Shown: one piece after another, positions 1 to 64,000 of the stretch
Numbering within the stretch: position 1 is the first letter of the stretch
Layout: every line of letters starts with the position of its first letter
Assembly (NCBI RefSeq): GCF_016900895.1
Contig: NZ_JAFEUN010000006.1
Coordinates: forward strand, 1 to 64,000
Source of the DNA: Parashewanella hymeniacidonis
GTDB taxonomy: Bacteria > Pseudomonadota > Gammaproteobacteria > Enterobacterales > Shewanellaceae
Length of the DNA: 64,000 nt
Direction of reading: 5' to 3'
The notes under the pieces: model-generated
Databases searched by the model: none
Told to the model about the DNA's origin: nothing
Seen by the model: the letters and a program-made list of their open reading frames with translations, nothing else
Position numbers and translations under genes: made by a program

Positions 1-208
1 GACATATGCAATGGTTGCATCAATATCAATGCCACTAACTTTCAAAATAAGCTACAACTCAATGAATGATATCAACAGCATGACATGATGATTAGATCGG
101 TCAAATGATCGTGAAAAATAGTGTGTTGAGTGCAGGTATTTTGTTCATTTAACTTTCAGAGTGCTGAATAGTTACAGCAAAAGGTTGATACAATTCAATT
201 TAGTACAA

Positions 209-1189
209 CTAAAACTTCACAACAATTTTTCCAACTGTACGTTTTTCTCTAAGTTGTTTTAAAGCGGCGGGAGCATCCTCAACTGAAATTATTTTGAGTT
301 GAGGTACCTGTATTCGACCTGTATTAACAAGATGTGTAAAGCGCCTTCCTGATTTTAAAATACTCTTTCGCCCCTTATCACCATGAGTATGACCGGAACC
401 CAAGCTCACTTGATGGAAGCTTAGACCTCTACCAAATGAATCGTTATATTCTGAAGGCCTAATTGTTGATACCAGTTCGAGCATATGTCCTTCGTAATCA
501 AGAGCATTTGCGCATAAAATATCATTATCACCACCAACACAATCCATTGATGCGTGAACTCCTTTTCCGTCTGTAAGTTCAAGCACTTTTTCTAATACAT
601 CATTACGATAATCAACGGTATGGTCGGCGCCTAGGCTTAACGCATATTCGTGATTTTTGCTTGAACAAGTCGTAATAATATTATCGACACAAAAGTGACT
701 GGCTAATTGCAACGCAAAACCACCGACACCGCCAGAACCACCCGTTAATAAAAAGCTTTTACGAATATCAATATGAAGCTTATCAACCAGAGCATGCATG
801 GCTGTCCAACCCGCACATGGTGTTGCCGCTGCAACTTCAGGAGCGACAATTGGGTGTTCAACAAGTGTGCGGCTGTCGTGAACTGCGTACTCAGCGAATG
901 CGCCATGTTTGCGCCGCATATCACCATGGTAAAGCACTCGATCGCCTACTTTCCACTCTGTCACAGATGATCCGACTTGAGTTATTTCACCTGCTACATC
1001 AAGCCCAGGGACAAAATCATCATCCATATCCTCAACCATTCCATGCCAAAAATTAATTTTAGCATCAACCGGATTTAAGCCAGCCGCCAGCACTTTAACG
1101 ACCACGTCATATTCAGTTTCAATTGTGGGAATGGGTAGGTTTTTAAGAGTAAACTCATCTGATTTTTTTTGATAGACAATCGCTTTCAT
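209..1189 (-). CDS. Zinc-independent medium-chain dehydrogenase/quinone oxidoreductase family protein
   Basis: This 326-residue protein has the full length and layout of an MDR-superfamily NAD(P)H-dependent quinone oxidoreductase. A GroES-like N-terminal domain (about residues 25-110, with GLNPVDAKI and the PGLDVAGEI signature) is followed by a Rossmann domain carrying the glycine-rich GGSGGVGG loop at residues 150-157. The catalytic and structural zinc cysteines of alcohol dehydrogenases are absent, so a zinc-independent reductase of quinones or alkenals is likely. The substrate cannot be read from the sequence. The gene stands alone on the minus strand, 138 bp downstream of the pdsO-like gene, and starts at an ATG giving MKAIVYQ, the usual start of the family. 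The family call is firm and the substrate is unknown. Confidence 0.85.
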   Translation of the reverse strand: MKAIVYQKKSDEFTLKNLPIPTIETEYDVVVKVLAAGLNPVDAKINFWHGMVEDMDDDFVPGLDVAGEITQVGSSVTEWKVGDRVLYHGDMRRKHGAFAEYAVHDSRTLVEHPIVAPEVAAATPCAGWTAMHALVDKLHIDIRKSFLLTGGSGGVGGFALQLASHFCVDNIITTCSSKNHEYALSLGADHTVDYRNDVLEKVLELTDGKGVHASMDCVGGDNDILCANALDYEGHMLELVSTIRPSEYNDSFGRGLSFHQVSLGSGHTHGDKGRKSILKSGRRFTHLVNTGRIQVPQLKIISVEDAPAALKQLREKRTVGKIVVKF

Positions 1190-1262
1190 ACTTCATGGAA
1201 ATTAAATAGAGTTTATTTAAACATACGCTTTTTAGAGTTTTTTTCAAATCAAATACAAGAAT

Positions 1263-1292
1263 AAAGCTCGAATAAGGGGAGACTCGAGCTTT
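1263..1292 (-). terminator. Stem-loop terminator after the pdsO-like gene
   Basis: A perfect 9-bp inverted repeat (AAAGCTCGA / TCGAGCTTT) with a 12-nt loop lies 36 bp beyond the stop of the pdsO-like gene. Read on the minus strand it runs into a short T-rich tail, as expected for a rho-independent terminator of moderate strength. Confidence 0.6.
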
Positions 1293-1327
1293 ACCACTGG
1301 AAGGATTAAGTACCTAATTGGTAACCT

Positions 1328-2074
1328 TTAATTTTTGGCCATAACTCTTTCTTCAGCTTCTGGTGCGATTTTTAAGGTTACTCTTCGATCGAAAAAGTTA
1401 TCCTCTAATGTAGCTTCGGCAGACAGCGGGGCTGTGTCGCCATAAGCTTGAGTTGTTAAACGATTATCTTCGATGCCACTTTTTACAAGGTAATCCTTCA
1501 CTTGATGCATGCGTTTTTCAGATAATTGTTGGTTGAACTCACTGCTGCCTGTTCTGTCAGCGTAACCAGACAAATCAAGTTTCAAGCTTGGTGAAGATTT
1601 CATAACTTGTGCCACCTCATCCAGTTGGGTTTGGAAAATCGGCTCTATTTCAGCTGAGCCAGTCTTAAACTGTACATTCATCCCAAGAGCTAATTCATTT
1701 AATTTAACTTGATCAGCCTGGCTCAAATGCATAAGTTTTTTCTGACTGATGCTGTATCTATGCGCAAGATCATCATACTTTTCACTTTTATGCGTCAGCC
1801 GTGCAAGCCTCTCTTGCTGTTCCGAAATTTTAGCCTGTTGCATATCTAGCTTTGAATCATCAGCGACGCTTTTTCCTACTACACCACCAGTAAAGGCTCC
1901 AATAACCGCACCAACAGGTCCACCGACTACGGCTCCGAGCACAAGGCCTGAGCCAAAACCGATCAGTTGCTCATTTTCACCATGCTTTTTATCTTGGTCT
2001 GCTGACTGAGCAAAAGTGTTTGATGAAACTAAAAGGCTGCTGATTACAATTGTTGTGATTGCTAACTTTTTCAT
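1328..2074 (-). CDS. pdsO: OmpA-family periplasmic/outer-membrane protein, PdsO-like
   Basis: This 248-residue protein begins with a Sec signal peptide that probably ends at the TFA-Q site near residue 22. A glycine-zipper segment (about 36-68, GSGLVLGAVVGGPVGAVIGAF) follows, then a coiled-coil linker (75-115) and a C-terminal OmpA peptidoglycan-binding domain (125-245, with GYADRTG and NQQLSEKR). This order is that of PdsO, the OmpA-like partner in proteobacterial dedicated sortase systems. The identification is supported by a matching response regulator and kinase 1.9 kb away. A clear AGGAG ribosome-binding site precedes the ATG. It probably links the outer membrane or periplasm to peptidoglycan. 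A generic OmpA-domain protein is the alternative if the neighbouring regulators are not PdsR/PdsS. Confidence 0.72.
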   Translation of the reverse strand: MKKLAITTIVISSLLVSSNTFAQSADQDKKHGENEQLIGFGSGLVLGAVVGGPVGAVIGAFTGGVVGKSVADDSKLDMQQAKISEQQERLARLTHKSEKYDDLAHRYSISQKKLMHLSQADQVKLNELALGMNVQFKTGSAEIEPIFQTQLDEVAQVMKSSPSLKLDLSGYADRTGSSEFNQQLSEKRMHQVKDYLVKSGIEDNRLTTQAYGDTAPLSAEATLEDNFFDRRVTLKIAPEAEERVMAKN

Positions 2075-2394
2075 TTTGAACTCCTAGTTCTTATGTTGAA
2101 TCTTTAAATTCGTTTGCTGTATAAGTACCTGACCATACGTTTCTTAAGATTTTATTGTGCCCAGTTTTAGCTCTCTACGGCGTTGCAACTCCAGTTACAG
2201 AGCTACGGCTATGCGCCCTACATTGCGCTTTGTATAGCACCGAAGCTGAACACAATAATTTTCAAAGAACTTATCGTCAGGTACTTATCGTTTCGATGAA
2301 GCTATTAAAGCAACAGAATTTGGCGTATTTCAGGAGCAAAAAAGGCAAAGTGAAGAACAAATGTGGCTAAAAAGTGGCAATCGTTTAATTATCC
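2075..2394. other. Intergenic stretch with possible gene remnant
   Basis: No convincing gene is seen in these 320 bp. The plus strand is open for a 71-codon frame (2155-2370) with no good ribosome-binding site. Its first half, which reads LYGVATPVTELRL, resembles the product of a repetitive element rather than a protein. A second plus-strand frame, from about 2247 into the next gene, reads SSGTYRFDEAIKATEFG and then QMWLKSGNRL and looks protein-like, so a decayed gene is possible. The stretch ends with the first copy of the 24-bp repeat. Confidence 0.35.
2358..2381 (+). repeat. 24-bp direct repeat, copy 1 (TGGC-N7-TGGC)
   Basis: Identical at 22 of 24 positions to the copy at 3858-3881, exactly 1,500 bp away. 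The core is TGGC repeated with an 11-bp period (2364 and 2375), a spacing typical of tandem half-sites for OmpR-type regulators. The two copies flank the unrecognised 455-residue gene. Confidence 0.6.
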
Positions 2395-3762
2395 TTAGCC
2401 ACGAAGTGTCATTCCTAGAAGTGGAATCACATCCTCTGAATAATCTCTGAGTTTAAAAAATTTTACTACTTTCCATTCCGAGATATTTAACTCGGGAATC
2501 ATAGGTACTAAAGTTAAATAACTCGTTGGTCCTCTGCGGTACATTGAACAAACACTAACATGCACGTTAAATATTTTTTGTTCACCCAATTTTGCACCGC
2601 TGATACAAAGCGGGCACCTATAAGCTATGGGATCTATTTGATTTAGATTTACGAGTAAACCGATTCTTGGACTTGAAATAGGCTTGTACGCCCTTACCCC
2701 AACAATGCTCGGCTGTATTAATGGCATTGTGTTGTCGGTTCGTGAGGGTTCATATTTAACAGGCATAACTTGAAAATGAGATACTTGAAGTCGATCTTCA
2801 TCCATGTATTCCAATGGGGGGCTTGTATTATCTAAGTGTACATCTGTTCCGGATGAAATTAACTCACCAGTGCCTTCATCAGTTTGATTTTGAGAAGCCT
2901 CCTGTTCATCTTCAGCTAAGGAAGTAGAACTATTTTTATCTTCAACCGCTCTATCCTCACTATTACTTAAGGCTTCTTCAAATTTAAAAGCCTCCCCTAG
3001 TGCTTCTAACCAGTTAATTTTTGCTAATAGATGAATAAACTTTTGCGATCTCACATCAACAATTTGGCTTGTCTCCATTAGTTCAAGGCAAGATTCCACT
3101 TCAAATTTTAGCCGTTCATCCTTTAAATAATATTGCCAATGTTCAGGGTTACCGTCTACTTTTTCACTCTCTTTAAGCAGCTCTAACAATGATATTTCTT
3201 CTTCTTTAAATACAGGTAATTCACACAGTTTTTCTTCTGTGTCTTTAGTAATTTCTATTACTCTCTCTTCACATTTCAACGTGTAAGGGACGAATGCAAT
3301 TTGTGTTTTTTTTCTACAACTGTAATCGACAACCAGTAAACATAAGATTGATTGCTCTTCTTTATTTGTCATCAGCTCGACAACAAAACAATGTCTTGAT
3401 GATGGGAAAAGATCTCTTAACCTATCTCTTAATTTAATAAGCTCGGTTTCATCACTTGGGTTAAAATAGACATTATTTATCGCCAGTGTCCTAGCGACAC
3501 TTTCCTCAGATTGATTAACCGAGTAAGAAATTGGTTGCAATCTGTTTTCATCTAAAACTTCTTTTGTAAAAATAAACGCTTTATCTGATCGCTTAAAAAA
3601 TCTTTCCCATAAGCTTCCAATTGGCTTTTTTGATGCTTTTTGAAAAACTTCATAATCATTTAATCTTTCCATTTCAACTTTTTTATGGGCAGGCAAAGCC
3701 TCAACATCAATTGCGATAAATTGAGTGTAATTTCGACTTGTTGAACTTAAACTTTCAGCCAT
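2395..3762 (-). CDS. Unrecognised 455-residue cytoplasmic protein
   Basis: I do not recognise this protein. It has no signal peptide or membrane segment. An N-terminal domain (about 1-225) is rich in charged helices and strands. An acidic, low-complexity linker (about 255-320, many E, D, S and T) follows. The C-terminal domain of about 120 residues contains a CPLC motif near residue 378 and then beta-rich sequence. A PilZ-like C-terminal domain was considered, but the RxxxR...D/NxSxxG signature is not visible. It lies between pdsO-like and pdsR-like genes, is read away from the latter, and is bracketed by two copies of a 24-bp repeat. It may belong to the same regulatory group or be a later insertion. 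The ribosome-binding site is weak. Confidence 0.75.
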   Translation of the reverse strand: MAESLSSTSRNYTQFIAIDVEALPAHKKVEMERLNDYEVFQKASKKPIGSLWERFFKRSDKAFIFTKEVLDENRLQPISYSVNQSEESVARTLAINNVYFNPSDETELIKLRDRLRDLFPSSRHCFVVELMTNKEEQSILCLLVVDYSCRKKTQIAFVPYTLKCEERVIEITKDTEEKLCELPVFKEEEISLLELLKESEKVDGNPEHWQYYLKDERLKFEVESCLELMETSQIVDVRSQKFIHLLAKINWLEALGEAFKFEEALSNSEDRAVEDKNSSTSLAEDEQEASQNQTDEGTGELISSGTDVHLDNTSPPLEYMDEDRLQVSHFQVMPVKYEPSRTDNTMPLIQPSIVGVRAYKPISSPRIGLLVNLNQIDPIAYRCPLCISGAKLGEQKIFNVHVSVCSMYRRGPTSYLTLVPMIPELNISEWKVVKFFKLRDYSEDVIPLLGMTLRG

Positions 3763-3857
3763 AAAATAAAATTGTACTTAACCTGCGATATAAAATAACA
3801 ACTAATGATGACTACATTGGATGCATTAACATAATTTAATTCTGTCAATTGGATGAT

Positions 3858-3881
3858 CAAATGTGGCGAAAAAATGGCAAT
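3858..3881 (+). repeat. 24-bp direct repeat, copy 2, upstream of the response regulator
   Basis: Second copy of the TGGC-N7-TGGC element (TGGC at 3864 and 3875), centred about 85 bp before the response-regulator start. Its position and 11-bp period would suit an autoregulatory binding site for the encoded OmpR-family regulator. A duplication scar is the alternative. Confidence 0.55.
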
Positions 3882-3953
3882 TAACGCTTTGTTATGAATT
3901 TTCAAATTGATTTGGGTATAGTTTGCTACATATAGAACTACGACGTATTGAAA

Positions 3954-4643
3954 ATGAAAAGAATTGCCATAGTTGAAGATGAAGCAATCATTCGAGAAAA
4001 CTATAAAGAGCTACTAGAAAGCCACGGTTATCAAGTTCAAGGCTTCGCTAATAGAAAGCAAGCGGTTGAAGCGTTCAATATCCGCTTACCTGATATAGCC
4101 ATTATTGACATCGGACTTGAAGATGAGCTCGATGGAGGCTTCTTGTTATGCCAAAGTTTGAGAGCGCAATCTGCCACACTTCCAATCATCTTCTTAACGG
4201 CGCGTGACAGTGACTTTGATGTCGTGAGTGGACTGCGTTTAGGTGCTGATGATTATTTAAGTAAAGACACCAGCTTCCCACATCTACTCGCAAGAATAGC
4301 GGCACTGTTTCGAAGATCTGAAGCTGCATCCCAACCTGCCCAAACAGAAACAATAAGGCATCATCAACTGTTAATTGATGTAGATAAAATGCAAGTTTTC
4401 TGGGCCGAACAGCTTATTGAGTTGACTGTTACTGAATTTTGGATGGTTTATGCTTTAGCAAAAAGGCCTGGCCATGTTCGTAGCCGTAATGATTTAATGT
4501 CAGACGCTAAGATTTATGTTGATGACAGTACGATTACCTCCCACATTAAACGAGTACGAAAAAAGTTTATAAAAAGTGACTCAAAGTTTGACTGTATCAA
4601 TACAGTTTATGGAATGGGTTATCGATGGGATCAATCTTCATGA
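3954..4643 (+). CDS. pdsR: OmpR-family response regulator of the dedicated sortase system (PdsR-like)
   Basis: This response regulator has a receiver domain (acidic pair in VEDE, phospho-acceptor Asp near residue 52 in IIDIGLED, conserved Lys in YLSKD) and a C-terminal OmpR/PhoB winged-helix domain (about 133-227, ending in NTVYGMGYRW). The unusual IGLEDELDGGFLLC stretch after the phospho-acceptor is typical of the proteobacterial dedicated sortase response regulators. It should accept phosphate from the kinase encoded directly downstream, whose probable start overlaps its stop as ATGA. The ATG at 3954 gives MKRIAIVEDE, the usual family start; an in-frame TTG at 3948 would add two residues. 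No strong Shine-Dalgarno sequence is visible. Confidence 0.82.
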   Translation: MKRIAIVEDEAIIRENYKELLESHGYQVQGFANRKQAVEAFNIRLPDIAIIDIGLEDELDGGFLLCQSLRAQSATLPIIFLTARDSDFDVVSGLRLGADDYLSKDTSFPHLLARIAALFRRSEAASQPAQTETIRHHQLLIDVDKMQVFWAEQLIELTVTEFWMVYALAKRPGHVRSRNDLMSDAKIYVDDSTITSHIKRVRKKFIKSDSKFDCINTVYGMGYRWDQSS

Positions 4644-6811
4644 TCCGTTTTAAAAAATTACTTCATCCCAGAATCAGTATCAGAACCAAGCTTTTTATCA
4701 TCGTTATCTTTTTTGCTGTGCTCCCTTGGTTTGGGTACCGATACCTTTGGGAAATTGATAATTATCTAAAACTCAGCCAACAACATTCGTTAACGTCAAC
4801 AAGTCAGGCCGTTGCAACCGCTTTACATCAACGCCCTACTCTATTTTCTCAACTGAACAGAAATTTAGTCCAACAAAGAGAAAAGGATTTCTATAATTAC
4901 TCATTAAAACAGGCCGTCTTTGAAGGTTCAATCGACAAGTTACTGCTGACGGGAAAAGACAAATTTAAATACTTTTCGTCCAGCTTCATTACTTACAAAA
5001 CCAAAACAGTAAAAAAAGAAGATTATGCAATTAACGCCATGATTGGAAACTTTGATACTGATTCATACCTAGTTTTATCCGTAAAAACACCGAGTATCTC
5101 AACACAAGCAAAAGGCAGTTTTCGTTTCGATGTTGGCGACCACTTGATCATTGCAACAACAGATAAGAATGAGAATCTTAAACGCTTTATCGTCTCAATA
5201 AATCAAAATAAATCACTTAATTTAGCATTACTTCCAACGAACCCAGCGATGATCGTTCCTCAAACATTGCAATCTGACTACCAAGGTTTTTGGCGTGAGA
5301 CGCCTATTGGCTTTGATTTAGTGTTGAGCATTCCCTCAAAAGAATTGGGCGATAAGTTTTCATTCTCGGCGTATTTTGCAAATAAAAACAACCCAACTGA
5401 AAGCAACGCTGTCTTGGCATCAAGTCCGATAAATTCAGTTCATAACTTAGGAAATTTAAACAAACCTTCAGAAACCATCGAGTCTGTTGTCAACGCTTTA
5501 AGCTACACAGAAGCCAGAATTTGGGTATTAAACAGTGTCGGTCAAGTGCTCGCTTCTGGAGGCAGTATTCATGATGCACAAAACAGCTGGAATACTGCAA
5601 CCAATATTAAAAAATCAGAAAATTATTTAAGTGCTATGCTTGCCCCACTCTTCCGATTATTCGAGCAAAATACTGACACCAATTTTGTGGACCCATTCAA
5701 CAACGCTACTCACATTGACTCACCAATCGTGAACCGTGCCATGAGTGGATTTACAATAAGTGAGAAGTATTATACTCCCGATAACAAAGCTGAAATTTTG
5801 GCATCAGCAACCCCGATTTGGCAACAGAATAATGTTGTCGGCGTTGTGATAGCAGAACAATCAACAATGGGAATTAGAGCATTACGTAACAATGCGATGC
5901 AATCTTTACTCAATACGGTATTTATCGTATTACTGCTCGCTAGCGCCGCCATTATACTTTTTGCTTCTAACATTTCAAACCGGATAACTCGGCTCAGAAA
6001 CGACGCTAAAGATGCCGTTGATCATAAAGGAAAGTTCAACGATTTCACCTACCAATCTCAGACTCAAGACGAAATTGGTGATTTAGGTCGCAGCTTCCAA
6101 GAGGTACTTCAACAACTTGGGCAATATAACCTTTATCTTGAAAAAATGAGCTCACGGCTCGGACATGAACTCAGAACACCAATTACAGTAGTTCGTTCAT
6201 CACTTGAGCACATTCAACTCACAGGCTCAAACCCACAAGCAGATAAATACATCGTTAGAGCACAAGAAGGTTTAAAAAGATTAAGTCTAATTCTCAACAG
6301 TATGACAGAAGCTTCCCGTATTGAATCCAGCCTACAAAACGAAAATAGAGAAGTGTTCAATTTAAGCGAGGTCGTAAACGGTTTAGTAGAAGGATATCAA
6401 TTGGGATTTCCTGACTCTCTCTTTACGCTAACCAATAATACAAAAGTTGTTTATGTAGATGGTGTTCCCGAATATTTCGCACAATTATTAGACAAGCTCA
6501 TATCCAATGCGATAGACTTCTCAACATCTAGACGTCCAATAGAGATTTCCGTAACTCAGGATTCTGATGCCGTTATTGTTTCAGTCACTAATGAAGGGCC
6601 AAAATTACCTCTTGGAATGGAAAACGAAATCTTTAGCTCACTCATTTCGATAAGAGAGAATAACTCAAATTCCCCCCCCCATTTAGGGTTCGGATTGTAT
6701 ATCGCTAAATTAATTGCCGAATTTCATAATGGCAGTATTTCAGCTAAAAATAGAACTGATGTTGACGGAGTTTTAGTTACCGTTTTGTTCCCAAAATATA
6801 GAGAATCATAA
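4640..6811 (+). CDS. pdsS: Sensor histidine kinase of the dedicated sortase system (PdsS-like)
   Basis: An inner-membrane sensor kinase of about 723 residues. It has a transmembrane helix near residues 15-33, a large periplasmic sensor region (35-420), a second transmembrane helix (about 425-445), a HAMP-type linker, a dimerisation domain with the phosphorylated His near 509 (RLGHELRTP), and a HATPase domain with an N box (KLISNAIDFS, about 620) and a glycine box (HLGFGLYIAK, about 681). The pairing with the adjacent regulator and the long extracytoplasmic region match the sortase-system kinase family. An ATG at 4640 overlaps the regulator stop as ATGA and is preferred over the in-frame ATG at 4625. 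A run of nine C lies inside the ATP-binding region. The stop codon overlaps metC. Confidence 0.82.
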   Translation: MIRFKKLLHPRISIRTKLFIIVIFFAVLPWFGYRYLWEIDNYLKLSQQHSLTSTSQAVATALHQRPTLFSQLNRNLVQQREKDFYNYSLKQAVFEGSIDKLLLTGKDKFKYFSSSFITYKTKTVKKEDYAINAMIGNFDTDSYLVLSVKTPSISTQAKGSFRFDVGDHLIIATTDKNENLKRFIVSINQNKSLNLALLPTNPAMIVPQTLQSDYQGFWRETPIGFDLVLSIPSKELGDKFSFSAYFANKNNPTESNAVLASSPINSVHNLGNLNKPSETIESVVNALSYTEARIWVLNSVGQVLASGGSIHDAQNSWNTATNIKKSENYLSAMLAPLFRLFEQNTDTNFVDPFNNATHIDSPIVNRAMSGFTISEKYYTPDNKAEILASATPIWQQNNVVGVVIAEQSTMGIRALRNNAMQSLLNTVFIVLLLASAAIILFASNISNRITRLRNDAKDAVDHKGKFNDFTYQSQTQDEIGDLGRSFQEVLQQLGQYNLYLEKMSSRLGHELRTPITVVRSSLEHIQLTGSNPQADKYIVRAQEGLKRLSLILNSMTEASRIESSLQNENREVFNLSEVVNGLVEGYQLGFPDSLFTLTNNTKVVYVDGVPEYFAQLLDKLISNAIDFSTSRRPIEISVTQDSDAVIVSVTNEGPKLPLGMENEIFSSLISIRENNSNSPPHLGFGLYIAKLIAEFHNGSISAKNRTDVDGVLVTVLFPKYRES
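6672..6680 (+). repeat. Poly-C tract of nine inside the kinase gene
   Basis: Nine consecutive C residues encode the end of Ser, two Pro and the start of His just before the kinase glycine box. In a 38% G+C genome such a run is uncommon. Slippage here would truncate or shift the last 45 codons of the kinase and disturb the overlap with metC. Confidence 0.8.
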
Positions 6812-7986
6812 TGACAAAAGAAAAGCACACTAAACAAACGAAAATTATCACTTCTGGTCGAAACAAAGACTGGAATAAAGGTGTGGTTAATACGCCTGTA
6901 TATCGTGCCTCGACTGTGCTTTTTGATACTCTAGACGAAATGTATAACGCCGTTAAAAATGGTTCTGAGAATAAACTCGCTTATGGGCGCCGAGGAACCC
7001 CAACTCAATTCGCTCTTCAAGAAGCGATTGCTGAATTAGAAGGCGGTCATGCCACTGCGTTGTACCCTTCTGGTGCAGCTGCTATTAGCTGTGCTTTATT
7101 ATCTTTTTTATCTGCGGGTGATCATCTACTAATGGTGGATAGTGTCTATGAACCAACAAGGCATTTCTGCGAAACAATTCTTAAAGATTTTGGTGTAGAA
7201 ACGACTTACTACGACCCTATGATTGGCTCCGCTATAGGTACATTAATTCAACCCAATACAAAAATTTTATTTTTAGAATCTCCCGGCTCTTTGACGATGG
7301 AAGTTCAAGATGTTCCAACGCTTTGTAAAATTGCTCACCAATATAACATCCTCACGTTTTTAGATAATACTTGGGCATCACCTATCAATTGTCGTCCCTT
7401 TGAACTTGGTATTGATGTTTCAATTCAAGCTGCGACTAAATACATTGTTGGTCACTCAGACGTGATGATGGGAACAGCAACAACAACTGAGACGTTATGG
7501 CCACAGCTAAAAGCTCGATCTTATGCGCTTGGTCAATGTGTATCGCCTGACGATGCTTATTTAGCTCACCGTGGTTTAAGAACTTTAGCCGTAAGAATGA
7601 ATCAACATGAACGCAGTGCGAGCGAAGTAGCTACTTGGCTACAAAAAAGGCCTGAAGTGGATCATATTCGCCACCCCGCTTTCGAATCTTGTCCAGGACA
7701 TGAGTTTTTTAAACGTGACTTTTCCGCTTCAAATGGATTGTTTTCTTTTGTATTAACAGGAGTGTCGAAAACTCAATTAAAGCACTTTGTTGAAGGTATG
7801 ACGCTATTCAAAATGGGCTTCTCTTGGGGCGGTTATGAAAGCCTAATCATCCCTGCTTTTAATTTATCGAAAATTCGCTCTGCAACACCATGGCCAAAAA
7901 ATAGCTTTGTTGTTCGATTACATATTGGTTTGGAAGACCCTAGAGACTTAATTGCCGACTTAGAAGCTGCTTTCAGTCGATTATAA
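6811..7986 (+). CDS. metC: Cystathionine beta-lyase
   Basis: A 391-residue PLP enzyme of the Cys/Met metabolism family that cleaves cystathionine to homocysteine, ammonia and pyruvate in methionine synthesis. Visible features are YGRRGTPTQ near residue 50, the phosphate-binding GHATALYPSGAAA segment near residue 90, the FLDNTWASP cofactor-binding motif, and the Schiff-base Lys in AATKYIVGHSD near residue 210, the same position as in E. coli MetC. FSWGGYESL near the C terminus is diagnostic of beta-lyases rather than gamma-synthases. Its ATG shares one base with the kinase stop (TAATG), implying translational coupling to a two-component operon, an odd setting for a housekeeping enzyme. Confidence 0.92.
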   Translation: MTKEKHTKQTKIITSGRNKDWNKGVVNTPVYRASTVLFDTLDEMYNAVKNGSENKLAYGRRGTPTQFALQEAIAELEGGHATALYPSGAAAISCALLSFLSAGDHLLMVDSVYEPTRHFCETILKDFGVETTYYDPMIGSAIGTLIQPNTKILFLESPGSLTMEVQDVPTLCKIAHQYNILTFLDNTWASPINCRPFELGIDVSIQAATKYIVGHSDVMMGTATTTETLWPQLKARSYALGQCVSPDDAYLAHRGLRTLAVRMNQHERSASEVATWLQKRPEVDHIRHPAFESCPGHEFFKRDFSASNGLFSFVLTGVSKTQLKHFVEGMTLFKMGFSWGGYESLIIPAFNLSKIRSATPWPKNSFVVRLHIGLEDPRDLIADLEAAFSRL

Positions 7987-8084
7987 ATTAGAAAGTTCTA
8001 ATCAACAGAAGTTTGATCAATATCAGAATGCTTTAACGTTCATTTTGTAAAAATAACAATGTTATAGCTTATGAGGTTGTTAAA

Positions 8085-8225
8085 ATGGAATGGATACTCT
8101 GGGCAACAAAAGAAAATCCACTTGTTGGCTTATCAATCGGACTCATTCTTTTTGTATTTCTTTTTTTGTTAAAGCCTGCTGTAATGTGGTTCTACAGTAA
8201 AAAAAATATTGGCAAGGATAGCTAA
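8085..8225 (+). CDS. 46-residue single-pass membrane peptide
   Basis: A small ORF with a good GAGG ribosome-binding site eight bases before its ATG. It encodes a short N-terminal segment, one hydrophobic helix (about residues 13-30, GLSIGLILFVFLFLLK) and a basic tail (SKKNIGKD), so an N-out/C-in inner-membrane peptide is likely. It ends 23 bp before the pilin-like gene and may be cotranscribed with it. I do not recognise the family. Confidence 0.55.
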   Translation: MEWILWATKENPLVGLSIGLILFVFLFLLKPAVMWFYSKKNIGKDS

Positions 8226-8248
8226 ATAACGTTTATTTGAGGTTAGAT

Positions 8249-8818
8249 TTGTCAATACGTGGTTTTACTCTAATCGAGTTAGTCGTAGTCACTTTGATAC
8301 TCGGTACTTTAAGTGTAACCGCACTCCCAAAACTTGTTTCTATCAATTATGATGCGGGTTACTCCACAGCTAAACATGCATTAAAACAATTTGAAGTCGG
8401 TGCTTTGCATTTCAGGTATAAATGCATTTCTGCAGGGCTTTTAGGAATTAATTATAAAAATAGTGATCCTGGAAATGCCGAATTTGTCCGTAAAATTCAT
8501 GAAGCCGGACTTTTAAGTCGGCCTAGCGGTCATAAAAACTGCTTTCCCGAAGCTGAAATAAATGATGGAAGAATAAACAGTTCAACCGACTGTCGAGTTA
8601 CATTTAATGCGGTTGTTGATACTGAACTGAATGTCGTAAATTATGACCAATCAGTATCAAACTCAAACGGAGATATCATTGCGCAGTACGCAGGAAGAAC
8701 AAGCCAATGCAATTTTTATTATAAAAAAGGATTTGAGAACTTACCTGATTCCAAAGTTCCTCACCTTTTTTATAATGCTAAAAACGGAAGCTTTACTCTA
8801 CTAGGTTTCCCTGAATAA
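8249..8818 (+). CDS. Type IV pilin-like protein with prepilin leader
   Basis: The N terminus carries a class III prepilin signal: a very short leader ending in RG, then FTLIELVVV with Glu at +5 and a hydrophobic helix to about residue 30. The leader would be cut by prepilin peptidase after Gly and the mature protein assembled into a pilus or pseudopilus. The rest (about 160 residues) has four or more Cys that could form the usual C-terminal disulfide loops, and resembles MSHA-type minor pilins. No assembly genes are nearby, so it is an orphan subunit. TTG at 8249 is preferred as the start: a GAGG lies six bases before it and it gives a five-residue leader. The TTG at 8237 lacks such a site. 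Confidence 0.75.
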   Translation: MSIRGFTLIELVVVTLILGTLSVTALPKLVSINYDAGYSTAKHALKQFEVGALHFRYKCISAGLLGINYKNSDPGNAEFVRKIHEAGLLSRPSGHKNCFPEAEINDGRINSSTDCRVTFNAVVDTELNVVNYDQSVSNSNGDIIAQYAGRTSQCNFYYKKGFENLPDSKVPHLFYNAKNGSFTLLGFPE

Positions 8819-8844
8819 GCTAAAATTGTAACAAATGCATCATA

Positions 8845-8862
8845 ATGTCATATTAGTGTAAC
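8845..8862 (+). promoter_or_regulatory. Candidate Pho box upstream of ppk
   Basis: Two 7-base units, ATGTCAT and GTGTAAC, are separated by four bases in the 7-4-7 arrangement of PhoB sites. They match the CTGTCAT half-site at 6 and about 5 positions. The site is 75 bp before the ppk start, a suitable place for phosphate-starvation control of polyphosphate metabolism. Confidence 0.4.
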
Positions 8863-8936
8863 GATTAAAAAATAGGATAAAAGTATTAAAAACAATAAAT
8901 AACCATAAACGATACTCTATTAAGGGAGTCATTGTA

Positions 8937-11012
8937 GTGTCTAACTCTGATCATGTACAACTTATGCCAAAAGAGCTTTCCTGGTTATCATTCAACGAGA
9001 GAGTCCTGCAGGAAGCTTGCGATGAGAATGTACCTCTCATCGAACGAGTACGATTTTTAGGCATATTCTCGAGTAACATGGATGAATTTTTCAGGGTGCG
9101 AGTTGCAGCTGTTCGACGTGCAATTCTTATCGATTCAATTGAATCAAAAAAAGCCCATCACAACCAAACTTTAATGGCTCGAATTCAACAGAAAGTATTA
9201 GAGCTACAAGTTAGATTTGATGAAACATACAACATTTTAATGAGGGAATTGATCAGGAAAAACATCTTCCTGATAAGTGAAAAACAACTTTCAGAGTTTC
9301 AAAGTATCTGGTTAAAAGGTTATTTCAATGACCAGCTAAAACGTCATATCACCCCAATTTCTGTAAACAAAAATAGAGATTTAACCAAGCAGATGTCTGA
9401 CACAATGACCTATCTTTTTGTCTGCTTACATAAAGAAAAAAAGCACCAATATATACTAATAGAAGTACCTACAAAAAGTGTACCTCGATTTGTATCCCTG
9501 CCATCAGAAAGCAGTAAATCAAAGAAATACCTTATTTTACTCGATAATATTATTCGTCATTGTGCAGATGAACTTTTTAAGCCTTTTTTTGATTATGATG
9601 ATATCGATGTTTATTCGATGAAGCTTACCCGTGATGCAGACTTCGACATCACAGATGAGCTTGAACAAACTCAGCTAGAAAAAATGACTAAAGGCGTAAA
9701 AAAACGTCTTACCGCTGAACCCGTCAGGCTGGTTTATGACAAAGAAATGCCAGAGCATATGCTGCTGATATTAAAAAACCAATTAAACATTAGCTTAACT
9801 GAATTTCTAGTACCGGGCGGGCGTTATCATAGCTTCAAAGATTTTATTGCTTTTCCTAACCCAAGCCGTAAGCATTTAGAATACGATAAAAAAGTCGCAT
9901 TAAATTCGGCCAGATTTGATCAATCAGCTAACGCTTTTGAAGCCATCGCAAAAAGTGATATTCTTTTAAATTATCCATACCATAAATTTGCCTACTTCAC
10001 CGAACTCATTCGTCAAGCCGCCTATGATCCTGCAGTGAAGTCGATAACAATTTCACTTTATCGAGTTGCAAAAAAATCTCGTGTTATTAACTCTCTTATT
10101 GATGCAGTACGTAACGGAAAACAAGTCACGGTAATTTTAGAATTAACAGCCCGTTTTGATGAAGAAGCGAATATTGAATGGACAAAATTACTTGTAGAGG
10201 CCGGAGTAAAGGTACATCACGGAATTCCGAACTTAAAAATCCATGCAAAACTATGCTTAATTCATCGTCAAGAAGATAAGCAAACAAAGCTCTATTGTCA
10301 TATTGGCTCTGGAAATTTCAATGAGAAAACGGCAAGAATATACACTGACTTATCTTTATTTACGGCTAACGAAGAAATAACAAAAGAAGTTGAAAATGTC
10401 TTTGACCTCATCCAACATCCATATAAACACTACAGATTCAACCATTTGATTGTTTCACCATACAACTCGCGAAAACGCCTAAATCGATTAGTTGATGATG
10501 AAATAAGAAGTGCTAAAGATGGGTTGGAAGCCTCGATAACTTTAAAGCTCAATAACCTCGTTGATAAGCAACTTATTAAGAAGCTATATGCAGCTGCGTC
10601 TTCTGGTGTAAAAGTAAAACTCTTAATTAGAGGAATGTGCTCTCTATTACCATGCAAAGATTCTGTGTCAAAGAACATTGAGATATACAGTATTGTTGAT
10701 CGATACCTAGAACACTCTCGAGTGATGATATTTCATGGTAATGGTAAACAAAAAATGTACTTATGCTCTGCTGACTGGATGACACGAAACATTGATAATC
10801 GAGTTGAAGTTGGCGTGCCTATTTACAGTGAAAACTTGAAAATGATGATTCAGTCATTGATGAACATACAATTTAGCGATAACACTAAGTCCAGAATTCT
10901 CGATCATGCACAGTCGAACCCATACAAAAAACGAGGTAATAAGAAAAAAATAAGATCTCAAGAAGTTGTTTTCGAATTTTTGAGAAATCTAGAAAAGTCT
11001 ACCTTGATTTAA
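8937..11012 (+). CDS. ppk1: Polyphosphate kinase 1
   Basis: A full-length (691-residue) PPK1, which reversibly transfers the gamma phosphate of ATP to polyphosphate. The four-domain layout is present: an N-terminal helical domain starting ELSWLSFNERVLQEA, a head domain, and two phospholipase-D-like catalytic domains. The autophosphorylated His lies in NLKIHAKLCLIH at residue 435 and the second active-site His in LEHSRVMIFH near 593, both as in E. coli Ppk. The GTG start is chosen because an AAGGGAG ribosome-binding site lies eight bases before it. Exopolyphosphatase follows 49 bp downstream, the common ppk-ppx operon. Confidence 0.96.
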   Translation: MSNSDHVQLMPKELSWLSFNERVLQEACDENVPLIERVRFLGIFSSNMDEFFRVRVAAVRRAILIDSIESKKAHHNQTLMARIQQKVLELQVRFDETYNILMRELIRKNIFLISEKQLSEFQSIWLKGYFNDQLKRHITPISVNKNRDLTKQMSDTMTYLFVCLHKEKKHQYILIEVPTKSVPRFVSLPSESSKSKKYLILLDNIIRHCADELFKPFFDYDDIDVYSMKLTRDADFDITDELEQTQLEKMTKGVKKRLTAEPVRLVYDKEMPEHMLLILKNQLNISLTEFLVPGGRYHSFKDFIAFPNPSRKHLEYDKKVALNSARFDQSANAFEAIAKSDILLNYPYHKFAYFTELIRQAAYDPAVKSITISLYRVAKKSRVINSLIDAVRNGKQVTVILELTARFDEEANIEWTKLLVEAGVKVHHGIPNLKIHAKLCLIHRQEDKQTKLYCHIGSGNFNEKTARIYTDLSLFTANEEITKEVENVFDLIQHPYKHYRFNHLIVSPYNSRKRLNRLVDDEIRSAKDGLEASITLKLNNLVDKQLIKKLYAAASSGVKVKLLIRGMCSLLPCKDSVSKNIEIYSIVDRYLEHSRVMIFHGNGKQKMYLCSADWMTRNIDNRVEVGVPIYSENLKMMIQSLMNIQFSDNTKSRILDHAQSNPYKKRGNKKKIRSQEVVFEFLRNLEKSTLI

Positions 11013-11029
11013 AATCATTTTAATTCAAG
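11003..11029 (+). other. AT-rich inverted repeat at the ppk stop codon
   Basis: A 13-bp inverted repeat with one mismatch and a one-base centre (CTTGATTTAAAAT / ATTTTAATTCAAG) covers the ppk stop and the start of the ppk-ppx gap. It lacks a U-run, so it may be an mRNA-stability hairpin or an attenuator between the two genes rather than a terminator. Confidence 0.4.
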
Positions 11030-11061
11030 AATGAGTGATATGGCTTTAATTTGGACAACAA

Positions 11062-12549
11062 ATGACAGAACTTAAACATCGGCATAAACATTTTGTTGCC
11101 ATTGACATGGGTTCCAATAGCTTTCACTTGGTCATTGCCCGTGAGCAAGATGGCAGTTTGCAAATTCTTCACAAAGAAAAAAAGCAAGTGCAATTGGCTC
11201 AAGGGTTAGATGAAAATAACAATTTAAGTAAAGAGGCCATTGCTAGAGGGATCAATTGCTTAAAAGAATTTAGATTAAGGTTCTCTGAGCTCACGGAAAC
11301 TCAAGTTAAGCCTGTTGCAACACACACTTTAAGAGTTGCTAACAACGCCCACGATTTTTTAGAACAAGCTCTAGATGTCTTTCCTTATGAGATTGAAATA
11401 ATTTCCGGTCACGAGGAAGCAAGACTCATTTATAGTGGGATTGCTCATAACCAAGTTTTAAGGCCTAAAAATTTAATTATCGATATTGGTGGTGGTTCTA
11501 CAGAAGTTGTTATAGGAAAAAAAATCACTCCTACTCGCCTCTCCAGCTTAAAATGCGGGTGTGTAAGCTATCACGAACGTTATTTTCGAACAGATGAGTT
11601 AACAAAAGACAACTTTAAAGCTGCAATGATTGCGGCAGATAGCGAACTTTCTTCATTGTCAAAAGATTACCTTTCAGGCAATTGGGATTTGGCACTTGGT
11701 AGTTCTGGCTCAGTTAAAGCCGTCGCTACTGCATTAAAAGAAAAGTATCAACTTGACCACATCACTTTAAAATCGTTAAAACAATTAAAAACAGATCTCA
11801 TAGCCGCTGGGCACACAAGTAACATTACCTTTGAAAATATTGACGATAGACGCAAAGTCCTACTGCCAGCTGCTATCGCAATTCTTATCAGCTTTTTCAA
11901 ACGATTAAATGTAAAAAAACTCGAATTCTCACCTTTTGCGCTTCGTGAAGGCGTTTTATTCGAGCTCGCCAAAATTGGGCAATATCATGATGTGCAAATG
12001 AGGACGGTAGACAGCATTGCGCGTCTATACCATATTGATATGCCGCATGCAGGAAAGGTCTGTAACACCGCAATGGAGTTATTTGAACATGTTGCTGACG
12101 AATGGCAACTCAGGGGTTTTGCAAGGCTGTTACTTTTTGCATCTACTTTGCATGAAATTGGTATACACATCAACTCAAGACAGCATCATCAACATGGTGG
12201 CTACATAATACAGAACAGTGACTTACCTGGTTTTAGTGAACCACTACAGCAGCAGTTATCAGTATTAATTCGCAATCATCGAAAACGCCCGCATTTACCT
12301 TCTTTTGATGAACTTGATCCCGAATTAATAAAGAGTACTCGATATATATCCTCAATTTTACGCATTGCAGTATTACTGAATTTAGGGCGAGTGAGCCTTA
12401 GGTTTGATTTTAGAGATGCTAAGGCGATTGAAAATAAACTATTTTTAACGCTACCTAAAAATACTAAAAAAAACACCCTATTAATTAACGATCTACTTAG
12501 AGAGCAAAAGTCGATTGCCGATTTAGGTATTGAGTTGCATCTACTTTAA
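11062..12549 (+). CDS. ppx: Exopolyphosphatase (Ppx/GppA family)
   Basis: A 495-residue ASKHA-fold phosphatase that releases phosphate from the ends of polyphosphate, or hydrolyses pppGpp in GppA relatives. The N-terminal phosphate loop DMGSNSFHLVI (about 15-25) and the second loop IDIGGGSTEV (about 139-148) are intact. A C-terminal HD-type helical domain (from about residue 310, containing STLHEIGIHI and NHRKRPHLP) gives the full length of E. coli Ppx. It follows ppk1 directly, which favours Ppx over GppA. The ATG at 11062 has a GGA about six bases upstream. Confidence 0.93.
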   Translation: MTELKHRHKHFVAIDMGSNSFHLVIAREQDGSLQILHKEKKQVQLAQGLDENNNLSKEAIARGINCLKEFRLRFSELTETQVKPVATHTLRVANNAHDFLEQALDVFPYEIEIISGHEEARLIYSGIAHNQVLRPKNLIIDIGGGSTEVVIGKKITPTRLSSLKCGCVSYHERYFRTDELTKDNFKAAMIAADSELSSLSKDYLSGNWDLALGSSGSVKAVATALKEKYQLDHITLKSLKQLKTDLIAAGHTSNITFENIDDRRKVLLPAAIAILISFFKRLNVKKLEFSPFALREGVLFELAKIGQYHDVQMRTVDSIARLYHIDMPHAGKVCNTAMELFEHVADEWQLRGFARLLLFASTLHEIGIHINSRQHHQHGGYIIQNSDLPGFSEPLQQQLSVLIRNHRKRPHLPSFDELDPELIKSTRYISSILRIAVLLNLGRVSLRFDFRDAKAIENKLFLTLPKNTKKNTLLINDLLREQKSIADLGIELHLL

Positions 12550-12586
12550 AACTAAACTTTGATCACAATTTAAATAATAAAACTCT

Positions 12587-13249
12587 ATGCACACTAATAT
12601 TCTTTATTCATTCAGACGCTGCCCTTATGCCATGAGGGCCCGACTTGCGATTCTCTTTGCAGGAGTAAAAGTTACCTTACGAGAAATTGAGCTTAAAAAT
12701 AAACCTCAAGCAATGCTTGATGCATCGCCTAAAGGCACTGTTCCTGTGTTTGTAAAACTTGAGGAAAACACACCGATTCTAGTTATCGACGAAAGCTTGG
12801 ATATTATGCATTGGGCATTGAACCAGAATGACTCGAGTAATATACTCAGAAAAGGGGATGGTCAACGTGTCATCAATATGGACAGCTTAATCGCACAAAA
12901 CGATGCAGAATTTAAATTATGGCTAGATAAGTATAAGTACTGTGACCGTTTCCCCGAACAACCTCAGGAATATTATCAAGAACAAGGTGAAAAATTTTTA
13001 TCTAGATTAGAAGCCTTGCTAGAAAACAATGTTTTCCTATATTCTAAACAGCCTTGTCTTGCAGATATTGCCATTTTTCCATTTGTTAGACAGTTTTCTC
13101 TCGTCGATAAAGCTTGGATTGAATCCCAGGAATTTCCATATTTGAAGAAGTGGTTAGCGTATTGGCAATCATCGAAAGAGTTTGAAATTGCAATGGAAAA
13201 ATTCGAACCATGGCTTATGAATAACAAAGAATATTTATTTGGAAAATAA
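12587..13249 (+). CDS. Glutathione S-transferase family protein
   Basis: A 220-residue protein with a thioredoxin-like N-terminal domain (about 1-85) starting SFRRCPYAMRARLAI, where Cys of CPYAMR is the likely glutathione-interacting residue, followed by the SPKGTVPVF cis-Pro loop. An all-helical C-terminal domain runs from about 90 to 215. This is the layout of omega/beta-like or glutaredoxin-like bacterial GSTs. The substrate is not predictable. It starts 38 bp after ppx and may be read from the same transcript. An AT-rich hairpin covers its stop codon. Confidence 0.85.
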   Translation: MHTNILYSFRRCPYAMRARLAILFAGVKVTLREIELKNKPQAMLDASPKGTVPVFVKLEENTPILVIDESLDIMHWALNQNDSSNILRKGDGQRVINMDSLIAQNDAEFKLWLDKYKYCDRFPEQPQEYYQEQGEKFLSRLEALLENNVFLYSKQPCLADIAIFPFVRQFSLVDKAWIESQEFPYLKKWLAYWQSSKEFEIAMEKFEPWLMNNKEYLFGK

Positions 13250-13260
13250 GCCAAATAAAT
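13233..13260 (+). other. AT-rich stem-loop at the GST stop codon
   Basis: A perfect 10-bp inverted repeat (ATTTATTTGG / CCAAATAAAT) with an eight-base loop containing the stop codon. No U-run follows, so terminator function is uncertain. Confidence 0.4.
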
Positions 13261-13312
13261 GTACATTGTAAGTGGTTTTATTATCAATTGATCATATACG
13301 GAACTTAAGACA

Positions 13313-13564
13313 ATGACTATGTTTGGAAATGTGGAGCTTCAAATTTGGTATATGGTCGTTTTTCTTTTAATACTCCATGCCATTTTTGCTATAAAACCCG
13401 CTATATCTGACGCTCCAATTCCACCAAGCAAAAAATTAAAGTGGTCTGTAATGGGAATTTTGTTCGGTCCAATAGGGTATTACATATACCAAGCATCTCT
13501 TCCTTTCGAAAATATTGAAAACCCGGCTGACTTTTTTAAGATAGAAGACAAAAAAGATCACTAA
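13313..13564 (+). CDS. Small two-helix membrane protein
   Basis: An 83-residue protein with two hydrophobic helices (about residues 10-30 and 43-62), separated by a short Pro-rich loop, and an acidic then basic tail. The second helix has a GILFGPIGYYIY pattern seen in small membrane proteins of the PLDc_N type, but the match is too short for a firm family call. It lies between the GST and the MFS exporter on the same strand. Function is unknown. Confidence 0.6.
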   Translation: MTMFGNVELQIWYMVVFLLILHAIFAIKPAISDAPIPPSKKLKWSVMGILFGPIGYYIYQASLPFENIENPADFFKIEDKKDH

Positions 13565-13675
13565 TCATCAGCCAGATTTAAGATATAATCCTACCCTTGG
13601 ATTTCAGCCCTAATAAACGCTTATTCCTCTAAACTAGAAGCGTTATTCGTTTTATATTTCTTTCTTAGAGTTTTT

Positions 13676-14881
13676 ATGACTAATCTCCAATCTTCAAACC
13701 AACTTCCTAGATGGCTGCTATTGCCGTTACTTGCCAGTATTGTGGCAATTACACCTTTAGCTATAGATATGTACTTACCAGCATTAACCGAAATAGCTCG
13801 AGAGTTTGGTACCGACGTCACAATTGTTCAGCAAAGCTTGAGCACCTATCTAGCAGGATATGGTTTAGGAATGCTCTGCTTTGGGTATTTAGCGGATAAA
13901 TTTGGCCGAAGGCCACTCGTTATTTTTGGTTTAAGCTGTTTTTGCCTCATCAGTTTGGCCTTAAGCTTTAGTAGCAATATGGATGTGTTTTTCATATTGC
14001 GATTTTTTCAGGCATTTGTTGGTGCAGCAGCTACGGTAGTCATTCCGGGTTACATCAAAGAGACATATAAAGAAAATACCGCTAAAGGCATGTCGTATGT
14101 CAGTTTAATCATGATGCTAGCGCCATTGATTGCCCCAGCAATAGGCACGTTAATTTTAGATGTTTTAAATTGGCATTGGATTTTTAGAATTCTATCGATT
14201 TACGCTTTTGTCCTATTGTTTTTTGTGCTTTTCAAACTAAAAATGTCGAGCGACAAAGATAAATCAGTAAGAACTGAGAAAAGCTTTTTAGGTGCATATA
14301 AAACAGTATTCACCAAACCAGGCGTCAGAGCATACATCGCTTCAGGCGTTCTGACTTCATTTGCATTCTTCTGCTATCTAACAGCATCATCATTTGTGTT
14401 TATGGAAGTTTTTAAAGTTGATAAGCTGACGTTTTCAACTTTATTTAGTCTCAATGTTGGTTCGTTAATGTTTGCCAATGTCATTAACTCCCGTCTATCT
14501 CCGAAATTTGGTTCTAAAGTCATGCTAAAAGGGGGGATAGTTATCGGGTTAATCACTGCGAGCGGACTAACGTTAGTTAATTGGCTGCAATTAGATTATA
14601 TCTACACTATGGTATTCTTGATGCCTCTAATGGGTTCATTAGGAATTATCTCTGTAAGTTGTGACGCTATCGTATTGCTAAAATTTAAGAATGAAACCGG
14701 CACTGCTACGGCAGTAATCGGGACGCTGAGATTTGGTTGTGGTGCTCTTGCAGGCCCAATTCTCGCTATCTTATATACTGGAACAGCCGTTCCTTTTGCT
14801 GGAGTGATGCTAACATCCATTTTTATCATTGGCTTACTTCAATTCTTTTACAAAGGCAATAAAACAAAGATGACGAAATAA
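13676..14881 (+). CDS. Bcr/CflA-family multidrug efflux MFS transporter
   Basis: A 401-residue inner-membrane transporter with twelve predicted helices. The first helix has the TPLAIDMYLPA signature of the Bcr/CflA subfamily of drug:proton antiporters. Motif A (GYLADKFGRRPL) lies between helices 2 and 3, near residue 75, and GAAATVVIPGYIKE lies in helix 4. The usual role is export of drugs such as bicyclomycin, chloramphenicol or sulfonamides, or of metabolites. The substrate is not predictable. The gene converges on the nucleotidase gene with a shared bidirectional terminator. Confidence 0.9.
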   Translation: MTNLQSSNQLPRWLLLPLLASIVAITPLAIDMYLPALTEIAREFGTDVTIVQQSLSTYLAGYGLGMLCFGYLADKFGRRPLVIFGLSCFCLISLALSFSSNMDVFFILRFFQAFVGAAATVVIPGYIKETYKENTAKGMSYVSLIMMLAPLIAPAIGTLILDVLNWHWIFRILSIYAFVLLFFVLFKLKMSSDKDKSVRTEKSFLGAYKTVFTKPGVRAYIASGVLTSFAFFCYLTASSFVFMEVFKVDKLTFSTLFSLNVGSLMFANVINSRLSPKFGSKVMLKGGIVIGLITASGLTLVNWLQLDYIYTMVFLMPLMGSLGIISVSCDAIVLLKFKNETGTATAVIGTLRFGCGALAGPILAILYTGTAVPFAGVMLTSIFIIGLLQFFYKGNKTKMTK

Positions 14882-14894
14882 ATTCGTCACCTTT
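14866..14894. terminator. Bidirectional terminator between convergent genes
   Basis: An inverted repeat TGACGAA / TTCGTCA with a five-base loop is extended by AAAG/CTTT across a single mismatch. It covers the MFS stop codon and lies 23 bp before the nucleotidase stop, so it can serve both genes. Confidence 0.6.
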
Positions 14895-14916
14895 AAACGT
14901 AGTGCTCTAATAACCT

Positions 14917-17076
14917 TTATTTAGGTTGAAAAACGAGTGTTGTGTTTTTCTCAGTGCTCGGAACAAGCTCTGTATCGCCTAGTGCTTTACTAAAGTTAAT
15001 AAATGACTGAGCGTCGGAATCACAAAAGGTATTACCACTGCACTCAGGTTCACCCACAGGTGTGTAAGTTGTTTTGCCATCTTTCTCAGTAGCAGTCATT
15101 GTGACCGACTTGACAGCTGGCGTACGAACACTAGTCTTAGGATCTACGTCAAAGTACACATCTTGACGGTTCGTAGTTGTGCCATCGCCTTTTGCTTCAG
15201 CTTTTGCTAATTCACTCCAACCGTCATTACCATTAGCATTATAATTGCCTACTGCAATGGTATATGAGTCAGCGTCATTAATATTTTGCCATGAAACAGT
15301 ACCATCCTCACTTGTTTGTTTCAGTTGCAACTGAGAGAAAGTACCTATTGTATTATCACTGGCTGACTGCACAAATGTATATCTCATACCTGCGACATAT
15401 GGGAACTTACCTGCATGCGCAGTAGCATCTAATACAGGTGCGATCGTCGACATCAAGACACTTTTCAGTTCAGCCCCTGTAATCGTCATTACTGTTAAAT
15501 GGTTTTTGAACGGCAACATCTCTAAACGGATATTCCCTTCATAAAACGCACCCGATTTTATATTGGTTCTCACACCACCAGCAGCAACTAGAGCAACATC
15601 TACATGCCTTCCATTTGTGGCATCAAGCGCATTTTGAACATCATCTGAGTTGAGCCAATCTAAGAATGCTTGACCAACAAGAGGAGCGACTTGTGAACCG
15701 TGATAACAACGTAATTTAGAACCTGTTGCTGAACATTCATTCACCGTAGTATCAATTGGTTCTTGATAGTTGCCAACTTCACTTAAATCACCAGGTCTAC
15801 GTACTTGATAAATAGTATGCGCAGATACGCCAATTTGTGAGCCTATGGCATCTTGATATTGTTGGCTGTTCTTATAATCAGTATCTATTTGTGAGCGTAA
15901 ATCAGGGTTTTCAGTTACTATTTTTAAATCTTTATTTTCTAAACCTGAAATATAATTTTCAATTTCAGCTTTAGTTTCATCTGTGACTTTAGTCTGTTGC
16001 GATTCATCACTATAAAACTCATCCGCTGAAAGTAATGTATTGTGACCTTGGCAAGTCTCGACATTTCCATCTTTATCAAATTGAACTTGAACTTCACCTA
16101 CTGCTTGAGCATTGCTACCGGCTTGTACAATACAGGTCTTAGCATCACCCGTTTTTTGCGACAACATTTCTGCGTATTCACCGTTATCGGTTAAACCGAT
16201 ATTAGTAAAGTCTCCCAATAAGGTATGAGAATGCCCTCCAACGATTAAATCAATACCTGTTGTACCTTGAGCCAACTTTTTATCTGCCGCTAATCCAATA
16301 TGAGAAACCACAACAACTTTATCAACCCCCAATATTTTTAGGGTATCAATTTCTTTTTGAGTGCTTTCAATTTCACTGCTGAACGTCACACCCGCAAAAT
16401 TACTATCACTTACAAAGTCACCCATATTTTCAAGAGCAACGCCAATGACAGCGACAACAACTTCACCGCTTTTTGCATCTGAAACATTGCCTATCTTTCT
16501 CTTGCTTGCGCCTTTATATGCAAACAACTGATAAGACTTTATGGAGGAAACATCTTTTAAGTCATCGTTTTTAGATGCATCCATGTTGTCAGCCAACATC
16601 GGAAAGTTAACGGTAGTTGCTAGCATTTTTAGAGCGGGTGTACCTAAATCAAACTCATGATTACCTACTGCCATTGCATCGATCTTCATATTTTTCAGAA
16701 GATTGGCATTAGCTTCGCCATTAAATGTTTGGAAATAAATACTCCCTTGTAAAGGATCACCAGCATTAAGAATCAATGATGCAGTTTGTGACTTATCACT
16801 CGCAGCAATATCGTCATTAACTTGTTGCAACACTCTCGGGTAACCACCAAATGTAGTGTAAAACTTCTGTTTATTAACAGAGTCTTTCCCCATTAAAAAC
16901 TGTCCATCAACGCCATCAAATTGTGAATGTAGATCATTCATATGAATGACATTCAGCACAAATGGTTCTTTAGGGTTTGGAGCGGGGTTTTTATGATGTT
17001 TGTGACTGCTGCCACAACCAAATAAAGCAAATACGACTGCCGTCGCCGTTAATGTTTTTATCAATTTCGTACTCAT
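14917..17076 (-). CDS. Lipoprotein 5'-nucleotidase (metallophosphatase, UshA/NadN type)
   Basis: A 719-residue secreted enzyme with a lipoprotein signal ending in ALFGC near residue 22, then a His-rich spacer. The N-terminal calcineurin-like metallophosphatase domain shows NDLHSQFDG (about 47), GNHEFD (about 137) and GGHSH (about 279), and the C-terminal nucleotide-binding domain shows AAGGVRTNIKSG and GMRYTF. It probably removes phosphate from extracellular nucleotides or NAD, feeding salvage and phosphate supply. It is longer than E. coli UshA (550 residues), with an insertion around residues 330-420, closer to NadN-like enzymes of marine bacteria. ATG at 17076 is preferred over an upstream TTG because of its spacing from an AGAGG site. 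Confidence 0.88.
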   Translation of the reverse strand: MSTKLIKTLTATAVVFALFGCGSSHKHHKNPAPNPKEPFVLNVIHMNDLHSQFDGVDGQFLMGKDSVNKQKFYTTFGGYPRVLQQVNDDIAASDKSQTASLILNAGDPLQGSIYFQTFNGEANANLLKNMKIDAMAVGNHEFDLGTPALKMLATTVNFPMLADNMDASKNDDLKDVSSIKSYQLFAYKGASKRKIGNVSDAKSGEVVVAVIGVALENMGDFVSDSNFAGVTFSSEIESTQKEIDTLKILGVDKVVVVSHIGLAADKKLAQGTTGIDLIVGGHSHTLLGDFTNIGLTDNGEYAEMLSQKTGDAKTCIVQAGSNAQAVGEVQVQFDKDGNVETCQGHNTLLSADEFYSDESQQTKVTDETKAEIENYISGLENKDLKIVTENPDLRSQIDTDYKNSQQYQDAIGSQIGVSAHTIYQVRRPGDLSEVGNYQEPIDTTVNECSATGSKLRCYHGSQVAPLVGQAFLDWLNSDDVQNALDATNGRHVDVALVAAGGVRTNIKSGAFYEGNIRLEMLPFKNHLTVMTITGAELKSVLMSTIAPVLDATAHAGKFPYVAGMRYTFVQSASDNTIGTFSQLQLKQTSEDGTVSWQNINDADSYTIAVGNYNANGNDGWSELAKAEAKGDGTTTNRQDVYFDVDPKTSVRTPAVKSVTMTATEKDGKTTYTPVGEPECSGNTFCDSDAQSFINFSKALGDTELVPSTEKNTTLVFQPK

Positions 17077-17226
17077 TTGCAAAAACCTCTTGGCTAAATA
17101 GCCTTGTTTTTAAAAATAAGTCAGCCCTGACATAGAGAATCTGAGTCGTAATCCATTAACTTAATTCAGTTCACAGTTCACGCTCAGGTTTAGTTGAAAT
17201 TTTTCTCCTTAAGCTCTCCAGAGAGC

Positions 17227-17415
17227 TCAGTTTGTTGAAACTTTACATCCATGACCGGATTCATCTTCTGTATTGGGATAAACGATATCACTATCAACCA
17301 AGGGATAACCACTGACATAAATTGTATTGCTCGGAGCGCTAGCTTCAGACTAAAAGAAGTTGGAAAGCTTGCCCATATAAAAGCGATAAATTTCTGAAGT
17401 AGCTAGCCTTGACAT
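17227..17415 (-). pseudogene. Small ORF interrupted by an in-frame amber codon
   Basis: Read from ATG at 17415, the minus strand is open for 21 codons (beginning MSRLATSEIY). It meets a TAG at 17350-17352 and then continues in the same frame for 40 more codons to TGA at 17227. The part after the TAG (NTIYVSGYPLVDSDIVYPN, then an acidic stretch and Cys near the end) has a balanced, protein-like composition. A single base change would restore a 62-residue protein. I do not recognise the family. It is probably a recently broken gene; a chance frame cannot be excluded. Confidence 0.35.
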
Positions 17416-17770
17416 AAGAATTCAATTAATTGGTTGTTCTTTAACTCGTCCAGATGAAGAACATAAGTGTTGACGAAAAAAATTGAATTCTATTTAGGGG
17501 AAAAATACTAACAGATGCCAATCAGGGATATGAGTAACAAAAAAGGCCATACCGTGTCACAGATCACAGTTTAGAAAACTAAATTACAGCGCTTACATTA
17601 TCTTTAAATAAGGTTAATACTATTTGATACTCAGCATTACTTTTAAGATACATATTTCGCAATTTAAAAAAAGCATGTGGTACTTAGAAACACTCTAATT
17701 AGAATGTTGTAATCAAGATAAATAATCGTAGTGACTGAGTTGAATAAAGACAAAAATTAAGACGCATTAA
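17416..17770. other. Intergenic stretch, no gene seen
   Basis: AT-rich sequence without a credible ORF or RNA gene. It contains a 10-bp inverted repeat (GAATTCAATT at 17419 and its complement at 17481) just upstream of the broken small ORF, and otherwise nothing I can interpret. Confidence 0.4.
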
Positions 17771-17773
17771 ATA

Positions 17774-17800
17774 AAAAACCCACTAAAAGTGGGCTTTTAA
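17774..17800 (-). terminator. ndk terminator
   Basis: The stem CCCACT / AGTGGG with a four-base loop is flanked by A6 on the left and TTTT on the right, 18 bp past the ndk stop. On the minus strand the stem is followed by six T, a classical rho-independent terminator; it could also work on the plus strand. Confidence 0.8.
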
Positions 17801-17818
17801 AAATTTATAACTCAAAAA

Positions 17819-18250
17819 TTAACGAGTGCGTGGCTTGATTTCTTCTGGGCTGAAGAAATAAGCAATTTCACGCTCTGCAGAAGCAAGAGAGTCAGAACCG
17901 TGAGCAGCGTTCTCATCGATGCTGTTAGCAAAATCAGCACGGATAGTACCTTCAGCTGCTTCAGCTGGGTTTGTAGCACCCAAGATTTCACGGTGAGCTA
18001 AAACTGCGTTTTCACCTTCTAAAACTTGAACAGTGATAGGACCAGAAGTCATGAATTCAACTAATGCACCAAAGAAAGGACGCTCGCTGTGCTCAGCGTA
18101 GAAACCTTCTGCTTGCTCTTTAGTCAGGTGTAGCATTTTTGCAGCAACAATTTTCAGACCAGCGTCTTCGAAACGGCTGTAGATTGCACCGATTTTGTTT
18201 TTTGCAACAGCATCTGGTTTTACGATAGAAAAAGTACGTTCGATAGCCAT
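17819..18250 (-). CDS. ndk: Nucleoside diphosphate kinase
   Basis: A 143-residue enzyme, full length for bacterial NDK, which balances nucleoside triphosphate pools by ping-pong phosphotransfer. The phosphorylated His is at residue 117 in NAAHGSDS, and the family start [14 protein letters not shown] is present. The open frame extends a further 147 bases upstream, but the ATG at 18250 is the true start: it gives the conserved N terminus and has a GGA site eight bases before it. Transcription ends at the stem-loop at 17774. It is the last clearly chromosomal gene before the prophage. Confidence 0.97.
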
Positions 18251-18293
18251 GGTTAAGCTTCCTTTAAATAGCATGTTTTTGTAATTCGCGCGG

Positions 18294-18299
18294 ATTATA
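18294..18299 (-). promoter_or_regulatory. Candidate ndk -10 box
   Basis: A perfect TATAAT on the minus strand, 43 bases before the ndk ATG. No good -35 is seen at 17 bp; an ACAAC/GTTGT inverted repeat (18304-18323) sits there instead and could be a regulator site. Confidence 0.4.
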
Positions 18300-18495
18300 A
18301 AAGACAACTTTTCAAAATGTTGTAAGTCATTGTATAGACTATAATTATAATCAGCCAGTTTAGTGATTTTGGTAAATATGTACTCAAATATGTACACACT
18401 TGAATTTTTGCCCTTAAAAATGATTTCGCCACAGCGATCGTTTTAAGGCGTGGTATTATCGGTTAGTTCTCACAAAATTAAAAGGGAAAGACAGG

Positions 18496-18690
18496 ATGGA
18501 TGAACAGAAAGACGGTTTTTTAGCTTATATAAAGGTGATCTTCTATTTCCCGTTGTGTTGGGTAGTCGGTGGAGTGCTGGCAATATCACTATTGCACTTT
18601 TTGGGAGTAAGCGAAAATCTGAAGATAGCCGCTTATTTTCTGGTGGGTATTGGTGGAACGGTATGGTTTGCACTGGACAAACAAAAATAG
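18496..18690 (+). CDS. 64-residue two-helix membrane protein at the prophage edge
   Basis: A small protein with two hydrophobic helices (about 13-33 and 41-58) joined by a short loop, preceded by an AGG ribosome-binding site. It is read toward the end of the giant phage gene, with only 25 bp between them. It could be the first host gene or the last phage gene. The nearest certain host gene is ndk on its left, so the prophage boundary lies either just before or just after it. I do not recognise the family. Confidence 0.55.
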   Translation: MDEQKDGFLAYIKVIFYFPLCWVVGGVLAISLLHFLGVSENLKIAAYFLVGIGGTVWFALDKQK

Positions 18691-18715
18691 AGCCGCATCC
18701 TTGCGACCTTCCTAT

Positions 18716-21700
18716 TTATAGATCTTTAATGCCTAGTTGCTTTTTCTTTTGAGAAAACTGCAATGACAATTCAATTTTCTTATTGTCGATTTTCTCTATC
18801 AGCTTTTCTTTCTTGGCTTCGTCCATCTTAGAACCCTCAATTTTACGTTTCATTTGATTAAGGTTTCTAAGCTGCTTTTCCAGCACATGACCATACGCAT
18901 GCAACTTCAACTGACGATCATACTTCTGCTTATAGGCTGAACGCTCACTAGCTGGTAATGTTTTATATTCCATCTTGTAAGCATCGAGTAATGACTTATC
19001 ATCATAAAAGTTACTGATGTTAGTTCGAGGATCTACTGCCTTATAAAATCTACGACTAAATGGAATGTCTCTGCGATCAACCTCTTCACCGCTTGCCACT
19101 TTTGCCGTTGAGCTTGTGGTTCTGGAAGCGAACTGGAATAAACCACCACCAATAAATTTAAGCATGTGCTGAATAGATTGCGGTGCAATACTAATCCCAC
19201 CTTCTCGATATTTCGAACCACCAGTATTGTCATTTAACCAGGTAGTCATATCACTGAGCCATTGCCAAGTGCGATTATCCCCTAAATGGCCGTCCGACTT
19301 CTTCACCTTGTAACCCGATTGCTCAGGATAGATATTGCTCCCGAAGAAGTTTTCATTAGCCACTAACTCAACAATTGGCTTTCCAACCGTAGGCATTGCC
19401 GTTTTAAGTAAACCCGTTTCAATGTTTTGGCTATCGCTTGAGCCAATAGGCGAAAACACCGAAGTAGCTGTAAGCATTAATCGACTCGCCACTTTACCAA
19501 CTGACTTGCCACGTTGAAGATCATCAAGCGCATGACCGATATTTGCAAAGATGTTGTAACCATAAGGCATAGGGATAGCAACATAATCCTTGCCTTCACC
19601 TAGCATGATCACAAAGTTGTTTGCTTTTACATAGTCAGGGATTTTGTCATAGTAAGGTTCACCATCTTCATCATCACCGCCAATCATGCGCATTAGGTGT
19701 GAAGCCGCAATCGTAGCCATAACGGTACCAAAAGCGATTTTTTGTGAAAGGTTATAACGTGCCGGATTCAAACGAGACTTGGTTACGTCTTTAGGTGTCG
19801 CAATCGCTCTAAGCATGTTAGCCGTACCCTGCACACTGGCATTAGCAAACATATATAAAGAGTTGACCGTGTTACCCCACTCGCCCTTGCGGTTAAAGTT
19901 AACGGTTAAGTTTTTGGCTAAACTGGCGGCTTGCTTTGCACTGACACCTTGCTTACGAGCATGATAGTAGGTACTGAAACGAGTAGCGTTCTCTACAATG
20001 TCGTTATAGTCAGACACAAAATCAATCACGGTATTGAAATGCTTTCTTGCTTTACCAGTAGCCGTATCACTAGCAGCAGCTATAGCACCATTTAATTGTT
20101 TGCCGAGTTCGTTAATGTCTTTTTGATTAACCCAACCCGTTTTTGCACCATGCTCTAAAAACTCTTTTAAATAACTGCCCCATTCACCTTCAAAGCTATT
20201 TTCTCTAAAGGCTTTTCGAAGTGTCACCATTGCTTTAGGTACAGACTTGATCATCTTCTTAGCAAGTTTCTCAGTGCCTTTCGCTTTACCGTCGGCAATT
20301 TGAGTTTCAGCCAATACATTATAAATAGCGGTCTGAATATCACGACTGAAGTTAGTCAGCATAAATTCAGGGTTCCACGTTGTCACCAGTGCGGACAATG
20401 TGCGAGTCACTTTACCTAAGGTTTGAGTAATGACATTGGTTTGCTCAACACCTAAGTTATTCATGGCTTTTAATATCAATGGATCCTTAACCTTGATATA
20501 ACGCTCAACACCATCAATTTTAGTGGTGAAGTAATTATCAACGTCTTTAGCCATTTCAAAGCCTGACATTGGTACTTGTTCAACTTGAGTTTGACCGTTT
20601 ACTTTTCTGGTACCTCGCTTCATATCTGGCTGTTCTTCGGTGAACACTTGCCAAAAGTCTGAATCAGGGTTGTCTTTAACCATTTTTATGAAAGTGTTAC
20701 CAACTTCATTTTTTCTGGCCCTAATAATTGCCCTAGAAGTATCTGAAATAGTATGAAGCAACGGAGATTCAGCCAAAGACCTACGGCCTAATGCTTTTAT
20801 CGTTTCACGACCTTTAACATTAAATCCTTTGCCAGTGCCGAACCTCTTACCTTCTTGTGACTTGGCATCATCTACAGCATAACCTTTCAATGGCACATAG
20901 TATTGATACTGCTCTTGCCATGAATCAATTGCATCTTGCGCTTCAAGGCCAGAATCAACCATACGTTGACGAGTTTCAGTCAGCATTGCATAAACATGGT
21001 TCGCCACTTCTTCTAACTGCAGTCGTTTACCTTCAAATACGGCTTTATCTAAAATGGCTTGCGCATCTTCGTTACTCATGCCTGAACCTTTACCCTGTAG
21101 CTCAGGGTTAATGGTATCTATATATGCGTTACGTTCTTCGGCATGTTTAGCAATCAGATATAGGTCAACTTCCTCTTGAGTCAGTTTATGTTTTGCCATT
21201 GATTCAGTGATTTTATCAACGTGGTTAACTTCCATTTCTCGCAGATCTTCGGTTACTTTACCGTGAAATGCTTCTTCAGCCTGGTAAGTATTATTACTTT
21301 CAGTGATAGAAAGCTTACCTTGTAAGACCTTTAACCTTCTAAATTTATCCTGAATTTTACGAATGCCTGCATCAACAAGCTTTTCATCAGCTAAGACTAT
21401 TGAATCATCAGATCGACTAAACATATCCGTTGACGGTTTAAAACCGCCCTTTGGTGGTGGGTTATTATTCCCTACTTTGCCATTACGGATATTTTTAGCG
21501 ATAGTTTCACCGAGTCGGTGCAGTTCGCTAGTTGATACTGGATATTTACTTAAGCCAATCTTCTTAAGTGCATGACGCAACCAAGAGGTAATTACATCAT
21601 AAATACGTTGCGCTTTATTGCGTTTAGCCTCTACAACATGCGCAAACACTTCTTCGGCTTGCAATTCTTTGGATAATTTTTTGTAATGCTTGTTGTGTTC

Positions 21701-24700
21701 AATTAAAAGCCAAAGTTTTTTCAAGCTTGGCTCATTTTTAGAATCAATTATTTTCTGAAGAATATCTTTCTTAACATTTTCACCAAATAAGGTGAGTCCG
21801 TAGTGTCCGAGGATTTCGTGTCTGAGTGTTTCTCTCGCATCAGCCCTATCTGACAAATTGGCTGTGGCAATGGCAAATACCCCTCTTTCTCGATTGAATG
21901 AGCCTTTGATCCGTCCTTCTTTTTCGATGGTGTATTCTGGTCCATAGATTTCCTCCTGAGTTTCTTTTACTACATAATCAAGCTTAATGTTGCCATTGTA
22001 GTTATCAAGAAACTCCTTAACAATCTTTTCGCCTTCTGCAACACTAATACCTTTAGGCTTGGTCTTGTTTTTAGCTTTTACAATGCTAGGGATAGAGCTT
22101 TTTAACGCTACCTGTTCAATGTCTTGCTCTGGTTGCGGTTTCAACTTATCCAAGAAAGCATAATCCTGTGCCGGTATAGAATCAGGCTTTTTCTTAACTC
22201 CTTCAATAATGAACTCAGAATCTTCGCCTAAAATGTTCTGACCAACTAAGTGAACATAATTACCGTCTTTATCATAAGCTGGTTTAACTTTGCCTTTAGT
22301 GGTCTGAATATCTAAGCCTAATGTTTCAAAGCTTTCTCCGTTAAAAGTTACGGTTTCAGGCTTAATGCTAACGTCATTCGCTGCGGCCTTAACATTGCGA
22401 ATTTCTTCTTTATCAATAAATCTGTTTGGCTTTTCGCTTCTGCGGATCTTGTCTTTAATATCGGCAATTTCCGTTTCTACTTCTAACCAAAGGTTTTTAT
22501 CTTTCTCAGAGGTTAACGCTTTATCACTAGGTGCATTTTTCAAAGCTGGTTGAGCGTTTTTATAATCGCTTTCTAAACTTGAAAGGTTGCTTTTCGCTGC
22601 ATCAAGATACTCTTTAATGGTTTTCTCAGTAACTGCAGGGTGAAGCGCAGAAACAACTTTAGGCGTTTTAAAGTCCTTTACATTGCGGCTTTCAGTTAAA
22701 GATATATTCGCTTTACCAAGTTTTAAATAAACTTCAGAGTTATACGTTTTATCTTTCTCACCAATAGAAGCCGTTTCAACACTAATACCAATAACAACAT
22801 TGTCATCCAGTTTAAGCTCTTGCTCGATAGACTCACCTAAACGTAAGTCAGTGTCTTTTAAAGCCTGAGAAAGCGGAGCAATTAACTCATTATTAAGCGC
22901 CTTAGAATAACTGTGATTATGAGCATATATATCCTTTAGCTTTGGTCGAACTGGCTTTTTGACCTTTTTCTTTCTCGCATCAGACAGCATTTCCCATGCA
23001 GCATCCTCAATTTGATAAGCTTCAGCATCATTTGATTGTTGCTCAACGGCATCGGCAAGAACTTTCTTAAATCCAGCCATATCAAAGTGGTCAAATTTGA
23101 TCTTAGATACCATATTAATAAAGCCTGATAACTTAGCCTTATTCTTGTCGTAGTTTCTAACCGTCTTATTGGCTGCGTCATACTCCATAGATTTAGAGGT
23201 GAAATCAGTCTCTAATCCAAGCAACTCACCGTCAGAACCAAGCTTCATCTTATAAATAGGATTGCCCGTAGTTTGCGCCTTAAAGTTTGCGTAACTATCC
23301 GCATCACTGTTTTGATCTTCTACAAATTCATCAATATCACCATTGCGGAATTGCTCAATCGCTGCGGCTTTTCTTTCCAGAATTTGCCACATAACCGGGT
23401 CGCTAGAACCTTCAGTAGAATAAGCATTGATCACAACTTCAAAAGATTCAGGCTTTCCTTTAGCTGCGGCTTGCTCATAAAACGAATTACCCTGACGAAT
23501 AATGCGCCCTTCACGTTGTTCCATATCAGACGGACGCCAAGGCGCATCCATGTGATGAAGTGCAACCAAGCGTTTTTGTACATTCGTACCAGCGCCCATT
23601 TTAGAAGATGAACCAATAAGCACACGAATATCGCCTTCATTTACTGCGTCAAATAGTGCATCTTTTTTAGAAGGTGTGTTGTAGTCATGAATAAAAGCTA
23701 TTTCGTTTTCAGGAATGCCAGACTCAATAAGTGTCTGTTTTAAATCATCGTAAACACTAAAGCCAGTATCAGCGGTTAATGTTGCCGCTTCCAAGTCTCG
23801 GATCATATCTTCCGCTTTTTCGGCCTTGTCTGCGTCAAGATCATGGTTACTTCTCACCATTTCAACGAGCTCTACCAATGTACTGGTATAAGCATTTTCC
23901 TGAGATTTAAGCGAAGTAGTTACAAATGACCGAGCCTTTTTATCGTCCATGACCAAAGCTGCCAACTTAACTAAATCAGCTTTGGCGTTACCCGCTGCGG
24001 TTTTAGTCGGTACGCCCATATCAGAGAAAACAAGCTGAGTACCTTTCTCTTTAGTCCACTTGTCGTAATTTTCTTTAATCGATTTAGCCGCACTTTTTAC
24101 CTTACCAGTAGGATCTGCTTGCAGTGACGGATCAACTAAGCGAACATCAAGCGAAGCTTTACGGGCATCACTCAACACCCAAAGCGGGTTATCAATCTTA
24201 GCGTATTCTTTTCGCGCTTCACGACCAGAGATAGATTCAATACCTTCCATTCTGGCAATAAGATAATCATTGAATTCTTTTTGAGTTTCTGACGCTTTAG
24301 TGGTAACTAACTGCCTGCCGCCATTAGCAACATTAGGGATAGGGAAGCGGGTAGTTTCATTCGTACCTTCTCGCTCATTGCGCTCACCTACATCTTGAGC
24401 ATAGATATTAACCATATCAGCTTGAGTAATAACATCAGCAAACTGTTTGTATTTAGCAATCAGCTCTTTAGCACTGTTTAAACCTTTTAATATACGTCTT
24501 TCTTTAACCGTACCTGTAGGCGTGTACTCGAGTGCAACCTGAGTATCAATAAACGAACCTGAAAATGCATCATAATGAGAGATATGATTCTCTTTCAGCA
24601 TATCGTGACCGAGGTAATACATCATTGTATAAATCTCGACTAAGCTGTTTGATACTGGTGTACCTGTCATAAAGGTTACACCACCATTTTCAAGACCTTG

Positions 24701-27700
24701 AACACCTCTAGCCTTTATAAGTAAATCAAGCGCCTTATCACTACCTTTAGGGTCATTCATGCCCACAACACGATCACCACGGGTCGCATACATTAAGTTT
24801 TTAAACTCATGCGCTTCATCCATTACCATGTAATCAATGCCGAGATCAGAGAAGCTAAACCCTATACTGTCCTTTTCTTTCTCAAGCGCTTCCTTCTTAG
24901 CTTTAAGTTTATCCTTTAGCCCGGTAATACTCTTTTCCATTTGCGAAACAGAAGCACCACGCCCGCCCGCTTCCTGTTTCTCTTTTTTGGCTTTTTCTAA
25001 CGCTTCTCTTAGTTCGTCAATTTTCTCATTGAACACCATTTCAGTGGATTCAAAATCATTAGGTAACTTTTTAAGATGAGAATGACCAATAATAATCGCA
25101 TCATAATCACCAGTAGCCATTTGTGAGAAAAACTTTTTACGGTTTTTGGCATCCATCTGTTTATCAGATGCCGCCAAGACTCTAGCACCAGGATAAAGTT
25201 TGTAAAAATCTGCGGTAAACGAACCAATAATATGATTAGGCACAACAACAAGTGGTTTCTTGCTCATACCTAAGCGTCTACGCTCCATCACGCCAGTAAT
25301 TGCAGTAAAAGTTTTACCCGCACCAACAGTATGATCAAGTAATGCGTTAGGCGTTTGAATCATACGCAAAGCACCGTCTAGCTGAGTTTTACGCATATCG
25401 ATTTCAGGATTCATACCTACCGTTTGAAGATATAAACGTCCGTTAAACTTTCTAACCGTATGCGTGTTGACTCTATCGTTAAAGTTATCAGTTATCTGCT
25501 TTTTAATATCAGGGTTGCTATTCGACCAAGTGGTAAACAGATCCGCTAACTTGTTAACTAGCACATTGGCTTGACTGGTTTTTTTATCATTCTTAACTGA
25601 AGTTTTAGCATCGATGCGATCATAAATAACCAATGCCTTACCCGTTGCTGCGTGTTCAAATAATTTGCTAACACTTAAACCAATACCATTGTTAAATTGG
25701 TTAGCAAGCGTGGTTTTATCGGCTGCTGAGTGTTTTAAAATTTTGATTGAACCAATTGAGCGATCAACGGAAACATTAGCATTTACACCTAAAGCAGATA
25801 AAAACGACTCAAATACTCCTTCGTCCATCCAAGTCGCACGAATGGAAGGTTTAACCTGTTCTGTGGTTTTATCTTTAGGTAAAGCCGTTTTCAATAATTC
25901 TGCGTTTTTGTCTAAACCTGCATTTTCTGCGGCGGCAAGCTTGGCTTTAACATTCCCTGACAAATAATCATCAACAAATACATAATTGCCACTTTCAGGA
26001 TCTTGAAGTAAATACGGCTTATCACCTTCAGTTAATAGCTTTTTCGCTTCAATCTTAGACTTACCCATTAAGTCAGCGATATAAGCTACATCAACAACGC
26101 CTTTCTCTTTCATCGAGAAGTTAACTGCATCATCAACATTATCCGCAGATTCAGGCTTAACGTATGGCTGAATCATGCGCTTATCAAAAATAGCGTGTTT
26201 AGTCACTTTCTTAGATGACTTAGAGACACTATCCAAACCAGACTCAATGTCTAAGTTTCCATTTAATAGGCCTAAGTTTTTCTCAATACTTTCAGGTTTA
26301 GACTTAGTCCCCATAGAAGCAAGCGCATCATAATCTTTATTAAGCTGCGTTCTCAGTGCTTCAACATTACTTAGGTTTTGCTTTTCAGCTTTTAGAAGTG
26401 CAAGCGCAGTATTACGGATCTTAAGAATCGCTTTAAGGCGCTTAAACTTATTAGGACCTAATTGAGCATTACCCAAGGCTTTTAATAGCTCACCTCTGAA
26501 CTTGCCAAAAGGTACAGTGCCGTTTAAATACCCCTCAATCGCTTTAAAGGCATTAGTCTTATATGAGCTTTTTAATTTACCTGCAGCATTGAGCAAATGA
26601 GTTTTAGCATAAGCAGCAATACGCTGCTTATCTTTATCAAACGTCTTAATCGCTTCTAAATGCTTGCCGTTTTCAGTCCATACTGTATCTGGTGTAACTT
26701 TGGTTAATACTGCATTGCCTTCAATGTCGTCATCTTCACGTAATACAACATTATCGTCACCGTTAAGCACCATACCGCCAATAGACAAGTCACTTTCAGT
26801 TAAGGTAACTTCACCGCCAACTTTGTCTAAAGTTTCATTACTTACGGTTAAATCAACATTATCAGCCAGTTTAGCAATCGCATTAGACAGCGACTTACCA
26901 ATATCAGCATGTTCAGCCGTTGGGTTAACCGTCAGTTCGCCACCTTCGGCACGACTCGCATACATAGTGCCTTGGTTAGACACTTCACCGAGGACATATT
27001 GCGGGTTTTGTTCGAACCATTTATTAATGCGAACCCCGTTAACCTGTCCTTGGGTATCATTCCAAACGGTATTGGTAGCCTTTTCACCCTCTTTAAGCTT
27101 ACGGAATATCACCACATCGGTAGTAACCTCCGTTCCCGCATTAGACTTAAAGGCCGTATTCGGTAAACGAATCGCACCTACAAAATCCATAGTTTTAGAC
27201 AATTCACTATGGTTAGCGTTTTTTGTGTCTAAGAATCGGCTAGTGATCACCATCATCATTAAACCGTTTTCGTGCAACAGCTTTGATGTTTTAGCAATCA
27301 TGTAATTGTGAATAGATAAACCTGAAATATCTTTGAATGTGCTATCTGTAACAGTGAAAGCGCCAAACGGCGGGTTACCAATCGCTAAAGAGAAAACGCC
27401 CTGTTTAAACTTAGCATCTTGATAACCTTTAACCTGAATGTCTGACTCGTCATAAATCAGCTTGGCTAAGTTACCAGTGATTGGGTCAATCTCAGTAGCC
27501 GACCAATGCGACTGTTTGCGTAAATGTTCAGGTTGCCAGCCAATAAAGTTACCACTGCCGACACTTGGCTCAACCACATTCATAGGCTTAGTGCCAAGGC
27601 CAAACGCTTCAACGCCGGACCACATAGCCTTAACAATATCTTTAGACGTATAAAAAGCGGTTTGGATCGACTCCCTAACACCTTCATACTCTGAACGGGT

Positions 27701-30700
27701 TAAAAGTTTTTTAAGCTCAGCGTGTGCTTCTTTAGCGAATTTCTTGCGGGTCTGAGAATTGAAAACATCTTTTAAACCGCCCCAGCCAACATAACGGGCA
27801 AGAATTTTCTTTTCTTCAAGTGTAGCGGGTCTATCTTCTGCTTGAATTTGTTTAAGTAAGCGGATCGCTTCTAAATTGGTAGCAACTCGCTCACTTTCAG
27901 TACCGTTTGCAATGTTATCAACATCGTCAAGGTTTAAGCTTGATGTTCCAGAATGGTTTTTAGTGCTTGGCTTTGTGCTTCGTTCTTTTCCACGCCCACT
28001 TGTTGCAGCGCTTCCATTTCCTTCACTGTCATCCTTGCCAACGCCGCTGTCTCTACTTCCAACTCGTCCTTGCTCATTGCTTGATAAGTCGGGTTGCTGT
28101 CCAGTACGCTCTGTTTGATTATCGCTTGCAATTGTTTCATCTTGTTTTGATTCCGTTACTTGCTTAGTTTCAGTATCGGCTTTTGTTGCTGAGTTTTCAA
28201 CGGCTTTAGCTTTAGCATCAATCACCCTGCCAAGGAAATCTCTATAAGCAACTTCGATGATAGGATCAAATTTACCATTTTCTTTCTGCCAAGCTGTATC
28301 GAAGTCGTCACCAAGCATCATATTGGTTTGGATTTCAGAAGAAAGCTTTCTAATGTGTGTAGCCATGAAGTGACCAGTAGCCGTTTTTCCTGCAAGTGCA
28401 ATGTGAGTATCTTTTACGTCATCAAAACTTGGCTGGTTACTTGCACTCCGCTTTTCTTCAATTTCACCGTCTGAATTTTTAGCAACAGGCTTATGCCTAG
28501 ATGTAGGTTTGTTTTCTATATTAGGCTTTTCCTGTTTCGCATCAACAGTAATGCCACGTTCTTTTTCTGCCTTAACCTCAGCACCTTTAAGTAGCTTATC
28601 GTTATGCTCATTAATACGTTCTTCACGAATAAACCAACCGTCCTTACCTTTGCGGAAGGAAAACGGATCAATCGCCTTAGCTTCATTGCGAGTTAAATTG
28701 TTATCAATAATGCCGGTTAACTCTTTACCCTTTTTAGTGGTATGAGTTACACGCTCAACACCATCAGCATATAAATCAGGTTTTGACTCGGCTTTAAGCT
28801 CAACGGGCTTAGTAGTATCACCGTCCTTAGCCCATGCCTTAAAATCATCAAGTGACATTTCAGCAATAGAGCCCGTACCTTTCCAGCCTTTAGAGTAATT
28901 CGATAAATAAGCCTTTTCAGCTTCCGCTTTAGTCTCAAAACCAAGCATGATTTTATGTTCGTCAAACTTTCTCGACTTTGAATCTACCTGGTTAACAACA
29001 AACACCTTATTGCTGTTATCAGTTGAAGGCTTAACGAATACATCAAGCGCATCTCCGTCTGCACCTTTAGTGCCTGTAATATCACCATAATGATGATTCA
29101 TTTTTACAGACCATTCTTTACCGTCAGAATCAACACCTTTGCGGTCACTGCCTTGCGGGTTCTCGATGCCAATATCAAAACCACTGTGTTTAACTCGGCC
29201 TAATTTATAGTTATTCGCTTCTTTTTGCGCTTGAGTAGGTTCAGGTAAATCATTAAGTGGAGAAGTGGCCGCTTCGTGAGCTTGTTGGTCGATATTGGCT
29301 GAGCTGTCAGAACTTGCAACATCAAGCAATTTGCTCAACTTACTTTTTATATCTTCTGGTACTCTCGCCTTATTTATAGCTATTTTAATCGATTCAACTT
29401 TTCTTTGCTTAGCCTCGCTGTTTTGTTCTTTATCTAAGTTTTTAATTCTAGCAACAGCTTCTCTAGCGTTCTTTTGGCCTACAGAAGAAAGTCCTTCATA
29501 AGAAAAGTCATATTCCGATTGCAGTGTAGCTTCGTCAACTGTTTTAGGTTTAACTTGCTGATCGCCAGATACAGAAACGGCCTCTTGTGAGGCCGCTTGT
29601 TGTTCTGGTTTTACTTCTTGATTAGGTGGTGATTCATCTAATGAACTGTGGTGTAAATCGTTTCCAGATGATACAGAAGCAGTTTCTCCACTGTCTGACT
29701 CAACTCCGCTGGTATCGGCATTTCCTTGCTCATCAATTCCTGTTTGTGGAAGTATATCGCTACTTGGTGCGCTTCCTGATTGCTGATCACCTTCTTCGAT
29801 AACGCTTCCAGTATCCAAGTTGGCGGGAGTAGCGCTTGCTGCTTCATCATCTGTTGTTAATTGCTCTTGGCTATTATCATTGGCGAATATTACACCCTTA
29901 TCCTCAATGGCCAAAGGCTGCGAATTGACTTCATCGGCGATCTGCTGCTGGTATCCTTTGATATTTTGATCCTGTTCAAACGCTTGTTGTTGCTCTAATT
30001 CGCTCGCAAATGGATCATTAAAGTCTTTAGCTTCACTCAATAAATCGTCAACACTTGAGGCATTATCACCCGCTAAAGATTCCTGAACCTGACCAAAACC
30101 ACCCTCTACACGTTGTTGGTGTAATCGCTCATTCATTGCAGCCCTACGGCTGGCAACATCATCAGCAACAGGCGTAAAGACTTCGTGATCAATATCGTAT
30201 TCAAGCTTCAACGTTCGGCTTGCTACCGCCTCGGCTTGGACTTCTGTCATACCTTGCTTTATGGCTGAATCAATCAACTGCTGCCTAACTTGCTCAATCG
30301 CTTCATCCATGGGAACGCCTGATTCAACAAGCGATTCAATACCCGTTTTAGCAACTGGCTGCGCCTTTTTCTGCCAATCCATAGCAAGCTGAGCTGACTC
30401 TGAACCTGCTCTAATCGTGCCACCGACAACAAAACCGCCAACAAAAGCCTCGTCAAGATGATTAATCTCGCTTAAGTCTTTACCTGCGCCCCATTGAGCA
30501 AGTGCCTCTTGGCCTGTTTCTGTTGCACCTTCAATGGCAGCACCAAATAACACTCTACGTCCAAACTCTAAAGCAGAATCAGGGCGTTTATAAACTTCGG
30601 CAAACTCACCTTTACGAATACGTTTAGCGGTATTACGCAAACCTTCTTTTTTTACTGCGTCGTAAATCTGACCTGTAGAGCCTTTTAAACCAATGCGCTC

Positions 30701-31219
30701 TAATGCCATTTGACCAAAGCCAGAAGTAACAGCTCTAGTTACATTCTTTTCATCTTCTGGTTGTGAAGAATAAGCTTCTTCAGATAAACCACCACCCATG
30801 ACAAAAGCACCTGCACCAGTAGCCGCACCTGCCATATAAGGCAAAGAGTTAGAAACTAATTCACCAGTGTATGAACCTAAGTCACCAAGTGAATCAATAT
30901 CTTTATAGCTCTCGACCGTTGGCTTATACGCTTTTTGTTCTTCTTGGTTGCGCTTAATACCTTCATCAGCCCATTGTGACAACGTACCGCCTTGACCAAT
31001 GGTTTCAGCAACAGAGCGACTAAATGAACCTTCTTCATAACCCTCTGTATTTTCGCCCGTATCAGTAAAACCTTTAACCGCACGATAACCAATCTCTTGC
31101 AGTTGATCGACACCAGCGCCAAAAGCGGCAACTACACCGCTTTCTGCTTTAGGTTGAGCAAATGGATCATTAAATTCAATTTCTTTTTCTGCAAACGGGT
31201 CATAGAACTTATTCGACAT
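18716..31219 (-). CDS. Giant polyvalent virion protein with pyrophosphatase-like, methyltransferase, helicase and peptidase-like modules (DarB-like)
   Basis: A single open frame of 4,167 residues. Visible modules in order: an N-terminal segment with repeated DPFA motifs and a glycine/alanine-rich stretch; an inorganic-pyrophosphatase-like domain of phage polyvalent proteins (about 675-800, GDALDVFVKP); an N6-adenine methyltransferase (about 1160-1400, VVEPSVGSGNF and NPPFG); a superfamily 2 helicase with Walker A DHTVGAGKTF (about 1961), MDEAHEFKN (about 2131) and QREGRIIRQGN (about 2567); a metallopeptidase-like motif RHEILGHYGL (about 3131); and a long C-terminal region (from about 3620, RDIQTAIYN) like the LPD38 domain. 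The methyltransferase-helicase pair matches P1 DarB, which is injected with phage DNA to block type I restriction. Its place directly after the internal virion genes suggests packaging and ejection. The protein spans a fifth of the window without interruption. Confidence 0.9.
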   Translation of the reverse strand: MSNKFYDPFAEKEIEFNDPFAQPKAESGVVAAFGAGVDQLQEIGYRAVKGFTDTGENTEGYEEGSFSRSVAETIGQGGTLSQWADEGIKRNQEEQKAYKPTVESYKDIDSLGDLGSYTGELVSNSLPYMAGAATGAGAFVMGGGLSEEAYSSQPEDEKNVTRAVTSGFGQMALERIGLKGSTGQIYDAVKKEGLRNTAKRIRKGEFAEVYKRPDSALEFGRRVLFGAAIEGATETGQEALAQWGAGKDLSEINHLDEAFVGGFVVGGTIRAGSESAQLAMDWQKKAQPVAKTGIESLVESGVPMDEAIEQVRQQLIDSAIKQGMTEVQAEAVASRTLKLEYDIDHEVFTPVADDVASRRAAMNERLHQQRVEGGFGQVQESLAGDNASSVDDLLSEAKDFNDPFASELEQQQAFEQDQNIKGYQQQIADEVNSQPLAIEDKGVIFANDNSQEQLTTDDEAASATPANLDTGSVIEEGDQQSGSAPSSDILPQTGIDEQGNADTSGVESDSGETASVSSGNDLHHSSLDESPPNQEVKPEQQAASQEAVSVSGDQQVKPKTVDEATLQSEYDFSYEGLSSVGQKNAREAVARIKNLDKEQNSEAKQRKVESIKIAINKARVPEDIKSKLSKLLDVASSDSSANIDQQAHEAATSPLNDLPEPTQAQKEANNYKLGRVKHSGFDIGIENPQGSDRKGVDSDGKEWSVKMNHHYGDITGTKGADGDALDVFVKPSTDNSNKVFVVNQVDSKSRKFDEHKIMLGFETKAEAEKAYLSNYSKGWKGTGSIAEMSLDDFKAWAKDGDTTKPVELKAESKPDLYADGVERVTHTTKKGKELTGIIDNNLTRNEAKAIDPFSFRKGKDGWFIREERINEHNDKLLKGAEVKAEKERGITVDAKQEKPNIENKPTSRHKPVAKNSDGEIEEKRSASNQPSFDDVKDTHIALAGKTATGHFMATHIRKLSSEIQTNMMLGDDFDTAWQKENGKFDPIIEVAYRDFLGRVIDAKAKAVENSATKADTETKQVTESKQDETIASDNQTERTGQQPDLSSNEQGRVGSRDSGVGKDDSEGNGSAATSGRGKERSTKPSTKNHSGTSSLNLDDVDNIANGTESERVATNLEAIRLLKQIQAEDRPATLEEKKILARYVGWGGLKDVFNSQTRKKFAKEAHAELKKLLTRSEYEGVRESIQTAFYTSKDIVKAMWSGVEAFGLGTKPMNVVEPSVGSGNFIGWQPEHLRKQSHWSATEIDPITGNLAKLIYDESDIQVKGYQDAKFKQGVFSLAIGNPPFGAFTVTDSTFKDISGLSIHNYMIAKTSKLLHENGLMMMVITSRFLDTKNANHSELSKTMDFVGAIRLPNTAFKSNAGTEVTTDVVIFRKLKEGEKATNTVWNDTQGQVNGVRINKWFEQNPQYVLGEVSNQGTMYASRAEGGELTVNPTAEHADIGKSLSNAIAKLADNVDLTVSNETLDKVGGEVTLTESDLSIGGMVLNGDDNVVLREDDDIEGNAVLTKVTPDTVWTENGKHLEAIKTFDKDKQRIAAYAKTHLLNAAGKLKSSYKTNAFKAIEGYLNGTVPFGKFRGELLKALGNAQLGPNKFKRLKAILKIRNTALALLKAEKQNLSNVEALRTQLNKDYDALASMGTKSKPESIEKNLGLLNGNLDIESGLDSVSKSSKKVTKHAIFDKRMIQPYVKPESADNVDDAVNFSMKEKGVVDVAYIADLMGKSKIEAKKLLTEGDKPYLLQDPESGNYVFVDDYLSGNVKAKLAAAENAGLDKNAELLKTALPKDKTTEQVKPSIRATWMDEGVFESFLSALGVNANVSVDRSIGSIKILKHSAADKTTLANQFNNGIGLSVSKLFEHAATGKALVIYDRIDAKTSVKNDKKTSQANVLVNKLADLFTTWSNSNPDIKKQITDNFNDRVNTHTVRKFNGRLYLQTVGMNPEIDMRKTQLDGALRMIQTPNALLDHTVGAGKTFTAITGVMERRRLGMSKKPLVVVPNHIIGSFTADFYKLYPGARVLAASDKQMDAKNRKKFFSQMATGDYDAIIIGHSHLKKLPNDFESTEMVFNEKIDELREALEKAKKEKQEAGGRGASVSQMEKSITGLKDKLKAKKEALEKEKDSIGFSFSDLGIDYMVMDEAHEFKNLMYATRGDRVVGMNDPKGSDKALDLLIKARGVQGLENGGVTFMTGTPVSNSLVEIYTMMYYLGHDMLKENHISHYDAFSGSFIDTQVALEYTPTGTVKERRILKGLNSAKELIAKYKQFADVITQADMVNIYAQDVGERNEREGTNETTRFPIPNVANGGRQLVTTKASETQKEFNDYLIARMEGIESISGREARKEYAKIDNPLWVLSDARKASLDVRLVDPSLQADPTGKVKSAAKSIKENYDKWTKEKGTQLVFSDMGVPTKTAAGNAKADLVKLAALVMDDKKARSFVTTSLKSQENAYTSTLVELVEMVRSNHDLDADKAEKAEDMIRDLEAATLTADTGFSVYDDLKQTLIESGIPENEIAFIHDYNTPSKKDALFDAVNEGDIRVLIGSSSKMGAGTNVQKRLVALHHMDAPWRPSDMEQREGRIIRQGNSFYEQAAAKGKPESFEVVINAYSTEGSSDPVMWQILERKAAAIEQFRNGDIDEFVEDQNSDADSYANFKAQTTGNPIYKMKLGSDGELLGLETDFTSKSMEYDAANKTVRNYDKNKAKLSGFINMVSKIKFDHFDMAGFKKVLADAVEQQSNDAEAYQIEDAAWEMLSDARKKKVKKPVRPKLKDIYAHNHSYSKALNNELIAPLSQALKDTDLRLGESIEQELKLDDNVVIGISVETASIGEKDKTYNSEVYLKLGKANISLTESRNVKDFKTPKVVSALHPAVTEKTIKEYLDAAKSNLSSLESDYKNAQPALKNAPSDKALTSEKDKNLWLEVETEIADIKDKIRRSEKPNRFIDKEEIRNVKAAANDVSIKPETVTFNGESFETLGLDIQTTKGKVKPAYDKDGNYVHLVGQNILGEDSEFIIEGVKKKPDSIPAQDYAFLDKLKPQPEQDIEQVALKSSIPSIVKAKNKTKPKGISVAEGEKIVKEFLDNYNGNIKLDYVVKETQEEIYGPEYTIEKEGRIKGSFNRERGVFAIATANLSDRADARETLRHEILGHYGLTLFGENVKKDILQKIIDSKNEPSLKKLWLLIEHNKHYKKLSKELQAEEVFAHVVEAKRNKAQRIYDVITSWLRHALKKIGLSKYPVSTSELHRLGETIAKNIRNGKVGNNNPPPKGGFKPSTDMFSRSDDSIVLADEKLVDAGIRKIQDKFRRLKVLQGKLSITESNNTYQAEEAFHGKVTEDLREMEVNHVDKITESMAKHKLTQEEVDLYLIAKHAEERNAYIDTINPELQGKGSGMSNEDAQAILDKAVFEGKRLQLEEVANHVYAMLTETRQRMVDSGLEAQDAIDSWQEQYQYYVPLKGYAVDDAKSQEGKRFGTGKGFNVKGRETIKALGRRSLAESPLLHTISDTSRAIIRARKNEVGNTFIKMVKDNPDSDFWQVFTEEQPDMKRGTRKVNGQTQVEQVPMSGFEMAKDVDNYFTTKIDGVERYIKVKDPLILKAMNNLGVEQTNVITQTLGKVTRTLSALVTTWNPEFMLTNFSRDIQTAIYNVLAETQIADGKAKGTEKLAKKMIKSVPKAMVTLRKAFRENSFEGEWGSYLKEFLEHGAKTGWVNQKDINELGKQLNGAIAAASDTATGKARKHFNTVIDFVSDYNDIVENATRFSTYYHARKQGVSAKQAASLAKNLTVNFNRKGEWGNTVNSLYMFANASVQGTANMLRAIATPKDVTKSRLNPARYNLSQKIAFGTVMATIAASHLMRMIGGDDEDGEPYYDKIPDYVKANNFVIMLGEGKDYVAIPMPYGYNIFANIGHALDDLQRGKSVGKVASRLMLTATSVFSPIGSSDSQNIETGLLKTAMPTVGKPIVELVANENFFGSNIYPEQSGYKVKKSDGHLGDNRTWQWLSDMTTWLNDNTGGSKYREGGISIAPQSIQHMLKFIGGGLFQFASRTTSSTAKVASGEEVDRRDIPFSRRFYKAVDPRTNISNFYDDKSLLDAYKMEYKTLPASERSAYKQKYDRQLKLHAYGHVLEKQLRNLNQMKRKIEGSKMDEAKKEKLIEKIDNKKIELSLQFSQKKKQLGIKDL

Positions 31220-32474
31220 TCGATAAATATCCTTGTGAAACTGCGGCTTTGATTGCTTGATCTTTGGTCATGCCTTTGTTGCTTTCCATTATTTTCTGGA
31301 TCACGTTATCTGGACTATAACCGTCTAGCTTACTTTTTAACTTGCTAGTATCAGGTGATTGTTCGGCTGCGCCTGTTTGCTTCTTCTCTTTAGGCTTAAT
31401 CCCGTAACTTTCATCAATTGCCTTTCTGCGCTGCGAAAACACTTGCTCAACTCGCTCAACGGCTGCACTGCGACTTTCATCATCCATGTGATCATCACTG
31501 CTCATAATCTTCGCTTTCTGATTAGCTAAATCACGCTCAATAGCTGAAAGCTCTTTACGATAAGCCGCTTCAGTTTTATCAGAAGAAGAACCACCACGGC
31601 TACCAGCGCCCATTTTGCGACCAATACCACTCCAATAATCTGGCCGTTCCATCATATCGGCCATAACCGTTTTCGCTTTCATAGTCTGGATTAGCTCTTG
31701 CGGAGACATAACCTCTGGCGGATCTTTAGGGTCTGCACTTCGACCTTTAGACATTGCCTGTACGGAGCTATCACCGTTTTCATAATCAACCTTAAGCGCA
31801 AAGGTAACATCACCTTTTTCACCTACAGGAATGAAGCCATGAAAGTTAACGTCTTTAATGTTAGTGCCACGAACAGAATCAAATTCACCAACACTTCGCT
31901 TAATGCGATCTGAATAAATTTCATTGAACGCATTAATAACATCAGGCGAGTTGGCTTCTGACAGTTTGCCTGACTTGACGATTTCATTTACCCGCTTATC
32001 AAGGAACTTAACTTTTTCTCGATACTCAGGTTTCATAAATGTCATTGGAGAATAACCAGCATTACGCTCAAACATTTCTTTGTGCTCTGGTGAGATGTCA
32101 CCATTTTGCATAAAGTAATCCCAACCAGCGCCCATCATCTGTTGATCTTGCTTCCACTGATCATTACGCTCAGTTCGTGATTTTTGCCAATCACGATTCT
32201 CTTTTGCCGCTGCTTGCTGTTGCTCACGATAATCAAGCGTATCTTGATAGCGATCTTCGTTGCGTTTATCCATTAGTGAGTATCGCTTTTGCGAGTCTTG
32301 ATAGCGCTGCTCATTTCGGCTGTCAATGTCGGCTAGACGCTTTTGAGAATCAGCATAACGCTGCTCATTTCGAGCATCTATATCAGACAACCGTTGTCGT
32401 CTAAATTCGCTCTCCTTGTGGCGCTCAACAAGGTTGTAGCCACGTTCCAAACCCCTAAGTAATCCACCTGCCAT
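31209..32474 (-). CDS. Internal virion protein with N-terminal 15-residue repeats
   Basis: A 421-residue, highly charged, mostly helical protein. Residues about 25-85 contain four imperfect copies of a unit like LADIDSRNEQRYQDSQKR, predicted to be a continuous charged helix or coiled coil. The C-terminal part is also helical and Lys/Glu rich. It lies between small glycine-zipper and giant proteins in the block that in podoviruses encodes ejection proteins, so an internal virion or DNA-ejection role is inferred. The frame extends to 32537, but ATG at 32474 with an AAGGA site starts cleanly after the preceding stop and is preferred. It overlaps the giant gene by 11 bp. Confidence 0.72.
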   Translation of the reverse strand: MAGGLLRGLERGYNLVERHKESEFRRQRLSDIDARNEQRYADSQKRLADIDSRNEQRYQDSQKRYSLMDKRNEDRYQDTLDYREQQQAAAKENRDWQKSRTERNDQWKQDQQMMGAGWDYFMQNGDISPEHKEMFERNAGYSPMTFMKPEYREKVKFLDKRVNEIVKSGKLSEANSPDVINAFNEIYSDRIKRSVGEFDSVRGTNIKDVNFHGFIPVGEKGDVTFALKVDYENGDSSVQAMSKGRSADPKDPPEVMSPQELIQTMKAKTVMADMMERPDYWSGIGRKMGAGSRGGSSSDKTEAAYRKELSAIERDLANQKAKIMSSDDHMDDESRSAAVERVEQVFSQRRKAIDESYGIKPKEKKQTGAAEQSPDTSKLKSKLDGYSPDNVIQKIMESNKGMTKDQAIKAAVSQGYLSNVE

Positions 32475-32485
32475 AAAACTATTCC

Positions 32486-32722
32486 TTATAATGAGCCAGC
32501 AATGCCACCAATAACGCCACCAATGACCGCACCCCACGGGCCACCAAATTGAGCACCAATCATTGCACCTGTACCAACACCACCAAGAGTTGATTGCTTT
32601 TTCTGTTGTTTAATATTTTTATTCTGCGCTTCACGGTTCGCCTCTAAGTCAGACAAAGTTTTAAGCGACTGCTGAGCCTGATTCTTTGTGCTTGCGCCCA
32701 TGCTCATGATTGAATATGACAT
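32486..32722 (-). CDS. Small glycine-zipper virion protein
   Basis: A 78-residue protein with a polar, Gln/Asn/Lys-rich first half and a C-terminal glycine zipper (about 48-78, GTGAMIGAQFGGPWGAVIGG). Such GxxxG segments insert in membranes and oligomerise, and similar small proteins are found among podovirus ejection proteins. It lies between two internal-virion-type genes and is separated from them by only a few bases. Confidence 0.65.
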   Translation of the reverse strand: MSYSIMSMGASTKNQAQQSLKTLSDLEANREAQNKNIKQQKKQSTLGGVGTGAMIGAQFGGPWGAVIGGVIGGIAGSL

Positions 32723-32723
32723 A

Positions 32724-33173
32724 TTAATTTTTCCCTATATCAGCTAGTTGAGCTCTTGCAGCTCCCTGTCCAGTGATGATCTTGTTTTGCAAGTCATCAA
32801 CAGCTTGGCGGGTTTCATTGTTTACTGAGGCGGTTGTCAAACTTTTAAGCAACTGATTATTGTTCTTGCTCTGCTGCGTATCCAAATTACTAAGGCCATA
32901 GCGCCCCATTCTAATGGACTCGTTCTGTTCGGCACTGTTAAAAGAGTTTTCTATATTGGTTTCATTTCTAGCCAACTGCTCAGTTAATAGCTGGTCATTC
33001 TGCGAAAGCTCAAGTAACTCATTTTGTACAGGTAAAAAGCGATTTTTATAATCTTCCCATTGCTCACGGGTCAGATCTGCCATTGCATGTTGATACTTGT
33101 CCGTTCGAATGCCAGCGGAGCTTTGATTAGTATCGACTTCTTGATTTTGTTGGGTGAGTATTTTTCCTAACAT
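32724..33173 (-). CDS. Internal virion protein, paralogue 1
   Basis: A 149-residue helical, Gln/Asn-rich protein. The stretch EQWEDYKNRFLPVQNELL (about residues 36-53) parallels EKWDYYQNNIVPFENQII in the next gene upstream, so the two genes look like an old tandem duplication. No signal or membrane segment is present. Position and composition suggest a role like T7 gp14-type ejection proteins. Confidence 0.65.
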   Translation of the reverse strand: MLGKILTQQNQEVDTNQSSAGIRTDKYQHAMADLTREQWEDYKNRFLPVQNELLELSQNDQLLTEQLARNETNIENSFNSAEQNESIRMGRYGLSNLDTQQSKNNNQLLKSLTTASVNNETRQAVDDLQNKIITGQGAARAQLADIGKN

Positions 33174-33175
33174 GA

Positions 33176-33751
33176 TTAATTACCCCCTTCCTTTTTCTTT
33201 TCAGGCTTATAGTAAGAGGCTGCTGCACCACCCAATGCGCCTACCGCTTCAAGTGTTGAATCACGGTTTTGCGCTGCAATACTTGCATCATGTACTGCTT
33301 TACGTTGTGAATTAATTGCAATGTCACTGAGTGAAGAAACAGCTTTTGTTGATTGACCATCACCCATAGCCATTACATTGCCCATTTTGTCTAAATAACG
33401 CTCTTGCCCTGAGACTTGCGCCCTGCTTGCCGAATCTGCTGTAGCTACCGCCTCCATATCTGACAGGCTATTTACAGCATTTTTGAACTTGCCACTATTA
33501 GGGTTCACACCACTTGCTGCGAGATTAGTCGCTGTTTTTTCACTGGCTTGTGCAAAATTGCGCTTATTGCTCAAATTCACATCATCAGCAATACTTTGGT
33601 AAACTGAAGCATCATTGCTGCTTTTTGCATCTTCAATTATCTGATTTTCAAACGGAACAATATTGTTTTGATAGTAATCCCACTTTTCTGAGTAGACTTT
33701 TCCAAGTTCTTTCTCAAATTCAGTTTCTTTGATTTCATCATCGCCACCCAT
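33176..33751 (-). CDS. Internal virion protein, paralogue 2
   Basis: A 191-residue protein with an acidic N terminus, a helical body containing the W-x2-Y-x5-P motif shared with the neighbouring 149-residue protein, an Ala/Ser-rich central region and a C-terminal GALGGAAASYY segment before a Lys-rich end. These features and position fit a podovirus internal core protein. The exact role in ejection is not known. It ends two bases before its paralogue starts, showing tight coupling. Confidence 0.68.
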   Translation of the reverse strand: MGGDDEIKETEFEKELGKVYSEKWDYYQNNIVPFENQIIEDAKSSNDASVYQSIADDVNLSNKRNFAQASEKTATNLAASGVNPNSGKFKNAVNSLSDMEAVATADSASRAQVSGQERYLDKMGNVMAMGDGQSTKAVSSLSDIAINSQRKAVHDASIAAQNRDSTLEAVGALGGAAASYYKPEKKKEGGN

Positions 33752-33760
33752 GCGAACTCC

Positions 33761-34174
33761 TTAATTTAATTGATAACGCCAGATGGCGAGGTTTCTGTGA
33801 CAACCAAACTTTGACCACCCAAGCTTTAACGCAAGGCGATCAAACCCTTTTCGTGCGGTATAAAACTGAACAAACTCAGCCTTACCCATACGGGATAGAT
33901 TAATAACTTCACCTTGATATCGTTCCAACGCCTTACCGCCTTCGCAGTAAGCAACTGGAACACTGATAAATGTTTGTTGTCGGCAATGTCTAGGCCTTAG
34001 AACGATAAAACCGTCAGGCGCAAGAAATAAAAAAGCCCGTTCATCAGAACAGGCTTTGTTTATGGTTTCAAAAAGGTCAGGTTCGGCAGACATTCGGCCT
34101 ATAGCTTGAATTTTCGGTTTTAAGCGTTCTCGATGTTCAAGCCAGTTTGAAAGGGTTAAAACGGATTTTTTCAT
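33761..34174 (-). CDS. Phage protein of unknown function, possibly acetyltransferase-like
   Basis: A 137-residue soluble protein. The middle (FLFLAPDGFIVLRPRH) and end (KAEFVQFYTARKGFDRLALKLGW) are reminiscent of degenerate GNAT-fold proteins found next to podovirus internal virion genes (T7 gp13 position), but no acetyl-CoA motif R-x2-G-x-A/G is visible. The function is unassigned. It is transcribed between the long fibre gene and the internal virion genes. Confidence 0.6.
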   Translation of the reverse strand: MKKSVLTLSNWLEHRERLKPKIQAIGRMSAEPDLFETINKACSDERAFLFLAPDGFIVLRPRHCRQQTFISVPVAYCEGGKALERYQGEVINLSRMGKAEFVQFYTARKGFDRLALKLGWSKFGCHRNLAIWRYQLN

Positions 34175-34204
34175 ATTGATAAAATAATATACGATTTTGG
34201 GGGG

Positions 34205-37200
34205 TTAGACAATGAAGCCGTCACTTTTACGGAATATATACATTGTTAAATGCGTTGCAAAACAACCAACTTCACTCGTTCCGACATCTTGTGTTAGCTT
34301 GATTTTTATTGAGACACTAAAGCTCCCAGAACCTTTAGGAATCACAATAGATTCCTTCCCTTGCTGACCATTGTTCAATCTAAAGTCACACGCAGAGTTT
34401 CCATATGTATAATTAAGATACTGTGGACTTCTTATCGCAGAAAATGGAACTGTTAACACCTGATCAAAGTTAGGGTTGCGCTTTACTCTGAACACAATTA
34501 AATTGCGCCAAGCTATTGGTTTTGCAGCAACTGCTGTTTGAGGAATGTAAAGCACATCCGCATCAACCAAGTCACCTTCAATCTTATTAGCGTAAATCTT
34601 GCCTGTAAAAATCGCACTACCGCCAAATAAGCTGTTGATGTGAGCACTATCAATGAACGTGGTAACTGCATTTTGCAAGCCACTAACCTGAGAAGTTGAT
34701 ACGCCGTTTTGAGTTGCCAAAGAACCCAAGCCACTCACTCTTCCATGAGAGATGCTGCCACCAGATGACATGACAACACTTCCGCTATTATCACGAATAG
34801 TTACACTTTTTAATTCAGCGTGATTACAGTGCATAGTGCCATTCGGTGAAATACTGAAGTTATTACTTCTAGCGCCAGTAGACGGATTATAGTTAATTGA
34901 TGGCGTAGTGAGTCGAGAACCAACCATTAAGCGGTTTGCAAGTACATCATCAGTCACTAGCGTTTTAATAAATGCCTGATCAATCAAAGCGGTGTTCATT
35001 ACCGATTTACCGCCAGAAACAGAGAAAACAGGCGTTAGGCTATCGTTGCCATTAATTACTGCAAACTTAGCGCCTTGAACCACGAACTTAGGATCAGAAC
35101 CATCATTAATCAGACCAATAGAGGAAGTTAAGCCGTTAACCTCAGTTTTAACGCCCCATAACGCCCAAACGTCATCGTTGTTTTCAGCAACTGTTTGGCT
35201 AAGCGTTTGCAAGGCTGCACTATTATCACCAATAGAAGATTCAAGCACTTGATTAGCAATTGATATCGCACTATCCGTGTCGGTCTTGGTGTAATACTGA
35301 TTGGTCAAGGTTGCAGATAAATAACCTAAACCTTCGTCTACACCGTCAATCTTAGAACTGAGTTCCTGATTGATTGCAGCTATCGCACTATCCGTATCGG
35401 TCTTGGTGTAATAATCTTCAGAGAGCGTTGAAGCTAAACTACTAACAGTGTCGCTCACTCCACTTATGCTTGAATTTAATTCTGTACTTAATGCTGATAA
35501 CGCTTCATTATTTTCAGTCTTGGTGTAGTAATTCTCAGATAAATTACTAGAAACGCCCTCAATCTCTGAACTTAATTGAGTTGATAAGTTTGAAATAGCC
35601 TTATTGGTTTCAACTTCAGTTAAATAGTTATTCTCAAGATTAGCGTTTACATTGCCAATAGAGCTAGACAAGCTTTCATTAACGGCGCTGATAGCGTTAC
35701 TTGTCTCAGTCTTGGTAAAGTAATTATGTTCAAGAGTCGCACTTAAGTCGCCAATTTCAGAACTTAATTCGGTATTTAGAGCACTAAAAGCAAGTTCAGT
35801 TTCAACCTTGGTTAAATAGTTTTGCGACAAATTAGCCGCAACACCTTCAATGCCGGCATTAAGCTCTACTCGCTGCTGCGCACTGGCTAACTTATCCTTT
35901 GCTACCGTCTTTTTAAACTCTGTGATATCAGCTTGTGAACTATTAAAATTAGCGCTTAACTGTTCGACCGATTCCGCTGTAGCTTCTTGCGCATTAGATA
36001 ATGTTTCCTGTTTACGGCTAATACTGGCATTAACTACCCGCTGTCTATCGGTCTGTTGATCATTCGCTAGAGCGTTTTCAATCATGCCCTCAAAAGCGGG
36101 ATCATAACTGCTGTTCAACTCAAAAAGCTGTCTAGCAATCGCTTGATCAGAATCAGTTTTAGTGTAGTAATCATTAAAAAGTGTTGCGCCAACACTATTA
36201 CCTTGCGGATCTTCTATTGCTGATTGCAATAACTGGCTTGCATTGGCTATTGCTTCGTTTGCAGTAACCTTAGTATAAAAGTCTCTGGTTAAACCTGCGC
36301 CTAACTCTGAGCCTTCAGGGTTTTCAATAAACGAATCAAGAATGTCAGTAATACCGCTAATAGAACTATCAACATCTACCTTGGTGTAATACTTAGTTTG
36401 CAGTGTTGCGCCCAAGCTATCACCGTTAGGACTTTCAATCTCCGCTTGAAGTGTTTGCAGTGACTGAGCAAGTGAGCTTTCAAAGTCAACTTGGGTAAGG
36501 TAGTCATTAACCAAAGTCGCACCAATGCTATTACCTTTCGGATCTTCAATTGCAGCCTTCAATGCTTGAGTGGCCACAGAGATAGCTTCGTCCGTTTTTA
36601 CACTGGTGTAGTATTGATTTTTTAAGGTTGCAGCTACGCTATTACCATTTGGGTCTTCAATGCTGGCTTTTAATTGTTGATCAGCAATTGCAATCGCTTC
36701 GTCTGCCGTAGCAATGGTGTAGTAAGTATCTTCAATTGTGCCATCAAGCGGAACACCTGCCGCTTCAACTTCTGCTCTTACTGTTTGTGCTGCTGCTGCA
36801 ATTGCTTCTGTTGCCTCGGCCTTGGTATAAACCTCAGCATCAAGCTTAGCTCTGGTTTCACCAATTGAAGTTTCGACCTCAAGTAACTTAGTGGCGTTGT
36901 TACGCCAGTTAACATCATTACCAACAGCAATTTGAATTAAATCATCAGCAAGGGAAGATTGCGCCAACTCGATAGAGCCAACTCTTTGCTTGGCATTCTC
37001 TATTTCGGTTTTGGCATCATTTACAGCTTGATTGCTATCTTGCTTTACCTGCTCAACCGCTGCATTGACGCTTTCAAGTTCTTGGTTGAAATCGATTTTT
37101 GTTTGATTGATATCATCGTTAATACCCGCTAAAGCATCATTAATCGAACCAACACCCTCACCTAAGCCCGGTATTTTTCCAATTTCACCCGTTAAAAAAT

Positions 37201-37771
37201 CACCTAAGTGACTTTCTTCAATCTGACCGCCAATGGTATCAAGTATTACCTCTGCACTTTCTTGAGTTGATACTTCAATACCATTAACGCCCTGAGTAGG
37301 TCCTTTCATATCAGCGACATTTACAAACCGAACCCAATAAAAATAAGTTGAGCCCATTTGCACAGAATCACTAAACACATCAGCCGATGCAGTAGCAATA
37401 CGAACCGCCTTTGAAAAGTTGTTTTCCTCAGCTCTAAAAATCTCAGCGTAAGCATGGCCTCTGTAAGTCGGCTTACTCCAAGTTATCGCAATAAAAGTAA
37501 AACCGCCTCTACCTGACAAGTTAACAGGCGCATGAGGTCGCTCAATGGTTCCAACTGGTGGTTGCGGCAAGCTGCCAATGGGTTTAGTAACGCTATTAAC
37601 TAAGGCTTGACGCTTTAACCTATCCAAATCTACCAAGTCAGAATAAAGTAAAGCTCTATGCTCTTTGCCACGCTGCCCCGTTAGGATTTCAATATTTTCA
37701 GCAACGGCCTCTTGCTCTGGTGATACTCTGCCACGCTTAGGAATACCCGAAAAAGGACTACGTTCAGCCAT
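34205..37771 (-). CDS. Tail tip/fibre protein with twelve tandem coiled repeats
   Basis: A 1,188-residue protein. Residues about 75-170 form a fibronectin type III-like domain. A coiled-coil region (190-340) follows, then twelve repeats (about 345-855), each starting with a YYTKT-like motif followed by an AI...L...I helix. The C terminus (about 855-1188, containing DDVWALWGVKTEVNG and GGKSVMNTALID) resembles the DUF1983/J-protein C-terminal region of siphovirus tail tips plus a beta-rich fibre end. It is probably a long trimeric fibre used in host recognition. A J-like C terminus in an otherwise podovirus set suggests module exchange. It overlaps the upstream gene by 8 bp. Confidence 0.78.
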   Translation of the reverse strand: MAERSPFSGIPKRGRVSPEQEAVAENIEILTGQRGKEHRALLYSDLVDLDRLKRQALVNSVTKPIGSLPQPPVGTIERPHAPVNLSGRGGFTFIAITWSKPTYRGHAYAEIFRAEENNFSKAVRIATASADVFSDSVQMGSTYFYWVRFVNVADMKGPTQGVNGIEVSTQESAEVILDTIGGQIEESHLGDFLTGEIGKIPGLGEGVGSINDALAGINDDINQTKIDFNQELESVNAAVEQVKQDSNQAVNDAKTEIENAKQRVGSIELAQSSLADDLIQIAVGNDVNWRNNATKLLEVETSIGETRAKLDAEVYTKAEATEAIAAAAQTVRAEVEAAGVPLDGTIEDTYYTIATADEAIAIADQQLKASIEDPNGNSVAATLKNQYYTSVKTDEAISVATQALKAAIEDPKGNSIGATLVNDYLTQVDFESSLAQSLQTLQAEIESPNGDSLGATLQTKYYTKVDVDSSISGITDILDSFIENPEGSELGAGLTRDFYTKVTANEAIANASQLLQSAIEDPQGNSVGATLFNDYYTKTDSDQAIARQLFELNSSYDPAFEGMIENALANDQQTDRQRVVNASISRKQETLSNAQEATAESVEQLSANFNSSQADITEFKKTVAKDKLASAQQRVELNAGIEGVAANLSQNYLTKVETELAFSALNTELSSEIGDLSATLEHNYFTKTETSNAISAVNESLSSSIGNVNANLENNYLTEVETNKAISNLSTQLSSEIEGVSSNLSENYYTKTENNEALSALSTELNSSISGVSDTVSSLASTLSEDYYTKTDTDSAIAAINQELSSKIDGVDEGLGYLSATLTNQYYTKTDTDSAISIANQVLESSIGDNSAALQTLSQTVAENNDDVWALWGVKTEVNGLTSSIGLINDGSDPKFVVQGAKFAVINGNDSLTPVFSVSGGKSVMNTALIDQAFIKTLVTDDVLANRLMVGSRLTTPSINYNPSTGARSNNFSISPNGTMHCNHAELKSVTIRDNSGSVVMSSGGSISHGRVSGLGSLATQNGVSTSQVSGLQNAVTTFIDSAHINSLFGGSAIFTGKIYANKIEGDLVDADVLYIPQTAVAAKPIAWRNLIVFRVKRNPNFDQVLTVPFSAIRSPQYLNYTYGNSACDFRLNNGQQGKESIVIPKGSGSFSVSIKIKLTQDVGTSEVGCFATHLTMYIFRKSDGFIV
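35215..36735 (-). repeat. Tandem protein repeats in the fibre gene (two classes)
   Basis: Twelve repeats at the protein level. The first six are about 36 residues each and most contain an EDPxGNSVGATL-like block. The last six are about 32-39 residues, with LxSEIxGVSxxL in its place. All start with a Y-Y/F/L-T-K/E-x-[DE] motif. The DNA is diverged between copies, so the array is old. Confidence 0.8.
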
Positions 37772-39383
37772 TAATCACCTCTTGTAATTCCGACATTGAA
37801 GAAGCAATAACCACGGTTTCCACTTCACCTGTACCAAATAATTCAAAATGCCAGTATTTACCCCTGACCGTTGGCAACCTAAAAGCACTATCAGGAATAG
37901 AGCCCACTGGCTTTTCAATCACAAGCTTACGATCTGCATAAAGCCTGAAACCTATGTTAGCAATATCGCCACGAACTAAGGCGCATGAAAAAGACGCATG
38001 ATTAAATCGATACTCTTTGGATTGCCAAAAAAGTGGAAATAGATTCTCAGAAGATTCCCACTTATAGATTTTTCCGCTTTGCGCAAGGTATAACGAATCA
38101 TCGATTAAGCTGTTAAAGCCACAAACCGCGCGAAAATCAAAGTGCCTAAAATCACCCGTTTGCGGATCGAAAATAAAACACTTATCTAAGCCTTCACCAT
38201 AAAACCCTAAGTAACGTCTTTCTTGCTCAAAAGCTCGAATTGTTGAAGGCTCGAACGCTTGCCACTGCTCACGGGTTAAAATGCCCTCAGTGATAACCTG
38301 AGCACCATTGCCACTTAATGCAACCAAACCGTCAGGGCTGGCATACATCACAGCGCCATTAACCACAATTGCACTGCGCTTACTCACACAAGCTTGGTTA
38401 AGCTCTAAGTTCCGACCAGAAATAGATTCAGGCGAAGCGCCAGAAAACAGCCAAGGTCTACCCTCAGTCAAAACCGTTAACGAGTTACCAGAAGAAACGA
38501 GCGCAACAATGTCGTGATCCGTAGTGTGTTGATAACCACTAGGCCACGCATAAGGCAAATATGACTTACTAAAACACAAAGTATTATCAAAGAATCCCGC
38601 CATAATGCCGTTAGACATAGACGTTAATCCTTTCATATTCTCATTGGGTCTTTCGTAATCGTAGGTTTCAAGCGGTGAGCCCAGTTCGTCACCTTTTGCC
38701 CTATCATCATAAATCGTGGTTGATATCGGCACTTCCGCTACAAGCAAGTAATCAGCAATGCCGCCACCAGTTAACGAGCGATAAATGCGAATGTGGGTGA
38801 TATTGGCATCATTCACATTAATACCAGGTATGTTTAGAGTAACGTAAGTACCTTCTTCCTCTGGATATCGAATTAACACCCTATCTGAAGCTTGAGCGGG
38901 TGCGCCTTCCTCACCTGCTTCGGTTACATAGGTGTAAGTGTAATAGCGTGTTTCATCATCATTTGGGTCAACTTCCTCAGTCGCATCTTCATTCACAACT
39001 GCAGTAATTATTGATTCAGGTGCAGGAACACCAAGACGATAACTATTAGCAGGTTTTACGCTGCCGTTAAAAATCTGGTTATTGGTCACTCTCGGAAAGC
39101 CATCACCCGTAAAATAAACACGTTGCCACGGATCGTTAGCTACTGGACTCACAACCGCATCAACATAGCCGTACCAAGTAAACCAATGCTCTTTTTCATA
39201 CTGGAAAATGGTTTGAATGCTACTAGGTATAGTCTCAGGCAGAACTTCAGGTTGTTTTAGTGGTGATAGGTTGCCATAGTAAAAATGGCAGTTGCGAGAA
39301 GCTTGCGCAGCTTCATTAGGTAGGTGTCTAGGGTCGAGCCTTGGGCGCTCCCCTGAAAACGCATTAACAGAAATAACCGGCAT
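37764..39383 (-). CDS. Phage structural protein, probable tail/stopper component
   Basis: A 539-residue beta-rich protein starting MPVISVNAFSGERPRLDPRHLP, an N terminus seen in podovirus tail proteins that assemble below the portal. Segments such as LTVLTEGRPWLFSGASP and VVNGAVMYASPDGLVALSG look like successive beta-propeller blades. A structural component of the short tail is likely. The more specific role is inferred from its place between fibre and adaptor genes. Confidence 0.7.
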   Translation of the reverse strand: MPVISVNAFSGERPRLDPRHLPNEAAQASRNCHFYYGNLSPLKQPEVLPETIPSSIQTIFQYEKEHWFTWYGYVDAVVSPVANDPWQRVYFTGDGFPRVTNNQIFNGSVKPANSYRLGVPAPESIITAVVNEDATEEVDPNDDETRYYTYTYVTEAGEEGAPAQASDRVLIRYPEEEGTYVTLNIPGINVNDANITHIRIYRSLTGGGIADYLLVAEVPISTTIYDDRAKGDELGSPLETYDYERPNENMKGLTSMSNGIMAGFFDNTLCFSKSYLPYAWPSGYQHTTDHDIVALVSSGNSLTVLTEGRPWLFSGASPESISGRNLELNQACVSKRSAIVVNGAVMYASPDGLVALSGNGAQVITEGILTREQWQAFEPSTIRAFEQERRYLGFYGEGLDKCFIFDPQTGDFRHFDFRAVCGFNSLIDDSLYLAQSGKIYKWESSENLFPLFWQSKEYRFNHASFSCALVRGDIANIGFRLYADRKLVIEKPVGSIPDSAFRLPTVRGKYWHFELFGTGEVETVVIASSMSELQEVING

Positions 39384-39399
39384 AGTTTAGGCTCAAAAT

Positions 39400-39424
39400 G
39401 AAAAGGTCGCTATAAAAGCGACCT
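39400..39424 (-). terminator. Terminator within the late operon
   Basis: A perfect 8-bp stem (AGGTCGCT / AGCGACCT) with a five-base loop, followed on the minus strand by TTTTCATTTT. It sits between the 217-residue DUF4376-like gene and the 539-residue tail gene. Confidence 0.75.
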
Positions 39425-39444
39425 AAGATGAAATGATTTATTGA

Positions 39445-40098
39445 TTAATCTTGAAAAAAGCTTTGTCTAAATGGAATCCATACAGCTTGAAACGCTTGAA
39501 TGTTATCTGGTGTCAGTAGCAGCTTATTTCCATTGTCAAAGCGAAAGTTAGTAGAACCGCCCATAGCGATTAACTGCTGAACAGAGTTTAACCCCCACAT
39601 ATCCTCTTTTGTGGCACTACACATCACACCTTCAAACTCAACGCCTTTTAATTTGGCTTGGCGTTCCATAACTGTTTTATAATCAGTAGCTGCAAGCACA
39701 TCATCAACAGTTCGCTCAGTATGTTGAGGCTCGGAGTTCTGCCAGTTTGCTAGCAATTCTTGATAACGTTCAGGTGTAATACCATCAACATACAGCTGAT
39801 TATTGTTTTCATCGGTTAAAATCAGCCCCGCATCATCACGCAATAACTCAGGTTCGCTAGGTTTTGAGTGCAACCAAAACAAGTATTCATCAAGGAATTG
39901 CCACTTCTCGCCATTTAAAACCGCTTTTGCTGCATCTTTGATATGTTCATCAACACCACGCTCAATAAATAGAGATAATCGCTCTAGCGACTCAATACGG
40001 CCTTTAGGCTTTAACTCAACAACAAGCCCTAGCTCAGCTTCAGTCTCTTGGTAAAACTCAGCAATAGGCTGTGGGATATCATTTAAAGTTTCAAACAT
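39445..40098 (-). CDS. DUF4376-like tail fibre accessory protein
   Basis: A 217-residue protein. The C-terminal part (about 130-215: AKLKGVEFEGVMCSATKED, then a FRFDNGNKLLLT segment) has the pattern of DUF4376, a domain common in small proteins next to fibre genes, often fibre assembly factors or fibre-bound subunits. The N-terminal part is helical and acidic. It directly follows the 947-residue fibre gene, so a chaperone or accessory role for that fibre is inferred. Confidence 0.65.
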   Translation of the reverse strand: MFETLNDIPQPIAEFYQETEAELGLVVELKPKGRIESLERLSLFIERGVDEHIKDAAKAVLNGEKWQFLDEYLFWLHSKPSEPELLRDDAGLILTDENNNQLYVDGITPERYQELLANWQNSEPQHTERTVDDVLAATDYKTVMERQAKLKGVEFEGVMCSATKEDMWGLNSVQQLIAMGGSTNFRFDNGNKLLLTPDNIQAFQAVWIPFRQSFFQD

Positions 40099-40101
40099 GG
40101 T

Positions 40102-42945
40102 TTACTTCCTGTTTTTCGCCCAGCCTAGAGGGATTTTTGTTCTGGCTGTGCCGTATATAACTTTTTGACCGTTTAAATCAGTCATAACGCTTTGACCATC
40201 TGTGATATGAATCTTACTATCATCACCCCAATTTGAACCATTGTGCTGTAACTCAGTGTAGGCATACTGCATAAACAACTGACCATTATCTTCGGTTACA
40301 TAATTGAGTGCTTTGACTGCTGGTGAGTTATTGCTAGGTGCAGCTAACATTATACTAGTATGTTGAGGGAGCATAGTTACATCGGGGTGAAATAACCCAT
40401 TACTTTGTAACCAATAACCTAGTAGATGTTGATTCCATATAGCAATATTAACTGTAGATTTACCTATTAGGCCTATCAGAGACTCTTGTAATAAACAGCC
40501 TCCCGTGGGGTCGTAATGGGATGTAGTGGTTAATGTCCCCAATCCTTCTGCACCTCCATACACTACAGCGTTATCAGCATCTTCTGTAAATTTGGCTTGG
40601 GCTGTGTAGGTGTATATAGCTACATTATCTGGGTCATTTAAAGCATACATAGTGTTTTTAGTTGTATCCAAAGTAGCTGATACGTTACTCCATGTAGCCC
40701 CGTTGTTTACTGTGTATATTCTGGGTAAACTGGGTGCATTTAGCACTTTCCTAGTTAACCCTACCTCATCTATTAAAGAATCAGGTATCACAGGAATCCA
40801 ACTACCTGCCCAACCATTAGCTAAATCAGGTGTAGCTAGGATGTTAGCAGGGTTACCTATAACATCTACTTGAGTGAACTGGTGTCCTAGGGAGTAGGGT
40901 AGTTCTCTTTCATGAACTACTTGCCCACCTTGCCTGCGAGAGGCGCTAGGTGCGAAGTTTATACCTACTTTACCTGAACTAGAATACACTGATGTAATAG
41001 TAACTTTGGTGTATATAGTCGCATCAACACTACTCTGTATATATATAGAATCACCATTACTCATCTGTGACTCTGAGAAAGGTATATCAGTTATAACACC
41101 ATCAGTACTTACTTGGTCATCCGAGGTTTGTGTATGTACTCTAGTAAACCTAGCCTTCTCATACCCTCTGAACTCACCTGACTGCATACGCAGCAGTTGT
41201 CTACCAATCTCTGCCTTAGTCGGTTCATATACACTGTAACGTAAGTCTTGTTGTACACCACCTTGACCACCTGCGTAGATAGCATCATAGAAACGGTCGT
41301 CTGGCCTACCAGATTTACCTGACGAAATAAAGCCAGTATCGCCACGGTAACCTACATCCCCACCTGAACCTGTGGCATTATTAAAGCATTGACTTTGGCT
41401 AGTCACTTCAGGTGCACTATCATTAAACCAGTAAACTGATGTAGTATCGGCTTGGTTATTCCAGCGCCTAGCACCCAACTCATTAAAACTAGGGTGATAA
41501 GCACCTTGGTTAAGTCGTTCTACTGTCCCACATACTAGGAAGTAACACTCGTTGTTAGTACCGAATCCTGTTTGCTCACATGAGAATACACCTTGGAATC
41601 GCTTAACCGAGGGTAAGTTTATTGCATTGATTCCAGAATAAGTTCCGTTTGATGCCCCTAGGCTTAACCCTAAAGAGGTATTTTTAATTCCTTGGGCTTT
41701 TAATGATAACTTGGTATTGTCATCTACATTATTAAAGCCTAGAAATCGGTTATAACTAGACCCTGATTGAGTTGAGTCGATAGCCAACCAATCCCCATTA
41801 CCTGCACCTGCAATAGTTCTCCTACGCCTACACCACTGCACAATGCGACCATCATTTAAAATATAAATATTCTGCTTAGGATCTGCGGCAATTCTAGCTT
41901 TATTAGCATCTGAAGCCGCAAAAAAGTCTACTCCTTCAGGTCGTGAGCTGGTATCACCATCATATTGCGCAGAATAAGTGATAGGTCTTGAGTTATCTGT
42001 AGTGGTTGCGACACCGTTAATATGGCTGGCCTTTGAATGAATATAACCGAAGTTGTAAACAAATGGGTGTTCGGGTGTAATTTCCTGCAAAAAGCACTCA
42101 TGCCCACGCATATCTACCCGATTCATAACCACTTCGATATTATCATCTTCAGTAGCAAAAGCGCTGGCAGCATCGGCATGTTTAACATTCTTGCCTGTGT
42201 TTTTGTTATATGTCACCGTTCCGTCAGGTGCATCATTAAGCTTAATCACTTCTTGCACTTCACAGTGGAAGATTACCCCTGCAACATGCAGTATTGCGCC
42301 TCTGGTTTTACCCTCCATCAGCACATTGGGCGTTGATGTGTCGGTATAAAGTCCGGGTTTATTTGGGTCAACGGAAACGTCAGGGTCACTATCGCCAAAC
42401 TCAACATAGCCTGACGCATCAAACTTATTAAGGTTCTGCGCTCTACGAGCTTCAAAGTCCGCTTCTTTAACCAGTGTAATACCACCAATCAACTTATTAA
42501 CTGCATCAATACGGCCTTGAACGTCCTTTTCCATCTGGCTAGGCGTTTTAACTTCATGCTCAACACCTTTACCGTCAGTTAAAGTGGTTTTTTCTTCGTT
42601 GCTCGATAGCCACTCCGTTAATTCATCAAGGAATAGTTGCTTTTGGTTGAGCTGCTTTGCTATTTGGGCAGCAAGACTCGAATTAACAGTTGCAGAAGTA
42701 TTGCGAATAATGGCGTAATTTAAGTTTGCGCCTGTGTTGCCTTCAAAATTTCTGTCAAGAACAAGGTTACTATCATCAGTGATAGAGATAATTTCATAAG
42801 AAGTTTTATTATCTACCGTGAAAATATCACCAAACTGAACCTTGTTTACCGCACTAACCCAACTTGTGGACGTACCAACAACATTCTTGCTACCACTTTC
42901 AACCTGAACTTTACCTGCTCGATACCAAGCGCCAACCGCAGCCAT
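40102..42945 (-). CDS. Tail fibre/receptor-binding protein
   Basis: A 947-residue protein. The N-terminal part (1-130) starts with a beta-rich domain (VGTSTSWVSAVNKVQFGDIF) seen at the N terminus of virion-attached fibres, then a coiled coil. The central and C-terminal parts are beta-rich, with many Gly, Asn, Ser and Thr, and end in DLNGQKVIYGTARTKIPL. It is likely the main receptor-binding fibre. From about residue 370 onward the codons change: AGG/AGA replace CGT for Arg and ATA becomes frequent for Ile, unlike the N-terminal third and the capsid genes. This suggests that the host-binding part was acquired separately. It ends three bases before the accessory gene. Confidence 0.75.
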   Translation of the reverse strand: MAAVGAWYRAGKVQVESGSKNVVGTSTSWVSAVNKVQFGDIFTVDNKTSYEIISITDDSNLVLDRNFEGNTGANLNYAIIRNTSATVNSSLAAQIAKQLNQKQLFLDELTEWLSSNEEKTTLTDGKGVEHEVKTPSQMEKDVQGRIDAVNKLIGGITLVKEADFEARRAQNLNKFDASGYVEFGDSDPDVSVDPNKPGLYTDTSTPNVLMEGKTRGAILHVAGVIFHCEVQEVIKLNDAPDGTVTYNKNTGKNVKHADAASAFATEDDNIEVVMNRVDMRGHECFLQEITPEHPFVYNFGYIHSKASHINGVATTTDNSRPITYSAQYDGDTSSRPEGVDFFAASDANKARIAADPKQNIYILNDGRIVQWCRRRRTIAGAGNGDWLAIDSTQSGSSYNRFLGFNNVDDNTKLSLKAQGIKNTSLGLSLGASNGTYSGINAINLPSVKRFQGVFSCEQTGFGTNNECYFLVCGTVERLNQGAYHPSFNELGARRWNNQADTTSVYWFNDSAPEVTSQSQCFNNATGSGGDVGYRGDTGFISSGKSGRPDDRFYDAIYAGGQGGVQQDLRYSVYEPTKAEIGRQLLRMQSGEFRGYEKARFTRVHTQTSDDQVSTDGVITDIPFSESQMSNGDSIYIQSSVDATIYTKVTITSVYSSSGKVGINFAPSASRRQGGQVVHERELPYSLGHQFTQVDVIGNPANILATPDLANGWAGSWIPVIPDSLIDEVGLTRKVLNAPSLPRIYTVNNGATWSNVSATLDTTKNTMYALNDPDNVAIYTYTAQAKFTEDADNAVVYGGAEGLGTLTTTSHYDPTGGCLLQESLIGLIGKSTVNIAIWNQHLLGYWLQSNGLFHPDVTMLPQHTSIMLAAPSNNSPAVKALNYVTEDNGQLFMQYAYTELQHNGSNWGDDSKIHITDGQSVMTDLNGQKVIYGTARTKIPLGWAKNRK

Positions 42946-42947
42946 AG

Positions 42948-43601
42948 TTACTCCTTAATTTCCTGACCAGCCATTGAACCATCAGCTTGGGTCTTTTCGC
43001 CCATTTGTGATTTAAATGCGTTTAGGTGCATTAAGCTCTTATTGCTGTTAGCTGCATATTCAGCATCTTTCATGTACGCTCGGTACATTACCCATTCAAT
43101 AATGGCATTAAGGTAAATGTCATCAAGTCCTATCACCTCACCGCTATCAAGTTGGTTTACGCTGATAACATCGGGCGATTTTGAATACACCAGTGTAATT
43201 TCAGTATTGGCCGCTACCGCAGGGTGTAAGTAAAAGGTTTTCGGGTTGCGCTGGTCATAAATGTAGTGCTCTGCGTAAGCTTGAGGCGCATCCGCATACC
43301 AATCAGGATAATTATCATCAAGCACTGTTCTATCAAATGGTCCTTTAATCGCTCGACCTGATGAATTGCGAGTAATATCAATCAACCTAAGCGCATCAGC
43401 AGGTAAACGCTGCTTTGTACCTTGTACACATTCAAAGTCGTCAATATCTACCGTGTGAGCATCAGGTCTGCGTAATACAATCGCCTTTTGCGCATCATTA
43501 AGGTAATTCAATAATTCTTCTTTAGGCCACCGTACATAGCCGTTATCGTTCAGTAGCTTATTGACTCTCGCTACAATTTCTTGCGCTGTGATGATAGCCA
43601 T
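42948..43601 (-). CDS. Phage adaptor protein (DUF6682-like)
   Basis: A 217-residue protein beginning MAIITAQEIVARVNKLLND, followed by RWPKEELLNYLNDAQKAIV, the signature of podovirus head-to-tail adaptor proteins (DUF6682). The middle contains FYLHPAVAANTEITLVYS and the end is helical. It probably forms the ring between portal and tail tube. It overlaps the preceding gene by one base (TAATG) and is followed by the fibre gene two bases later. Confidence 0.75.
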   Translation of the reverse strand: MAIITAQEIVARVNKLLNDNGYVRWPKEELLNYLNDAQKAIVLRRPDAHTVDIDDFECVQGTKQRLPADALRLIDITRNSSGRAIKGPFDRTVLDDNYPDWYADAPQAYAEHYIYDQRNPKTFYLHPAVAANTEITLVYSKSPDVISVNQLDSGEVIGLDDIYLNAIIEWVMYRAYMKDAEYAANSNKSLMHLNAFKSQMGEKTQADGSMAGQEIKE

Positions 43602-44167
43602 TAGTAAAACACTCGCTTAGATGATTGGTTAAGCTTGCTGTTATCGATATCAGATACACGCTCTTGAAACGCTTCCCGGTAACCTTCAACAAACTCACGT
43701 TGATAATGTTGGCTCAAGCTGAAATCCGTCCATTCTTGACTAGGCATTTTGCGAAGCGTGGAAGCCGCACCCGCTGCCAGTTCGTCAGGCCAACGCTCAA
43801 GAATGCGCTGCTCGATAGCAACAGAATCAGAAATGGGAAGAATTGGAGCGATGGAAAACGTGACTACTGCCTTATCGATACCTTCAACCAAAGTAATTTC
43901 TCGGTTATCAGTAACGATATAGTGAGTACCTTTGGTTAAGTCTCGACCGTCAATATCGTCAACACTTAAAACATCAAGAATGTAATAACCAGCATCAGGA
44001 GTTAACGTAAGCTCATTCGCCACCTTATCAACCGTTTGTTTACGAATAACAAACTTAGACTCGATACAGAATTTACGATAAGCCTTTTTCAAGTGGTCAA
44101 TAGCTTGGCGATCAAGCATACCTTGGCATTTTTCACGCACTAACGGCAGTAAGTCACGTAACTCCAT
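43601..44167 (-). CDS. Phage head-tail connector-like protein
   Basis: A 188-residue protein starting MELRDLLPLVREKCQGMLD. It has a helical N terminus, a beta-rich middle and a helical end with PSQEWTDFSLSQHYQREF. Its size, fold pattern and position next to the DUF6682 adaptor suggest a second connector or neck protein. No specific family is recognised. It overlaps the adaptor gene by one base, so the two are probably made in a fixed ratio. Confidence 0.62.
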   Translation of the reverse strand: MELRDLLPLVREKCQGMLDRQAIDHLKKAYRKFCIESKFVIRKQTVDKVANELTLTPDAGYYILDVLSVDDIDGRDLTKGTHYIVTDNREITLVEGIDKAVVTFSIAPILPISDSVAIEQRILERWPDELAAGAASTLRKMPSQEWTDFSLSQHYQREFVEGYREAFQERVSDIDNSKLNQSSKRVFY

Positions 44168-44169
44168 GC

Positions 44170-44616
44170 TTACTCCTCGCCAGAATCTGCCAGCTTTGCC
44201 AGCTCGTCACGAACAGCAGCTCGATATTTAGCAACAGGCTTTTTGCTGTCATTATCTATCACTAGGTCGTGCGCTTCTTCAAGCGTGGCTAACTGATTGG
44301 AATTGAACTTAGTGATATCAGTGTTCACACCGTCAATAATGGCGAAAACACTGTTATTGATGATTTCTTGTTTAAGCTTTTCCGCTTCTTCGGCTTTACG
44401 CTTCTCAAGCTCTTTAGCTTTTTTGATGCGTGCAGAAATCACATCTTTTGCGCTTTCAGTCGTTACCCATACCTTAGGGTAATCAAGCAAGCGGTAAGCG
44501 ATATCTTCAACCACTTCAACAGGCTTATCTTTCTGGAACACTAGACGGCTTCCCGTAATAGTGTCTTTCTTAACTGGCTTTTCACCAATGTAAGTAATGC
44601 TAATTTTTGCTGACAT
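44170..44616 (-). CDS. Hypothetical phage head protein
   Basis: A 148-residue protein with a beta-strand N terminus (KISITYIGEKPVKKDTI) of the kind seen in small head-decoration or completion proteins, then a charged coiled coil (about 66-90) and a short helical end. It is coupled to the connector gene two bases downstream. Its role is unknown. Confidence 0.6.
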   Translation of the reverse strand: MSAKISITYIGEKPVKKDTITGSRLVFQKDKPVEVVEDIAYRLLDYPKVWVTTESAKDVISARIKKAKELEKRKAEEAEKLKQEIINNSVFAIIDGVNTDITKFNSNQLATLEEAHDLVIDNDSKKPVAKYRAAVRDELAKLADSGEE

Positions 44617-44640
44617 TTTATGTCCTTAATGCGAGGCAAA

Positions 44641-44664
44641 TAAAAAGCCCCGCATAGGCGAGGC
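44641..44664 (-). terminator. Terminator after the small capsid-associated gene
   Basis: GCCTCGC / GCGGGGC stem (one G-U pair) with a four-base loop, followed on the minus strand by TTTTTATTT, 20 bp past the stop of the 127-residue gene. Confidence 0.75.
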
Positions 44665-44683
44665 TACATGACAGTAAAAAGGC

Positions 44684-45067
44684 TTAGTAACCTTTAAATC
44701 GATACTCAAGCTGAATAACCACTTCACCACTTGCGGCGCCCGTTCCGTCATTGGTTAATACCAAGTCAGAATGGCTATTACCGTCAAGGTAAATAGGTTT
44801 AAGCGGAACAACGCCTGAATCAGCAGAAGAACCGCTCACATCAAGCAATGTATGTGTATTGTCATCAACATCAACAAGCTCAACTTTAATGCCAGAGTTA
44901 GCGCCTAACGCTTCGTTGGCGTAGCGAATGCCTGTAATTTCTGTACCCAGTGGCACATCAGCGTGAATCACTTGTTTTTCACTAGCCGCAAGGCCGATAG
45001 GTACAACAATACAAAGCAACGACAAGTTACCCGCCGCACCACGATAAAATGTTTCTTGATTTTTCAT
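44684..45067 (-). CDS. Probable capsid decoration or head protein
   Basis: A 127-residue beta-rich protein rich in Gly, Asp, Ser and Thr, with one hydrophobic N-terminal stretch (LSLLCIVVPIGLA) and no charged signal-peptide start. It follows the major capsid gene directly and has terminators on both sides, a pattern fitting an abundant capsid-associated subunit. The assignment rests on position and composition. Confidence 0.6.
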   Translation of the reverse strand: MKNQETFYRGAAGNLSLLCIVVPIGLAASEKQVIHADVPLGTEITGIRYANEALGANSGIKVELVDVDDNTHTLLDVSGSSADSGVVPLKPIYLDGNSHSDLVLTNDGTGAASGEVVIQLEYRFKGY

Positions 45068-45090
45068 TGGAAAATTCCCAAGTTATACAA

Positions 45091-45116
45091 ACAGAAAAGA
45101 CGGCCTAAGCCGCCTC
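45091..45116 (-). terminator. Terminator after the major capsid gene
   Basis: GGCGGC / GCCGTC stem with one mismatch and a TTAG loop, followed by TTTTCTGTTT on the minus strand, 23 bp past the capsid stop. Confidence 0.7.
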
Positions 45117-45138
45117 AATTAACCATCAACCAAGCTAA

Positions 45139-46347
45139 TTACTGAGTAATAGCTGTATCAAGGTTCAAAACACCAAAGTCATTAACACGACCAGTACGAC
45201 TTTCGAAGCGGATCTTCTTTAATCCGTTCATCCACTGCATTACGATATCGGTAGAGTTCTCGTAATCGACTTTCTTAGTCATCATATTGAACTGAGCGCC
45301 ACTTGCAGTTGCACCATAAGCACTCGCCAATGCTTGACCGCCTAGCAAAATCGCACGATCAATAGTTGTGCTAGCAGTAACTTGACGAGTTGTTGCTTTG
45401 TCGTTGTTTTCTGAAACCGTAACCGTATTACCAGCGTAGAAACGAACCGGCTTTTTATACTGACGGATAAGAATGTTGCGCCACATAAAGCAATCACCGC
45501 TAAAGATTTGGTGATTAAAGCCTTGCCTACGAGTTGATGCTGCCGCTTGGAGCTGTAACGCTTGCTTATCCGACATTGAAGCTCGGAAGTCAGCCCACTG
45601 ACGAGGTGTGACAAATAACACATGGAATGGGTTCTCACCTGCCATTTTGTCATCTTCAAAACGAACAGGACGAATTGGATTAACCATTTCTTCCAGAGAC
45701 AGTGCGATATCGTCAATTTTATCAAGCGTTAAAATATCCGCTGAATCGATGCCTTCAAAGCTTGTTGCGTCACCACCAAACAAGTGGCGATCGTACGTTG
45801 GAGGCGTAACTTCATTCACCATCAACTTTTTGAATTCATGATGAGATTCAAGCGGCATGATGATGTCATCAGCTTGATAGAAACCACGAGCACCCGCTAG
45901 GTGGTACATGGCTTGTTCGTCTTGATAGCGACCAAAAAAGTCTTGCATCAGCGTTTTACCAGTGCTTAACAAGTTATGCTTGGTACGCTTTTGTTGCATT
46001 TTGCCGCCAGATTCAACCATCTTACGACCTTGATCAATCTCAAGTTCGAACTCAGTCTTAGTCAAATCTTCACCACGACCTTCAAGGCGTTGATCGCCCA
46101 TCGTTGGCAAACCAACTAAATCATGGAACAAATCAAGCTCAACGGTGGTTCCAGCTTGTTTTGATAAATCGGTAATACGAACAACTGGTGCACCAGCTTC
46201 GGTCTGGTCTTTACCGTTGTTCTTTTTGCGCATTGCTTGTTGTGGAGCTTTGCCCGTTAGCATATTAACGAACGTGTTTTGACGGTTAGCGTGAGTAAAT
46301 AGTGCGGAACCAAATACTTTAGCCGCCTGAGCTTTAGTAACAGCCAT
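45139..46347 (-). CDS. Major capsid protein, N4-gp56 family
   Basis: A 402-residue protein with the pattern of the N4-gp56 (HK97-fold) major capsid family: an N terminus with SALFTHANRQNTFVNMLTG, followed by a MRKKNNGKDQTEAGAPVVRI stretch, GDQRLEGRGEDLT, and a C-terminal YENSTDIVMQWMNGLKKIRF. It follows the scaffold gene by 12 bases. A strong terminator immediately after it may raise the amount of capsid transcript. This is one of the firmest phage calls in the window. Confidence 0.88.
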   Translation of the reverse strand: MAVTKAQAAKVFGSALFTHANRQNTFVNMLTGKAPQQAMRKKNNGKDQTEAGAPVVRITDLSKQAGTTVELDLFHDLVGLPTMGDQRLEGRGEDLTKTEFELEIDQGRKMVESGGKMQQKRTKHNLLSTGKTLMQDFFGRYQDEQAMYHLAGARGFYQADDIIMPLESHHEFKKLMVNEVTPPTYDRHLFGGDATSFEGIDSADILTLDKIDDIALSLEEMVNPIRPVRFEDDKMAGENPFHVLFVTPRQWADFRASMSDKQALQLQAAASTRRQGFNHQIFSGDCFMWRNILIRQYKKPVRFYAGNTVTVSENNDKATTRQVTASTTIDRAILLGGQALASAYGATASGAQFNMMTKKVDYENSTDIVMQWMNGLKKIRFESRTGRVNDFGVLNLDTAITQ

Positions 46348-46359
46348 CTTTAAAAATCC

Positions 46360-47448
46360 TTAAATTAGGTCTGATACATCTTCAAGTAGCGACTCAATAG
46401 CCTCTTGCGACATACCTTGCATTTGACCAGTGAGCGTATCTGCGTCACTTTCCAAAAGGTGTGCATGAGAGCTAGTGACTGTGCCACTGCCAGAAATATC
46501 ATTAGGGGAATTGGGTAAAGGTGATCCAGTAGGTAATTTGCTTTCAGTCTTAGCCGCTGGTGTTTGTGTCTGGATTGGCTGTTGTTGTGGCAACGCTTCT
46601 CCAAACGCTAACTTTGTGCGCCTTTCAACTTCGGCAAAACGTACTGAATAAGGTTTATCTGCAAACGCTGGATCATCAGACAGCTTCTTGTCGATGGTTT
46701 GCGCCATTTCAAAGCGGTCTACATCGTTTTCATGCCAGTCTTTCAAGTGTGCGGTTTGATTAAATGCAGAATTAAACTCGTCAGGTGCTTGCGGCTCAGG
46801 TGTATGAGCTTGCTGTTGCTGTGAGCCTAAAGACTCTTTCAACTGCTCGACCTGTGCATTCAGTGCTGCAATAGCCTCACCAGCATCGGGATAGTCTGCT
46901 TTTAGACGATTAACAAAATCAGGATCTTGAAGCATCTGTTCAGGAAGCTTCTTAGGGTCAAGCCCTGCATCTTTCAATTGTTCGGTATGTAAATCTTTAA
47001 CTCGGTTAAGCTCGTTAAGTTGCTGCTCAAGCTCGGCTTTCTCTTTTGCGAGTTGATCACGTTCTTGGCGGGCTAACTGCTCTTTTTCACGCGCAGACTG
47101 AACTACGTCATAAGGTAAGCTGTGTTGACCGTTTTTAGACTTAACGTCCGTTGCTTCAACGAATAATTTACCGTCTTGCTCAATGTAGTTAACTTTGCTT
47201 TCTTCACTAGCGGTTGACGACTCCGTTTCTGGTTTTACGTCTGTTTCAGTGTTTTCTTGCTCTGCAACTTGAGCGTTACCGCCTTGCTCTGGTTCATCAG
47301 CAACCGCTTCTGTCACATCAGTTTCAACAGGTGCTTCTTCTGAGGATTCGCCAACAATAGCTTCCTCTACGCCCATTTCTTCTAATGCAGCTTCAATTGC
47401 AGCTTCATCGCCAGATTCAAGAACTTCGTCAAAATCATTTACGTCCAC
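46360..47448 (-). CDS. Capsid scaffolding protein
   Basis: A 362-residue, very acidic protein (Asp/Glu rich through residues 1-110), then a long coiled coil (about 120-165, REKEQLARQERDQLAKEKAE) and a Gln/Pro-rich tail. It lies directly upstream of the capsid gene. These are the features of podovirus scaffolds that fill the procapsid and are released on packaging. No protease is recognised nearby. Confidence 0.78.
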   Translation of the reverse strand: MDVNDFDEVLESGDEAAIEAALEEMGVEEAIVGESSEEAPVETDVTEAVADEPEQGGNAQVAEQENTETDVKPETESSTASEESKVNYIEQDGKLFVEATDVKSKNGQHSLPYDVVQSAREKEQLARQERDQLAKEKAELEQQLNELNRVKDLHTEQLKDAGLDPKKLPEQMLQDPDFVNRLKADYPDAGEAIAALNAQVEQLKESLGSQQQQAHTPEPQAPDEFNSAFNQTAHLKDWHENDVDRFEMAQTIDKKLSDDPAFADKPYSVRFAEVERRTKLAFGEALPQQQPIQTQTPAAKTESKLPTGSPLPNSPNDISGSGTVTSSHAHLLESDADTLTGQMQGMSQEAIESLLEDVSDLI

Positions 47449-47543
47449 TTGTTTCTCCAGTTACCAGTTATCGGATGGTTCCGAGGTGTTAAATTCAGGC
47501 GTGTCGCTGCCCATGCGAACTGCGCTAGGTTTTCACCAGGCAC

Positions 47544-47573
47544 AAAAAAACCGCCTCGAATGAAGCGGCTTTG
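47544..47573 (-). terminator. Terminator before the scaffold gene
   Basis: CCGCTTC / GAGGCGG stem with an ATTC loop followed on the minus strand by seven T, 17 bp past the 68-residue gene. Confidence 0.8.
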
Positions 47574-47589
47574 TTGTAACGGGTAAGGT

Positions 47590-47796
47590 CTATCTATTTG
47601 GGAATTGGTAAGGTTTGCGTAACCTCAACGAAACGAACCCACAATCAACGTATTTAAAGTCAATGCCATTGCGGTTCTTTTCTTTACGTCTGGTGTTCAC
47701 TGGCGTAACGACACCATTAGCCGGTATTGTCGGTTGCCCATAAAAAAGGGCGCTCAATGCGCCCAGTAATACGGTTAAGATTGCTTTAATACCCAT
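47590..47796 (-). CDS. 68-residue protein with hydrophobic N terminus
   Basis: The N terminus (IKAILTVLLGALSALFYG) could be a signal peptide or a membrane anchor, followed by a basic stretch (TRRKEKNR) and a short beta-rich end. It lies between the RyR-domain gene and the scaffold gene and ends just before a strong terminator. I do not recognise it; an anchored lysis accessory or a virion-associated peptide is possible. Confidence 0.5.
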   Translation of the reverse strand: MGIKAILTVLLGALSALFYGQPTIPANGVVTPVNTRRKEKNRNGIDFKYVDCGFVSLRLRKPYQFPNR

Positions 47797-47798
47797 AA

Positions 47799-48203
47799 CT
47801 AGCCACCTTGGTGGTCAACCAGAAGTTGATGCACTATCGTTTTGAATATATGGTCTTTTGCCTGTTGTTCTTTTGGAAGATCAGAGAAAGGAACAATGCA
47901 ATGATGCGTTTTCTTCTTAGCGTTTTTAACTGGACCATAAGACCAACCATCAGCTAATTTTTGAGCCATCCAGCTCTCATGTGTAGCACTTGCACTGGCA
48001 TCAGGGTTAAAGATATGAAAGCAGACTCCTAAGATTGCGGAGTCTCTTTGCCATTTAGGTGCAAGCTCCCAAGATAAGTGCTTTTCACCATAAGGGATGC
48101 ACTGCGCTCGATTTACTTCATGACAAACCTTAGCGATTGCTTCAATCTGCTCTTTGTGTTCCGCTGGGATATCATCAATAGTGAAATTTTCTTTCTCTTG
48201 CAT
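47799..48203 (-). CDS. RyR-domain protein
   Basis: A 134-residue soluble protein whose second half (about 70-128) shows the RyR domain pattern known from ryanodine receptors and from some bacterial and phage proteins: A...HESWMAQKLADGWSYG, then VKNAKKKTHHCIVPFSDL, then KDHIFKTIV. The first half is helical. It overlaps the portal stop by one base (TAATG), so it is translated with structural genes and may be virion-associated. The biochemical role of RyR domains in phages is not established. Confidence 0.7.
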   Translation of the reverse strand: MQEKENFTIDDIPAEHKEQIEAIAKVCHEVNRAQCIPYGEKHLSWELAPKWQRDSAILGVCFHIFNPDASASATHESWMAQKLADGWSYGPVKNAKKKTHHCIVPFSDLPKEQQAKDHIFKTIVHQLLVDHQGG

Positions 48204-50299
48204 TACGCCACCTGTATAGAATCAAGTTGTTGTTGAATGTTGTTTGAAACGTCAGTCTTAATACCTGCTAACTCGGCTTGCTTCTTCTGGATATCAACCA
48301 GAATGCTCTCAACTTCTGCCCTAAGCTTGTCGTCCTTAACATCTTCGGTTTCTGCTTTCTTTTGAAGCTCAGCAATTTTCGCTTTCATTTGCTCATTCTC
48401 AAGAACCGCCCTTTCCATATTGGTTTGCAGTTCTTGCATTTGCATTTGCTTCATTTGCTGCGCTTCTTGCTGTTGCTGTTGAGCTGCGGCCTGTTCTTCT
48501 TCCGTCATATCTTCAGGATTTTTAGGAATGTTCATGGCTTGACGAATAGTTTGTAAAAATTCTTCTTTATTCGGTAAGTCCATCAACTCAACCAGCATAG
48601 GAATAACAGCAGATTGCGCTTGCTCTGGCAGCTTAGCCATTGCTTGAGTTAATAACGTAGCTTGTTGTTGTCGATAAGTCGGTGTTGCAGGTTGTGGCAT
48701 TAAGGCAATGTGTCCACGCCAGCGAGTAACATCATTGTTACGCTTACCTGTTGCTTCATCAATGACATTCACGCCTATGACTTTGCGTTTGGATTTATCT
48801 TTGCGATTTACCGTCACTTCCTGATTATCTTGCTTTGCCATATCTTCAATAATGAAAGCCATGAGCGTTTCAGCGACTTTATTACGTGAGTAATGGAAGT
48901 TGTCGTTAATCTCAGCAAGTGTTGTTGTGCCTTGCTCAACCAAGTTCGCAATGGCAACACCAGAAGTAGCATTACTGTCCTGACCTAACATTGAGCCATA
49001 AACGCCCGCACAATCTTGGATAAGCTTAATGTCGTTTTGCATCAAGCTAAATTGCTGCGCTGCAATGCCGATATCATTCTGAACATTAAAAGCATCAGCA
49101 ACATTGCCTTTGTTTTTACGCTCAGGGTTTAGCGGTATGTAACCATCAGGTTTTTCAACTTCTTCTTTCAGCTTTTCTACTGAAAGGTTTGTTGCATCTT
49201 GATCCGCAATAATTCGCCTAGCTTGCAATAAGAAGTTAAGACGAATAACACGCATGTTAATACCGTCTTGAGCGGGTATCATTCGGCTAATCAGTCCGTA
49301 TGGCTCACCGCTTGAATCTTTTTGATAGCCAACAAAAGCAATTAAGTTGTCTTTACCATCTGGTGATAAACATGGACGGTCGATTATTCGATGTAAGCCA
49401 ACAAACCAAGCTTCACGCAACTTAGGAAATGCAGCGCTTTCAATTTCAACCTTGCCACTTTCTACCGCTGCAACATGAACAGGGTTTTTCTCATCAAACT
49501 CAATCACACGACCATCTGACATTTTGATGATGTGCTTTCTCACCCAAGTTTTGTAATACACGACCTGTAGTAAAATTCGATGCCTTTCAGTGTCTAACCA
49601 TTCTGATTGCTCTCTTGTCCAACTTTGCTCATTGCTCCAAGCAGAGCTTAAATGCGGATCTTCATCACCAAAGTCGGTTGTTTCTGCAAAGTCTTCCCAA
49701 CGGTTAACGGATTGCTCAATCACATCTTTGTGATCGGGAAACGTAGAGATAGCTTTATCAATATCAATCCACTCTTTAAATACTTTCCAGCTACTATCGC
49801 TCTTATCCGCTTCTTCAGAGTACCAATCCCACCACACTTTTTGTCTACGAACGAAGCGCACACGATAAGGCGCAGCAAAAGGAATAGGATTACGGGTAAC
49901 TTCAACCCATCCAATGCCAGCTTTAAGTTGTGACGCATAAGCATCAGAACATGCACGATCCGCATTAGCTAACCGCCAAGCATCTTTAAACTTTTCGTTA
50001 ATCGCTTGTGCTAATTCTTCGCCTTGCTCATCATCGGCTGAAACCATCAAATCAGAACGGGTACGTGCTTCCATACCTAGCACGCCATCAATAGTAGGAC
50101 CAATCATGTTATGAACAACATCAGGCTGACCACGTTTAGCTAATGTATCTTTCATGCCACTAGTAAGTTGATCGCCGTCATAGTACGCACACGCTTTAGC
50201 CGCAGGGGTTCGCCAGTCTGGTTGCGAGTCAATAGACCCCATTAATGCAGACAGCTTATGGAGCGTTAGCCCTTCTTTGTGCGAAACATGATCTGTCAT
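48203..50299 (-). CDS. Portal protein, P22-like
   Basis: A 698-residue protein with the features of P22-type portals: an N-terminal region with ACAYYDGDQLTSGMKDTL and PTIDGVLGMEARTRSDL, a central conserved core (SSGEPYGLISRMIPAQDGIN), and a C-terminal Gln-rich coiled-coil barrel (about 590-690). It forms the dodecameric DNA channel at the packaging vertex. It starts five bases after terL and is coupled to the RyR-domain gene. The length matches the P22 group (about 725) rather than shorter portals. Confidence 0.85.
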   Translation of the reverse strand: MTDHVSHKEGLTLHKLSALMGSIDSQPDWRTPAAKACAYYDGDQLTSGMKDTLAKRGQPDVVHNMIGPTIDGVLGMEARTRSDLMVSADDEQGEELAQAINEKFKDAWRLANADRACSDAYASQLKAGIGWVEVTRNPIPFAAPYRVRFVRRQKVWWDWYSEEADKSDSSWKVFKEWIDIDKAISTFPDHKDVIEQSVNRWEDFAETTDFGDEDPHLSSAWSNEQSWTREQSEWLDTERHRILLQVVYYKTWVRKHIIKMSDGRVIEFDEKNPVHVAAVESGKVEIESAAFPKLREAWFVGLHRIIDRPCLSPDGKDNLIAFVGYQKDSSGEPYGLISRMIPAQDGINMRVIRLNFLLQARRIIADQDATNLSVEKLKEEVEKPDGYIPLNPERKNKGNVADAFNVQNDIGIAAQQFSLMQNDIKLIQDCAGVYGSMLGQDSNATSGVAIANLVEQGTTTLAEINDNFHYSRNKVAETLMAFIIEDMAKQDNQEVTVNRKDKSKRKVIGVNVIDEATGKRNNDVTRWRGHIALMPQPATPTYRQQQATLLTQAMAKLPEQAQSAVIPMLVELMDLPNKEEFLQTIRQAMNIPKNPEDMTEEEQAAAQQQQQEAQQMKQMQMQELQTNMERAVLENEQMKAKIAELQKKAETEDVKDDKLRAEVESILVDIQKKQAELAGIKTDVSNNIQQQLDSIQVA

Positions 50300-50303
50300 T
50301 TGG

Positions 50304-52043
50304 TTAGACTTCCTTCCAATCTTTGCCGCTATGGTGTTCGATGTTGTTATCTATCTTTCTGCGCTTCGGCATTCTTGCTCTCATTTCCTGTGCAATCATG
50401 TAACTCATTACCTGATCGTCAAAACCGCCAGATTGAGCGCCCATGCGCCCCTTTTTATCGTAAACAAATATATTCAGCTCACCAGTCGTGCCTTTCCAAG
50501 CGATACCATCTGAATCATTTGCAAGTAAATCTTCTAAGCCTTGCTTTAAAATTGGCTTAGATTGCGCAGAAGTATGCCAACCGACTTTTGCTGTTTCTTC
50601 ATCCGTATCTTCACGATCAATATATTCTTCTTTGTAAATACGGCTTGTCGGGTAAATATCAACAAACTCTTGCAAGACTGCGTGACCGTGGTTGTTTCGC
50701 TCGATACCCACAAACGCCTTTGAATACCAAAGCCCAACATGCTTAATGATATGAGCGAATCGCTTTGTATCGATATGACCAAACCAGTGAGCCACTTGCC
50801 GACCGTCAGACTTAGCCACAACATCAAACGAGCTTCTATCGCCATGTTCAAGACCTTCTGCAACGTCACCGCCGATAGCATAATCTTCATCAGGATCGGG
50901 CAGTTCCCAAACCAGAAGATAACCACTTGCGTTCTGTGTGAGCTTGTCAGCAGAGGTCACGCTTAAATCGACCTTACTGTTAACCTTGGTTCTTTTCCCG
51001 CTGTACGGCTCAATGTCGTACACAATTAACGGCTTAGAGCATCTGCCCTCGGCTCTCATTAAGTCATCAGCATCAAATACTTTACGGCCGGAAGTTAAAA
51101 ACGCTTCCATTGGTGTAGATGGAAACTCTTGTTTCATCTTCCCTTTCTGGCTGCGTTCTTTGTGTATGTACCAGTTCTTTTGCTCGTCAGTGAGCGTAAT
51201 GCTCATTGCAAGCTCGACCGATTTAAAATACTTATCTTGTGCCTTGGTGAGTTTTAGCCCACTTGCAGGAACATGAGCTACATACTTCGGATCGTCATAC
51301 CAAGGATAAAAATGAAACTTAAAATCATGGTGAGTCAAATTAATGCCCGACTCTAGCAACTCCATGGCCTCAACGGACATTTCAAAGAAGTTACCCGCTG
51401 CGCCTTCTGCCGTTGACTCAATGAATATAAATGAGCCTTTGTGAACAGCGTTTAACGAGCCTGATTGAACTTCATCAGCCCTAAGCGGATATTGAGAACA
51501 TATCTTGCCATATTCAGAAACGTGTAAAACTTGCAGCGTTCCTGAGCGAAATGAAACAGCAACACGAATAGAGCTTTCGTTCTTGAAGTAAATAGCTGCG
51601 CTTGTTTTGCTCTCAACGGCTCTCTTCCCCGTTTTTAACCAACTTGGTAGTCGTTCATACGGATAAAGAATTTTAGAACTAAAAATAGCCCCTGCTTCGT
51701 CCTTGCCCTGAGCGATAACACCACACTTACGGTTGTTATTGAACAGCGCATGATCGAGAATGAAAACCTGAATCGCAGTGCTAAACCCTAACTGACGAGC
51801 TTTCAAGATGATGTTTAAGAACCACATCACACAAAACAGAAGTGTTTGCGCTGGTCTACACCTAAAAAGCACCTCGTTACCTTTTTCATCAGCGATGATG
51901 TAAAGGTTATTGATTCGCCACCACCAACAATCAAGATACTTATGAGAACGCTTTAGAAGCTCTGCATCGTCTTTGCGAAGCTCTAGCCGTTCCTCTGGTG
52001 TTAACCAAGTGGACTCATCATATTTAGCTGTACTAGGTTTCAT
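50304..52043 (-). CDS. Terminase large subunit
   Basis: A 579-residue packaging motor. The ATPase domain has a variant Walker A KARQLGFST (about residue 79) and a Walker B-like LHVSEYGKI (about 170) followed by STAEGAAGNFFE (about 205). The nuclease domain has YAIGGDVAEG (about 387), whose Asp would bind the catalytic metal, and a further acidic motif toward the C terminus (FDDQVMSYMIA). It shares the ATGA overlap with terS and sits directly before the portal gene, the normal packaging order. Confidence 0.9.
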   Translation of the reverse strand: MKPSTAKYDESTWLTPEERLELRKDDAELLKRSHKYLDCWWWRINNLYIIADEKGNEVLFRCRPAQTLLFCVMWFLNIILKARQLGFSTAIQVFILDHALFNNNRKCGVIAQGKDEAGAIFSSKILYPYERLPSWLKTGKRAVESKTSAAIYFKNESSIRVAVSFRSGTLQVLHVSEYGKICSQYPLRADEVQSGSLNAVHKGSFIFIESTAEGAAGNFFEMSVEAMELLESGINLTHHDFKFHFYPWYDDPKYVAHVPASGLKLTKAQDKYFKSVELAMSITLTDEQKNWYIHKERSQKGKMKQEFPSTPMEAFLTSGRKVFDADDLMRAEGRCSKPLIVYDIEPYSGKRTKVNSKVDLSVTSADKLTQNASGYLLVWELPDPDEDYAIGGDVAEGLEHGDRSSFDVVAKSDGRQVAHWFGHIDTKRFAHIIKHVGLWYSKAFVGIERNNHGHAVLQEFVDIYPTSRIYKEEYIDREDTDEETAKVGWHTSAQSKPILKQGLEDLLANDSDGIAWKGTTGELNIFVYDKKGRMGAQSGGFDDQVMSYMIAQEMRARMPKRRKIDNNIEHHSGKDWKEV

Positions 52044-52807
52044 TCAGCTACTACCAAATCAACGTCACCATCAGCATTGGTTAGCTCATCAATGAAGTTA
52101 TCAAGCTTGCTAGTGCCGCCCTGCTCTTTGCGCTCTTTCGCTATTTGCAGCTCAAGTAACTCAGTTTGCATAATACTTTTAGTCGAGTTCACATTAGCCA
52201 AACGAGCTGTGTTAGCCACACGTTCTCTATCAGCAATAATGTGTTCTCTACGTTCTTTATCGACTGCAATGCTTGATATTGTGCGGTTGATTGACTCAAC
52301 TCTTGCAATATTCTTTTCAAGCACAATCTCAGCTTTCATCAAAGAATCAGCAATGCTTGCTGTGATTTCAGGCTTAGTTGATTGCGTTGCTTGCTCTTGA
52401 AGCTTTTTAATGACTTCAATAACATCGTGAATACGAGAACGACAAAGACTTAATTCATCTTCGAGTGTGGTTGCTTCAACCAGCTCCTCGATAGAAGGAT
52501 CTTTAAAATACTTTGAATAGCCGCCATGTTTGCGACCATTTTGATTGCCGACCATGCTAGGTCTTTTAATCATTTTCTCACCAGAGCCGTTTTTATTCTT
52601 CTTGTCGTTAGCTCTTTGTGATTTTTTAACTGATACTGACGAACTCGCTTTAGCTTTTTGATCGTCAGAGGCTTTGGTGTTTTTAATGTAACGTCTAGCG
52701 GTCTGATAATTTAAACCATTTAACGCACACCAGTCTTTAGCACTAATCCCTGTCTTTTCATGCTCAATCAGGAATCTTGTTTGTAATTCTGCCCAATTCG
52801 AAGCCAT
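52040..52807 (-). CDS. Terminase small subunit-like protein
   Basis: A 255-residue protein with an N-terminal helix-turn-helix segment (about 14-40, KTGISAKDWCALNGLNYQTA), a basic linker (60-95), a central helical domain and a long coiled coil. The DNA-binding plus oligomerisation layout, and a position directly before terL with an ATGA overlap, identify it as the DNA-recognition subunit. Confidence 0.8.
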   Translation of the reverse strand: MASNWAELQTRFLIEHEKTGISAKDWCALNGLNYQTARRYIKNTKASDDQKAKASSSVSVKKSQRANDKKNKNGSGEKMIKRPSMVGNQNGRKHGGYSKYFKDPSIEELVEATTLEDELSLCRSRIHDVIEVIKKLQEQATQSTKPEITASIADSLMKAEIVLEKNIARVESINRTISSIAVDKERREHIIADRERVANTARLANVNSTKSIMQTELLELQIAKERKEQGGTSKLDNFIDELTNADGDVDLVVAE

Positions 52808-53142
52808 TATTTATCACTTGAAATGCCTATGCGCTTTTGCACCCAAAGCTCAAGCATGAAGATAGCTCGACCGCCCATGTGACCAGCAATGCCCGCCATA
52901 GCACAGGTAAACATATAAGACATTCCCATTTCTTGGCAGATGAAAGCAGTTAACACGCCTGCGAAGGCGCTAATAACCCACTCACCTAGCAGCTCAATAA
53001 CGCTAAATGGCATGGACTTATCTTTCTTTCTGCGGGTAAGGTAGTTAACAGTGCCGCCCCAAATGGCTAGAACAACTAACCACACATAGCCTAGCCCAGC
53101 TTCTACGAGCTGCTTTAAAATTGAAGCACTACTTTCAGGCAT
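52807..53142 (-). CDS. Holin, LydA-type
   Basis: A 111-residue membrane protein with three hydrophobic segments (about 14-32, 50-66 and 73-95) and a pattern like the LydA/superfamily III holins (ELLGEWVISAFAGVLTAFIC). It overlaps both neighbours by single bases. Together with the endolysin and a second membrane protein it forms the lysis cassette. Confidence 0.7.
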   Translation of the reverse strand: MPESSASILKQLVEAGLGYVWLVVLAIWGGTVNYLTRRKKDKSMPFSVIELLGEWVISAFAGVLTAFICQEMGMSYMFTCAMAGIAGHMGGRAIFMLELWVQKRIGISSDK

Positions 53143-53636
53143 TACTTATTTCCTATCCCTAACTTGGCTTTGATTAATCGCTCAATGATAGGTGCGGCGT
53201 TTTTAAATGCTCTCTCACCAAACAGGAAGATAAGCACCAGGATATTGATAACCCACAAAGCTGATTCTTGCTGTGCTGTCAGTCCGGTGTACTCTCCCGA
53301 AAACCAACATAAATCCATGTAAAGCGTAGCGAATCCCCAAACTGGTCTTTGGCAACCGCGCAAAAAGATAATCAAGCTACCGACAATAGGTAAAGACTTT
53401 AAATCTGCCGCACTACCTTCAAGCACTTCAATGCGCCTGTTAAACTCTTTCTGAGCTTCATTAGTTAGCTTCTGGCCTTCAAGCGCTTTCTTATCTGCTT
53501 GAGTCTGAATAGCTAGTGAAAGATTGGCTTTCTCTTGCTCAGACATAGACGGAGGAAAATAGTCTTTCACACCATCAACAATCGCAGAGCCTAAGCCACC
53601 GCTAAAGAAATCACCTATTTTAGATAAAAAACTCAT
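53142..53636 (-). CDS. Three-helix holin-like protein
   Basis: A 164-residue protein with an amphipathic N terminus, a Gln/Lys-rich helix (about 30-80), and two to three membrane segments (about 83-97, 105-117 and 127-142, containing ALWVINILVLIFLFGERAF). It resembles the 3TM holin family of gene transfer agents and prophages. It lies between endolysin and the LydA-type protein and could be the holin, with the other as antiholin, or the reverse. Confidence 0.7.
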   Translation of the reverse strand: MSFLSKIGDFFSGGLGSAIVDGVKDYFPPSMSEQEKANLSLAIQTQADKKALEGQKLTNEAQKEFNRRIEVLEGSAADLKSLPIVGSLIIFLRGCQRPVWGFATLYMDLCWFSGEYTGLTAQQESALWVINILVLIFLFGERAFKNAAPIIERLIKAKLGIGNK

Positions 53637-53647
53637 AATCGCCCCAG

Positions 53648-54076
53648 TTAAGCCGGTATCAGTTCAAAGTGCGGATAATCTTTAAAACTCTCGTCTAAAG
53701 TTCTACCGTCACTATCCCAATCACCGCCCCAACGTAGACGATGTTTAATTATTCCACGCTCTAGCAATTCCTCGGAAACACGTTTTACATATCCAGCGAA
53801 CAAAGCAAAAGCACAAGCATCTTCCCAGCTTGTATTCTTGAGTTCTTTGAAATAAGGACCAGCATCAACCGCCATAGATGGAAGCAAGTTGTGTTTGGAG
53901 TTCGGAAACTGCAATTGTGAGTTACCGCTATTGAATGCCTCTTGTTGTTCTGCTTTCCCTCGATGACCGCAAAAAATAGAGCAGTCATAACGCTTAACCA
54001 CTTCTTTGAAGATTAATTGCAAATCTATATGACAAGTATCTAAGCGATTATCAGAAGTCTTTCCAAATCTCGGCAT
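53648..54076 (-). CDS. Endolysin, M15-family peptidase
   Basis: A 142-residue zinc peptidase related to VanY/L-Ala-D-Glu endopeptidases that cut peptidoglycan stem peptides. Zinc and catalytic residues are visible in SKHNLLPSMAVDAGPY, RWGGDWDSDG and YPHFEL. No signal peptide is present, so export depends on a holin. The open frame extends to 54160 through a terminator hairpin, but ATG at 54076 has a GGAG site and gives the usual family N terminus (MPRFGKTSD). It is the first gene after the tandem terminators. Confidence 0.87.
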   Translation of the reverse strand: MPRFGKTSDNRLDTCHIDLQLIFKEVVKRYDCSIFCGHRGKAEQQEAFNSGNSQLQFPNSKHNLLPSMAVDAGPYFKELKNTSWEDACAFALFAGYVKRVSEELLERGIIKHRLRWGGDWDSDGRTLDESFKDYPHFELIPA

Positions 54077-54090
54077 TGTCAAATCTCCAA

Positions 54091-54124
54091 ATAAAAAGCC
54101 CCGACCGGTTAAAGTCAGGGCTTT
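54091..54124 (-). terminator. Terminator 2 before the lysis genes
   Basis: An 11-base inverted repeat with one mismatch (AGCCCTGAC / GTCGGGGCT core) followed on the minus strand by TTTTTATTT, ending 15 bp before the endolysin start. Confidence 0.8.
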
Positions 54125-54158
54125 GGGTGCGTATGCAGTAACGTGTAAGCGTAGAAAC

Positions 54159-54191
54159 AAAAAAATCCGCTACAGGTTAGTGTGCGGATTT
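54159..54191 (-). terminator. Terminator 1 before the lysis genes
   Basis: An AAATCCGC / GCGGATTT stem with a 13-base loop followed on the minus strand by seven T. It lies about 35 bp upstream of the second terminator, so transcription from the early region must be antiterminated to reach the late genes. Confidence 0.8.
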
Positions 54192-54266
54192 CTTCAACAT
54201 GGATAATTTAACTACAATTTTGGGAGGTTTGCAAATGTGATTGTTTTGAGTTTTGAAAATTAGCGG

Positions 54267-54506
54267 TTAAGTGTTTACTTGTGCGCCATCACTCATCGGC
54301 ATTAAATTGCCCACACTCTCAACCTGCGTTGCATGGGTTGTCATTTCAATGTCACGGAATCGTTTCTTATTATTTCGACTCATACTCATTTGAAGCAAGT
54401 AACCATGAGAGCCGTGATTAAAAACCGCCACATCAACCCAGTTCGACCACCATGAAAGCTTGCTTCTGAATGTTGCACCTTCAACTTGGAGTACGTTTAC
54501 TTTCAT
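54267..54506 (-). CDS. Hypothetical 79-residue phage protein
   Basis: A small soluble protein (MKVNVLQVEGATFRS, then WWSNWVDVAVFNHG) with a basic middle (SRNNKKRFRDIE). No family recognised. It overlaps the gene upstream by four bases (ATGA) and is the last gene before the tandem terminators. Confidence 0.6.
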   Translation of the reverse strand: MKVNVLQVEGATFRSKLSWWSNWVDVAVFNHGSHGYLLQMSMSRNNKKRFRDIEMTTHATQVESVGNLMPMSDGAQVNT

Positions 54507-54868
54507 GTTGCAACCTCCACATAATCGGCTTTCATCCTCTCAAGTAATGCAATGTAAGCATCTCTAACAGCTTCCTCTTCCTTTTCACACTCAGGGTAAT
54601 CACAATACTTATACTTGATTTCAGCAATAAGTAGGTCGATATCTTTAGGCTTCATGAGTTCTGGCCTAAAAAGAATATCACCGAACTGCCAAGTCAAAAC
54701 ATCAACAAACCGTTCACTACGGGTTTTAAAAGTTGGCAAAACCTCACCACCTTGACCGCTAGCTTGCGCATTCTCATCATTTGCGCAGTTAGATTGCGCA
54801 CTGTGCGCAGTATTGCGCAACTCACTACCACCCTTAAATAATTTCCCAATATAATCAGACACTTTCAT
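54503..54868 (-). CDS. Hypothetical 121-residue phage protein
   Basis: A soluble protein with a polar, low-complexity N-terminal segment (about 15-40, rich in Asn, Ala, Ser and Gln) and a helical C-terminal domain (50-121, FVDVLTWQFGDILFRPELM). The low-complexity part is encoded by DNA carrying five of the seven clustered TGCGCA motifs, so its sequence may be shaped by a DNA function. No family recognised. Confidence 0.6.
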   Translation of the reverse strand: MKVSDYIGKLFKGGSELRNTAHSAQSNCANDENAQASGQGGEVLPTFKTRSERFVDVLTWQFGDILFRPELMKPKDIDLLIAEIKYKYCDYPECEKEEEAVRDAYIALLERMKADYVEVAT

Positions 54869-54952
54869 TTAAAACCCGCTTACACTTAATCTGTTAAACC
54901 TGCTCACATTCACCCAATTTACGTAAAATTCTTGCGCAGAACTTACTGCGCA
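54764..54952. repeat. Cluster of seven TGCGCA palindromes
   Basis: TGCGCA begins at 54765, 54782, 54795, 54804, 54814, 54933 and 54947. All but two are preceded by T. The cluster spans the end of the Q-like gene, the intergenic gap and the start of the next gene, the position of late promoters and Q-binding sites in lambdoid phages. Confidence 0.75.
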
Positions 54953-55509
54953 GTTTCTCCATCCTCCATCATCGAATAAACATTTTTAAAAATCTTGGTT
55001 TCCCAATCGCCCAATAACTTACTAATCATTCTCGAAAGGCCGTCATGCTTATCGGTATAGCTCTTGTGGTCAATCCCAACCACTTTGCACTTATGACGCT
55101 TACTCATAAGCTTTCTGCCGTTGCCGTAACAAGTTCCGCAGATAACTTCATCTTCTGGCTTGAGCTTGATGCACCCTGTGCCTTCGCAAGTCAGACAAAC
55201 AGGCTGCGTAAACTCAGCAACCGTCATACGAACGATGCCTTCAATGGTTTCAAGCTTGATTTTGCTCTTATTCATCTTTACGAAGATATTTGCGTAGGCC
55301 ATTAATGCCTTGACCACTTTCTCTAATTTTTCATCGTGGCCACCGAAGCGATAAAACGCCCAATTGGTGATTTCAGGCGATAAACCTTTTAGTGAGTGCG
55401 CCGCTACCCTCCAATCAATAACATCGTCTACATTTGCCGTTCCGCTACCACCAGACTTATAGTTGATTGTCTTTGGTGACATTTTTGAAAGAACACGGGC
55501 TGGATTCAT
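54943..55509 (-). CDS. Late antitermination protein, Q-like
   Basis: A 188-residue protein. The N terminus (residues 30-85, DWRVAAHSLKGLSPEITNWAF) is helical. Two DnaJ-like CxxCxGxG units (CLTCEGTG near 103 and CGTCYGNG near 124) form a zinc finger. The C terminus is helical. This is the layout of phage 82/21-type antitermination Q proteins and related DUFs. The call is supported by its place after the replication and Nin-like genes and before tandem terminators and lysis genes. It should load on RNA polymerase at a late promoter just downstream. Confidence 0.72.
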   Translation of the reverse strand: MNPARVLSKMSPKTINYKSGGSGTANVDDVIDWRVAAHSLKGLSPEITNWAFYRFGGHDEKLEKVVKALMAYANIFVKMNKSKIKLETIEGIVRMTVAEFTQPVCLTCEGTGCIKLKPEDEVICGTCYGNGRKLMSKRHKCKVVGIDHKSYTDKHDGLSRMISKLLGDWETKIFKNVYSMMEDGETAQ

Positions 55510-55515
55510 AAGTAA

Positions 55516-55932
55516 TTAACTCCGTTTCTGTATCGCTAACTCTACCCACTGACGCATTAATCCATTTTTTACTTGCTCAGTAGTCGCTTCGATAATTAGC
55601 CAGCCTTCCAGTGCTGCCGTGTTCATTTTTACTCTATCTTCGGTAAAGCCTTTGCCTCTGTTGTGCCTTCCGTTTGTATGCACTCCACCATGCACCTCTA
55701 AAGCGACTTTGATTTGTGGCCATGCGTAATCCAATCTCCATCTTCTAATATCGTGAAACTTGTATTCCTGTTCGTAGTCAGGAAGGCCCAATAAATTAAG
55801 AGCCACTTTCTTTTTCAGTTCGATAACCTGAGATTTAACACTTGCTTTATCTGCAGTTGTTCTTGTGGCTTTCGGTTTGGGGTTGCCCCCACTTAATAAT
55901 CGGTACTGTTCTGCGCTTAGTGATAACGTCAT
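55516..55932 (-). CDS. PD-(D/E)XK-type endonuclease, Nin-region
   Basis: A 138-residue protein with RRWRLDYAWPQIKVALEVHGG (about residues 66-86 of the sequence): the Asp, Glu and following residues form a plausible PD-(D/E)XK core as in Vsr- and DUF559-like nucleases. N-terminal residues are basic. It occupies the position of recombination nucleases (RusA, NinB or NinG) in lambdoid Nin regions, so branched DNA cleavage or recombination is a reasonable guess. Confidence 0.68.
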   Translation of the reverse strand: MTLSLSAEQYRLLSGGNPKPKATRTTADKASVKSQVIELKKKVALNLLGLPDYEQEYKFHDIRRWRLDYAWPQIKVALEVHGGVHTNGRHNRGKGFTEDRVKMNTAALEGWLIIEATTEQVKNGLMRQWVELAIQKRS

Positions 55933-56231
55933 TCTGCTTTCAACAATCCCTTATCAAATAACTTCTGCTGCGTTTCTTCGAGTGCATCGAGTAAATCGCC
56001 CCAAACTTCATGCGCTGCCATGTGTCTAGTTCTTCTGTCAATCTCGTCATGACAACTTGAACAAGCGTAAACCCCAAAGTTATCACCGCACTTGATCGCT
56101 GTTCCCTTGTGTCTGCCTACGTGGGCAAACACCACCGTTTCGCTGTTGTGATTACAGATTCCAACCAATCGAACTGTGCAACTTTGCCCTTTGGCACTGT
56201 TTCTAATCTTGTTACTGCGTACTACTTTCAT
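55929..56231 (-). CDS. DUF1364 protein (phage nuclease-like)
   Basis: A 100-residue basic protein beginning MKVVRSNKIRNSAKGQSC, with CHDEIDRR and several Cys/His residues (CTVRLVGICNH, CSSCHDEID). This is the DUF1364 pattern found in Nin-like regions and thought to be an HNH-type DNA-binding protein. It overlaps the following nuclease gene by four bases. Confidence 0.75.
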   Translation of the reverse strand: MKVVRSNKIRNSAKGQSCTVRLVGICNHNSETVVFAHVGRHKGTAIKCGDNFGVYACSSCHDEIDRRTRHMAAHEVWGDLLDALEETQQKLFDKGLLKAE

Positions 56232-56708
56232 CTAAGCAAATCCATTTAATAGTTGGTTAACTGCGTGTTCCACTTCTTCGGGCGTTTTGAATATGCTTAA
56301 CGCATTACTCATTAAAACCGTGATGACTTTCTGATAGAGCTCGCCGAACTCAATATCTTCCATATTCGCAAAACTAATTGATTTAGCTCTTAGTCTTACT
56401 GTGCCATCTGGATAACCAACAATCTCAAAGTAACCGGCTTGAACCGTTACCCATTTTCTAAACTCGTCAAAGTTCTTTTCTGGTGTAACTTGCTGCCCTC
56501 TGTATTCAACTGGCTGCGGTTCAAAATATTCAAAACCTAAATTGAGCAATGCGAAGAACTTCCTATGAAACTTTGGGTTTCTGCTTCGCTTAAACTCACA
56601 CTTGATAACTTCACCAAGCTTTACCTTCTCACGAATCATCTCTTCGTCATTTGCGCTTAACGGAAGTAATAACCCTCCCGCACTTTTGACTAAAGCTAAC
56701 TCAGCCAT
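56232..56708 (-). CDS. DUF1367 phage protein
   Basis: A 158-residue protein with the conserved RNPKFHRKFFALLNLGFEY block (about residues 40-60) and FRKWVTVQAGYFE typical of DUF1367, a widespread phage early protein of unknown function, probably linked to DNA metabolism. The frame extends to 56729, but ATG at 56708 gives the family start MAELALVKSAGG and only an 8-bp overlap with the previous gene. Confidence 0.82.
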   Translation of the reverse strand: MAELALVKSAGGLLLPLSANDEEMIREKVKLGEVIKCEFKRSRNPKFHRKFFALLNLGFEYFEPQPVEYRGQQVTPEKNFDEFRKWVTVQAGYFEIVGYPDGTVRLRAKSISFANMEDIEFGELYQKVITVLMSNALSIFKTPEEVEHAVNQLLNGFA

Positions 56709-57015
56709 TAGTTGCAGAATCTTCGTCAATTTCAGGTTTTACCGCCGTGGTCGGCTGCTGTGTGCTGCAAATCTCTTTCAATTGCTGCGTCTGCTGAAGA
56801 ATGCAAGTTCCCGCAAACATCAAAGCATTTCTAACTTCTGCTTCAACGTCTGTTTTCTCCATCATCACAGCACAAGCTTTATTCAATTCGACTAACGCAT
56901 TGCTTGGGTCAATCGCTTTGCTCTGTAGCGCCTCTTGATTAACTCGCAGACCTGCAACAATCAATTCGCCTGTAGCTGAAATAGATTGCATTGTTGATTT
57001 GTTTTTAGTTGTCAT
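56701..57015 (-). CDS. Hypothetical 104-residue phage protein
   Basis: A helical soluble protein (ISATGELIVAGLRVNQEAL) with a disordered acidic C terminus. No family recognised. It lies in the early operon between a 105-residue hypothetical and DUF1367. Confidence 0.6.
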   Translation of the reverse strand: MTTKNKSTMQSISATGELIVAGLRVNQEALQSKAIDPSNALVELNKACAVMMEKTDVEAEVRNALMFAGTCILQQTQQLKEICSTQQPTTAVKPEIDEDSATNG

Positions 57016-57023
57016 TGCTGCCC

Positions 57024-57341
57024 CTATCGATACATCGTTGCTGCATCATTCAAATAAAAATTCGCTGCTTTGCGCCCTTTCGAATGAATTAATTTTTCAT
57101 ATTCAATTGATACCTGGTGTTTTAACTCTTTCGGTATCACGCTCATTCTTTGCATTACAAAACGCTTATCTGAGTTACCGCCTCTTGCATACCAGTGAAG
57201 CGGATAACTACGCTTTGGCTTAATGTCTTGTACGCTTTTATCAAACTTGAGCCTTTTAACTTCTGGTTCGTTACTTGGCTCACTAATAAAATCAAAAATG
57301 CTTGGTGCATCTTCTGGCAGTTCCTTTGCAAGCATTCCCAT
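57024..57341 (-). CDS. Hypothetical 105-residue phage protein
   Basis: A basic protein; its middle reads DIKPKRSYPLHWYARGGNSD and its end KAANFYLNDAATMYR. The open frame extends 156 bases further upstream through the neighbouring gene, but ATG at 57341 starts one base after that gene's stop and is preferred. No family recognised. Confidence 0.6.
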   Translation of the reverse strand: MGMLAKELPEDAPSIFDFISEPSNEPEVKRLKFDKSVQDIKPKRSYPLHWYARGGNSDKRFVMQRMSVIPKELKHQVSIEYEKLIHSKGRKAANFYLNDAATMYR

Positions 57342-57342
57342 A

Positions 57343-57771
57343 TCAAGCCGCCTCTTTGATTCGGTACTCGAAAGCTTGTGAGTTTTTACGTCTACGCTTT
57401 TCTTTGAACGGGCTGTGAATCTCACGCCATCTTGCAGACAAAGCCGCTTCGCTATGGTGAGAATCAAAGCGACTAATGCATTCGGCTCTGATTTCATGCA
57501 ACGCTAAGAAACGATTGCCTGTTAGGATTTCAACAAGGCATTGCTTAGCGGTTTTCTTCTGTCTAGGCATGACTTGAACTCCACAAAATTTATCTTTGCA
57601 AACATTGCAGAAAGCTGGATTTATCGGCTTTCCCATGCAACCACACTGATTCTCTGCACCAGAGCAGCAATAGCTAGGTTCATAATCAACTGGAACAAAA
57701 ATTTCAGAAGCGCAAGAATCACAGCACCACTCTCTACATACAGGTGCGCTACTAGAGTTCTTACACTGCAT
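57343..57771 (-). CDS. Cys-rich zinc-finger-like phage protein
   Basis: A 142-residue protein with 16 Cys in the first 70 residues (CCDSCASEIF, CCSGAENQCGCMG, FCNVCKDKFCG), which suggests two or more zinc sites, then a basic helical domain (AALSARWREIHSPFKEKRRR). A regulator or DNA-binding role in replication is possible. An internal start at MPRQKKTAKQC would leave only the basic domain. The gene overlaps the DnaC-like gene by 11 bp. Confidence 0.6.
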   Translation of the reverse strand: MQCKNSSSAPVCREWCCDSCASEIFVPVDYEPSYCCSGAENQCGCMGKPINPAFCNVCKDKFCGVQVMPRQKKTAKQCLVEILTGNRFLALHEIRAECISRFDSHHSEAALSARWREIHSPFKEKRRRKNSQAFEYRIKEAA

Positions 57772-58495
57772 GGTTCACTCCTGATGTTCGGAAGCTGCCC
57801 CAATCGAAAGTAAGCCAAATGCCAACACCCGATAAAATTCTGTCAACTGAACGTTCGCCCATAGTTTTGATCAGGCCGTTAAAATCTAAGTTGGTTAAAA
57901 CGCCTGTAGGCTTATTGTTTGCGTCTCTAGCGTTTATCAGAGTACTTAGAGTAACTTGCTCGTTGACGGTGTTTCGCTGCACTCCAACTTCGTCAATCAC
58001 TAACAAGTCAACATTGGCCAGTTTGCGAATAAAACCATCTTCCGTTTCACTTGAATCATCACGGTAGGTATCACGTAATCTAACCATCAGATCAGAAACC
58101 GTTATGATCACTGCGGTTTGATTGTCCTCGATGTACAGATTGGCTATTGCGCTAGCTAAGTGGTTTTTACCTGTGCCATGCATGCCAGCAAAAATAAAAC
58201 CACCAGATGATTCTTGCCTTGTTTGCGACTCAACCCAGTCTAGTGCCGACTTAACAACTTTCTGCTTACCTGCTGCATTGCAAATAAAATTATCAAAACT
58301 GCAACCCTGGTACTTAGGTAAAATCCCACTACGGCCTATTGCCGATTCAGAGCGAGTTTTTTTCTTGTGCGCTACACATTCGGATGAAAGCTTTTGCGCA
58401 TCTTGCTCTCTAAGTGCTTCAAGATCCTCAAGTGAATACTGCTTAACAGGCTTTGCACTTGGTCTTGCATTGACGATTCGCTGAATACTGATCAT
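57761..58495 (-). CDS. DnaC-like helicase loader
   Basis: A 244-residue AAA+ ATPase with Walker A GMHGTGKNH (about residue 103) and Walker B LLVIDEVG (about 162). A sensor-type segment (GVLTNLDFNG) and the C-terminal GERSVDRILSG follow, all typical of DnaC/IstB-type loaders. The consensus Lys-Thr after GxGK is Lys-Asn here, a small deviation. It should load the host DnaB helicase at the phage origin together with the upstream initiator, whose stop it overlaps as ATGA. Confidence 0.87.
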   Translation of the reverse strand: MISIQRIVNARPSAKPVKQYSLEDLEALREQDAQKLSSECVAHKKKTRSESAIGRSGILPKYQGCSFDNFICNAAGKQKVVKSALDWVESQTRQESSGGFIFAGMHGTGKNHLASAIANLYIEDNQTAVIITVSDLMVRLRDTYRDDSSETEDGFIRKLANVDLLVIDEVGVQRNTVNEQVTLSTLINARDANNKPTGVLTNLDFNGLIKTMGERSVDRILSGVGIWLTFDWGSFRTSGVNHAV

Positions 58496-59307
58496 GCTGC
58501 TGCTCCTTTGTGAAACTTGTGACCCGGTGGTGGTGCGAACTGGCTACCTTTGGGTGCAACGTGGTTAGGCTGATTAAATCCATGCTTTGGCTGCTGAGCA
58601 TTGGCGTAGTAATTCACTACCCACTGGTATTCCAAGCCTCGCCAGCCTTTCAAAGTCCCTAAGCCGAAAACGTCATCCATTGAGTAGCCAGCGTTTGCGC
58701 ATTGAGTGAGCTCTTTAGCCAGTCGATTAACAACGGTTTGAGAAAGTGACTTAACTCGATGCTCGTCTTTGCGCATTGCGTTCCAATCATCAAAGACTTG
58801 CTTGCTTGGCATTGATGGCCATTTCGAGAAATCCAGTTTTTGAGATTTTTTCGAAGTTTTGCGCTTAATCTCTTTAGGTTCTTTTACTGGTTCATTGACT
58901 GGTTCAAAAGAGTGACTGGTTCTGGGTGAAGGAGATTCACTAGGGGGTAGTGAAGGAGATTCACTAGGTAGTGAACCATTTGCACTAGGGTGGTGAATAT
59001 CGTTCACTAGGGGTAGTGAATTATTTTCACTAGGTTTCTGATTGTCCAAAGTCAAATGATAGACATTAGATGAATTCCCTTTTTCCCCTTTTCGATACTC
59101 ACGACGAAGCAAGCCAGATTCTTCTAGCACCTTCACATGATTCATTACTGAGCGCTTAGAGGTCTCACAATGATCGGCAATATGCTGATATGAAGGCCAG
59201 CATTCACCGTGGTCATTTGCTTGATCTGCAAGCTTGAGCAATACCAACTTTCTAATTGGGCTACCCACTTTTAGTTGCATGGCTTTCACCATTAACATCA
59301 TACTCAT
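58492..59307 (-). CDS. Replication initiator with winged helix (lambda O-like)
   Basis: A 271-residue protein with an N-terminal winged helix-turn-helix domain (about 15-85, PSYQHIADHCETSKRSVMNHVKVLEESG). A low-complexity Pro/Ser-rich linker follows (about 90-130, three SLPSES/SPSL-like repeats), then a C-terminal domain that probably contacts the loader (GLEYQWVVNYYANAQ). DNA binding plus a partner-binding tail directly before a DnaC-like gene is the classical initiator-loader arrangement. The origin may lie inside the linker, where the DNA carries short repeats of TTCACTAG. Confidence 0.8.
   Translation of the reverse strand: MSMMLMVKAMQLKVGSPIRKLVLLKLADQANDHGECWPSYQHIADHCETSKRSVMNHVKVLEESGLLRREYRKGEKGNSSNVYHLTLDNQKPSENNSLPLVNDIHHPSANGSLPSESPSLPPSESPSPRTSHSFEPVNEPVKEPKEIKRKTSKKSQKLDFSKWPSMPSKQVFDDWNAMRKDEHRVKSLSQTVVNRLAKELTQCANAGYSMDDVFGLGTLKGWRGLEYQWVVNYYANAQQPKHGFNQPNHVAPKGSQFAPPPGHKFHKGAAA
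58925..59040. repeat. Short iterons TTCACTAG/TGAACC in the initiator gene (possible origin)
   Basis: The plus strand carries the core TTCACTAG four times (about 58937, 58961, 59004 and 59027), with TAGTGAA copies interspersed, inside the initiator linker. In lambda the origin lies as iterons within gene O, so this is a candidate replication origin. Confidence 0.5.
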
Positions 59308-59552
59308 CTTGAAACTGCCTCTATTTGAAAGCGATAACCAGCGTCATAAAGTCTTGAGCAAAGTTCACGAACGCTAGCCGTTGAAGTTCTGCCCCAAGTG
59401 GCATTAGCAACCATAGTGTCAACGGCAACCTCACGGTCAGGGCATTCCAGCTCTTTAGTTACACGGCTATTCTGCTCACGCTCAATGCGCTCAAATTCTT
59501 TTTTTTCTTCTGGTGTTTCTGTTAAACACGAATTAACACTTAACTGTTCCAT
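59304..59552 (-). CDS. Hypothetical 82-residue phage protein
   Basis: An acidic N-terminal helix (ETPEEKKEFERIEREQN) followed by a small domain with WGRTSTASVRELCSRLYDAGY. No family recognised. It overlaps the initiator gene by four bases (ATGA). Confidence 0.6.
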   Translation of the reverse strand: MEQLSVNSCLTETPEEKKEFERIEREQNSRVTKELECPDREVAVDTMVANATWGRTSTASVRELCSRLYDAGYRFQIEAVSR

Positions 59553-59745
59553 GTTTCATCCTCTGGCGTTGCTCAAAGTCATCACGACAATCGGCATCAC
59601 AAAAGCGCTCACCTTCTTTCAAAGATTCCTCGCAGTTGTGGCAATACCCTGTGAATTTCAGTTTTGGTGAAGTGTCACGGCTCGATAAAGCCGCTTTAAT
59701 GTGCTGCTCTTGTAGATCAGCTGCTATATCTGCGTTGTCGCTCAT
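59533..59745 (-). CDS. Small zinc-ribbon phage protein
   Basis: A 70-residue protein with four metal-binding Cys in CHNCEESLKEGERFCDADC (residues about 35-53), the pattern of DUF2116-type and DksA/TraR-like zinc ribbons. It could bind DNA or RNA polymerase. It overlaps the upstream regulator by four bases and the downstream gene by 20. Confidence 0.68.
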   Translation of the reverse strand: MSDNADIAADLQEQHIKAALSSRDTSPKLKFTGYCHNCEESLKEGERFCDADCRDDFEQRQRMKHGTVKC

Positions 59746-59930
59746 GCAGCCTCCTTATCAAAAGCAGTTTTAATTTTTAAAATTGCTTCGTATGAAGGGC
59801 TTTTAATTTCGCCAACTGCGACACGGTGTATTTGCGAGTGACATAATTCATGTTTCTTCGCAAAAGCTCTCAGCTTGCGTTCACCAAGTAACGCTTGCAG
59901 CTTTCTTCTGATCACTTCTAGGTCGTTCAT
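59742..59930 (-). CDS. Small helix-turn-helix regulator, CII-position
   Basis: A 62-residue protein (MNDLEVIRRKLQAL) with a helix-turn-helix pattern (AFAKKHELCHSQIHRVAVGE, about residues 23-42). It follows the Cro-like gene with a TGATG overlap, the place of cII in lambdoid phages. The frame extends to 59951, but ATG at 59930 is coupled and preferred. Confidence 0.62.
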   Translation of the reverse strand: MNDLEVIRRKLQALLGERKLRAFAKKHELCHSQIHRVAVGEIKSPSYEAILKIKTAFDKEAA

Positions 59931-60139
59931 CACTTGCCACCTTGAACACAAAACACAGCAGGGTTTAACTTCTGCAAAGGAACACCAGTAAGTTTGTGAA
60001 CGATTTGCGCTCTATTGGCAGGAACAACATTAGATGTAAACCATTGAGAAACGGCTTGTTGACTGACATTGCAAGACTCAGCAATATCAACTTGCGTAAT
60101 GTGCGCAGGGATTAACTCCCGTAAATTGTTTATCTCCAT
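59930..60139 (-). CDS. Cro-like repressor
   Basis: A 69-residue HTH protein (ITQVDIAESCNVSQQAVSQW, about residues 14-33) of the Cro/YdaS type. It is the first gene of the leftward early operon and divergent from the CI-like gene. It should bind the ACAAG-N5-CTTGT operators in the 113-bp gap and turn off repressor synthesis. Confidence 0.78.
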   Translation of the reverse strand: MEINNLRELIPAHITQVDIAESCNVSQQAVSQWFTSNVVPANRAQIVHKLTGVPLQKLNPAVFCVQGGK

Positions 60140-60151
60140 GAATTACCTAAT

Positions 60152-60240
60152 GCAAGTTTTTCTTGTATTGCCACAAATACTTGCACATTAATTCAAGATT
60201 GACAAGTTTTTCTTGTGGTGCATAATAAAGTAATACTTGT
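60152..60240. promoter_or_regulatory. Operator cluster OR-like
   Basis: In the divergent gap lie GCAAG-TTTTT-CTTGT (60152-60166), ACAAG-TTTTT-CTTGT (60202-60216, perfect) and the weaker TAAAG-TAATA-CTTGT (60226-60240). Extra CTTG/CAAG half-sites lie between. The same palindrome recurs at 62872 and 62916. Confidence 0.78.
60199..60227 (+). promoter_or_regulatory. Promoter of the CI-like repressor gene
   Basis: TTGACA at 60199 and CATAAT at 60221 with a 16-base spacer. The perfect operator overlaps the -35 end, so binding by Cro (or CI itself) would block it. Confidence 0.65.
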
Positions 60241-60252
60241 ACCATTTAGAAT

Positions 60253-60708
60253 ATGGAAGATAAGATTTTGATAGGTCAGCGCATAAGAGCTGCAAGGGAG
60301 AAGTTAAACCTGAGCCAAGAGGAACTTGGTAGGTTAATGGAAATCTCTTTTCAGTCTGTTCAGCAGTGGGAATCAGGGAAAACGACCCCGAGGGCATCAC
60401 GCATGCGCAGATTGGCCTCTGTGTTAAAAACAACTCCAAACTGGTTACAGTTCGGCTTGGGGATCTCTAGTAATGAGAATATTGATAACTCGATAAAACT
60501 GATCACATCAGACGAGTTCAAAACTCAAATTGCTAGCGCTCATTCCCGTATGCTGCAAACTGCAATAAGTATGGGGTGGATTTCTTTTGGCAGAAGCGAG
60601 ATAACAATGAGTATCTTAAACGACTTGTTTTTATCTAAGCTATATGAAGAATACGGCCTTAATCCAAATGAAGATGAAAATGAGTCTACCGACTCAGCCA
60701 CAGGATAA
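60253..60708 (+). CDS. CI-like prophage repressor (no peptidase domain)
   Basis: A 151-residue protein with an N-terminal XRE helix-turn-helix domain (about 8-65, LNLSQEELGRLMEISFQSVQQW). The C terminus is short and helical and lacks the S24 peptidase domain, so it is probably not cleaved in the RecA/SOS response. Induction may therefore depend on an antirepressor. It is divergent from the Cro-like gene, has its own promoter at 60199 and ends in a strong terminator. Confidence 0.82.
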   Translation: MEDKILIGQRIRAAREKLNLSQEELGRLMEISFQSVQQWESGKTTPRASRMRRLASVLKTTPNWLQFGLGISSNENIDNSIKLITSDEFKTQIASAHSRMLQTAISMGWISFGRSEITMSILNDLFLSKLYEEYGLNPNEDENESTDSATG

Positions 60709-60726
60709 GGCAAACAAATACCAATC

Positions 60727-60752
60727 GCCCACTTTAATGTGGGCTTTTTTTT
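60727..60752 (+). terminator. Terminator of the repressor gene
   Basis: GCCCAC / GTGGGC stem with a six-base loop and eight T, 18 bp after the repressor stop. The next gene begins 11 bp later. Confidence 0.88.
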
Positions 60753-60763
60753 AAGGAATGAAA

Positions 60764-61678
60764 ATGAAAAGATTATGGATAACACTTCCAATTATTTTTT
60801 TATCTGCATGTAACTCCACACCTGAGCCAACAGGTAAATGGCTATGGGAAAAGCCAAGCCTATATAATCAGCTAGATAAGGGTGAAGTATCTCCTGGGCA
60901 GGTCAATCAAACTTTTCAAATCATTAAAGCTAAATGCCAGAACGAAGCTTTAAAAATCCCACTACCACCACCTTCATGCGTCCAGCAAAGCGCACCAACC
61001 ACTTGTAATAATGCTGGTCCATTAATGAGTGGCTTTTGTCAGGGATATTATTCTCAGCCTCATTGCGACTACACAGCTTACAATGAAGCTAAAAGCGCAC
61101 AAAATCAGGTGTTCGAAAACTGTCTACACGTTCAAGGCTGGGTAAAAAAATGGCACTCCTTTGACGAAAAAGAAAGTAAACGCCCAGCCACTTCTACTAA
61201 AGTCAATGAAGAATCAAGTGTTAAGGATATCGTTAAGTCTATACCAGAGCTTTACCAATGGTATCAAGAGGACGGTAAGCTCTGGGAAAGAGCAATGGAA
61301 ATTGATAACAAGTTAGCCAACGATCCTAAATATGGCAATTTACCTACCAGAGAGAGATTCTTAGCCGTTGTCGAGAAAGTAAGAAAAGAGAGTCAGACTA
61401 CAGCAAAAACTACACACGTAACTAAACCCATTAGTTATTCATATAAAGATATGTACACAGGCGTGGGGATTGAGCATTGGATTAAAGAAAACAATTCTCA
61501 AGGTAAAGTAATCATTCTTGAGGACGGTTCTATCTGGAAAATTGAAGATAATATTGAAAGTATGCTTTGGCTACCAATAGACAGAATTTCCGTTGTTGAA
61601 TTGCCAGCTCAAGGGTTTTACCGTTTGATCAACAAAGAAAATGGAAACGTAGCGATAGGGAAGTATTTAGGTAAGTAA
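60764..61678 (+). CDS. Prophage lipoprotein, lysogenic conversion candidate
   Basis: A 304-residue protein with a lipoprotein signal (LPIIFLSAC, Cys near residue 16). Six or more further Cys lie in the next 100 residues (for example CVQQ, TTCNN and GFCQG), suggesting disulfides. A charged linker and a C-terminal beta-rich domain (VIILEDGSIWKIEDNI) follow. It is read in the repressor direction, where lambda carries rex and other morons, so expression from the lysogen and a role in superinfection exclusion or surface change are inferred. ATG at 60764 is preferred to 60758 because AAGG is seven bases before it. No family recognised. Confidence 0.72.
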   Translation: MKRLWITLPIIFLSACNSTPEPTGKWLWEKPSLYNQLDKGEVSPGQVNQTFQIIKAKCQNEALKIPLPPPSCVQQSAPTTCNNAGPLMSGFCQGYYSQPHCDYTAYNEAKSAQNQVFENCLHVQGWVKKWHSFDEKESKRPATSTKVNEESSVKDIVKSIPELYQWYQEDGKLWERAMEIDNKLANDPKYGNLPTRERFLAVVEKVRKESQTTAKTTHVTKPISYSYKDMYTGVGIEHWIKENNSQGKVIILEDGSIWKIEDNIESMLWLPIDRISVVELPAQGFYRLINKENGNVAIGKYLGK

Positions 61679-61684
61679 CACATC

Positions 61685-61713
61685 AAAAAGCTAGAGCCGC
61701 TTCGCTCTAGCTT
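61685..61713. terminator. Bidirectional terminator between convergent genes
   Basis: A perfect 10-bp stem (AAGCTAGAGC / GCTCTAGCTT) with a six-base loop. It serves the lipoprotein gene from the left and, with a TTTTT run on the minus strand, the membrane gene from the right. Confidence 0.75.
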
Positions 61714-61732
61714 GGTTCTAGCTTGGTTCAAA

Positions 61733-62047
61733 TCAACCGTTAATAAACTTCGCAAATGAAAGCACGTTCTTAGTCCCTTGTTCATCTTCAACGGTATCAA
61801 CCATTCCAAGATAATCCTCAACCAATACATCACGCTCATCATTCAGTTTATCGAACGCAGCAGGATCAAAGTCGTCAGGGTGAAGTTGTTTCATTCTGTA
61901 TTGCTTCACAGCATTTGCTGCAATCTTAGTTTCTAATGCGCAATCTGTATCTCCAGCGCATTTACTCGATACGTTAACTTTTCTATTTACGAAAACAAAG
62001 AAATAAAGCCAGACCAAAACAATAGCGATTAAAAATAAATAGTACAC
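61733..62047 (-). CDS. Membrane-anchored 104-residue protein
   Basis: One N-terminal transmembrane helix (about 2-20, FLIAIVLVWLYFFVFV), then a cytoplasmic or periplasmic acidic helical domain with two Cys (CAGDTDC). It is the last gene of the minus-strand cassette between the two operators. No family recognised. An exclusion or toxin-antitoxin-like role is possible but not shown. Confidence 0.6.
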   Translation of the reverse strand: MYYLFLIAIVLVWLYFFVFVNRKVNVSSKCAGDTDCALETKIAANAVKQYRMKQLHPDDFDPAAFDKLNDERDVLVEDYLGMVDTVEDEQGTKNVLSFAKFING

Positions 62048-62074
62048 ACAAACTCCCTTTCATACTTACAGCCG

Positions 62075-62557
62075 TTATTTCACAGCTTTACTTCTTAGAG
62101 TGTAAAAAGAACACACCATTATGATTGCTATGTTAACGCTCGGAATACCATAGCTATAAAAATCACCCAAATAATCAACACCCATCTGGCGATCAACCAA
62201 CCGAATAACTTGCGTCAAGGCCATCGCTTGCAAAGCTCTTGTTACAAATACAGAGCAAGCCCCTTTGATTACACCCAGTAGATCGTGAAGTTCGGTTAAA
62301 ATAAACACCGCAACCAAATTGATAAAAGCAAACCCCATGTAATATGAGAGCCTACCGATATCTTTATCAATTGGTGAAATCACATCAATGATGAACGGTC
62401 TAATTGCTAAATTTAAAGATTGAACAATCAAAAAGCACAAGACTGCTAGAAATTCAGAGCTGACCCCTTTCCACTTCACCAGGTGAACCAACAACAAGCT
62501 CACTACTGATATTTCAACAGCTAGACCAACATATTTAAGTAACTCAATTGTCAACAT
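62075..62557 (-). CDS. Multi-pass membrane protein of the immunity cassette
   Basis: A 160-residue protein with about four membrane helices (roughly 12-28, 38-58, 72-90 and 135-152) and short charged loops. No known transporter or holin motif. Its location in the immunity region and strand opposite to the repressor suggest lysogenic expression, and membrane exclusion of other phages is a reasonable hypothesis. It shares its strand with two small genes. Confidence 0.65.
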   Translation of the reverse strand: MLTIELLKYVGLAVEISVVSLLLVHLVKWKGVSSEFLAVLCFLIVQSLNLAIRPFIIDVISPIDKDIGRLSYYMGFAFINLVAVFILTELHDLLGVIKGACSVFVTRALQAMALTQVIRLVDRQMGVDYLGDFYSYGIPSVNIAIIMVCSFYTLRSKAVK

Positions 62558-62569
62558 AATCTACCTAAA

Positions 62570-62597
62570 GAAAAACCGCCCTCAAAAAGAAGGCGGT
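62570..62597 (-). terminator. Terminator after the 54-residue gene
   Basis: ACCGCC / GGCGGT stem with an 11-base loop, followed on the minus strand by TTTTT, 17 bp past the stop. Confidence 0.7.
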
Positions 62598-62613
62598 ATA
62601 AATAACGTAACTA

Positions 62614-62778
62614 TTAGCGCTCTGACTTTGGCGGCTCGATACCATCACCATTATCAGCCTGAACTGAAGGTGGCTCAATGCCGTCGCCATTGTCCAGATT
62701 TTGGCTCAAATTACCAGCATCTTGATCAAGTTGCTCTAGATCTTCATTGGTTTTGCAGCTTTCACTTGTTTTATTCAT
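62614..62778 (-). CDS. 54-residue acidic protein with duplicated DNGDGIEPP motif
   Basis: A small ORF from ATG at 62778 to TAA at 62614. It is strongly acidic, with two copies of DNGDGIEPP (residues about 29-37 and 42-50) in its C-terminal half and a Cys at residue 8. No signal or membrane segment. A purine-rich site (GGGAAAAGAAG) precedes the ATG, and a terminator follows. It is a separate small transcription unit between the membrane gene and the second operator cluster. Confidence 0.5.
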   Translation of the reverse strand: MNKTSESCKTNEDLEQLDQDAGNLSQNLDNGDGIEPPSVQADNGDGIEPPKSER

Positions 62779-62871
62779 AAACTTCTTTTCCCTAAAAGGC
62801 TATTAAACGAATAAAAGAGGTCACATCGACCTCAGATTTCCAATCAATAATAAAATTACTAAAAAAAATAT

Positions 62872-62930
62872 ACAAGTTTTACTTGCTTTTTTCTGTTTTA
62901 CTTGTATCTTGTATTACAAGAATTACTTGT
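62872..62930. promoter_or_regulatory. Operator cluster OL-like
   Basis: ACAAG-TTTTA-CTTGC (62872-62886), a half-site CTTGT (62901-62905) and ACAAG-AATTA-CTTGT (62916-62930, perfect) match the palindrome of the repressor region. They precede the rightward early operon starting at 62995. Confidence 0.78.
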
Positions 62931-62994
62931 ATTTGTGTTTCCCATTGTTTCGGAACGTTTCAATTTTAGCGTTAGACATACGGAGTAAAACAGA

Positions 62995-63339
62995 ATGTTA
63001 AAACTTAAAGCAGAAACCAACAAAGAGAAGGAAGAGGCGATATTACTTCTTAATCTTAGATTTGCTTGCCTTATATCTAAAAGTGCGAACCTAATGCACT
63101 GTATAAATGTACAGGCAAAAATAACAGAACTCGACAAATATTTAAAGGGTGTTCCTGCCCCATCTAAACATTTTGACACCTATTTTTGTCAATTCACTGG
63201 CGATCTGTGCAAACAATTCTCGTTACGTGTAAATGCACAAGGTGAAATCAAAGTTGCACGTAAGACACACCAGAAACATTTGGCCAATGTAGTAGCGCTA
63301 GAAGTTACCCCAAAGCAAAAGGAGTTAGCTCATGTTTAA
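62995..63339 (+). CDS. Hypothetical early phage protein
   Basis: A 114-residue basic protein with a helical N terminus (LKAETNKEKEEAILLLNL) and several Cys (CLIS, CINV, CQFTGDLC). First gene of the rightward operon, with a CGGAG ribosome-binding site. It overlaps the next gene by eight bases. No family recognised. Confidence 0.65.
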   Translation: MLKLKAETNKEKEEAILLLNLRFACLISKSANLMHCINVQAKITELDKYLKGVPAPSKHFDTYFCQFTGDLCKQFSLRVNAQGEIKVARKTHQKHLANVVALEVTPKQKELAHV

Positions 63340-63655
63340 CAGCCCTGAGCAAGTTGCCAACATGCTAGCCAGCAAAGTTGTCGTAGGAATGACGCAAAAG
63401 CCGTCAGAGGATTACATCGAGGCGAAAGCCGACTGGATTGTAAGCGAGCTAGAAGAAGGTCGTGAAGTAGAAGGACACAGCCTAGATAGCATTATCGAAG
63501 AAATCCTAGTCGATGCTCACTTAGTTGTGAAATACGCCTACATCGATGGCTCAAAGCTCAACCCAATGACGGTATTGATTGATAAAGCAATCATACGCAT
63601 TGCAGACAAGCTAGCCCCAAAGCTAGCACAACAAGATATGGAGAACGCAGCATGA
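63332..63655 (+). CDS. Hypothetical early phage protein
   Basis: A 107-residue acidic helical protein (MLASKVVVGMTQKP, then DWIVSELEEGREVEGH). It is translationally coupled to its neighbours on both sides (8-bp overlap upstream, ATGA downstream). No family recognised. Confidence 0.62.
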   Translation: MFNSPEQVANMLASKVVVGMTQKPSEDYIEAKADWIVSELEEGREVEGHSLDSIIEEILVDAHLVVKYAYIDGSKLNPMTVLIDKAIIRIADKLAPKLAQQDMENAA

Positions 63656-64000
63656 AGTTGTTCAAAGTAACTTTTAACCCAATGGCATCAGCAAGGGACG
63701 TATTTGCTATGACCTACCGCATACAAGCGGAAACCAAAGCGCAGGCGCAAACCGAAGGTGAAAACCTGCTTGCTTCTGATGGTTATCCACGTAACAAATT
63801 TCGTAAGCAAGTCGTTATTGCTGAAATTGAAGCGGAAGTAAAAGTCGAAGAAGTGGAAGCTTCAACCTGCGAACCTCACCAGCCGGCAAGCAAAGAGGAA
63901 GTCGCACAGGAAGAAGCTGAGGAAACCAGTTTAGATCCGTTTGCAGATTTTTTACAACCTGTCTGGTCGGTTGAAACTCTAAACCAGCGTTTAGATGCGC
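63652..64000 (+). CDS. Early phage protein, cut by the window end
   Basis: Starts with ATG at 63652 inside the preceding stop (ATGA) and stays open to the last base, at least 116 residues. The N terminus (MKLFKVTFNPMASARD) is followed by a helical, acidic segment (VEEVEAS) and SLDPFADFLQPVW. The full length, family and function cannot be judged from this part. Confidence 0.6.
   Translation, partial: MKLFKVTFNPMASARDVFAMTYRIQAETKAQAQTEGENLLASDGYPRNKFRKQVVIAEIEAEVKVEEVEASTCEPHQPASKEEVAQEEAEETSLDPFADFLQPVWSVETLNQRLDA

Follow-up and report, generated by a model that had tools for sequence, protein, structure and literature searches.

Conserved carrier and exchangeable DarB-type payload in a giant polyvalent protein encoded by a prophage of Parashewanella hymeniacidonis

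A prophage of Parashewanella hymeniacidonis codes for a polyvalent protein of 4,167 aa, and comparison with its relatives shows, at the sequence level, that this giant consists of a conserved carrier and of a slot for an exchangeable payload. The carrier is composed of a leader with a tandem motif, a helical N-domain, a type I pyrophosphatase-like domain (InPase), a predicted zincin with a HEXXXH motif and a C-terminus of 900 aa including LPD38. The slot lies between InPase and zincin; here it holds a 2,000-aa DarB dyad, formed by an N6-adenine methyltransferase (MTase) and an SNF2-type ATPase, which is 50-75% identical to the dyads of phages with a different carrier. To our knowledge, phage-borne DarB is among the few ways by which a virus can bring finished enzymes together with its DNA against restriction. 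What is new here is the near-isogenic view that these sequences afford of payload exchange on a conserved carrier, plus a candidate N-terminal tag.

The window analysed is a stretch of 64,000 nucleotides (contig NZ_JAFEUN010000006.1 of assembly GCF_016900895.1), in which the gene occupies positions 18716..31219. The uninterrupted frame described in the earlier note, which gave no strand, is confirmed on the minus strand: it starts with ATG, has no internal stop and counts 4,167 codons; ten shuffled versions of the window have longest open frames of 135-189 codons. The gene sits amid portal and terminase genes, as is typical of polyvalent proteins, and is the last of the virion genes, all given here on the minus strand: after terminase (50304-52043), portal (48203-50299), major head protein (45139-46347), internal virion protein (37764-39383), these four falling in the virion module at 37764..52043, tail fibre, and three small internal-type proteins of 442, 149 and 191 aa (31209..33751; phrog_601, 596 and 611). 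This gene order agrees with the position directly after internal virion genes that had been proposed. The 442-aa protein (31209-32537) contains repeated units of the RNEQRYxDSQKR type, with a 35-bp direct repeat at 54-bp spacing in window 32284-32372, and is probably a coiled rod, judging from these units.

The prophage covers 58.8 kb, from about 18295 to 77061 of the contig, and an integrase-like gene adjoins attR. The attL core, TTATAAAAGA, is found at 18295..18304, upstream of ndk, and attR, outside the window, at 77052-77061 of this contig; both are revealed by the empty site of a sister species, G001, and by that of G002, where the ndk-side left flank joins the right flank across the 10-bp core. 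By this comparison the prophage looks whole. A 15-bp repeat at 18387/76900 was considered as att site and rejected, since the empty site shows the 10-bp core instead. A genome scan detected LPD38 once in the host genome and no second copy of the giant. Among the other genes, a Dam-like adenine MTase and a C5-cytosine MTase seem to belong to the prophage (contig 67954-68586 and 70700-71809, as read from the letters); genes of Vibrio phage 1.205.O are annotated with both of these activities. In addition, a 306-aa protein near the repressor (window 60758-61678) has a short stretch in common with the phrog_479 protein directly before the head protein (46360-47448), which may be mere coiled-coil similarity.

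The modules named in the earlier note hold up, those other than the peptidase by Pfam profile search, and all the motifs it had listed are present. InPase, MTase, SNF2 and LPD38 occur in one chain, that is at least two biochemically unrelated domains, as in the polyvalent proteins, and the PHROG DarB-like family matches the giant with E = 0. All segments lie, like the gene, on the minus strand. The leader (residues 1-29; 31133..31219) is followed by the helical N-domain of the carrier (residues 30-352; 30164..31132), recognised in 18 further phage or prophage loci with 48-60% identity, and, further on, by a low-complexity linker (residues 405-640; 29300..30007) so variable that aligned relatives retain 12-20% identity. 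The InPase domain, again part of the carrier (residues 641-812; 28784..29299), matches PF18823 at residues 663-798 (E 1.7e-54) and has the acidic metal ligands DGDxxD (721-726) and DEHK (753-756); Dx[DE]xxD is kept in 39 of 42 relatives. This domain is closely like the C-terminal 130 residues of the gp19 portal (PDB 9b41 chain L, E 6.7e-34), a portal protein of solved structure; one and the same domain thus serves both a portal and a protein that is putatively injected.

Beyond the left junction region (residues 813-1080; 27980..28783) begins the dyad. Its first part, LPD36 with the N6-adenine MTase (residues 1081-1500; 26720..27979), was delimited by Pfam, motifs and alignment with P1 DarB: it includes GWGG (1145-1148), which is the GXG[GAS] motif of LPD36 preceding the MTase and is invariant in alignment A3, FYTS (1189-1192), EPSVGSGNF (1217-1225) and NPPF (1282-1285), the NPP[YF] motif of gamma-class N6-adenine MTases; the Eco57I MTase profile covers residues 1261-1339. 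A linker domain (residues 1501-1850; 25670..26719), 42-53% identical to the viral contigs L128/L133 in most windows, leads to the SNF2-type ATPase (residues 1851-2680; 23180..25669), which has 57-76% identity to L128/L133, Pfam matches to SNF2 (PF00176, residues 1955-2141) and Helicase_C (PF00271, residues 2504-2577), and the full motif set directly after the MTase, with GAGKT, DEAH, TGTP and QREGRIIRQG for motifs I, II, III and VI, all invariant in alignment A3. The MTase and helicase assignments of the earlier note thus survive HMM search. The post-SNF2 region (residues 2681-3036; 22112..23179), the end of the exchangeable cassette, is 24-53% identical to L128/L133 and shows no identity to the carrier relatives.

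The carrier resumes with the zincin-type peptidase (residues 3037-3260; 21440..22111) and the C-terminal region (residues 3261-4167; 18719..21439). In RHEILGHYGL (3133-3142) the core HEILGH (3134-3139) is HEXXXH and not the usual HEXXH, a variant described for polyvalent-protein peptidases (Iyer et al. 2017, PMC5512222) and kept in 55 of 56 related domains; both HEILGH and the downstream AEEV (3188-3191) lie in predicted helices. No Pfam match to the zincin was obtained at E up to 1. In a model of residues 3037-4167 (mean pLDDT 77) the two motif helices are placed as expected for a zincin, and the structural matches of its residues 15-215 include zincins (lethal-factor family, IrrE/PprI, MATCAP) at Z 5.4-6.2; such values can reflect a common arrangement, so that the structural matches are supportive of the predicted fold, not decisive. 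The C-terminal region, in which LPD38 matches PF18857 at residues 3856-4054 (window 19058-19654; E 2e-42, 145.9 bits versus a cut-off of 27), is common to about 80 viral contigs, and its fold is shared across phage polyvalent proteins. The AF2 model of the N-domain is all-helical (mean pLDDT 67). Foldseek searches of the C-terminal 900 aa and of the N-domain against PDB returned nothing with E < 0.001; as both models are helical and were barely tested by this search, no new fold is claimed. The only hydropathy stretch past a mild cut is 3828-3846, which gives no ground for calling the N-domain a membrane insert.

The exchangeability of the slot emerges from relatives that have the same carrier (N-domain, InPase, zincin and LPD38), which are found in phages of Shewanella and Colwellia at 55-70% identity. 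Shewanella hanedai hosts a syntenic prophage with TerL, portal and MCP 78%, 70% and 64% identical, respectively; its 2,353-aa counterpart matches residues 1-404, 643-812 and 3037-4167 of the giant at 55-59%, and between InPase and zincin it contains LPD5 and LPD1 and no DarB dyad. The same LPD5-LPD1 filling is present in a 2,568-aa protein of a Colwellia MAG; in the 1,987-aa protein of viral contig L018 the slot is empty, InPase ending at about 809 and the zincin starting at 840. The viral contigs L128-L138 display the reverse combination, a dyad 57-63% identical to that of the giant over 1,600 aa on another carrier, which is LPD39 in the two contigs scanned. Windowed identity to the carrier relatives is mostly 40-75% in residues 1-400 and 641-800; residues 1081-2990 are mainly 40-75% identical to L128/L133 (24-37% in 2700-2900), and in residues 3050-4167 it is the carrier relatives that are mostly 40-90% identical, L128 reaching about 20-40% or less. 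Thus, at each of the two junctions, both in frame, the relatives of highest identity change between those of the carrier and those of the dyad. The several conflict domains fused to an ejection-type C terminus, as the earlier note had put it, are all there; their arrangement is better described as one conserved carrier with one exchangeable payload, the DarB dyad.

The dyad is absent from all of the approximately 80 viral contigs that a scan with the C-terminus of the giant recovered. Among 194 genomes of the family and order, the C-terminus occurs in 6, query genome included, and the best dyad elsewhere is only 30% identical; no close donor is therefore found in this set. A foreign G+C signature of the dyad was looked for and rejected, there being no G+C step at the junctions, so the exchange would be either old or between phages of like composition. 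Vibrio phage VvAW1 likewise has segment 810-943, at the left junction, immediately ahead of its dyad. In Shewanella marina (L099, 9671-13296), a C-terminal carrier piece of 1,022 aa without an intact upstream part is apparently the remnant of a decaying prophage.

The giant belongs to a published class, the polyvalent phage proteins, with the DarB-like giants of Bcep22-like phages. It shares with the proteins described by Iyer et al. (PMC5512222) the joining of unrelated enzymatic domains in one chain, the LPD36-MTase-SNF2 dyad, InPase, the HEXXXH MPTase, LPD38 and the location among virion genes; it differs in the particular combination and order of its domains, and whereas accretion was described there in general, here the dyad slot is seen empty or otherwise filled in relatives. 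The Lessievirus giants (Bcep22, DC1, JC1 gp69; PHROG 10089) resemble it in size (4,500-4,700 aa), in the dyad with LPD38 C-terminus and in being coded by the last gene of the virion module; however, identity is only 26-42%, their N-terminal part carries an SLT transglycosylase and LPD3, and in DC1 no InPase is detected by Pfam. Since this transglycosylase, present in DC1, was not found by Pfam in residues 1-640 of the giant, the protein is not filed in the Bcep22-like (Lessievirus) family. As the distant phages VvAW1 and DC1 also join dyad and LPD38, this combination as such is not new. The suggested link with P1 DarB holds: the MTase-SNF2 block aligns with it at hhalign probability 99.9 over 1,281 columns, and direct BLASTP gives 1e-15. 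The two have the LPD36-MTase-SNF2 dyad in common, but P1 DarB has 2,255 aa, lacks InPase, zincin and LPD38 carrier, shows NVPF where the giant has the canonical NPPF, and has a different N-terminal signal. Finally, the giants of the isolated Vibrio phages D79 and 1.205.O (about 3,070-3,130 aa) agree with it in gene position and, with 41-44% of residues identical across about 1,100 aa, in zincin and LPD38 C-terminus; their middle is different, with no dyad and, by Pfam and BLASTP, no InPase or SNF2.

These comparisons make it reasonably probable that the giant is internal to the virion and injected with the phage genome, the conserved carrier bringing a DarB-type payload that protects the incoming DNA in cis from restriction. 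Capsid loading and passage through the ejection channel would be the task of the ends of the protein; once in the host, the SNF2 ATPase would travel along the incoming dsDNA and the MTase would methylate its adenines, providing protection in cis. Separation of payload and carrier may be the work of the zincin, and the InPase would clear pyrophosphate or attack a signalling nucleotide, a role suggested for it by Iyer et al. (PMC5512222). P1 DarB, a protein of the phage head, inhibits EcoK and EcoB (PMC9024508) and protects DNA in cis (PMC5512222), and 51 unique peptides of the 4,515-aa DarB-like protein of JC1 (gp69) were identified in purified virions (PMC9144972); packaging of this homologue supports, by analogy, the co-injection put forward in the earlier note. 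Two findings weigh on the other side: the closest relatives proven in virions are distant, dyad and C-terminus being only 25-42% identical in DC1, and carry an N-terminal transglycosylase that the giant lacks, and the MTase cap reads FYTS in the giant, with T-S in both aligned relatives and YYTP in P1 DarB, rather than the TP by which the family is described. Assembly and DNA entry can do without the dyad, as isolated Vibrio phages possessing this C-terminal carrier have none, and this favours an optional anti-restriction payload.

The SNF2 unit might instead serve as a motor for genome entry, tethered to the inner membrane by the carrier and pulling the phage DNA in, with methylation as a secondary activity. 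SNF2 ATPases do translocate on dsDNA (PMC5512222), for the N4-like phage DEV a giant vRNAP that traverses the inner membrane and draws in the genome has been proposed (PMC10925440), and the gene of the giant follows three small internal-protein genes; yet same-carrier relatives, including isolated Vibrio phages, do without any SNF2 unit, and in the loci compared this unit is joined to an MTase. A role in genome entry would be at best optional, given that D79 and 1.205.O have no dyad, and the motor is considered improbable. Slightly less improbable is that the injected MTase-SNF2 acts on the host chromosome, on host defence or on the transcription machinery, and not on phage DNA: host targets were proposed by Iyer et al. 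for many polyvalent domains, some SNF2 ATPases, RapA for one, act on transcription complexes (both PMC5512222), and InPase could target nucleotide signals, but the cis protection by P1 DarB points to the DNA travelling with the protein.

Much less credit is given to an unpackaged giant, working late inside the cell as an enzyme that modifies progeny DNA; the prophage also carries apparently ordinary Dam-like and C5 MTase genes, but the fusion to an LPD38 carrier within the virion module and the virion proteomics of the JC1 homologue argue otherwise. It is scarcely credible that two prophages were wrongly joined in the assembly, or that the gene has decayed: the assembly comprises 307 contigs and the relatives change at two points of the sequence, but both junctions are in frame within 12.5 kb that are open throughout, the G+C content has no step there, and the occurrence of segment 810-943 before the dyad in VvAW1 too argues against a chimera.

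The leader of the protein carries a further feature. Its first 22 residues contain two copies of a short motif, KFYDPFAE and EFNDPFAQ (window 31154-31210), delimited by a self-repeat test; DPF at residues 7 and 18 is conserved in S. hanedai, in the Colwellia MAG and in L221-L227, and a third DPF is found at residue 402 (window 30002-30025), behind the N-domain. An internal repeat within residues 1-60, at shuffle p up to 0.01, was detected in 15 of 72 non-redundant N-termini of giant proteins, versus 1 of 216 interior windows, none of 72 disorder-like windows and 1 of 72 windows at residues 61-120. DPF as a universal motif was rejected, few N-termini having it; the general property is a tandem repeat of a varying motif. 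Indeed, the same N-domain (48-60% identity) is preceded in different phages by different leaders: DPF twice, N[ND]PFADLPD twice, or NFFDQFD/NFFDKFD; another leader before it looks, by eye, like a repeated helix.

NFFDQFD was the commonest tandem motif seen. Among the matches listed in a DNA scan of viral contigs for this motif, it lies no more than 15 codons from ATG in 58 of 80 frames, never in more than one frame per locus; again among the matches listed, a second copy is present in nearly all tagged proteins, and the motif class occurs at residues 61-76 in 0 of 1,179 frames. The scan by construction imposes the first copy; N-terminal position and second copy are free of this constraint. The tag precedes members of unrelated families, among them DNA transfer proteins, transglycosylases, virion RNA polymerase and DarB-like proteins, which are internal or injected virion proteins; many tagged proteins match families of unknown function (tag loci: L100, L152, L079, L067, L074, L057, L154, L184, L195, L221-L239 and L240-L318). 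In L245, L247, L253, L255, L260, L284, L290 and L301 the second copy comes 105-185 residues after the first, bracketing a small domain, and the third DPF of the giant follows its N-domain in a similar way. The literal motifs were not found in the phage literature searched, and tblastn with one tag peptide, a query too short to be useful, gave four phage records. P1 DarB has a 30-residue capsid signal (PMC9024508), in which no tandem repeat was seen. On these patterns, the tandem motif of the leader may be a virion-loading tag. The chances of a broader proposal are put at a little below even: giant injected proteins would carry a short, usually tandem N-terminal tag, exchangeable independently of the next domain and acting as an address for virion loading or ejection.

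The near-matched relatives, with the slot empty or filled by LPD5-LPD1 or by the DarB dyad, separate what loading and injection need from the optional payload, and they suggest natural payload boundaries at about residues 812, 1012-1080 and 2990-3050. If the tags are loading signals, injected proteins would be recognisable from sequence alone, which would open the packaging of the largest phage proteins to test; if this reading of the tag is true, a modular arrangement of tag, carrier and interchangeable payload would be general for the delivery of phage effectors.

What the first reader, a model, noticed from the sequence alone, without database searches (positions are those of the whole stretch)
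60152..62930. Two lambda-like operator clusters (OR/OL) with a shared palindrome 2.7 kb apart
ACAAG-N5-CTTGT occurs as two good copies plus a weaker one or half-site in the repressor/Cro gap and again before the rightward operon. The spacing between clusters and the repressor gene lying between them parallel OR and OL in lambda, suggesting a looped repression complex.
Basis: partly seen in the sequence, partly recalled or inferred. Interest (0 to 1): 0.72.

Follow-up and report, generated by a model that had tools for sequence, protein, structure and literature searches.

The report
Lambda-type paired operator clusters in prophage
A Shewanella-family prophage carries the same short palindrome in two switch regions on either side of its repressor gene, much as phage lambda does, and relatives show the palindrome changing together with the repressor.

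Summary
Confirmed as sequence. ACAAG-N5-CTTGT is exact at 60202 and 62916 and has one mismatch at 60152 and 62872, with half-sites beside each pair. With up to one mismatch these are the only close pairs in the window; single copies elsewhere in the genome are at control level. A Shewanella prophage with a 58% repressor keeps the spacings with other core letters; a Parashewanella curva prophage with a 46% repressor keeps the 44-bp OL spacing with altered half-sites. Over 34 family loci (33 distinct, 15 repressor HTH groups) the repressor/Cro gap and the gap before the other operon share words according to repressor type (0 of 100,000 permutations). Gene order is lambda's in mirror image. So these are OR and OL. 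Looping is untested and weakened: the 151-aa repressor has no S24 domain, and the repressor-to-PL-gene distance varies from 1.0 to 4.9 kb. The repressor's own promoter is near-consensus and covered by an operator; this goes with short repressors in the family (6 of 8 against 2 of 26). New member of a known kind.

The parts
60152..60166 (.). OR site a, GCAAG-N5-CTTGT (1 mismatch), before the cro-like gene
   Evidence: L030 has a site at the same distance from the repressor start
60170..60184 (.). OR half-site (CTTGC at 60180-60184), overlaps the putative -10 of the leftward promoter
   Evidence: conserved in L030
60202..60216 (.). OR central site, exact ACAAG-N5-CTTGT, overlaps the -35 hexamers of both putative divergent promoters
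60226..60240 (.). OR weak site (2 mismatches, one good half CTTGT) at the end of the -10 of the repressor promoter
   Evidence: same 24-bp offset in L030
60199..60226 (+). repressor promoter TTGACA-16-CATAAT (11 of 12 consensus letters)
60177..60205 (-). putative leftward (PR-like) promoter TTGTCA-17-AAGTAT with TG before the -10; two other candidates at 60250/60251 score the same (8 of 12)
   Evidence: in L030 and L031 TTGTCA at the same place is the best leftward candidate
60253..60708 (+). 151-aa repressor: P22 c2/434-type HTH, helical C-terminus, no S24 domain found
60727..60744 (+). terminator-like hairpin with T run after the repressor gene
59930..60139 (-). Cro-like protein, 69 aa: P22_Cro and YdaS_toxin matches below their Pfam cut-offs, HTH_3 above it
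62872..62886 (.). OL site a, ACAAG-N5-CTTGC (1 mismatch)
   Evidence: orthologous position in L030 and L031
62891..62905 (.). OL half-site (CTTGT at 62901-62905)
   Evidence: conserved in L030
62916..62930 (.). OL site b, exact ACAAG-N5-CTTGT, 44 bp from site a (44 bp in L030 and L031 too)
62883..62910 (+). possible weak PL promoter TTGCTT-16-TATCTT (7 of 12 letters only)
   Evidence: below the mean of shuffled sequence
62995..63339 (+). first gene of the PL-like operon (114 aa, unknown function), marker gene of the family
61733..62778 (-). three-gene cassette in the slot where lambda has rex: NGxGxEPP-repeat peptide, five-helix (by its sequence, membrane) protein, about 100-aa protein with one hydrophobic segment (by eye)

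Best explanation
These are the OR and OL operator clusters of a lambda-type immunity region, in mirror image. Inferred mechanism: dimers of the 151-aa repressor bind ACAAG-N5-CTTGT with a P22 c2/434-like helix. At OR, the central site covers the overlapping -35 regions of two back-to-back promoters, so one bound dimer can shut off the leftward cro-O-P operon and also limit the repressor's own near-consensus promoter. At OL, the pair 44 bp apart blocks the rightward recombination operon. Cro probably competes for the same sites. Shown: sites, spacing, gene order, covariation with repressor type. Inferred: binding, repression, autoregulation, Cro competition. A loop joining OR and OL is possible (I give it about 0.3) but nothing here shows it.
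For: Clustering far beyond shuffles. Same site offsets with different core letters in a Shewanella prophage with a 58% repressor. In P. curva the repressor differs in the recognition helix, none of 14 genome-wide ACAAG-type matches lies on its prophage contig, and altered CAA-N7-TTG sites sit at orthologous positions, one in OR and two in OL with the same 44-bp spacing. Family test on 34 loci: OR shares on average 17.7 7-mers with its own OL, 18.1 with OLs of other loci of the same HTH group (114 ordered pairs) and 7.0 with OLs of other groups (1,008 ordered pairs); 0 of 100,000 permutations over 15 groups. O-like replication protein, NinB, DnaC-like loader, exonuclease VIII and RecT place the operons. 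HTH matches P22 c2 at Z 13.3, rmsd 1.4, 66 aligned.
Against: No binding data. In the family test only 16 of 34 loci (7-mers), 18 (8-mers) or 14 (best ungapped segment) had an own OL beating every different-group OL. L082, L147 and L151 failed on all three measures, and L063/L125 (one locus, counted twice) failed on the word counts. The PL promoter of this window is weak by consensus (7 of 12). In P. curva's OR only one CAA-N7-TTG site is found (179 of 2,000 shuffles reach that). A first version of the family test with a dyad filter (9 loci) was significant with 16-bp windows (1 of 20,000 permutations), weaker with 15 (201) and not with 14 (2,460).
Confidence: 0.87

Rival explanations
1. The sites are OR and OL, and repressor dimers at the two clusters also join into a DNA loop.
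For: Two multi-site clusters flank the repressor gene 2.7 kb apart in the window; the two-cluster arrangement is kept in relatives. Lambda's 2.3-kb OR-OL loop is established (passages of PMC3708714).
Against: Lambda loops through CI octamers (PMC3708714); that this needs the CI C-terminal domain is recalled. The window repressor has no S24 domain. Distance from repressor to PL gene ranges from 1,037 to 4,887 bp. Two operators of one regulon need no loop.
Confidence: 0.3
2. The palindromes are mainly the sites of the Cro-like protein, or of a second phage regulator, not of the 60253 product.
For: Cro proteins of lambdoid phages bind the same operators as the repressor (established knowledge, recalled); the Cro-like protein is also conserved in L030 and L031.
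Against: The repressors of window and L030 have the same recognition-helix stretch (FQSVQQWESGKTTPR) and the same half-site, while P. curva differs in both. The Cro-like proteins differ as well, so this does not exclude Cro as a co-binder.
Confidence: 0.1
3. The matches are chance products of A/T-rich promoter DNA.
For: Over the whole window, matches with up to 2 mismatches are not in excess, nor are genome-wide A/T-core matches.
Against: Shuffles of the two gaps themselves, which keep composition, reach the counts in 0 and 1 of 5,000; spacing is kept in relatives while core letters differ.
Confidence: 0.02

Closest known systems
Phage lambda immunity region (OR, OL, cI, cro, rexAB)
   Same: Repressor gene between two operator clusters; divergent promoters in the repressor/Cro gap; replication genes on one side, recombination genes and integrase on the other; extra genes between repressor and OL.
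   Different: Mirror image; repressor 151 aa without S24 domain; repressor promoter near-consensus and overlapped by the central operator (lambda PRM is weak and activated, recalled); integrase gene points against the PL-like operon (in lambda it points the same way, recalled); cargo genes differ; looping not shown.
P22 c2 and phage 434 repressors
   Same: HTH domain: P22 c2 E 2.5e-9, 434 E 2.9e-5; P22 c2 is the best solved fold match. The half-site ACAA resembles the 434 operator half-site and AAG the P22 one (both operators recalled, no call).
   Different: Half-sites one base pair further apart than in 434 (15-bp site; 434 spacing recalled); C-terminal part helical in the model.
Phages with repressors lacking the peptidase domain
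   Same: Such repressors are known; [quoted passage not shown]
   Different: No antirepressor was identified here.

Membership tests
Lambda-type OR/OL immunity region | Repressor and Cro-like genes divergent, with several copies of one operator between them | tested here: met
Lambda-type OR/OL immunity region | Second cluster of the same operator before the other early operon, on the far side of the repressor | tested here: met
Lambda-type OR/OL immunity region | Operator sequence specific to the repressor and changing with it in both clusters | tested here: met
   (OR of P. curva weak on its own)
Lambda-type OR/OL immunity region | Replication genes in the PR operon, recombination genes in the PL operon | tested here: met
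Lambda-type OR/OL immunity region | Three full operators in each cluster | tested here: inconclusive
   two good copies plus half-sites or a weak copy at each cluster
Lambda-type OR/OL immunity region | Repressor and Cro bind the operators; OR-OL loop by repressor oligomers | not testable with these tools
   needs binding and looping assays
LexA/CI-type self-cleaving repressors (S24 C-terminal domain) | S24 peptidase domain after the HTH | tested here: not met
   Pfam finds no Peptidase_S24 in the window repressor nor in 5 of 5 short relatives, but does in 4 of 5 long ones; model shows helices only (4-sequence alignment)
P22 c2/434-type HTH domain | HTH fold and sequence similarity | tested here: met

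The most novel reading that the evidence does not exclude
The slot between repressor and OL is a cargo bay. In 6 distinct loci with identified repressors, plus one more beside the PL gene, it holds an undescribed three-gene module (NGxGxEPP-repeat peptide, five-helix membrane protein, small protein with one hydrophobic segment) that works like lambda rex as a phage-exclusion system. In P. curva the same bay holds a second repressor with this window's recognition helix although none of that genome's ACAAG-type matches lies on the prophage contig, which would make it a weapon against phages of this immunity type.
Probability: 0.18. Interest if true: 0.6.

Novelty: new member of a known kind. Interest (0 to 1): 0.37.

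Why it matters
It gives a set of 33 distinct related immunity regions with 15 repressor HTH types in which repressor specificity, operator sequence and repressor-to-OL distance vary. That is a natural test of how operator specificity evolves and of whether OR-OL distance is constrained. In the subgroup with short repressors the repressor promoter tends to be near-consensus (6 of 8 loci against 2 of 26 with long ones), which suggests a switch that needs no activation of the repressor promoter, unlike lambda's.

Tried and rejected
Close relatives in phage records: tblastn of the repressor in 'phages' found 116 records, all under 60% identity and none covering 80% of the query. An exact OL-like composite pattern in viral contigs gave 0 matches. 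The membrane protein gave no match in 'phages', no Pfam, NCBIfam or PADLOC family but one weak PHROG of unknown function (phrog_31674), no significant PDB fold match (best E 0.53), and only the window itself among 369 genomes drawn from the class at E 1e-6. Rejected: special 2.7-kb spacing; a host-wide regulon of the palindrome. S24 proteins are not listed among the VIA-align rows, which alone would not exclude them.

Loci used and dropped: one search lists 45 places with the PL gene in 36 of 152 family genomes. I examined 39 of 45 plus L063, which duplicates L125 (identical OR and OL). Not fetched: G505:C24, G457:C20, G428:C11, one G420 place, G458, G423. Dropped for lack of an identified or whole repressor: L137, L138, L139, L141 (short contig), L144, L152; 34 loci were counted (33 distinct). 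Some start codons were set by alignment and are off by a few codons (L127, L147) or uncertain. L143 and L149 were called repressors by similarity to the L063 repressor (30% and 43%); Pfam finds no domain in them. Of the 13 places of the membrane protein in 11 of 152 genomes I looked at 7. The association of short repressors with near-consensus promoters was looked for after seeing the data, and its loci are not independent: by HTH group (first member) it is 3 of 5 short against 0 of 10 long.

Papers: PMC3708714, PMC3317979, PMC6550527 and PMC10432266 were seen as passages; others only as search listings. A search for Parashewanella plus prophage found 0 papers. Notebook entry 3 speaks of 5 unrelated repressors for the cassette; the count that holds is 4 HTH groups plus one locus without an identified repressor.

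Full report
Observation. The palindrome ACAAG-N5-CTTGT occurs exactly at 60202 and 62916, with one mismatch at 60152 and 62872, and with two at 60226; extra half-sites are at 60180, 62901 and 62908. In dinucleotide shuffles of the two gaps, 0 and 1 of 5,000 reach two copies with up to one mismatch. The whole window has no excess of looser matches (35 against 40.4 expected), so what is special is the clustering. In the whole genome (4,808,805 bases, 307 contigs) there are 13 exact copies against 9 of the reversed control pattern. With an A/T core and up to one mismatch there are 20 against 33, with 4 of 20 here and no other two near each other. The other two exact A/T-core copies lie inside open frames, one of them efflux-pump-like by my reading.

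Where it lies. Left of the gap at 60140-60252, leftward genes encode a Cro-like protein, an O-like replication protein, a DnaC-like loader, NinB, endolysin, terminase and portal. Right of the gap at 62779-62994, rightward genes lead to exonuclease VIII (starts at 63652), then RecT beyond the window, and further on an integrase gene that points the other way. This is lambda's order in mirror image, so 60152-60240 is the OR-like and 62872-62930 the OL-like cluster.

Relatives. A Shewanella prophage (L030, sp. MBTL60-007; repressor 58% identical) has sites at 5900, 5950 and 5974, offsets of 50 and 24 bp as in the window, and at 7730 and 7774, 44 bp as in the window; all five core sequences differ. 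Of its 12 genome-wide A/T-core matches (control 12), 3 are at this locus. In a P. curva prophage (L031, same locus as L001; repressor 46%) 0 of 14 genome matches (control 21) fall on its contig C6. It carries CAA-N7-TTG sites at orthologous positions: one in OR (weak alone, 179 of 2,000 shuffles) and two in OL with the same 44-bp spacing (10 of 2,000). Its repressor differs from the other two within the recognition helix.

Family test. The first gene of the PL-like operon is found in 36 of 152 Shewanellaceae genomes. For 34 loci with an identified repressor (33 distinct; drops under Tried and rejected) I compared 150 bp before the repressor with 150 bp before the PL gene. The own pair shares 17.7 7-mers on average. 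Pairs from different loci of the same HTH group share 18.1 (114 ordered pairs) and pairs from different groups 7.0 (1,008 ordered pairs). With one locus per group (15), 0 of 100,000 permutations reach the observed sum, for 7-mers, 8-mers and best ungapped segment alike. Individually, 16, 18 and 14 of 34 loci had an own OL better than all different-group OLs; L082, L147 and L151 failed on all three measures, L063/L125 on the word counts. A first version on 12 loci gave the same direction, and one with a dyad filter was sensitive to window length. The distance from repressor start to PL gene start runs from 1,037 to 4,887 bp, 2,742 in the window.

Mechanism. The repressor model (mean pLDDT 82.4, alignment of 4) has a P22 c2-like HTH (Z 13.3, rmsd 1.4 over 66 residues) and three further helices without strands. 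Pfam finds HTH families and, below cut-off, a MqsA antitoxin match over the same stretch. As a control, Peptidase_S24 is found in 4 of 5 long repressors from relatives (not in L082) and in 0 of 5 short ones. The repressor promoter TTGACA-16-CATAAT matches 11 of 12 consensus letters. It shares its -35 region with a putative leftward promoter TTGTCA-17-AAGTAT (two other leftward candidates score the same), and the exact operator 60202 overlaps both. TTGTCA at the same place is the best leftward candidate in L030 and L031. One dimer at 60202 could therefore close both promoters; that is inference. A repressor promoter at 10 of 12 or better occurs in 6 of 8 loci with short repressors (149-166 aa) and 2 of 26 with long ones (228-242 aa), Fisher p 0.0005, a post hoc test on non-independent loci; by group 3 of 5 against 0 of 10. 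The PL promoter here is poor by consensus (7 of 12), while 13 of 34 loci have one at 10 or better.

Looping. Nothing tested here shows or excludes a loop. Lambda's 2.3-kb loop uses CI octamers (passages of PMC3708714). The absence of the S24 domain and the variable distance weaken the analogy for this phage.

Comparison. Lambda-type immunity region: the tested defining features are met except that three full operators per cluster remain inconclusive; binding and looping are not testable here. It is filed as a new member of a known kind, with a repressor lacking the peptidase domain. Such repressors are known (passage of PMC10432266).

Side finding. Between repressor and OL lies a leftward three-gene set. 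Relatives of it sit before the PL gene in 7 distinct loci (window, L030, L031, L125 = L063, L135, L149, L152), 6 of them with an identified repressor on the far side, in 4 HTH groups. Its function is unknown.

Noticed in passing
window 61733-62778 (-): Three-gene cassette (peptide with NGxGxEPP repeats, five-helix membrane protein, about 100-aa protein with one hydrophobic segment by eye) before the PL gene in 7 distinct prophage loci with differing repressors; no Pfam, NCBIfam or PADLOC family, no significant fold match for the five-helix protein.
   Followed up: partly
L001 5454-5852 (-) (P. curva, also L031): Second repressor paralogue, convergent with the first, with the same recognition-helix stretch (FQSVQQWESGKTTPR) as the window repressor, in a prophage on whose contig no ACAAG-type A/T-core match was found; an inverted repeat lies upstream of it (seen by eye).
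   Followed up: partly
window 62995-63339 (+): Short protein at the position of lambda N, with relatives in 36 of 152 Shewanellaceae genomes; no Pfam, PHROG or NCBIfam match.
   Followed up: partly
window 60758-61678 (+): 306-aa lipoprotein-like gene downstream of the repressor terminator, with partial matches to phrog_479 and phrog_10114; no blastp match in the 11 other loci.
   Followed up: no
window 59742-59951 (-): Small protein after the Cro-like gene that looks like an HTH by eye, but with no Pfam, PHROG or NCBIfam match.
   Followed up: no
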